From an uncultured Lysobacteraceae bacterium (GTDB lineage: Bacteria > Pseudomonadota > Gammaproteobacteria > Xanthomonadales > Xanthomonadaceae), in the NCBI GenBank assembly GCA_946482565.1, contig CAMLSB010000011.1:1-25919 (forward strand): 25,919 nt of DNA, read 5' to 3'. Below, in pieces: positions 1 through 25,919 of this stretch. The notes below the pieces were generated by a model, which did no database searches, was not told the DNA's origin, and saw only the letters and a list, made by a program, of their open reading frames with translations. Within the stretch, counting starts at the first letter, position 1. Each line of letters opens with the position of its first letter. The position numbers and the translations under genes were made by a program.

Positions 1-1
1 G

Positions 2-139
2 GCACCGCCCGCACCGCCTGCCGCCCCGCCCGCGCCGCCGGCCCCGCCCTCGGCCCCCGTCGGCATGCGCATGCCGCCGCCTCCGCCGCCGCCCGCTGCC
101 CCGGCGCCACCTGTGCCGCCTGCGCCGCCCGTCAACTGA
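2..139 (+). CDS. C-terminal end of a proline/alanine-rich protein (partial)
   Basis: The frame beginning at base 2 is open from the window edge to a TGA at 137-139 and encodes 45 residues made almost entirely of Pro and Ala, with one Met-Arg-Met interruption and a run of seven prolines, ending Val-Asn. The start and any folded domain lie outside the window. Such tails are usual as flexible, low-complexity C-termini of periplasmic or surface proteins, but nothing here identifies the family. The other frames of this strand are also open because the sequence is GC-rich and repetitive, so the coding frame is chosen because it ends just before a strong hairpin, as a gene should. The gene is convergent with the aldo/keto reductase. 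Confidence 0.5.
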   Translation, partial: APPAPPAAPPAPPAPPSAPVGMRMPPPPPPPAAPAPPVPPAPPVN

Positions 140-146
140 AACGAAA

Positions 147-167
147 GCGCCGGCCCAGGGCCGGCGC
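147..167. terminator. GC-rich hairpin between convergent genes
   Basis: A perfect 10-bp inverted repeat (GCGCCGGCCC, one base A, GGGCCGGCGC) begins 8 bases after the stop of the Pro/Ala-rich gene and ends about 40 bases before the stop of the convergent reductase. There is no clear T-tract on either side, so it is a probable bidirectional terminator or mRNA-end stabiliser, not a textbook intrinsic terminator. Confidence 0.5.
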
Positions 168-209
168 TGCTCCATTGCAATCCGGGGCGGGCCCGGGCCC
201 GTCGCGCGC

Positions 210-1217
210 TCAGCGCGCGGTCGCGGCCTCGACGCGCTTCCAGGCCGCGGCATCGAGGCGCTCCAGCAACGCGGGCGCCTCGAGGTTCTCGCGCAACTGC
301 TCGACGCGCGACGCCCCGAGCATCACCGTCGACACGTTCGGGTTGCGCAGGCACCAGGCGATCGCGAGCTGCGACGGTGCAACCCCGAGCTCGCGCGCCA
401 GCAGGGTGAAGCGGCGCGCGCGCTCGATCCGGTGCTCGGCGGGATCGCCGACCACCATCTTCTGCAGCCACGCGTAGCCTTCGCGCGCGAGCCGGCCGTC
501 GCCATGCACGCCGCTCGCATACTTGCCCGTCAGCAGGCCGGAGGCCAGCGGCGACCAGATCGTGGTGCCCATGCCGTACTCGGCGTACAGCGGCGCGTAC
601 TCGCGCTCCACGCGCTCGCGGTGCAGCAGGTTGTACTGCGGCTGCTCCATCGTCGGCGGCTGCAGGTTGCGCAGGCGCGCGATCTTGTGCGCCTCGCGGA
701 TCTGCGCGGCCGACCATTCCGACGTGCCCCAGTACAGCACCTTGCCCTGCTGCACGAGGCCATCCATCGCGCGCACGGTTTCCTCGATCGGCGTATCGGG
801 ATCGGGGCGATGGCAGAAATACAGGTCGAGATAGTCGACGCGCAGGCGCTGGAGCGCATCGTGGCACGCGTCGACGATGTGCTTGCGCGACAGGCCCTTC
901 TGCGTCGGGCGCGGCTCCTTCGCCGAGCCGAAGTACACCTTGCTCGAGACGCAGTAGCCGTCGCGCGGCAGGCGCAGGTCGGCGATCGCGTCGCCCATCA
1001 CCCGCTCGGCCTCGCCGCTGGCGTAACCCTCGGCGTTGTCGAAGAAGTTGACGCCGCTGTCCCAGGCCAGCGCGATCATCTCGCGCGCGGCGTTGCGGTC
1101 GACCTGGTTGCCGAAGGTGACCCACGCGCCGAACGACAATGCCGAGAGTTGGAGGCCGGAGGATCCGAGGCGGCGGTATTGCATGGCTGTAGCAGGCATG
1201 GCAGTGGCAGCAGGCAT
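210..1217 (-). CDS. Aldo/keto reductase (AKR6/YghZ-like)
   Basis: NADPH-dependent oxidoreductase of the aldo/keto reductase superfamily, 335 aa, resembling the voltage-gated potassium channel beta-subunit and YghZ group; the natural substrate cannot be told. The catalytic tetrad of the family is visible as Asp60 and Tyr65 (FFDNAEGY), Lys93 (SSK) and His126 (FCHRPD). The C-terminal NADP-binding part carries SPLASGLLTGKY, and the last part keeps the usual AIAWCLRNPNVSTVMLGAS segment. Three in-frame ATGs exist at 1217, 1199 and 1184. Family proteins normally begin at the MQYRRLG of 1184, but only the first ATG has a GAGG about 10 bases upstream, so the longer form is listed. It follows ccdB by 12 bases on the same strand and may be read from the ccdAB promoter. 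The gene is intact. Confidence 0.9.
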   Translation of the reverse strand: MPAATAMPATAMQYRRLGSSGLQLSALSFGAWVTFGNQVDRNAAREMIALAWDSGVNFFDNAEGYASGEAERVMGDAIADLRLPRDGYCVSSKVYFGSAKEPRPTQKGLSRKHIVDACHDALQRLRVDYLDLYFCHRPDPDTPIEETVRAMDGLVQQGKVLYWGTSEWSAAQIREAHKIARLRNLQPPTMEQPQYNLLHRERVEREYAPLYAEYGMGTTIWSPLASGLLTGKYASGVHGDGRLAREGYAWLQKMVVGDPAEHRIERARRFTLLARELGVAPSQLAIAWCLRNPNVSTVMLGASRVEQLRENLEAPALLERLDAAAWKRVEAATAR

Positions 1218-1229
1218 GGCGGTAGAACC

Positions 1230-1544
1230 TCAGAAGCCGGAGAAGAGGAAATCGATCGCCGCGAGGATCGTGGCGCGTTCGCCGGACAGATCGCCCTCGA
1301 ACCCGCCGAGGTCGGCGAGTTCCATTGCGCCCATCAACGGCGTCGCCATGACGTGTGGCTTGTTGCCGAGCGAGATCGTCGGCGTCAACGGAGGCATGGC
1401 GGCAATGGCATGACCCGCCGGAACCAGCGGGACGACAACGCGGGTTCCGGTTTCGGAAATCAGTTCGCTCTGCAGATTGAGCAGGAGCGGGTAGACCGCC
1501 CGCGTTGCGGCATTGCGATTGCGGTAAACGCCGAACTGCAGCAT
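1230..1544 (-). CDS. ccdB: CcdB-family toxin
   Basis: Toxin of a type II ccdAB module, 104 aa against 101 in F-plasmid CcdB. The alignment by eye runs the full length: the N-terminal LQFGVYRN matches MQFKVYTY, the central VVVPL matches MVIPL, and the C-terminus AIDFLFSGF matches AINLMFWGI. Classical CcdB poisons DNA gyrase through its last three residues, Trp99-Gly100-Ile101. Here the tryptophan position is Ser and the last residue Phe, so gyrase poisoning by the classical mechanism is doubtful. The start ATG overlaps the ccdA stop by one base (TGATG), the translational coupling normal for antitoxin-toxin pairs. It could be an active CcdB relative with another contact surface, or a weakened toxin kept for regulation. 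Confidence 0.88.
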   Translation of the reverse strand: MLQFGVYRNRNAATRAVYPLLLNLQSELISETGTRVVVPLVPAGHAIAAMPPLTPTISLGNKPHVMATPLMGAMELADLGGFEGDLSGERATILAAIDFLFSGF

Positions 1545-1792
1545 CAGCGCTTGCGGAACATCGGGCTGAGCACGCCGTGCTCGGCAACCCAGACGTTATA
1601 GGCGGCGATGGCGTCGCGGTTTTCCGCCAGCCATGCTTCGCCCTTGCGGGCGCGGACTTCCGCTTCGAGCGCGCGCTCGAACGTCGCGGAGAGGTTGATA
1701 TCCAGCGCCTTGGCCTGGTCGAGCAACTCGGCGTTGACGCTCAGGTTGGCGGCGCGCTTCAGGTAGCCGGCGCGGTCTTCCTTCATGCGCAT
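1544..1792 (-). CDS. ccdA: CcdA-family antitoxin
   Basis: Antitoxin of 82 aa placed directly before ccdB. The N-terminal part (AANLSVNAELLDQAKALDINLS) has the ribbon-helix-helix pattern with which CcdA dimers bind DNA, and the C-terminal part (WLAENRDAIAAYNVWVAEHG) matches the toxin-wrapping tail of the family. The ATG at 1792 is preferred over the one at 1786 because GGGAG lies about 6 to 7 bases upstream. A strong promoter with a repeated octamer lies just upstream, as expected for an autoregulated module in which the CcdA-CcdB complex represses its own promoter. The module sits between sucD and the aldo/keto reductase. Confidence 0.88.
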   Translation of the reverse strand: MRMKEDRAGYLKRAANLSVNAELLDQAKALDINLSATFERALEAEVRARKGEAWLAENRDAIAAYNVWVAEHGVLSPMFRKR

Positions 1793-1812
1793 GGCGGACT
1801 CCCGCAGGGTCT

Positions 1813-1851
1813 ATGCGCATTGAATATGCGCATGACGGTCGCGCATGTCAA
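1813..1851 (-). promoter_or_regulatory. ccdAB promoter overlapped by a three-copy operator-like repeat
   Basis: On the minus strand a perfect TTGACA -35 box (1851-1846) is followed after 17 bases by CATATT (1828-1823), four of six matches to the -10 consensus. Lying over it are the palindromic octamer ATGCGCAT at 1813-1820 and 1826-1833 and a 7/8 copy, TCGCGCAT, at 1839-1846. The three copies are spaced exactly 13 bp apart. Known ccdAB modules are repressed by the CcdA ribbon-helix-helix dimer at such repeats, so these are the probable operator sites. Confidence 0.75.
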
Positions 1852-1869
1852 GCAGTGGCCAGGCCAATG

Positions 1870-1895
1870 AAAAGGCCGCCCGGAGGCGGCCTTTT
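1870..1895 (-). terminator. Intrinsic terminator after sucD
   Basis: A perfect 11-bp stem (AAAAGGCCGCC / GGCGGCCTTTT) with a 4-base loop. Read on the minus strand it lies about 45 bases after the sucD stop and ends in TTTT. The A-run on the other arm makes it symmetric, so it may also stop transcripts coming the other way; it separates sucCD from the ccdAB promoter region. Confidence 0.8.
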
Positions 1896-1919
1896 CGGTG
1901 GGGCGTTGGCGGCCTGGGG

Positions 1920-1938
1920 AGCCGACCATGGGTCGGCT

Positions 1939-1942
<4 letters not shown>
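1920..1942 (-). repeat. GTAG-type REP-like palindrome at the sucD stop codon
   Basis: On the minus strand this 23-base unit begins GTAG, continues AGCCGACCC and folds back as the complementary half, the layout of the GTAG (SMAG-type) REP elements known from Stenotrophomonas maltophilia and other xanthomonads. Very similar units lie at 6929-6951 and 25014-25036. The TAG stop codon of sucD is formed by the GTAG head of the unit. Confidence 0.7.
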
Positions 1943-2811
<869 letters not shown>

Positions 2812-2831
2812 GGTGGATTCGTGTCCTTGGC

Positions 2832-4001
2832 TCAGGCGGCGTTCTTGACGGCGGCGACGGACTTCTTCGCGCCGTCGTTGATGTCGTCGGCGGGGATGAT
2901 GGCGAGGCCGGAGTTCTTCAGCAGCGCCTTGCCCTCGGCCACGTTCGTGCCTTCCAGGCGCACGATCACCGGCACCTGCACGCCCACTTCCTTGACCGCG
3001 GCGATGATGCCCTCGGCGATCATGTCGCAGCGGACGATGCCGCCGAAGATGTTGACGAAGATCGCCTTCACCTTGTCGCTCGACAGGATCAGCTTGAACG
3101 CCTCGGTCACGCGCTCCTTGTTGGCGCCGCCGCCGACGTCGAGGAAGTTCGCGGGCTCGCCGCCTTCCAGCTTGATCACGTCCATCGTCGCCATCGCCAG
3201 GCCCGCGCCGTTGACCATGCAGCCGATGTTGCCGTCCATGGTCACGTAGTTGAGGTCGTACTGGCTGGCGCGCACCTCGGTTTCGTCTTCCTGGCGGATG
3301 TCGCGCATCGCGGCCAGGTCGGGGTGGCGGAAGGTGGCGTTGTCGTCGGAGTTGACCTTGCCGTCGAGCACCGCGAGGTTGCCGTCGGTCATGATCGCCA
3401 GCGGATTCAACTCCACCAGCGCCAGGTCCTTCTCGTTGAACAGCTTGAACAGGCCCAGCATGATCTTCGTGAGCTGGCCGACCTGCTTCGCGTTGAGGCC
3501 CAGGGCGAAGCCCATGTCGCGGCACTCGTACGGCTGCAGGCCCTGCACGTAGTTCACGTGCAGCGTCTTGATCGCGTCCGGGTTCTCCTCGGCGGTCTTC
3601 TCGATCTCGACACCGCCCTCGGACGAGGCGATGAAGGTGATCGACTTGGTCGAACGGTCGACCAGCACCGAGAGGTACAGCTCCTTGGCGATGTCGGTCG
3701 CCTGGGTCACCAGCACGCTGTCGATCGGCAGCGCGACGCCGGCGGACTGGTAGGTCTCCATCTTCGTGCCGAGCATGCCCTTGGCGTACTCGCGCACCTG
3801 GTCGAGCGTCTTCGCGAGCTTGACGCCGCCGGCCTTGCCGCGGCCGCCTGCATGGATCTGCGCCTTCACTACCCAGAAGTCACCACCGATCGCCTTGGCC
3901 GCGTCCACGGCCTCCTCGGGGGTGCGGGCGACGCGCCCGGGCGGCACCGCGATGCCGTAGTCGTTGAAGAGCTGCTTGGCCTGGTATTCGTGGAAGTTCA
4001 T
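2832..4001 (-). CDS. sucC: Succinyl-CoA synthetase, beta subunit
   Basis: Beta subunit of succinyl-CoA synthetase, 389 aa against 388 in E. coli. The N-terminal ATP-grasp domain starts [16 protein letters not shown] and holds the nucleotide-binding GRGKAGGVK stretch near residues 50-60; the metal-binding part is recognisable in [11 protein letters not shown]. The C-terminal ligase domain shows [11 protein letters not shown] and [11 protein letters not shown]. The frame stays open to 4148, but MNFHEYQ at 4001 is the conserved start and no good ribosome site supports a longer form. The gene leads the sucCD operon and is divergent from pilS across 130 bases. A TACAAT sequence on the minus strand at 4062-4057 could be its -10 box, though no good -35 box is paired with it. 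Confidence 0.97.
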
Positions 4002-4056
4002 CGATCGTCCGGCAGGAGTGGGGGCCCCGAGGGGTAGGCAGACAACTGAGCCCCCC

Positions 4057-4062
4057 ATTGTA
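4057..4062 (-). promoter_or_regulatory. Possible -10 box for sucCD
   Basis: TACAAT on the minus strand matches the -10 consensus at five of six places and lies 56 bases before the sucC ATG in the sucC-pilS divergent gap. A matching -35 box is not visible in the very GC-rich upstream sequence, so the call is weak. The same gap holds the 7-bp inverted repeat CCGGGCC/GGCCCGG at 4071-4086 in the pilS leader. Confidence 0.3.
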
Positions 4063-4131
4063 CGCCCGTGCCGGGCCGGGGCCCGGGGTGGTACCGTCGG
4101 GGCGCTTCCAAGGGGTTCCAGGGCAGACAGA

Positions 4132-5715
4132 ATGGGCGACAACGGCATCGCCGCGGCGCAGTACCGCGACCTCTACTTCTACAGCCTGTATCGCGTGCTC
4201 GAGGCCGGGCTGCTGGTCCTGATCCTGTTCGGCCCGATCAGCGAGCTGGTGCCCTCCCCCGCGTACCCCCTGCTGGGCAAGGCGACGTCCCTCGCCTACG
4301 TCGCGCTTGCGCCGATCCTGCTGTTCTGGGCGATGCGGAAGGTCGCGCTGCGCTGGCAGGTGCTGGCCGGGATCCTGGTCGACGTCACGGTCGCCATGCT
4401 GGCGATCCACGCGATCCCGTCGGCGGCCTCGGGCGTCGCACTGATGCTGGTGTTCAACGTCGGCGCCACCGCCATGCTGCTGCCGTTGCGCTTCGGCCTG
4501 GCCGGTGGCGCTCTGGCCGGCGCGGCGATGATCGCCGAGTACGTGTGGGCCTACCTGGGCTTCGCCGCTTCCGCCACGGACCGGCCGCTGGCCGAGCCGC
4601 TGATGTTCGCGGTGAGCTTCCTGTCCATCGCGATGCTGTGCTACCTGCTCGGCCGCCAGTTGCGCGAGAGCCAGGCGCTGGCGGAGCGACGCGGCGGCGA
4701 ACTCGCCGACATGGCCACGGTCAACGAGCTCATCATCCGCCGCATGCGCACCGGCGTGCTGCTGGTGGATGGCGACGGCTACATCCGCCTCGCGAACGAA
4801 GCGGCGCTGTTGCAGCTCGGCGACCACGGCGGCGACCGCCGCCTGGCGAGCCTGTCGCCGCCGCTGGCCGAACGGCTGGCGAGCTGGCGCCGCACCGGCA
4901 CCAGCAACGACACGCCGCTGGAAGTCGGCGCCGACCGCGTGGGCGTGCTGCCGCGCTTCGTGCGCCTGTTCGCGCACGATGCCGCCGCGCTCGTGTTCCT
5001 CGACGACACTTCGCTCGTCTCGCGCCGCGCCGAGTCGCTGACGCTGGCCACCCTCGGCCGCTTCTCCGCCAGCCTCGCCCACGAGATCCGCAACCCGCTG
5101 GCCGCGATCAACTACGCCACGCAACTGCTGCAGGAATCGACAGCGCTGGACGACGGCGACCAGCGCCTGCTCGAGATCATCCACGCGCAGTGCCAGCGCA
5201 CCAATGGCATCGTCGAAAGCGTGCTCGGCCTGGCCCGCCGCGAGCGCGCGAGCGCCGACAACGTGGACCTGGGCGCGTTCGTGCGGCGCTTCGTCGACGA
5301 CTACAAGCAGATGCTGCCGCCGGAAGCGGGCACCCTCGAAGCCGTCGGAACGGCGCGCCAGCACGGGCTGGTGGACCCGCGCCACCTGCAGCAGGTGTTG
5401 ACCGTGCTGGTGCAGAACGCGCTGACGCACGGCCACCGCGCCGCCGATCCGGCGCGCGTTTCGGTCGTCGTCGGCGAGGCCGACGGCCGCCCGGTCATCG
5501 ACGTCTGCGACGCCGGCCCCGGCATTCCGGAAGACGTCCGCGCCCAGCTGTTCCGCCCGTTCTTCACCACCTCCGAGCACGGCACGGGCCTTGGCCTCTA
5601 CATCGCCCGCGAGCTGTGCGTGGCCAACGAGGCCACCCTGGAATACGTGCCGCGCGCCGAGGGCGGCTGCTTCCGCATCGGGCTGCCGGACGCGCACGCG
5701 ATGCTGCCGGCGTAG
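4132..5715 (+). CDS. pilS: PilS sensor histidine kinase
   Basis: Membrane histidine kinase that controls type IV pilin transcription through PilR; in Pseudomonas the PilS membrane domain senses pilin amount. The 527-aa protein has about six hydrophobic membrane segments in residues 20-180, then a short PAS-like linker with [33 protein letters not shown]. The HisKA dimerisation domain holds the phospho-acceptor His317 in [13 protein letters not shown]. The C-terminal ATPase has the N box ([10 protein letters not shown]), DAGPGIPED and [10 protein letters not shown]. The frame is open upstream to 3964, but the ATG at 4132 gives the usual PilS N-terminus and keeps clear of sucC. It is followed 34 bases later by pilR. 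The stop TAG lies in a GTAG followed by a hairpin (5712-5731). Confidence 0.95.
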
Positions 5716-5731
5716 CGCCGGAGCCGGCGCT
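5712..5731 (+). repeat. GTAG-headed hairpin between pilS and pilR
   Basis: GTAG is followed by a palindrome (AGCGCCGG, AG, CCGGCGCT at 5714-5731). As at sucD, the TAG of the head is the stop codon of the upstream gene. The stem sequence differs from the three clear REP-like units, so it is either a diverged relative or simply an intergenic hairpin that tunes pilS-pilR expression. Confidence 0.35.
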
Positions 5732-5749
5732 TCCGCTAATGTGAAGGCC

Positions 5750-7180
<1,431 letters not shown>

Positions 7181-7205
7181 GCGGCGCGAACACGGCGTCC
7201 CGGCG

Positions 7206-7508
7206 TCATTCCCGGATCAATCGTTCCTTGCGGAGCAAGCGCTCCGTGCGCATGACATGCACGATGAAGACGGTACGGTCGTCATGGCGATAGAAGATGC
7301 GGCAAGGCGGTTCCACGATCTGGCGATAACGGGATCCACCGAGCTCACCCGGACGGCTGCCGCTGTCCGGATGATCGGCAAGCTGCCCGACATGGTGGAA
7401 GATCCGCGCGACAAGCGCCGACGCCGCGGCCGGGCTTTCGAGCGCCACGTAATCGGCAATCGCATCCAGGTCCGCGAGGGCGGGTTCCGACCAGACTATT
7501 TCAGCCAT
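7206..7508 (-). CDS. RelE/ParE-family toxin
   Basis: Toxin of a type II module, 100 aa, the usual size. The N-terminus IVWSEPALADLDAIADYVALESPAAA and the segment GSRYRQIVEPPCRIFYRHDDRTVFIVHVMRTERL follow the ParE/RelE pattern, with the typical late strand pair. ParE members act on gyrase and RelE members cleave mRNA at the ribosome; the sequence looks closer to ParE, but activity cannot be read. It overlaps the antitoxin gene by 13 bases and is convergent with pilR. Confidence 0.88.
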   Translation of the reverse strand: MAEIVWSEPALADLDAIADYVALESPAAASALVARIFHHVGQLADHPDSGSRPGELGGSRYRQIVEPPCRIFYRHDDRTVFIVHVMRTERLLRKERLIRE

Positions 7509-7753
7509 CGGGCGAGGCGCTTCCTGGCCTCCGCCTGCGTCGCCGTGCGTCCCTCGGCAATCGCCTGCTCGCCACGGGCAATGCCTTCCAGAATCGCCAT
7601 GCGCTGCTGCATGAGCTCGTAAGTCTCGACGTCCAGGAGATATGCGCTCGGCAGGCCATGCTGGGTGATGAGGATGGGTTGCTTGTCCCGCTCGATGTCG
7701 GCGAGCAGCTCCGTGGCCTGGCGCTTGAGCGTGGTGACGAGTTCGGTGCGCAT
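7496..7753 (-). CDS. Phd/YefM-family antitoxin
   Basis: Antitoxin of 85 aa. The N-terminal DNA-binding Phd/YefM fold is recognised from TLKRQATELLADIERDKQPILITQHGLPSAYLLDVETYE; the C-terminal helical part (ILEGIARGEQAIAEGRTATQAEARKRLARWLK) would wrap the ParE-like toxin. The ATG at 7753 gives the common MRTE start of the family. No ribosome site precedes it: a 26-bp near-palindrome abuts the start codon directly, so the message is probably leaderless or nearly so and the operator covers the start. The 3' end overlaps the toxin gene by 13 bases. Confidence 0.87.
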   Translation of the reverse strand: MRTELVTTLKRQATELLADIERDKQPILITQHGLPSAYLLDVETYELMQQRMAILEGIARGEQAIAEGRTATQAEARKRLARWLK

Positions 7754-7779
7754 GCGAGTGACACTAAAGTATCACTCGC
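7754..7779 (-). promoter_or_regulatory. Operator-like palindrome at the Phd/ParE start codon
   Basis: Perfect 8-bp arms GCGAGTGA (7754-7761) and TCACTCGC (7772-7779), with inner ACT/AGT arms, make a near-perfect 26-bp palindrome that touches the antitoxin ATG. On the minus strand GATACT inside it could act as a -10 box, though no matched -35 box is seen. The position fits autorepression by the Phd-ParE complex. Confidence 0.6.
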
Positions 7780-7844
7780 GGGTCCGCAAGCCTCCGCTCG
7801 CCTGAAGCGATTTCTACACCCGAATCCGATTCAGGGGTAGGCGG

Positions 7845-7873
7845 TTACCGCCGGTATCGGCGGCCTGTAGGAT
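7845..7873 (+). promoter_or_regulatory. Possible promoter of the first acyltransferase gene
   Basis: A weak -35 (TTACCG, 7845-7850) is followed after 17 bases by TAGGAT (7868-7873), 30 bases before the ATG at 7904. The TAGGAT and its surroundings recur before the second acyltransferase at 9934-9973, which suggests this leader was duplicated with the gene. The -35 matches only three of six consensus bases. Confidence 0.35.
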
Positions 7874-7903
7874 GGTCGCGGGGATCCTGCACTGGCGGAA
7901 CGA

Positions 7904-9973
7904 ATGAACGACGAGCCGGACGGGCGCGCCGACGCGGCGCCCGCGCAAGGCGCACGCGCGCCCGCGCATGCGCTACCGTTCCGCAAGGACATCGAGGGAC
8001 TGCGCGCTGTCGCGATCCTGCTCGTGGTCTGCGCGCACGCCGGGGTGCCGTGGCTCGCAGGCGGGTTCGTCGGGGTGGACGTGTTCTTCGTCCTGTCGGG
8101 CTACCTGATCACCGGGTTGCTCCTGCGCGAATTCGACGCGCGCGGCCGCATCGACCTCGCGGCGTTCTACGCGCGCCGCATCCAGCGCCTGCTGCCGGGC
8201 CTGCTGCTGGTCGTGGCCTGCACGGCGCTGGCGGCGATCGTCTTGCTCGCACCGTTCGAGCAGGTGCCACAGGCCCGGGCGGCCGCGGCCGCGACGACCT
8301 GGACCAGCAACTTCTGGTTCGCGCTGCAGAAGCTCGACTACTTCGGCCCCGCCGCCGATACCAATCTGTTCCTGCACACCTGGTCGCTCGGCGTCGAAGA
8401 ACAGTTCTACCTGCTGTGGCCGGCGTGGATGCTGTTCCTGCTCGGCGCGTGGGGCTGGCAGGGGCTCGAGCGCAAGCATCGCCGTCTCGCCGGCGGCATG
8501 GTCGGCACCGTGCTCGTCTGCCTGCTGCTTTCGGTCTTCCTGACGTACGCGAAGCCGCAATTCGGGTTCTACATGGTGTTCTCGCGCGGCTGGCAGTTCG
8601 CGCTGGGTGCGCTGGTGTTCCTGCATCTCGACGGCAAGGCGCCGGGGCGCATCCGGCAGCTTGCCGGCTGGGCGGGGCTGGCGGGCATCCTCGCCGCGGC
8701 GTTGCTGCTCGACGCGCACACCGCGTATCCCGGTGGATGGGCCCTGTTACCCTCGATCGGCACAACGCTGGTGCTGGCGGCCGGGCGAGGCAATGCGCCG
8801 GCGACGCAGGCAGGCGGCCTGCTTTCGACCAGGCCGATGCAGGCGATCGGGCGGGTGTCGTACGCCTGGTACCTGTGGCATTGGCCGGTGCTGCTGCTGG
8901 GCGCGTCGTTGCTGCCGGCGGCAAGCGGCTGGCAGCGCGCGGGTTTCGTCGCGGTTTCGCTGGGCCTGGCCGCGGCGTCGTATGCGCTGGTCGAGTCGCC
9001 GCTGCGGCGCTCGCGCCGGCTTCGGGCGCGGCCGGCGCTCGTGCTGCTGCTCGGGGTGATGGCGATGGGGGCGTGCCTGGCCGCGTCGCTTTCGTGGGCG
9101 CGGCATGCGCGGGAGTGGGAGCATTCGCCGAGGCAAGAGCGTTACGTGAAGGTGCATGCGCGCTTACCGCTGATCTATGCGGCCGGATGCGATGAGTGGT
9201 ACAGCACGTCGACCGTCAAGGCCTGCTTGTTCGGGAGCGCGCGTGCGCCGCGAGTGGCCGTACTGATGGGGGACAGCATTGCCGGGCAGTGGTTCCCGGC
9301 GCTACGCCGCCTGTACGACCGCCCCGGCTGGCGGCTGGTCGTGATGACCAAGTCCTCGTGCCCGATGGTGGATCAGCCGATCTTCTACGCGCGAATCGGC
9401 CGCGAATACTTTGAATGCGAACGATGGCGCAACACGGCGATCAAGGCGCTCGCACGAATTCGGCCTGACATCGTGATCTTCAGCTCGGTGCCCACCTATG
9501 ACTACACCAACGAACAATGGCGCGAGGGGACGGCGCGCATGTTGGCGGCGATAGTACCTTCAGCGCGGGAAACGGTGGTGCTTGCGCCGACGCCGGTACT
9601 GCCGTTCAGCGGGCCCTCCTGCCTGGCGAGACGCGACTGGCGGCGGCAATGGCTGGCGCTGGATGTCCACTGTAGTGCGCGCAGCCATGAATCCAGCTTC
9701 GACTCGGTCGAGCGCGCTTTGGCGGAGGCCGTCGCGAGGTATCCCTCCGCGCGGCTGGTGGACATGGAAGCCATCGTCTGTCCGGGCGGCGAGTGTCGTG
9801 CCGAACGCGATGGCGTGGTGATCTATCGCGACAGCGAGCACCTGGCAGTCAACTACGTGGAAACACTAGCGCAGCCGCTGGGCAGGGCGCTGCGCCGGCA
9901 CACCCAGGACGTCCGTAGCAGACCGCCGGAAAACTGTAGGATAGGTTCGGGATGCTCTCAGGCGGATCATTGA
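7904..9973 (+). CDS. AT3-SGNH membrane O-acyltransferase (first of a tandem pair)
   Basis: Integral-membrane acyltransferase of the OafA/YrhL type, 689 aa, that moves acyl (commonly acetyl) groups across the inner membrane onto surface glycans. The AT3 domain fills about residues 25-360: the R-X10-H motif is seen in GLRAVAILLVVCAHAG, then FVGVDVFFVLSGYLIT and WSLGVEEQFYLLWP, with about ten membrane helices. The C-terminal periplasmic SGNH domain has the catalytic Ser458 in MGDSIAG and the Asp643/His646 pair in DSEHLA, so the architecture is the one known for OafB. The next gene is a close paralogue. The last 14 or so residues are encoded by sequence resembling this gene's own leader, so the C-terminal tail is probably a by-product of the duplication. 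The acceptor is unknown. Confidence 0.92.
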   Translation: MNDEPDGRADAAPAQGARAPAHALPFRKDIEGLRAVAILLVVCAHAGVPWLAGGFVGVDVFFVLSGYLITGLLLREFDARGRIDLAAFYARRIQRLLPGLLLVVACTALAAIVLLAPFEQVPQARAAAAATTWTSNFWFALQKLDYFGPAADTNLFLHTWSLGVEEQFYLLWPAWMLFLLGAWGWQGLERKHRRLAGGMVGTVLVCLLLSVFLTYAKPQFGFYMVFSRGWQFALGALVFLHLDGKAPGRIRQLAGWAGLAGILAAALLLDAHTAYPGGWALLPSIGTTLVLAAGRGNAPATQAGGLLSTRPMQAIGRVSYAWYLWHWPVLLLGASLLPAASGWQRAGFVAVSLGLAAASYALVESPLRRSRRLRARPALVLLLGVMAMGACLAASLSWARHAREWEHSPRQERYVKVHARLPLIYAAGCDEWYSTSTVKACLFGSARAPRVAVLMGDSIAGQWFPALRRLYDRPGWRLVVMTKSSCPMVDQPIFYARIGREYFECERWRNTAIKALARIRPDIVIFSSVPTYDYTNEQWREGTARMLAAIVPSARETVVLAPTPVLPFSGPSCLARRDWRRQWLALDVHCSARSHESSFDSVERALAEAVARYPSARLVDMEAIVCPGGECRAERDGVVIYRDSEHLAVNYVETLAQPLGRALRRHTQDVRSRPPENCRIGSGCSQADH

Positions 9974-12000
9974 CCCCGATCATGCGCGCGCACGTCGACG
10001 ACGCCCGCGCGCGCGCGGTGCATTCGCTCCGATTCCGAAGTGACATCGAGGGACTGCGGGCAGTTGCAATCCTGCTGGTGGTTTGTGCCCATGCCGGGGT
10101 GCCCTGGATGGCCGGCGGATTCGTGGGAGTGGACGTCTTCTTCGTCCTATCGGGCTACCTGATCACGGGCTTGCTGCTCGACGAATTCCGGCGCAGCAAT
10201 GGCATTGATTTCATTGCCTTCTACGCGAGGCGATTTCAACGCTTGCTGCCGGCGCTGCTGCTCACCGTGGCCTGCACCTGCGTTGCTGCATATGTGCTCC
10301 TCGCCCCGTTCGAGCAGGCAGAACAGGCATCGGCCGCAGGAAGCGTCGTCGCGTGGGTGAGCAACTTCTTCTACGCATTCCAGAAGCTCGACTACTTCGG
10401 TTCAGCGGCAAAGACGAGCCTCTTCCTCCACACATGGTCGCTGGGCGTCGAGGAGCAGTTCTATTTGCTGTGGCCGGCGCTGATGCTGCTGTTGCTTTGG
10501 CCTGGCCGTGCGCCCGGCGACAAGCGCGCCTCGAAGAGGCTGCAAATCGGCATGGCATGCGTTGTCGTCATTTCGTTTGTGGCCGGCACCTCGCTTACCT
10601 ATGTCCACCCGGAATTCGGGTTTTACATGGTGTTCGCGCGCGCTTGGGAGTTCGCGCTCGGGGCATTGGTGCTGCTCGCGCTGCCCGAAGGGAGTGGCAA
10701 GCCGGGCAGGACGCCGCGCTTCCTGGCGGGTTGGGTCGGCCTTGGCGCTATCGTCGGTGCGGGATTCCTGCTGGACGGCTTCCGCCCCTACCCCGGCGCG
10801 TGGGCCTTGCTTCCGGCGCTTGGCACGGCGGCCGTCCTTGGTAGCGGGAAAAGCCCGCCCGTGCCCGCGAGCGTCTCTGCTGTCCTGTCGATCACGCCGT
10901 TGCAGGTCATCGGAAGGCTGTCCTATGCGTGGTATCTGTGGCACTGGCCGGTGCTGTTGCTGGGTCGGACGCTCTTCGCGGAGTCCCTCGCCACGAATCT
11001 CCTGCTGGCGGTCGGCTCGCTGGCAGTCGCGTGGGTGTCGTACCGCTACGTCGAGTCTCCACTGCGCAAGGCAAAGTCGGTCCGTGGACATCCACGCGCC
11101 ACGCTCCTCGCGGGGATATTGCTCATCCTTGCCGCGTTCACGGCCAGCAGGGACTGGCGCGAAGCGGCGAGGTCGTGGTCACGCGATCCGACGCAGTTGC
11201 CGGTGGCGAAGATCCGCCATGATCGGCCGGTGATCTACAAGCTCGGCTGCGACGAGTGGTATCGCGACTCCAGGGTCAAGATCTGCGCTTTCGGCGACCA
11301 GGACGCGGCGCATACCGCCGTACTCATGGGCGACAGCATTGCCGGCCAGTGGTTTCCCGCCATACAGAAGATTTTCGTTGGCGCCGGCTGGCGCTTGCTC
11401 GTGATCAACAAATCGTCGTGTCCGATGGTCGATGCGCCGATCTTCTACGAATGGATCGGCCGCGAATACGTGGAATGCGAGGAGTGGCGTAACCGTGCCA
11501 TCGCGATGCTGCCATCCCTCGAGCCCGACGTGGTCCTCGTGAGTTCCAGAGGTACGTATCCACTCACCCACGAGCAATGGCGGGACGGCACGGAGCGCGT
11601 GCTGCGCGGCATTTCCGAAGCGACCACCCGCATCGGAGTGCTGCAACCCACACCGCTCATTTCCTTCGACCCGGTGCTGTGCCTCAACAGGAACCGATGG
11701 CGGCCGGAACCCCTGCGAGGGTTCTTCCACTGCACGGCACCAGCTTCGTCGTCCGAGATGAACGCGATTCGCGACGCACTGGCCATCGCGGTCGCTCGCG
11801 TCCCGAACGCGCACCTGATCGACCTGACGGAAGTCATCTGCCCGCATGGACGATGCGATGCGCAGCGCGGCGGAATGCTCCTGTATCGGGATGACCACCA
11901 CCTTGCGCCGGAATTCGTGATGGCCTTGACGTCTACCCTGGAAGCCTCACTGGCCAGGACAGGCCTCGCCCCCGACTCCGCGTTCCCCGGCACCAAGTGA
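9952..12000 (+). CDS. AT3-SGNH membrane O-acyltransferase (second of a tandem pair)
   Basis: Paralogue of the preceding gene, 682 aa, with long identical runs (for example FVGVDVFFVLSGYLITGLLL and MGDSIAGQWFPA). It keeps R-X10-H in the AT3 domain, the SGNH nucleophile Ser462 (GDS) and the Asp647-X2-His650 pair (DDHHLA), so both enzymes look active. Three starts are possible: ATG 9952 (AGG about 6 bases upstream, overlapping the previous gene by 22 bases), TTG 9970, which aligns with the ATG of the first copy behind the same GGCGGA and forms a TTGA overlap with the previous stop, and ATG 9982. The longest form is listed, but TTG 9970 is a serious rival. The codons and sugar-binding face have diverged from the first copy, so acceptors may differ. 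The stop codon lies in a perfect 15-bp inverted repeat. Confidence 0.92.
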   Translation: MLSGGSLTPIMRAHVDDARARAVHSLRFRSDIEGLRAVAILLVVCAHAGVPWMAGGFVGVDVFFVLSGYLITGLLLDEFRRSNGIDFIAFYARRFQRLLPALLLTVACTCVAAYVLLAPFEQAEQASAAGSVVAWVSNFFYAFQKLDYFGSAAKTSLFLHTWSLGVEEQFYLLWPALMLLLLWPGRAPGDKRASKRLQIGMACVVVISFVAGTSLTYVHPEFGFYMVFARAWEFALGALVLLALPEGSGKPGRTPRFLAGWVGLGAIVGAGFLLDGFRPYPGAWALLPALGTAAVLGSGKSPPVPASVSAVLSITPLQVIGRLSYAWYLWHWPVLLLGRTLFAESLATNLLLAVGSLAVAWVSYRYVESPLRKAKSVRGHPRATLLAGILLILAAFTASRDWREAARSWSRDPTQLPVAKIRHDRPVIYKLGCDEWYRDSRVKICAFGDQDAAHTAVLMGDSIAGQWFPAIQKIFVGAGWRLLVINKSSCPMVDAPIFYEWIGREYVECEEWRNRAIAMLPSLEPDVVLVSSRGTYPLTHEQWRDGTERVLRGISEATTRIGVLQPTPLISFDPVLCLNRNRWRPEPLRGFFHCTAPASSSEMNAIRDALAIAVARVPNAHLIDLTEVICPHGRCDAQRGGMLLYRDDHHLAPEFVMALTSTLEASLARTGLAPDSAFPGTK

Positions 12001-12021
12001 CAAATATTGTCACTTGGTGCC
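11989..12021. repeat. Perfect 15-bp inverted repeat at the acyltransferase stop
   Basis: GGCACCAAGTGACAA, then ATA, then TTGTCACTTGGTGCC, with no mismatch. The TGA stop of the second acyltransferase is inside the left arm. There is no T-tract after it. It may end the acyltransferase transcript, or be part of the regulatory array upstream of pilA, since its inner part is GTGAC-N7-GTCAC. Confidence 0.7.
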
Positions 12022-12102
12022 TGAAAAGTGACGCGCTACGTCACCTGCGTCTGCGCGCGCAGGAACCAGTTCGTGACCGGTCACCCAATTCCATGAATTG
12101 GG
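11997..12102 (+). promoter_or_regulatory. Upstream activator region of pilA with GTGAC/GTCAC pairs
   Basis: Three inverted pairs occur in 88 bases: GTGAC-N7-GTCAC at 11997-12013, GTGAC-N7-GTCAC at 12028-12044 and the 12-bp palindrome GTGACCGGTCAC at 12073-12084. A further 8-bp inverted repeat, CCCAATTC/GAATTGGG, is at 12084-12102. These are about 45 to 150 bases upstream of the predicted pilA start of transcription, where an NtrC-class activator such as PilR binds. The binding protein is inferred from position only. Confidence 0.55.
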
Positions 12103-12118
12103 CTCCACAAAGGCCTGA

Positions 12119-12136
12119 TTGGCACGCAATATGCAT
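12119..12136 (+). promoter_or_regulatory. Sigma-54 promoter of pilA
   Basis: TTGGCACGCAATATGCAT has the GG (-24) and GC (-12) doublets separated by exactly ten bases and a TGGCAC core, matching the RpoN consensus. Transcription should start near 12146, giving a leader of about 90 bases that ends in GAGGGGAG six or so bases before the pilA ATG. pilR in this window supplies the expected activator. Confidence 0.85.
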
Positions 12137-12236
12137 ACGTAGTCGGGTGCACGTGCGAGGCATTGCACGGCTACCAACGGACCGGGGAACCGGCCATGTG
12201 GGCACGTGAAGTTCAAATCCTCCGAGGGGAGACACC

Positions 12237-12674
12237 ATGAAGAAGTTGCAGCAAGGCTTCACCCTGATCGAACTGATGATCGTGATCGCGATCCTCGGCA
12301 TCCTGATGGCCATCGCGATTCCGGCCTACCAGGACTACACCGTCCGCGCGAAGATCTCGGAGGCCATGCAGATGGCTGCCCCGGCGAAGCTCGCCGTGGC
12401 CGAGACGCTGTCGTCGAGCGGCACCATGCCGACCACGAACTCGAAGGCTGGTTACAGCTTCCCGGGCCAGACCACCTATGTGACCTCGGTCAACATCGGC
12501 GCTGGCGGCGACGTCACCGCGATCGTCCGGAACACGGGCAACACGACGGCTGACGGCAAGAAGCTCGTGCTTCACCCGAAGCGCGTCGGCGGCGCGACGA
12601 GCGCCCAGCTCGAATGGGACTGCAAGAGCAGGAGCGACATCCCGACGAAGTACCTGCCGTCGCAGTGCCGCTGA
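12237..12674 (+). CDS. pilA: Type IV major pilin PilA
   Basis: Type IVa pilin, 145 aa. The short leader MKKLQQG ends in the glycine cut by prepilin peptidase PilD, and the mature chain begins with Phe that is then N-methylated. The hydrophobic helix [27 protein letters not shown] contains the conserved Glu5. The globular part ends in a disulphide-bounded loop between Cys in WDCKSR and the penultimate Cys (LPSQCR). It is translated from a strong GAGGGGAG ribosome site and transcribed from a sigma-54 promoter, with an intrinsic terminator 33 bases after the stop. The segment [12 protein letters not shown] is rich in Ser/Thr and could be modified. The adjacent GT-C gene suggests glycosylation, but this is inference. 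Confidence 0.97.
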
Positions 12675-12706
12675 TTCCCGTTACGTAGGAACATGTTGCA
12701 AAATCG

Positions 12707-12737
12707 GACCCCGGCGCTTGCGTCGGGGTCTTTTTTT
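12707..12737 (+). terminator. Intrinsic terminator of pilA
   Basis: A 10-bp stem with one G-U pair (GACCCCGGCG / CGTCGGGGTC), a CTTG loop, then seven T. It is the clearest terminator in the window. Six G directly after the T-run (12738-12743) act as the ribosome site of the next gene, so the following operon depends on read-through or on its own promoter. Confidence 0.92.
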
Positions 12738-12746
12738 GGGGGGCAT

Positions 12747-14663
12747 TTGAACCAGCGCTGGCTGCTAGTCGCGGCGATCGCCGTAACGATCCTGGCCTAC
12801 TGGTCGGGATTGGCTGGCCCGCTGATCCTCGATGACCACGCCAACCTCGAGCCCCTTGTCCGCTGGCTCCATGGCGATATCGGCTGGAAGGCCGTCGTCT
12901 TGGGAAACGGGTCCGGCGCGCTTGGCAGGCCCATTGCCATGGCGTCATTCCTGGCGAATGCCGCGACCACCGGCGAAAGCGTATACGCGTTCAAGGCCAC
13001 GAATCTTGCGATCCACCTTGCCGTAGGCGCATCCGTCTACGCGCTGCTTTCCAGCTTGGCGCCGCGGCAGTTCGCTGGAGCGCCGCCTGCCCTGGTGCGC
13101 TGGGCGCCGGTCGCCGCAACCGCCGCGTGGCTGCTGCATCCCGTGCTGGTGAGCACCGTGTTGTACGTCGTGCAGCGCATGGCAATGCTCGCAGCCTTGT
13201 TCACGATGCTCGCGATGTTGTCGTATTTCCATGGCCGCGTCTCGGTGGAACGCGGGCGGCGGCGCAGGGCGTGGGTCCTCATCGGCATCGCCATGCCGGG
13301 TTGCACGCTCCTGGCCGTCCTTTCCAAGGAAAACGGCATTCTGGCGCCTGCGCTTTGTGGGCTCCTCGAATGGCTCGTTTTCGCTCCTCGTGATGGAGAT
13401 CGACGCGGTCGCCTTTCATCTGCCTTCGTTTTCGCCACGCTTGCGTTGCCCGCGTTGACGGCGCTGGCATTGGCGATGGCCGGTGAACACCACGTCGTCG
13501 GTGGCTACGCCAATCGTCCCTACACGCTGGCGGAGCGCCTGCTCACCCAAGCGCGCGTCCTGTGGCACTACGTGGGCGCATTGCTTCTCCCGTACGGGCC
13601 GCGGCTAGGCCTGTATCACGATGATTTCGAAGTTTCCCGCGGCTTGATGGCGCCGACAACGACATTGCTATCGCTGTTCGCGTGGGCCGCCGTCATCTGG
13701 AGCGCGTGGCGGCTTCGCAGGACCGTCCCGGCTTTCTCGCTCGGGCTGGGCATGTTCCTGGTCGGCCAAGCACTTGAGTCGACTGTCTTCCCGCTGCTGA
13801 TGTATTTCGAACATCGACTTTACTTGCCTGCCGCCGGCCTGCTATGGGCAATCGTGGGCCTGGTCGCTTGGGCCGCCCCGCGACTGAATCACAGGATGGA
13901 CTACGGTGGGAGAATCCTGGCGGGGGCGACGGTCGCACTGGTGTGCGTGTTCGCACTGGCCACGGGCGCGCGGGCGGGCGTCTGGCGAAGCCAAGAGGCG
14001 ATCCTGAGCCAGGCGCTCGCGTTCCATCCAGCTTCGCGGTGGATGAGGATGGACTACATCGCCTTCGACATGGGGAAGTCGCCCCCGGACATCGATGGCG
14101 CCATCGCGCACGCCGAGTACCTTTCCAAACGTCCCGACGCCCTCGATCGACGGTTCGGCGCGCTCATGCGACTTTCAATCCGCTGTGTCCAGGGACAACC
14201 GGTATCCCGCGACATGGTTGATGATGTTTTCGGGGGCACGCTGGTCTCGATCGAACCTGACTTGCTGGTCGGGTTTGAATCGCTCGCGGCGCGCACCATC
14301 CGCTCTCCGTGTCCGGGATTCGGACCCATCGAGATGGAACAGGCACTGGCCATCGCGTTGGACCGTAGTACGTTGCCGGAGCGCCACCGGAGCATTTGGC
14401 GGCTCCGTTTCCAGGCTGCCCGGCTCGCCGCAGCCGCGAACCACCCTGACGAAGCACTGAAGCAAGCCAGGCTGGCATGGGCGGGCGGCGCCGGCGGTGG
14501 GGCCGTTGCATTGCTGACCTGCGCATTGCTCATGGGACAGGGCGACAACGCTGGCGCCGCCATCATGCTCGAAAAGGCCGAGCGCCTTGTCGGGGGACAG
14601 GATCAGGCTGGACAGGCGCTGCTGCAGTCCTATCGTGCGGAATTGTCACGACGGGGTTTCTGA
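12747..14663 (+). CDS. GT-C type integral-membrane glycosyltransferase, possible pilin glycosyltransferase
   Basis: Membrane protein of 638 aa with about ten or more hydrophobic helices in residues 1-420 and a soluble, helical, TPR-like C-terminal part (from about SQALAFHPASRWMRMDYIAF). The first periplasmic loop holds Asp29-Asp30 (GPLILDDHANLEPL), the position of the metal-binding acid pair of GT-C enzymes, and later motifs STVLYVVQRMAMLA and YFEHRLYLPAAGLL fit the same family (O-mannosyltransferase/TMTC-like). Members next to pilin genes, such as TfpW in Pseudomonas, glycosylate pilin; the resemblance here is in position and fold class and is not proven. Start: TTG 12747 behind GGGGGG, instead of ATG 12693, whose extension would translate the pilA terminator. 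Confidence 0.75.
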   Translation: MNQRWLLVAAIAVTILAYWSGLAGPLILDDHANLEPLVRWLHGDIGWKAVVLGNGSGALGRPIAMASFLANAATTGESVYAFKATNLAIHLAVGASVYALLSSLAPRQFAGAPPALVRWAPVAATAAWLLHPVLVSTVLYVVQRMAMLAALFTMLAMLSYFHGRVSVERGRRRRAWVLIGIAMPGCTLLAVLSKENGILAPALCGLLEWLVFAPRDGDRRGRLSSAFVFATLALPALTALALAMAGEHHVVGGYANRPYTLAERLLTQARVLWHYVGALLLPYGPRLGLYHDDFEVSRGLMAPTTTLLSLFAWAAVIWSAWRLRRTVPAFSLGLGMFLVGQALESTVFPLLMYFEHRLYLPAAGLLWAIVGLVAWAAPRLNHRMDYGGRILAGATVALVCVFALATGARAGVWRSQEAILSQALAFHPASRWMRMDYIAFDMGKSPPDIDGAIAHAEYLSKRPDALDRRFGALMRLSIRCVQGQPVSRDMVDDVFGGTLVSIEPDLLVGFESLAARTIRSPCPGFGPIEMEQALAIALDRSTLPERHRSIWRLRFQAARLAAAANHPDEALKQARLAWAGGAGGGAVALLTCALLMGQGDNAGAAIMLEKAERLVGGQDQAGQALLQSYRAELSRRGF

Positions 14664-14717
14664 CCCCGGGGGTCGCTTCCGCTGCGGGGACGCGGCATTA
14701 TCTGCAGGGGCTTCGGC

Positions 14718-15617
14718 ATGGCCCTGGCGCCGTGCCAGCATCACAAAAGACCGGAAATGAACCGACATACCCGCGAATCGGTCGTTGTCTACGCGCCCGG
14801 CCCTTCCCTGCGCCGTGGACGCCCGGTGCTGGGCGACATGGCGCGCGACCTCTCGGCGTCCGTGGGCCTCGCGGTCCAGTTTGCGAGCAGCGACTTGCGC
14901 GCGCAATACAGGCAAACCGCGCTCGGGGTGTTTTGGGCCTTCCTGTTGCCGATGGCCAACGCGGCAATCTGGTTGTTCATCCAGTCCACGGGCATCGTGC
15001 ACGTGACTGGGATAGGGCTGCCTTATCCGGCTTACGTCGTAAGCGGCACGTTGCTGTGGTCGATCTTCATGGACGCGGTGAATGCGCCGTTGCAGCAAAC
15101 GCTAGCGGCACGCCAAGTGCTTCCCAAGATCAATTTCCCGAGGGAAGCGCTAATCCTCGCCGGCTCGGCCCAGGCCTTGTTCAATGCGGCGATCAAGTTG
15201 ATCGTCCTGGTCGGCATCCTGGCCGCGCTCGGCGTCACGCCCGGCTCGAGCATCGTGTTGCTCCCGATCACCATCGGTGCGCTGATGCTCGCCGGGACAG
15301 CGATCGGACTACTGCTGACGCCCATCGGCGTCCTGTACCTCGACGTGGGCCGCGGCCTGCCTCTGTTGCTCCAGTTCCTGATGTTCCTCTCGCCAGTCGT
15401 GTACGCCGCGCCGAGGCATGGCTGGCAATCCGTGCTGTTCCAGTTGAACCCGTTGACGACGTTGATCTCCGCTGCCCGCGCCACGCTTATCGGCGAATGG
15501 GACGTGCATTGGGGCGCTTTCGGCGTGATCGCCGCCGGCACCTTCGTGATGTTGTTCCTTGGTTGGATCGCGTATCGCGCGGCAATGCCCATCCTCGTCG
15601 AAAGGATGAGTACCTGA
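14718..15617 (+). CDS. wzm: ABC transporter permease of polysaccharide export (Wzm-like)
   Basis: ABC-2 type membrane subunit, 299 aa, that with Wzt exports an undecaprenol-linked polysaccharide across the inner membrane. The cytoplasmic N-terminal part reads ASSDLRAQYRQTALGVFWAFLLPMANAAIWLFIQ, the family hallmark, and about six membrane helices follow, with LPYPAYVVSGTLLWSIFMDAVNAPLQQT and a C-terminal LNPLTTLISAARATLIGEW segment. Two ATG starts fit: 14718 with AGGGG seven bases upstream, and 14757, which gives a more family-like N-terminus but has little ribosome site. The first is listed. The stop overlaps the wzt start by one base (TGATG). Confidence 0.92.
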   Translation: MALAPCQHHKRPEMNRHTRESVVVYAPGPSLRRGRPVLGDMARDLSASVGLAVQFASSDLRAQYRQTALGVFWAFLLPMANAAIWLFIQSTGIVHVTGIGLPYPAYVVSGTLLWSIFMDAVNAPLQQTLAARQVLPKINFPREALILAGSAQALFNAAIKLIVLVGILAALGVTPGSSIVLLPITIGALMLAGTAIGLLLTPIGVLYLDVGRGLPLLLQFLMFLSPVVYAAPRHGWQSVLFQLNPLTTLISAARATLIGEWDVHWGAFGVIAAGTFVMLFLGWIAYRAAMPILVERMST

Positions 15618-16795
15618 TGCCCGACATCCTGGTCAGCGCGCAGGGGGTGTCGAAGAAATTCTGCAGGAATTTCCGGCGGTCACTATGGTACGGGTTGCAA
15701 GACATCGGCGCCGGCCTCGCCGGCCTGTCCTCGCACCAGGACCAATTGCGCGCCGGGGAATTCTGGGCCGTTGATGACGTCAGCTTCGACCTGGCCAGGG
15801 GCGATTGCCTTGGGCTCGTGGGACGCAATGGCGCGGGCAAGACATCGCTGCTTCGAATGCTCAACGGGCTGATTCGCCCGGACAAGGGGCGGATCGAGAT
15901 GCGCGGGTCGGTAGGCGCGTTGATCGCGCTGGGCGCCGGCATCAAGCCGGTCCTGACCGGGCGCGAGAATATCTACTGCATGGCAGCCCTGAGAGGCATG
16001 TCGCGCAACGAAGCGGCGCGCAAGGTCGATGAAATCGTCGCGTTCTCCGAGCTCGAGGATTTCATCGACTCCCCGATGCAGAGCTACAGCTCGGGCATGC
16101 GCGTGAGGCTCAGCTTCGCCGTGGCATCGGCGCTCGAACCCGACATACTGCTGCTGGACGAGGTACTCGCCGTTGGAGATGCCGCCTTCCGGGACAAGTG
16201 TTACCACCGGATCGCCGAGGTCAGGCGGAACGCGGCGGTGATCTTCGTGTCCCACAACATGGAACAAGTGGCTCGCGTCAGCTCGAGCGCATTGGTGCTG
16301 CACAAGGGGCGGATGCTGCATCTGGGCGACGTGAACGAAGGCATCGTTCGCTACGGGGAAGAGAACGCCGCAGCACCCGGTGCGGAATCCTTCGTGTCGG
16401 TCCATCCCCCTGTCCTGTCCTTCGAAGCGAAACCAGCCCGAAGCGAGGTCTCCTCCGGGGAGCCCCTCCTGATCGACATGGACATCCAGTGCAGCGCCCC
16501 CCTCGCAGGGTTCCAGTTCAAGGTAATGCTTTACAACGCGAGGGGCGAGTTCGCTGCTGACGGCATCGCCGCCGCCGAAGAGCCGATTTTGCCCGGCCGG
16601 AACACGCTGCAGGCCAGGGTGGACTCGATTCCCCTCCGGAATGGCAATTATCGCGTGGCGATCAACTTGATCGATCCCGTCGGGGACCTTGTCGCGTGGT
16701 CTTACAAGCAGCATGCGATCTCGATCAGAGGCGCATACCCCGGCGCGCTGGCCGACTGCCAGCTCAAGGTCGCGTTGCGACCTGGCTCCCCATAG
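15617..16795 (+). CDS. wzt: ABC transporter ATPase of polysaccharide export (Wzt-like, with C-terminal carbohydrate-binding domain)
   Basis: Nucleotide-binding subunit, 392 aa, of the Wzm-Wzt exporter. The ATPase part has Walker A GRNGAGKT (69-76), the signature SYSSGMRVR (from 156), Walker B LLLDE (178-182) and the H-loop His213 (SHN). Residues from about 250 to 390 form an extra beta-rich domain (SVHPPVLSFEAKPARSEVSSGEPLLIDMDIQ onward), matching Wzt C-terminal domains that bind the terminal cap of an O-antigen before export. This type of exporter recognises a capped, lipid-linked polymer made completely in the cytoplasm. The start is coupled to wzm, and the gene ends 21 bases before the TagF-like/GT4 gene. 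Confidence 0.94.
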   Translation: MPDILVSAQGVSKKFCRNFRRSLWYGLQDIGAGLAGLSSHQDQLRAGEFWAVDDVSFDLARGDCLGLVGRNGAGKTSLLRMLNGLIRPDKGRIEMRGSVGALIALGAGIKPVLTGRENIYCMAALRGMSRNEAARKVDEIVAFSELEDFIDSPMQSYSSGMRVRLSFAVASALEPDILLLDEVLAVGDAAFRDKCYHRIAEVRRNAAVIFVSHNMEQVARVSSSALVLHKGRMLHLGDVNEGIVRYGEENAAAPGAESFVSVHPPVLSFEAKPARSEVSSGEPLLIDMDIQCSAPLAGFQFKVMLYNARGEFAADGIAAAEEPILPGRNTLQARVDSIPLRNGNYRVAINLIDPVGDLVAWSYKQHAISIRGAYPGALADCQLKVALRPGSP

Positions 16796-16816
16796 CGCCG
16801 GGAACGGCAAGCATCG

Positions 16817-19255
16817 ATGCGACTTCCGATCACGTTCATCAAGAAGTTGATGACTACCCTCAGGAACATCCCGAGCGCGAATCGCTTGCGAGGTGCGCTT
16901 TACATGGTGTACCGCAAGCACTCGGGGTTGGCGGTCAACACGATACTGCTGGAATCGCACCGCGGTACCGACTTCACTGGAAACCCGCATCACATGGCGA
17001 GGCTCCTCCTTTCGTCGCCGCGGTACGCGCAGTACAGGCTCGTGATCGTGGGTCCGCGCAAGAAGACTTCTTCGTTACGCGTTCCACCGGGTCGCGACGT
17101 CGTGTTCTGCGCAGAAGGCTCCGCGAAATATTGCCGCCACCTCGCGACTGCTGCCCTGCTCGTCAACGACACGACATTCCCCGTCTATTTTTCGCGTCGT
17201 GACGGCCAGAAATACCTCAACACGTGGCACGGAACACCGCTCAAGGCGCTCGGGCGCCGAACGGCCCAGGACACTTTCACCTACTTGTCGAATACGCAGC
17301 GCAACCTGCTGCACGCGACCCACGTGCTCGCGCCCAACCGGCATACCGAAGACGCATTGTTGCGGGATTACATGGTCGAGCGCGCGTGGACGGGAACCGT
17401 CCTGCGTGGCGGGTACCCCCGCAACGACGCGTTGCTGGCCCCTATCGGACCGATGCTGTCCTCCGACCAGCACCTGCATGTAGCGTTCATGCCCACGTGG
17501 CGCGGCACGCTTTCCAGCAAAGATGCGGCCAACCGCAAGCTCCTGGACGACACCGCATCGCTGCTTGCGCGTCTCGACGACGCCCTGCCGGAACGTATCG
17601 TTGTCTGGGTTCGGCTGCATCCGCTCGTCGGGCAGGCGCTGGACCTTTCTGGCTATCGCAAGGTACGTCCGTTCCCGGTTGGCGCCGAGAGTTACGACCA
17701 TCTCGGCCGCTGTGATGCGCTGGTCACCGATTACTCCTCGGTACTTTTCGACTTTGCGGCGAGCGGACGGCCGGTACTGCTCCACATGCCTGACCTGGCG
17801 ACCTATCGCGAGGAACGCGACTTCTGCCTCGATCCTGAGGGGCTCCCGTTCCCGCGCTTCTCCGACACGGAATCGCTGATTGCGGGGATATCCGCACTGC
17901 AACCCGGGCAACAGGCCCGTTTCCCGGATTTCATTGCCACTTACTGCCCATACGACGACGGCAATGCGACGGCAAAGCTCTGCGCGGAATTCGTGGAAGG
18001 CGTCGATGCGATTCCCAAGCGCGAGGTAAGGCCTTCGCCCGAGCGGGTCAACCTGTTGCTTTTCGCCGGCTCGTTCCTCAACAACGGCATAACCACCTCG
18101 CTGAAATGCCTCGTCGCCTGCATCGATCGTTCCAAGTACAACATTTTCATATGCCTTGGCGCCAATGCCGCGGAAGCGAACGGGGGCGCCTGGTTCCACC
18201 AACTCGACCAGGACGTCGGCTTCATCGTCACCCGCAACTGGCTGGGGCTGACCCCGCTGGAAGCCATTGGCTTCGCGCTTCGGGACCTGTTCGGCCTGCG
18301 CTGGAATGCTCATGGTCGCTTCCTGCAGCGTGTCTGGACCCGGGAATACCGCAGGTTGTTCGGCTCGGCCAGGTTCGACGCGTTCGTGCATTTCACCGGC
18401 TACGATCGTCGCGCCGCATTCCTCATGCTCGGTGCCGCCTCGACGCGAGTGATATTCGTCCACAACGAGATGTTGCAGGAGACCCGATCCAAGGCAATGG
18501 ATGCACGTGCACTTCGCATGGCATACGACCTGGCCGACCGGATCGCGGTAGTGAGGCCAGGGCTGGAACGTGGCTACGACGAAGCTATCCAGAAGATCAG
18601 CCACAAGGTGATCCACGTGGCCAACACCGTCCCGACGGATTGCATCGAACGCAGCAGGCAGCCCCTCGAAAGGGTGCTCCACTCGACGACTAGCCCCGGC
18701 GATCGGGAACGATTCGTCAACATCATGTCGAGAGAAGCGTTCACGTTCGTAAACCTTGCGCGGTTTTCGCGCGAAAAAGGCCAAGTCAGGCTGATCGAGG
18801 GATTCGAACAGGTGTATGCCCGGGAGTCGCATGCGCGACTCGTCATCCTCGGGGGCTATGGGCCCGAGCTAGACGCAGTCCGCCTCCGTGCGCAGCAGTC
18901 CACGGCCCGCGAGGCAATCTACGTCGGCTTGGGCTCCACGAATCCTTTCCCGCTCCTCGCGAAGGCGGGCGCCTTCGTCCTGCCCTCGATATACGAAGGG
19001 TTGCCGCTGGTGCTGTTCGAATGCCTGGCTCTTGGGGTGCCCATCATCGCGACGGAAATCCCCGGCCCGGCCGAATTCCTCGCCCAAGGCTATGGATTAC
19101 TGGTCGAAAACAGTACGCGAGGGATCGTCGAAGGGCTCAATGCGGCCCTCGCCGGCCAATTGCCGACGAAGCCCTATGATCTCCACGCACACAACCGGGA
19201 AGCTGTCGCCATGTTCCATCGCGCCATCCAGCCGACCGCACCGGGAGCCGAATGA
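16817..19255 (+). CDS. Two-domain polymerase: TagF-like glycerophosphotransferase fused to a GT4 glycosyltransferase
   Basis: Predicted cytoplasmic, membrane-associated enzyme of 812 aa. The N-terminal half (about 1-400) matches CDP-glycerol glycerophosphotransferases of wall teichoic acid synthesis: catalytic-type motifs Trp-His-Gly 137-139 (LNTWHGTPLKALG), GYPRND 199-204, PTWRG and Asp305-Tyr-Ser-Ser (TDYSSVLFDF). The C-terminal half (about 410-800) is a GT-B retaining glycosyltransferase with NLARFSREKGQ and the E-X7-E motif at Glu727/Glu735 (EGLPLVLFE). Such a fusion would alternately add glycerol phosphate from CDP-glycerol and a sugar from a nucleotide-sugar; comparable fusions are capsule polymerases in Neisseria and Actinobacillus. 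It overlaps tagD by four bases (ATGA). ATG 16817 is the first good start after wzt. Which sugar is used is unknown. Confidence 0.88.
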   Translation: MRLPITFIKKLMTTLRNIPSANRLRGALYMVYRKHSGLAVNTILLESHRGTDFTGNPHHMARLLLSSPRYAQYRLVIVGPRKKTSSLRVPPGRDVVFCAEGSAKYCRHLATAALLVNDTTFPVYFSRRDGQKYLNTWHGTPLKALGRRTAQDTFTYLSNTQRNLLHATHVLAPNRHTEDALLRDYMVERAWTGTVLRGGYPRNDALLAPIGPMLSSDQHLHVAFMPTWRGTLSSKDAANRKLLDDTASLLARLDDALPERIVVWVRLHPLVGQALDLSGYRKVRPFPVGAESYDHLGRCDALVTDYSSVLFDFAASGRPVLLHMPDLATYREERDFCLDPEGLPFPRFSDTESLIAGISALQPGQQARFPDFIATYCPYDDGNATAKLCAEFVEGVDAIPKREVRPSPERVNLLLFAGSFLNNGITTSLKCLVACIDRSKYNIFICLGANAAEANGGAWFHQLDQDVGFIVTRNWLGLTPLEAIGFALRDLFGLRWNAHGRFLQRVWTREYRRLFGSARFDAFVHFTGYDRRAAFLMLGAASTRVIFVHNEMLQETRSKAMDARALRMAYDLADRIAVVRPGLERGYDEAIQKISHKVIHVANTVPTDCIERSRQPLERVLHSTTSPGDRERFVNIMSREAFTFVNLARFSREKGQVRLIEGFEQVYARESHARLVILGGYGPELDAVRLRAQQSTAREAIYVGLGSTNPFPLLAKAGAFVLPSIYEGLPLVLFECLALGVPIIATEIPGPAEFLAQGYGLLVENSTRGIVEGLNAALAGQLPTKPYDLHAHNREAVAMFHRAIQPTAPGAE

Positions 19256-19644
19256 TGATCCGGGTACTCACTTTCGGCAGTTTCGACGTCCTGCACATCG
19301 GCCACCTGCGTATCCTCGAGCGCGCCGCGTCGTTGGGGCACCACCTAACGGTCGGCATCTCGACCGACGCGCTGAACCTGTCCAAGAAGAACCGTCTTCC
19401 CGTGTATCCAGAAGAGCAGAGACTATCGCTTGTCGCAGCGTTGCGGTGCGTCGACAACGTCTTCCTCGAGCGATCGCTCGAGGCGAAGGCCGACTACATC
19501 CGAGGATATTCAGCCGATATTTTGGTCATGGGCGACGATTGGCAAGGCAGGTTCGACGAGTTCGCCACGCTGTGCAAGGTCGTTTACCTGCCGCGCACGC
19601 CCGCCATCTCGACGACAGCCCTCATCGAGAAGATCAGGGGTTGA
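19252..19644 (+). CDS. tagD: Glycerol-3-phosphate cytidylyltransferase
   Basis: Makes CDP-glycerol from CTP and sn-glycerol 3-phosphate, the activated donor used by TagB/TagF enzymes. The 130 aa are the normal size for TagD. The nucleotidyltransferase HIGH motif is His15-Ile-Gly-His18, and the second CTP-binding signature appears as RTPAISTT (115-122), a small variant of RTxGISTT with Ala in place of the Gly. The start is the first of two adjacent ATGs at 19252, in an ATGA overlap with the upstream fusion gene. Its presence is the best proof that the neighbouring TagF-like proteins really use CDP-glycerol. FMN/riboflavin or ethanolamine relatives of this fold are less likely given that context. 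Confidence 0.93.
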   Translation: MMIRVLTFGSFDVLHIGHLRILERAASLGHHLTVGISTDALNLSKKNRLPVYPEEQRLSLVAALRCVDNVFLERSLEAKADYIRGYSADILVMGDDWQGRFDEFATLCKVVYLPRTPAISTTALIEKIRG

Positions 19645-19645
19645 C

Positions 19646-20920
19646 GTGGAGCAGGAGGCGACACGGCGCGCACGCGGCAGGATCGGGCGACGCCGTCTGG
19701 CCGCCATGCTGGAGGCGACCAGCGCACTCCTCGGATGGGCGCTCGCCTGGCCGCTTACGTTGCTGGTGAGACGCGATGCTGATCTCGTGGTGTTCTGGGG
19801 CCGGGATGGTGGAAAGTTCCTAGACAACTGCAAATATCTCTACATCGCGACCCGAACGCACAAGCCATGGTTGCGCGCCGCGTTTCTAGGCACGATCCCG
19901 TCCGCCTGCGATATTCAGGACGGCGTCGAAGCCGGCGTGCGTGGCCTGCGCGCGAAATGGCTCTGGCTGCGCGCGGGAACCATCATCGTCGACAGTGTCG
20001 ATTGGCAGCGTGGCATGCGCGTCGGCGGATCGCAGGGCGCCCGCATCGTGCAACTTTGGCATGGCATCCCGCTAAAGCAGGTGCAATTGGGCCGAATCAA
20101 GGCTCGACGCGCTGGGCGGTGGACCTTGGAAGCTGCCGCTTTCCAGTTGTATCTCTACGTAGTCGGCCGCCTGGCGGAGGTGGACTGGTTACTCAGCACC
20201 AGCAAGGCGATCACCGAGCGTGCGTTCTCGTCCTCCTTCCGGTACGAAAACGTCTCGCATGCCGGATACCCACGCAATGACGTGCTCTTGCGCGAACCGT
20301 CGCCAATGGAGATGGCCGGGATCGACCTCGCCGCGAAGAGGGCCATCGCGGAGCACCGGCGCAAGGGGGGGCACGTCATGCTCTATGCGCCCACGTTTCG
20401 CGAGGGATTCCCCGATCCATTCGCACCCGGCGGCGTCGATCTTGCCCGGCTTGCGCAAGCCGCGTGCACCGCCGACCTTCTGCTCCTGGTCAAGCTTCAT
20501 CCCTGGATGCGTGGCAAGTCGTTCGAAGCGGCCCCGCCCGGCATCCGGTTCGTCACGGCCGATTCCGACATCTATCCGCTGCTTCGCGACGTCGATCTGC
20601 TGGTGACGGACTACTCCTCGGTCTTTTTCGACTTCCTGCTCCTGGACAGGCCGGTGCTGTTCTTTCCTTACGACCTCGACGCGTACGTCGGGGGAGATAG
20701 ACCTCTCTATTTCGATTACGGCGACATGACCCCGGGGCCGAAGTATTCCGACGTTTCGACGCTGGCCGAGGCATTGCCACGCGCGATCCAGGAAGGGGAC
20801 GCGTGGCGCGGGGAGCGCGCGCGCGTCCGCTCCCTCGTCTTCGACCACCACGACGCGCATTCCGCGGAACGACTGCTGGACGAACTTTTCCCCGCCGGAA
20901 GCCCTCGATTCAGGGCCTGA
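19646..20920 (+). CDS. TagB/TagF-like CDP-glycerol glycerophosphotransferase
   Basis: Predicted to transfer glycerol phosphate from CDP-glycerol to a lipid-linked acceptor. The 424-aa protein has one short hydrophobic stretch near the N-terminus (LLGWALAWPLTLLV) that may hold it at the membrane. Motifs of the family: Trp138-His-Gly (LWHGIPLKQVQLG), GYPRND 207-212, PTFRE, LKLHPWM and Asp322-Tyr-Ser-Ser (TDYSSVFFDFLLLDRPV). The start is GTG 19646, one base after the tagD stop with AGGGG five to six bases upstream; the frame stays open further up but only as a tagD shadow. A TagB-like priming role (one unit added to the linkage sugar) or a TagF-like polymerising role are both possible. Its 3' end overlaps the convergent gene by 11 bases. 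Confidence 0.9.
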   Translation: MEQEATRRARGRIGRRRLAAMLEATSALLGWALAWPLTLLVRRDADLVVFWGRDGGKFLDNCKYLYIATRTHKPWLRAAFLGTIPSACDIQDGVEAGVRGLRAKWLWLRAGTIIVDSVDWQRGMRVGGSQGARIVQLWHGIPLKQVQLGRIKARRAGRWTLEAAAFQLYLYVVGRLAEVDWLLSTSKAITERAFSSSFRYENVSHAGYPRNDVLLREPSPMEMAGIDLAAKRAIAEHRRKGGHVMLYAPTFREGFPDPFAPGGVDLARLAQAACTADLLLLVKLHPWMRGKSFEAAPPGIRFVTADSDIYPLLRDVDLLVTDYSSVFFDFLLLDRPVLFFPYDLDAYVGGDRPLYFDYGDMTPGPKYSDVSTLAEALPRAIQEGDAWRGERARVRSLVFDHHDAHSAERLLDELFPAGSPRFRA

Positions 20921-22073
20921 GCGAGCGGGTGAGGCGCTGCACGCATCGTTCCGCCGATTTGCCATCAGCCATGCCGCCGTAAAGGCGATCCCGGAGTTCC
21001 TTCATTCGGGTGCCATGTTCGGCCATGAACGCTGAAGGATCGGCGACGGACGCCTCCAGCGCCTGCAGCAATTCCTCCACGGACGCCGCCAGTTGCCCAT
21101 AACGCCACGACGCATCGAGGGTGAGCCCCTTGGCGAACGGCGCCGGGACATCGAGGAAAATGCCAGGGCGATCGAGCAAGAGGAAGTCGAAAGCTATGGA
21201 CGACCAGTCGCACACCAGTACGTCCACTACGAGGAGCAGCCGCTCCGTCCATGGATAGGTGGCAAATGGAAGATCGACGATACCCGGGCGCATCGCCTGA
21301 TGACGCGCGCCTTGGTTCAGGTGATCCCGAACGATGAAGATGGCGCCATGGCGCGCCGCGAAGTCCGACATCGCGTCGAAGAAGTCTTCCGGGCTGACCC
21401 CGAATGGATAGCCGCTGCGCCCCGGGTCGTCCTGCCGCCACGTCGGCGCGAAGAGCACCACTTTCGCGCCCGGAGGAATCCCGAGTTCGCGGCGTACTTC
21501 CGACGCATCCGTCTTGCCGTCCACCAGGATGTCCGTCCTGGCATAGCCGGTCGCGAACACCCGCAACGGCGAGAAGCCGAAACGCTGCGCGTAGATCTCG
21601 GCAAGGAAAGGAGAAGCAACCCATATCTCATCGAAACGGCGCTGGACGCTGAAATCGTCCCGGTCAAACCCCTTGAACGGAATCCCGTGCCATGCATCGA
21701 AGAACTTCAAATCGGTCAGGGCCTGCATGGGGCGAATCGAATGCAGCCCGTGATCGCTGATGACGGCATCCGCGCTTGCCAACCAGGCCACGGCGGGCCA
21801 GGAAATCGCGAAAATGGCGCGCTCTCCCTTCGAACGAAGACGCCAGCAATAAGCGAGGTCCATCGTCAGGAAACATGATTCGAAATCGGAACCGTGTTCT
21901 TCCAGGGCGCGATACGTCGGCAACAAGTTCCCCGCCAGCTTGTGCCCGTAGAAAATCACCCTCTGTCGCGGATTCTTCCTGGCGAACGGGCGCAAAAGGA
22001 TCGCGACGGCCACGATCCCGGTAAAAGCGCCCAGCAACAGCCAATGCAAGGGGTTGCGCTTGTCGATTTTCAC
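20910..22073 (-). CDS. Membrane-anchored TagB/TagF-like glycerophosphotransferase
   Basis: Third enzyme of this family in the window, 387 aa. An N-terminal membrane helix (HWLLLGAFTGIVAVAILL, about 10-28) precedes the GT-B-like catalytic part with Trp128-His-Gly (AWHGIPFKGF), Gly176-Tyr-Ala-Arg-Thr-Asp, APTWRQ and Cys-Asp289-Trp-Ser-Ser. The last two motifs differ from the GYPRND and TDYSS of the two plus-strand enzymes, so it belongs to another branch and may use another acceptor or another CDP-alditol such as CDP-ribitol. The start is GTG 22073, in a GTGA overlap with the stop of the upstream GT4 gene. It is the last gene of the minus-strand operon and meets the plus-strand operon tail to tail with an 11-bp overlap. 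Confidence 0.87.
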   Translation of the reverse strand: MKIDKRNPLHWLLLGAFTGIVAVAILLRPFARKNPRQRVIFYGHKLAGNLLPTYRALEEHGSDFESCFLTMDLAYCWRLRSKGERAIFAISWPAVAWLASADAVISDHGLHSIRPMQALTDLKFFDAWHGIPFKGFDRDDFSVQRRFDEIWVASPFLAEIYAQRFGFSPLRVFATGYARTDILVDGKTDASEVRRELGIPPGAKVVLFAPTWRQDDPGRSGYPFGVSPEDFFDAMSDFAARHGAIFIVRDHLNQGARHQAMRPGIVDLPFATYPWTERLLLVVDVLVCDWSSIAFDFLLLDRPGIFLDVPAPFAKGLTLDASWRYGQLAASVEELLQALEASVADPSAFMAEHGTRMKELRDRLYGGMADGKSAERCVQRLTRSLRP

Positions 22074-23275
22074 CGCAATTGGTCCAGCAGGTCCGCGTAT
22101 CCGTTCGCAACGAAATCCCAATCGAATTTCCGCTTCAGGTTCGCTCCCTGGCGCAGCGCGTCCGCGGCGGCGCGCTCCCGGGCCAGAACCAAACGAACCA
22201 CCTTTTCCGCGATGGAGCGTGGATTCGCGGGCTCCGCGCAAAACTCCGGCCATGCCCCTTCGAACACGTCCTTCACAGCCGGAATCCTGGTGGTCACCAC
22301 CGGACATCCACAGGCCAGCGCTTCGACCATGACGAGCCCCAATCCATCGCGATCGCCGCTTTCGGCTTGGACGAATGGGGCAACCAAGGTCGTGGCGCGC
22401 TGGTAGAACCCAGGCAGCCGTGACTGCGGGACTGCGCCCTGGAACGCAACGCGTTCCGACATGCCCAGGCGTCGCGCTCGATCGCGCAATTCGGCTTCCT
22501 CGGGACCGAATCCCACGACCGTCAGCCGCACGTCCGGGACCGCCGAAGCAATCTCCGGAAGTGCATCGAGCAGATAACGAAGCCCCTTCTTCTCGACCAG
22601 CCTACCGACGAACAGCAATTCGGACCGGGCCCGCGTTACCTCGGGTGCAGGCCGGAAAGCGGAAAACGCCACGCCCATCGGCTTGACGAGGACAGGAACC
22701 CCGTCGCCGGCCAGCTCGCCAACTGCTTCCTGCATTGCAGTACCTACGACGGTGATCGCCGCGGCTCGCTTCGCCACTTCCCGCTTCAGCCACCGAAAGG
22801 GCGCGCTCCCGAACGTATACAGATCACCGCCATGGATCGTCAGCAGCAGCGGCGGCCGCGGGTGGCCCGCCATCCGCGCGAGCACCGCAACGGATCCTTG
22901 CGGAATCAACCAATGGGCATGGACGGCATGGAATTTGCCGCGCCTGATCTGTCGAGCCGTTGCAAGCAGCATCCCGAGGAGGAATCCTGGAACAAGAAGC
23001 CATTTCCATGGATGACGGCGCAGGTTCGCGACCATTCCTCCATCGTTCACCAGCGTTTCCATTGCCCGCGGCGCATACCGGAAACGCGATACGAGTACGC
23101 CATCCATCTCTTCGGAAAGCTTGGCCAAGGGTGCGCTCGGCGCGAGCACCGCCACGTCGAACCTGTCGGCCAGCCTGCGGCAAAGTTCGTGGACGAATCC
23201 TGGCTCGTGGTCACCCATCCACCGCGGATAGGTGGAGGCAAGCACCAGCAGGCGAGGTTTGTGATCGACGCTCAC
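22070..23275 (-). CDS. Family 4 glycosyltransferase
   Basis: GT-B retaining glycosyltransferase, 401 aa, cytoplasmic and probably membrane-associated. The N-terminal acceptor domain starts RLLVLASTYPRWMGDHEPGFVHELCRRLADRFDV and contains HAHWLIPQG. The C-terminal nucleotide-sugar domain has LLFVGRLVEKKGLRYLLDALPEI and ESGDRDGLGLVMVEALACGCPVV, with Asp in place of the first Glu of the E-X7-E motif, a variation seen in the family. The start is GTG 23275 in a GTGA overlap with the methyltransferase stop; an ATG at 23317 is in frame but would overlap by 46 bases. The GTGA junction recurs at its own stop with the next gene. Donor sugar unknown. Confidence 0.9.
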   Translation of the reverse strand: MSVDHKPRLLVLASTYPRWMGDHEPGFVHELCRRLADRFDVAVLAPSAPLAKLSEEMDGVLVSRFRYAPRAMETLVNDGGMVANLRRHPWKWLLVPGFLLGMLLATARQIRRGKFHAVHAHWLIPQGSVAVLARMAGHPRPPLLLTIHGGDLYTFGSAPFRWLKREVAKRAAAITVVGTAMQEAVGELAGDGVPVLVKPMGVAFSAFRPAPEVTRARSELLFVGRLVEKKGLRYLLDALPEIASAVPDVRLTVVGFGPEEAELRDRARRLGMSERVAFQGAVPQSRLPGFYQRATTLVAPFVQAESGDRDGLGLVMVEALACGCPVVTTRIPAVKDVFEGAWPEFCAEPANPRSIAEKVVRLVLARERAAADALRQGANLKRKFDWDFVANGYADLLDQLR

Positions 23276-24027
23276 GAGCGGGTCTTGTGGCGCAGCAGGT
23301 AAACGTGCGTGGGACAAATCGAACGCAGGCGCCAGACAAGATGCTCCGGAAGCAGGTTCGCCACCTTCGCCCCCAGTGACGGCCTGGCTTCGAGCGCCAC
23401 GAGGCTGCGAAGCGCTTCAACGCAGATGTTCCTGGACTCGAGCTGTGCCTCGTCCATGAGCAACTCGATGGCCGCCATCTCCAGGGGTTCGCAATCGTAG
23501 GCTGTTTTGTCGAGGCGCCAGAGCGAGAGGTATCCGCTCCGCATCCCCTTTGGCAAGCACGACAGGAATGGCACGTGGAAATGCGGCTCCACCAGCTGCC
23601 AGCGATTCGGCGAAGCCAGGTACGCGACTCCCCGGGGTGATAGCACCCGCGAGATCTCCCGGAGATGCTTGGCCTGATCCGCCCACTCGCCCACGTGCTC
23701 GAGCACATGGTTGCTGAGAACGACATCGAAGCTCCCGTCTTCGTAAGGCAACTCGACCCCGGCCACGAGTCGAAAACGGTATCCCGCGAAGACACGGCGC
23801 TGGTCGACCACATCGACGGCATCGACGTCGAACCGGGGGTGCGCCAGGCCACCGAAATGGCTTGCGATCGCTCCCGAACCCGTCCCGATTTCAAGCAGGC
23901 GCAAAGGGCCGCGGGCGTCGCTGTCGAGCGGAAGGAGAGTCCGGATCTTCTCCGCCTTCGGGCGCCTGCCGGGAATATTCAGTGAGGCATGGGGCGCCCG
24001 CTCGCGAGTACTAGGATCGCTTGTCAT
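23272..24027 (-). CDS. SAM-dependent methyltransferase (class I)
   Basis: A 251-aa class I methyltransferase of the Methyltransf_11 type. Motif I (RLLEIGTGSGAIASHFGG) binds S-adenosylmethionine, followed by FDVDAVDV and the post-motif SFDVVLSNHVLEHVGEW. In an O-antigen or capsule operon such an enzyme may methylate a sugar or the growing end; terminal methylation is a known chain-stop signal for Wzm/Wzt systems, but no kinase domain is present here. The ATG at 24027 overlaps the GT2 gene by 17 bases; a GTG two codons upstream (24033) is also possible. The stop is coupled to the GT4 gene. Confidence 0.85.
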   Translation of the reverse strand: MTSDPSTRERAPHASLNIPGRRPKAEKIRTLLPLDSDARGPLRLLEIGTGSGAIASHFGGLAHPRFDVDAVDVVDQRRVFAGYRFRLVAGVELPYEDGSFDVVLSNHVLEHVGEWADQAKHLREISRVLSPRGVAYLASPNRWQLVEPHFHVPFLSCLPKGMRSGYLSLWRLDKTAYDCEPLEMAAIELLMDEAQLESRNICVEALRSLVALEARPSLGAKVANLLPEHLVWRLRSICPTHVYLLRHKTRS

Positions 24028-24892
24028 CGGCACGCCGTTCCGATCGCACCGCTTGGTACGTCAGACTCGTGATCTGCTCCGAGATCAATCCGATCAGGAA
24101 AACGATCACCGCTGCGCTGAACAGAAGCACGCTCATGTTCGTGAACCGATGGTAGTGCCAAAACGTGTACGCGTAGTACCCCGCCCCCAGCGCGAAGAAC
24201 CCGAACCCCACCGGCGCGAACAGCTTCAACGGCGAATACAGCGTCGCGATCCGGAAAATGATCAGCAGGAACCGCAACCCGTCCCGTACCGGCTTGATGT
24301 GGCTGCGCCCGATCCGCGCCGCCACCGGAATCGGCACGTACGCCACCGGGTACGCGCTGCGGAAGAACGCCATCGTGCTCGTGGTCGGATAGCTGAAGCC
24401 GTTCGGCAGCAGGTGCAGGAACTGGCGAAAGCGCTCTGCGCGCGCCACGCGGAAGCCCGAGGTGAGGTCGGCGATGCGGTGGCCAGTCATCCAGCTGGCC
24501 AAGCGGTTGTAGAAACGGTTGGCGAGACCGCGGCCCATGTTGGCCTGGCCGCCGGCGCCGCGCGCGCCGACCACCATGTCGTAGCCCTCGTCCAGCTTCG
24601 CGAGCAGCGCGGGCAGGCTCGCGGCGTCGTGCTGGCCGTCGGCGTCCATGAACACGAGCACGTCGCCGCTGGCGGCGCGCGCGCCGCGCTTGATCGCCGC
24701 GCCGTTGCCCATCGAGTACGGGGTGCCCAGCACGTGGGCGCCATGCGCGGCGGCGACGGCGGCGGTTTCGTCGGTCGAGCCGTCGTCCACCACGATCACT
24801 TCGGCGTCGGGAAAGCGTTCGCGCAGCCCCGGCAGGGTGCGGCGCAGGCCTTCGGCCTCGTTCTTGGCGGGCAGGATGATGGACAGCTGCAT
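24011..24892 (-). CDS. Family 2 glycosyltransferase with two C-terminal membrane helices (DPM synthase/GtrB-like)
   Basis: Membrane-anchored GT-A glycosyltransferase, 293 aa. The N-terminal domain MQLSIILPAKNEAEGLRRTLP leads to the nucleotide-binding VVDDGST (Asp36-Asp37) and the metal-binding DADGQHD (Asp83, Asp85). Two hydrophobic helices follow (about 225-250 and 257-282). This layout is that of polyprenyl-phosphate sugar synthases such as dolichol-phosphate mannose synthase, GtrB or ArnC, which charge undecaprenyl phosphate with a sugar for use by periplasmic GT-C enzymes. A partner GT-C is present (12747-14663). ATG 24892 gives the conserved start; the frame is open upstream only as a pilB shadow. 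First gene of the minus operon. Confidence 0.92.
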   Translation of the reverse strand: MQLSIILPAKNEAEGLRRTLPGLRERFPDAEVIVVDDGSTDETAAVAAAHGAHVLGTPYSMGNGAAIKRGARAASGDVLVFMDADGQHDAASLPALLAKLDEGYDMVVGARGAGGQANMGRGLANRFYNRLASWMTGHRIADLTSGFRVARAERFRQFLHLLPNGFSYPTTSTMAFFRSAYPVAYVPIPVAARIGRSHIKPVRDGLRFLLIIFRIATLYSPLKLFAPVGFGFFALGAGYYAYTFWHYHRFTNMSVLLFSAAVIVFLIGLISEQITSLTYQAVRSERRADDKRS

Positions 24893-25013
24893 GCGGCGAT
24901 TCCCCTTCGGGGGGGAGTGTAACGCGCCTGTTCGCGGGCGTTCCCGGCGCCTTGTGTGACGGGGGTGGCATTCTGGGGCTGGGGGGTTTGGGGTAAAGTC
25001 GCGGGGGGATATC

Positions 25014-25036
25014 AGCCGGCCATGGGCCGGCTCTAC
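25014..25036 (-). repeat. GTAG-type REP-like palindrome in the pilB leader
   Basis: Third copy of the 23-base unit at 1920-1942 and 6929-6951; on the minus strand it reads GTAGAGCCGG and so on, with a perfect palindrome AGCCGGCC/GGCCGGCT around a short centre. It lies 19 bases before the probable TTG start of pilB. The gap between GT2 and pilB (24893-25054) holds nothing else that could be supported. Confidence 0.7.
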
Positions 25037-25054
25037 ATCAGAGGGTTTTCGGCC

Positions 25055-25919
25055 TTGTCCAGCGCCTTGCACGCCAACCTGGTCGGCATCACCGGCATCG
25101 CCCGGCGCCTGGTCATGGACGGCGCACTCGCCGAGGACGCCGCCCGCGAGGCCATGGCCGGTGCCACCCAGGCCCGCAAGCCGATCGCCGCCTACCTCAT
25201 CGAGAACAAGCTGGTCGCGCCGGTGCAGCTGGCGGCGGCCAATTCGATCGAGTTCGGCATGCCGATCTTCGACCTGGCGTCGATGGACGCGGCGCAATCC
25301 GCGATCTCGCTGGTCAGCGAGGAGCTGGTGCGCAAGCATTCGGCGATCCCGCTGTTCAAGCGCGGCAGCCGGCTGTACGTGGGCATCGCCGATCCGACCA
25401 ACACCCGCGCGCTCGACGAGTTCAAGTTCGCGACCAACCTCGCCGTCGAGGCGATCCTCGTCGACGAGGACCGGATCAAGCCCACCATCGACAAGTGGCT
25501 GGAGTCGGCGGCGTCGATGTCGGACACGATGTCGGATGCCGAGGGCGACGAGGACTTCGAGAACCTCGACGTCAGCGGCGGCGACGACGACATGGACGGC
25601 GATGCCGGCGGCGGCGTCGACGCCAAGGGCGACGACACGCCGGTCGTGAAGTTCGTCAACAAGGTGCTGGTGGACAGCATCCGCCGCGGCGCCTCCGACA
25701 TCCACTTCGAGCCCTACGAAAACGACTACCGGGTGCGCCTGCGCATCGACGGCATCCTCAAGCAGGTGGCGCGCGCGCCGGTGAAGCTGAGCCCGCGCAT
25801 CGCCGCGCGCCTGAAGGTGATGTCGCAGCTCGACATCGCCGAAAAGCGCGTGCCGCAGGACGGCCGCATCAAGCTCAACCTGAGCAAGACCAAGCAGATC
25901 GACTTCCGCGTCAGCACGC
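25055..25919 (+). CDS. pilB: Type IV pilus assembly ATPase PilB (N-terminal part, runs off the window)
   Basis: Extension ATPase of the type IV pilus. About 288 residues are present: the N-terminal T2SSE_N/MshEN-like domain (NLVGITGIARRLVMDGALAEDAAREAM, then EFGMPIFDL and LVSEELVRKHSAIPLFKRGSRLYVGIADPTN), an acidic Gly/Asp linker (about residues 155-190), and the start of the ATPase part (DTPVVKFVNKVLVDSIRRGASDIHFEPYE, then SQLDIAEKRVPQDGRIKLN). Walker motifs lie outside. The preferred start is TTG 25055, with AGAGGG nine bases upstream and the N-terminal length usual in xanthomonads. An in-frame ATG at 25022 lies in the REP-like unit and would add 11 residues of repeat-derived sequence. The polysaccharide locus separates it from pilA. 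Confidence 0.95.
   Translation, partial: MSSALHANLVGITGIARRLVMDGALAEDAAREAMAGATQARKPIAAYLIENKLVAPVQLAAANSIEFGMPIFDLASMDAAQSAISLVSEELVRKHSAIPLFKRGSRLYVGIADPTNTRALDEFKFATNLAVEAILVDEDRIKPTIDKWLESAASMSDTMSDAEGDEDFENLDVSGGDDDMDGDAGGGVDAKGDDTPVVKFVNKVLVDSIRRGASDIHFEPYENDYRVRLRIDGILKQVARAPVKLSPRIAARLKVMSQLDIAEKRVPQDGRIKLNLSKTKQIDFRVST

Follow-up and report, generated by a model that had tools for sequence, protein, structure and literature searches.

Glycosylation of type IV pilins is described for Pseudomonas aeruginosa, where the transferase gene of the pilA-tfpO and pilA-tfpW arrangements lies right after pilA and a Rho-independent terminator separates the two genes. The transferase varies by pilin group, and with it the glycan attached: O-antigen units in the case of TfpO, homopolymers of arabinofuranose in that of TfpW (PMC11841053). 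A teichoic-like capsule is made by CpsA, CpsC and CpsD of Actinobacillus pleuropneumoniae, with a PF04464 primer transferase, a LicD protein (CpsC) and a polymerase combining a TagF-like and a GT4 part. The CpsD homologues studied in PMC11666461 carry a TPR domain in the same chain, and Cps3D uses CDP-glycerol according to that paper. The slg clusters of the Gram-positive Geobacillus and Paenibacillus encode a Wzm/Wzt-exported chain, for which PMC2943079 proposes a transfer to protein; their transferase is of the Wzy_C type and the acceptor an S-layer protein. TMTC and PMT O-mannosyltransferases have a GT-C domain followed by TPRs, and the TMTC paper noted full-length prokaryotic homologues of unknown role (PMC7801869). 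In Xanthomonas vesicatoria, the pilB-pilC interval holds the pilin, an EamA transporter and two glycosyltransferases and differs between strains; the passages on it in PMC10333488 mention neither an interpretation as a glycan island nor phosphopolyol genes.

Gene content and variability of the pilA-pilB interval

In the window, the whole analysed stretch of 25,919 nt, pilA and pilB flank genes for TagD, three PF04464 proteins, Wzm, Wzt, GT4 glycosyltransferases, a GT2 and a methyltransferase (Table 1). The analysis shows the gene content and catalytic motifs, the GT-C/TPR and Wzt folds, and the architecture and recurrence of the island. The gene list of an earlier sequence-only reading, including the extra C-terminal domain of Wzt, was thus confirmed. 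Its interpretation held for the CDP-glycerol enzyme and the TagF-like transferases in company with an O-antigen-type ABC exporter, but had missed the significance of the pil setting and a possible pilin destination. In our reading, to which we give a probability of about 0.6, the interval is a pilin-accessory island for glycosylation; its teichoic-type cassette makes a glycerol-phosphate polymer or oligomer, at least partly for the pilin.

Table 1 Features of the pilA-pilB island and its surroundings in the window
Feature	Position	Strand	Remarks
AT3-SGNH acyltransferase 1	7904..9973	+	PF01757 + PF19040; upstream of pilA; outer island, tentative
AT3-SGNH acyltransferase 2	9982..12000	+	PF01757 + PF19040; tentative island member
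Sigma-54-like element upstream of pilA	12120..12134	+	TGGCAC-N5-ATGC type match
pilA, major type IV pilin	12237..12674	+	PF00114 75 bits; N-terminal methylation motif
Rho-independent terminator right behind pilA	12706..12738	+	11-bp stem, 8 GC pairs, T run
TMTC-like GT-C glycosyltransferase	12747..14663	+	TPRs at the C-terminus; putative transferase of the pilin glycan
wzm, ABC exporter membrane subunit	14757..15617	+	PF01061 26.5 bits, just below cut-off; immediately precedes wzt
wzt, ATPase with C-terminal glycan-binding-type domain	15617..16795	+	
tagF1, TagF-like + GT4 bifunctional polymerase	16817..19255	+	PF04464 193 bits + PF00534; Cps3D 8qoy 326 bits
tagD, glycerol-3-phosphate cytidylyltransferase (TagD-like)	19252..19644	+	1coz 118 bits; TIGR01518 below cut-off
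tagF2, PF04464 transferase	19646..20920	+	PF04464 193 bits; S. epidermidis TagF 78 bits
tagF3, PF04464 transferase	20910..22073	-	PF04464 133 bits
GT4 glycosyltransferase	22070..23275	-	PF13692 112 bits, PF00534 104 bits
Class I methyltransferase	23272..24027	-	PF08241 56 bits
GT2 of the polyprenyl-phosphate-sugar synthase type, gene at the island end	24011..24892	-	PF00535 107 bits
pilB, type IV pilus assembly ATPase	25022..25919	+	PF00437, PF05157; truncated by window end

The comparison across genomes that the sequence-only reading had proposed revealed a variable glycan island between pilA and pilB in the Pseudoxanthomonas/Lysobacter family, 2.2-17 kb in size (35 measured), with a TMTC-like GT-C gene beside pilA in many family genomes. 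The pil setting is thus not incidental and the product may be destined for the pilin. The same GT2 gene closes the island beside pilB in 32 of 36 cases. Every island with detected cassette genes retains the GT-C gene beside pilA, and minimal islands of pilA-GT-C-pilB alone exist, which sets this gene apart from the polymer cassette. As in P. aeruginosa, a terminator lies between pilin and accessory gene (43 of 45 islands). Since chance alone would account for 2.1 sites per region in the loose terminator scan, the terminator behind pilA is credible for its strong stem and its recurrence in relatives, not for the scan match itself. The sigma-54-like element is the sole match in the window, yet at least one match occurred in 27 of 100 shuffles, so that it is weak taken alone. 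A counterpart of acyltransferase 1 (58% identical) adjoins pilA in another genome (G040); O-acylation of the glycan by this putative enzyme is possible.

The transferase gene beside pilA

The GT-C gene follows pilA directly (both within 12237-14663), and its relatives adjoin pilA in all 30 loci retrieved from the family. Its frame opens at 12693, the TTG at 12747 being the likelier start. Although it is the first gene in 12747..24892, it was absent from the reasoning of the sequence-only reading, and it changes the picture. A Pfam match was not obtained. The protein has a GT-C fold whose first outer loop carries an acidic pair; TPR chains align over about residues 445-655, and TPR families are precomputed for some homologues. 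No Foldseek match had an E value below 0.001, and TPR proteins led its ranking; a second aligner placed GT-C enzymes at the top. Domain order and fold match are shared with the TMTC/PMT enzymes, but TMTC is eukaryotic, whereas the protein here is bacterial and pilin-adjacent. The position right after pilA corresponds to that of tfpO and tfpW. The transferase here, a TMTC-type GT-C protein with TPRs, probably differs from those of P. aeruginosa; in a further contrast, a whole glycan synthesis and export cassette including the tagD and tagF genes precedes pilB. At the island positions of 10 of 10 relatives, no match to PF04932 (Wzy_C oligosaccharyltransferases of the PglL/PilO/TfpO/WaaL type) was detected; all ten encode Wzy_C-type ligases elsewhere.

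These ligases suit a rival explanation in line with the sequence-only reading: Wzm/Wzt would export a glycerol-phosphate polymer resembling O-antigen or capsule, a WaaL whose gene lies elsewhere would attach it to lipid A-core, and pilA-pilB would be no more than a recombination hot spot. Wzm/Wzt is a classical O-antigen exporter, and Wzt is full-length including its C-terminal domain and paired with Wzm, which scored 31 bits against the galactan Wzm model, far below its cut-off of 380. In three other genomes of the family (G227 L182, G068 L181, G136 L178), TagD and TagF-like genes stand apart from pilA and have a homologue of Wzt no more than 20 kb from them; G136 L178 has a Wzm homologue in addition. 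Relatives of Wzt and TagF1 lie on equal-sized contigs in 10 pairs versus 0.25 expected; such coincidences of GT-C and Wzt (3 versus 0.96 expected, up to 6 at offsets) are not significant alone. Elsewhere, nine of ten genomes gave Wzm relatives, but weak ones (82 bits at best), and none of them sits at an island position. Against a mere recombination site stand the invariable GT-C gene beside pilA in the cassette-bearing islands detected, the minimal islands, which place it outside the polymer cassette, and the confinement of TagF3 to pil islands described below. We therefore consider a surface polymer unrelated to the pilus unlikely.

Putative glycerol-phosphate enzymes

TagD scored 118 bits with the curated model TIGR01518, below its cut-off of 165 bits; for this reason we name it TagD-like and infer its function. 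It aligned over the full length with the solved TagD 1coz and kept the signatures HxGH and RTxxIST. A TagD-seeded scan yielded 134 relatives; in none of the 80 kept was pilA or pilB found by tblastn. Thus TagD relatives are common at other loci and uninformative on the pil association. TagF1, TagF2 and TagF3 exceeded the PF04464 cut-off, and all three kept both catalytic histidines named for TagF-like proteins in PMC5974469. Together with the similarity of TagF1 to Cps3D, this suggests at sequence level that the CDP-glycerol site on which the sequence-only reading depended is present.

TagF1 aligned with the capsule polymerase Cps3D over query residues 32-803, its TagF-like domain being fused to a GT4-type GT-B domain as in the CpsD type. 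The alignment starts at Cps3D residue 378, past the TPR of Cps3D; TagF1 (812 aa) lacks this domain and is therefore a relative of the CpsD-type polymerases, but no full member. The locus further differs from the A. pleuropneumoniae capsule in its Wzm/Wzt exporter with C-terminal domain and its pil location. It shares the PF04464 primer transferase and the TagF+GT4 polymerase; a LicD gene is present in a sister island (G090), but not in the window. The exact 812-aa polymerase is rare among the genomes examined: in the genus whose pil genes are closest, five of nine genomes matched through the GT4 part only, and at class level two of 369 genomes matched at E<=1e-60, with long frames of 1268 and 1314 aa.

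The enzymes could take a CDP-alcohol other than CDP-glycerol, to which the TagD score and the head-group genes of sister islands point (LicD and a MobA/IspD-like nucleotidyltransferase in G090; PEP mutase and a cytidylyltransferase in G045). The full-length match to 1coz with both signature stretches and the CDP-glycerol dependence of Cps3D, the nearest solved TagF1 relative, make this very improbable, and the locus product probably contains glycerol-phosphate.

TagF3 was found in five of 397 order-level genomes, each time inside the pilA-pilB island; an exporter of the PglK/MsbA type there takes the place held in the window by Wzm/Wzt and the Cps3D-like polymerase. PF04464 as such matched 231 of 395 family genomes, most listed matches being partial with about 30 bits. 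Among the matches listed, 27 genomes exceeded 100 bits; of the 14 considered with their surroundings, six have the match in a pil island and eight show no pilA or GT-C match in 20 kb of context.

The GT2 end of the island and the proposed pathway

The GT2 protein scored 65 bits against ArnC (9hwj) and 50 bits against dolichol-P-mannose synthase (5mlz), enzymes with which GT-C transferases of the PMT/ArnT type usually work. GT2 and GT-C may thus place no more than a monosaccharide or a short glycan on the pilin, while all glycerol-phosphate genes make a polymer for LPS or capsule. Two islands (L119, L121) that combine an epimerase with GT2 look like such monosaccharide systems, and three-component GT-C systems are described in PMC11127046 to modify exported O-antigens as well. 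Two separate products are nevertheless improbable, as tagF3-gt4-(mt)-gt2 forms a single-strand block in the window that recurs in part or whole in five genomes (G045, G040, G209, G090, G224), which connects the island's GT2 end with TagF3 at the least. A role of the methyltransferase in capping the chain for Wzt was dropped, because a similar gene occurs in six islands (L171, L175, L186, L192, L199, L200) that yielded no Wzm/Wzt pair.

For the pilin-accessory island we propose the following pathway, in which we infer the donor and acceptor of each enzyme, the polymer length and the pilin attachment. TagD would provide CDP-glycerol, and GT4 and other transferases would form a lipid-linked primer. 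TagF2 and TagF3 might attach glycerol-phosphate units that prime the chain or decorate it. TagF1 would lengthen the chain with alternating sugar and glycerol-3-phosphate, as Cps3D does, and Wzm/Wzt would export it with the aid of the glycan-binding domain on Wzt. Transfer of glycan to the type IV pilin would fall to the TMTC-like GT-C protein, acting in the periplasm; its substrate may be the lipid-linked chain as such or an initial sugar that GT2 provides on polyprenyl phosphate. The glycerol-phosphate product would thus end up on the pilus at least in part. The full sequence of Cps3D-type synthesis, Wzm/Wzt export and TMTC-like transfer, resulting in a polyanionic, polymer-coated pilus as one allele of a modular pilin-glycan typing island common in the family, is put forward tentatively, at less than even odds, and the same caution applies to a long glycerol-phosphate polymer on the pilin; a shorter glycerol-phosphate glycan there seems rather unlikely when taken singly, and the long and the short form add up to the probability given above for the island reading.

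Significance for the family

In the sequence-only reading, the gene combination was not known to be described for this group. Among the top-ranked literature results, we found no paper on a glycerol-phosphate polymer on a type IV pilin or on the pilA-pilB island as a glycan locus; the combination of TagD, TagF and Wzt itself, however, is also present at the non-pil loci of the three genomes named above. The X. vesicatoria interval resembles the window island in having glycosyltransferase genes at the pilin position of the pil cluster, and the slg clusters share the Wzm/Wzt-exported chain but differ from it in organism, transferase and acceptor, which is proposed to be the pilin here.

If the proposal is true, pilA-pilB in the Lysobacter/Xanthomonas family would be a pilin-glycan typing locus with a recurring transferase and exchangeable exporters (PglK/MsbA-type, Wzx, Wzm/Wzt). 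TMTC-type protein glycosylation would then occur on a bacterial pilus, and type IV pili would be linked with teichoic-acid chemistry. Phages use pili as receptors, and for P. aeruginosa, glycosylation of the pilin is described as a means of evading phage binding (PMC11841053); the island may thus be a testable cause of the reported variability of the xanthomonad pilA locus.

Gene content of the window and of the pilA-pilB island

Every gene named in the sequence-only reading was borne out in the window (see table). Its two acyltransferases may O-acylate a pilin glycan; in the relative G040 (loci L172, L220) a gene 58 % identical to the first of them adjoins pilA.

Features of the window and of loci (L numbers) cut from relatives' genomes
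Feature	Position	Strand	Remark
sucCD, pilS, pilR			farther left than pilA
121-aa open frame	7257-7622		3' of pilR; no Pfam match; possibly no gene
AT3-SGNH acyltransferases (two)	7904-12000		between pilR and pilA
pilA	12237-12674		left flank of gene set
GT-C/TPR membrane protein, wzm, wzt, tagF1 (TagF+GT4), tagD, tagF2	within 12747-24892	plus	
tagF3, GT4, methyltransferase, GT2	within 12747-24892	minus	
pilB	from 25022 on		right flank of gene set
PEP phosphomutase-cytidylyltransferase fusion	L171:6639-7985		inside pilA-pilB island of G045
tagD-tagF3 pairs, Halieaceae	L001:10001-11552; L005:9959-11407; L006:9989-11654		convergent

Of 395 genomes in the family to which the Pseudoxanthomonas G001 belongs (taken here as Lysobacteraceae), 180 contain a relative of the GT-C/TPR protein, a candidate pilin glycan transferase; among the matches listed, pilA adjoined the relative in 30 of 30 loci. 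Forty-six islands were retrieved via GT-C or TagF matches and thus form a non-random sample, of which 42 entered the census and 36 extended to pilB. GT2, a polyprenyl-phosphate-sugar synthase type, was found in 32 of these 36; the remaining stretches (G232, G065, G168, G161) lacked it together with any probe-detectable cassette gene. Two stretches stopped short of pilB yet carried GT2 (G001, G105), which in G001 adjoins pilB (visible in L081), and four had neither (G328, G067, G210, G162). A scan of 46 stretches, one of which had no pilA match, placed a terminator after at least one pilA in 43 of 45 islands; per gene, 48 of 67 pilA had one, at a chance level of 1.8 % of mononucleotide shuffles. 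A terminator that separates the pilin gene from the accessory genes behind it is known from P. aeruginosa and from X. campestris pv. vesicatoria as well (PMC11841053). Tandem GT-C/TPR genes, two or three per island, occurred in L123, L126, L129, L130, L133, L183 and L199, where pilA itself was frequently present in two or three copies; a pairing of pilin and transferase is possible.

The pilA-pilB interval measured 2,151 to 17,038 bases (median 10,259, 35 measured). Its contents varied from island to island: UDP-GlcNAc 2-epimerase in L119 and L121, Wzx-type flippases in L122 and L176, LicD, a nucleotidyltransferase and a PglK/MsbA-type exporter together in L169, and PEP mutase in L171, the last within a fusion that possibly provides a phosphonate head group for the glycan. 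Pilin glycosylation is the function suggested by the recurring frame (pilA, terminator, GT-C/TPR, variable genes, GT2, pilB), whose variable part would provide the glycan and its exporter. A plain surface polymer with pilA-pilB as a hot spot is unlikely.

TagF and TagD genes inside and outside the islands

Of 397 order-level genomes, 5 (G045, G224, G090, G209, G040) gave a TagF3 match at E<=1e-20, in each case between pilA/GT-C and gt2/pilB and in an island with a PglK/MsbA-type exporter (type assigned from Pfam in L169, L171 and L175); the G090 exporter served as query, and the other four exporters were 62-64 % identical to it. A tagD gene is present too in the islands of G090 (70 % identity) and G224 (66 %). 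The window has no such exporter, Wzm/Wzt and the TagF1 polymerase occupying its place. A sixth island, in G316, encodes a Wzx-type flippase together with a protein resembling TagF2 (34 %).

In the same family, TagD/TagF loci away from pilA (L182, L181, L178, L145-L151) apparently specify teichoic-like surface polymers of their own. A Wzt homologue lies within 20 kb in G227 (L182), G068 (L181) and G136 (L178), accompanied in G136 by a Wzm homologue; several of the loci away from pilA encode long TagF1-like polymerases (open frames of 1298-1509 aa). Among 120 GT-C, 120 Wzt and the first 60 TagF1 matches listed, 10 Wzt-TagF1 pairs shared a contig size, against an expectation of 0.25 from offset lengths, which suggests that Wzt and TagF1 relatives move as companions; a single size, 16,263, was common to a GT-C, a Wzt and a TagF1 relative. 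The three Halieaceae tagD-tagF3 pairs are surrounded by glycosyltransferase-like genes, and no pil genes were detected near them.

Destination of the product

A variable pilA locus is described for xanthomonads (PMC4235730, PMC4584326), and in X. vesicatoria a pilB-pilC interval combines two glycosyltransferase genes with those for an EamA transporter and a pilin (PMC10333488); the available parts of these papers mention neither a glycan island nor glycerol phosphate. S-layer glycosylation offers a precedent: Wzm/Wzt exports the glycan chain, which is then proposed to be handed on to a protein (PMC2943079). No Wzy_C-type ligase was found within the islands of 10 relatives, each genome having at least one elsewhere. 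A plain sugar on pilin, with glycerol phosphate confined to other sites, is improbable. Such a split of products would be in keeping with the GT-C enzymes described as modifying exported O-antigens from a lipid-P-sugar (PMC11127046). Independently of destination, there is a slight chance that the head group is other than glycerol.

The sequence-only reading had proposed a glycerol-phosphate surface polymer exported by an O-antigen-type ABC transporter; its observation stood, and its interpretation is supported in part and shifted to a pilin-accessory glycan island, of which the locus would be a teichoic-type variant. A glycerol-phosphate product on pilin explains the data best (probability about 0.6), tentatively as a long polymer, with less confidence as a shorter glycan.
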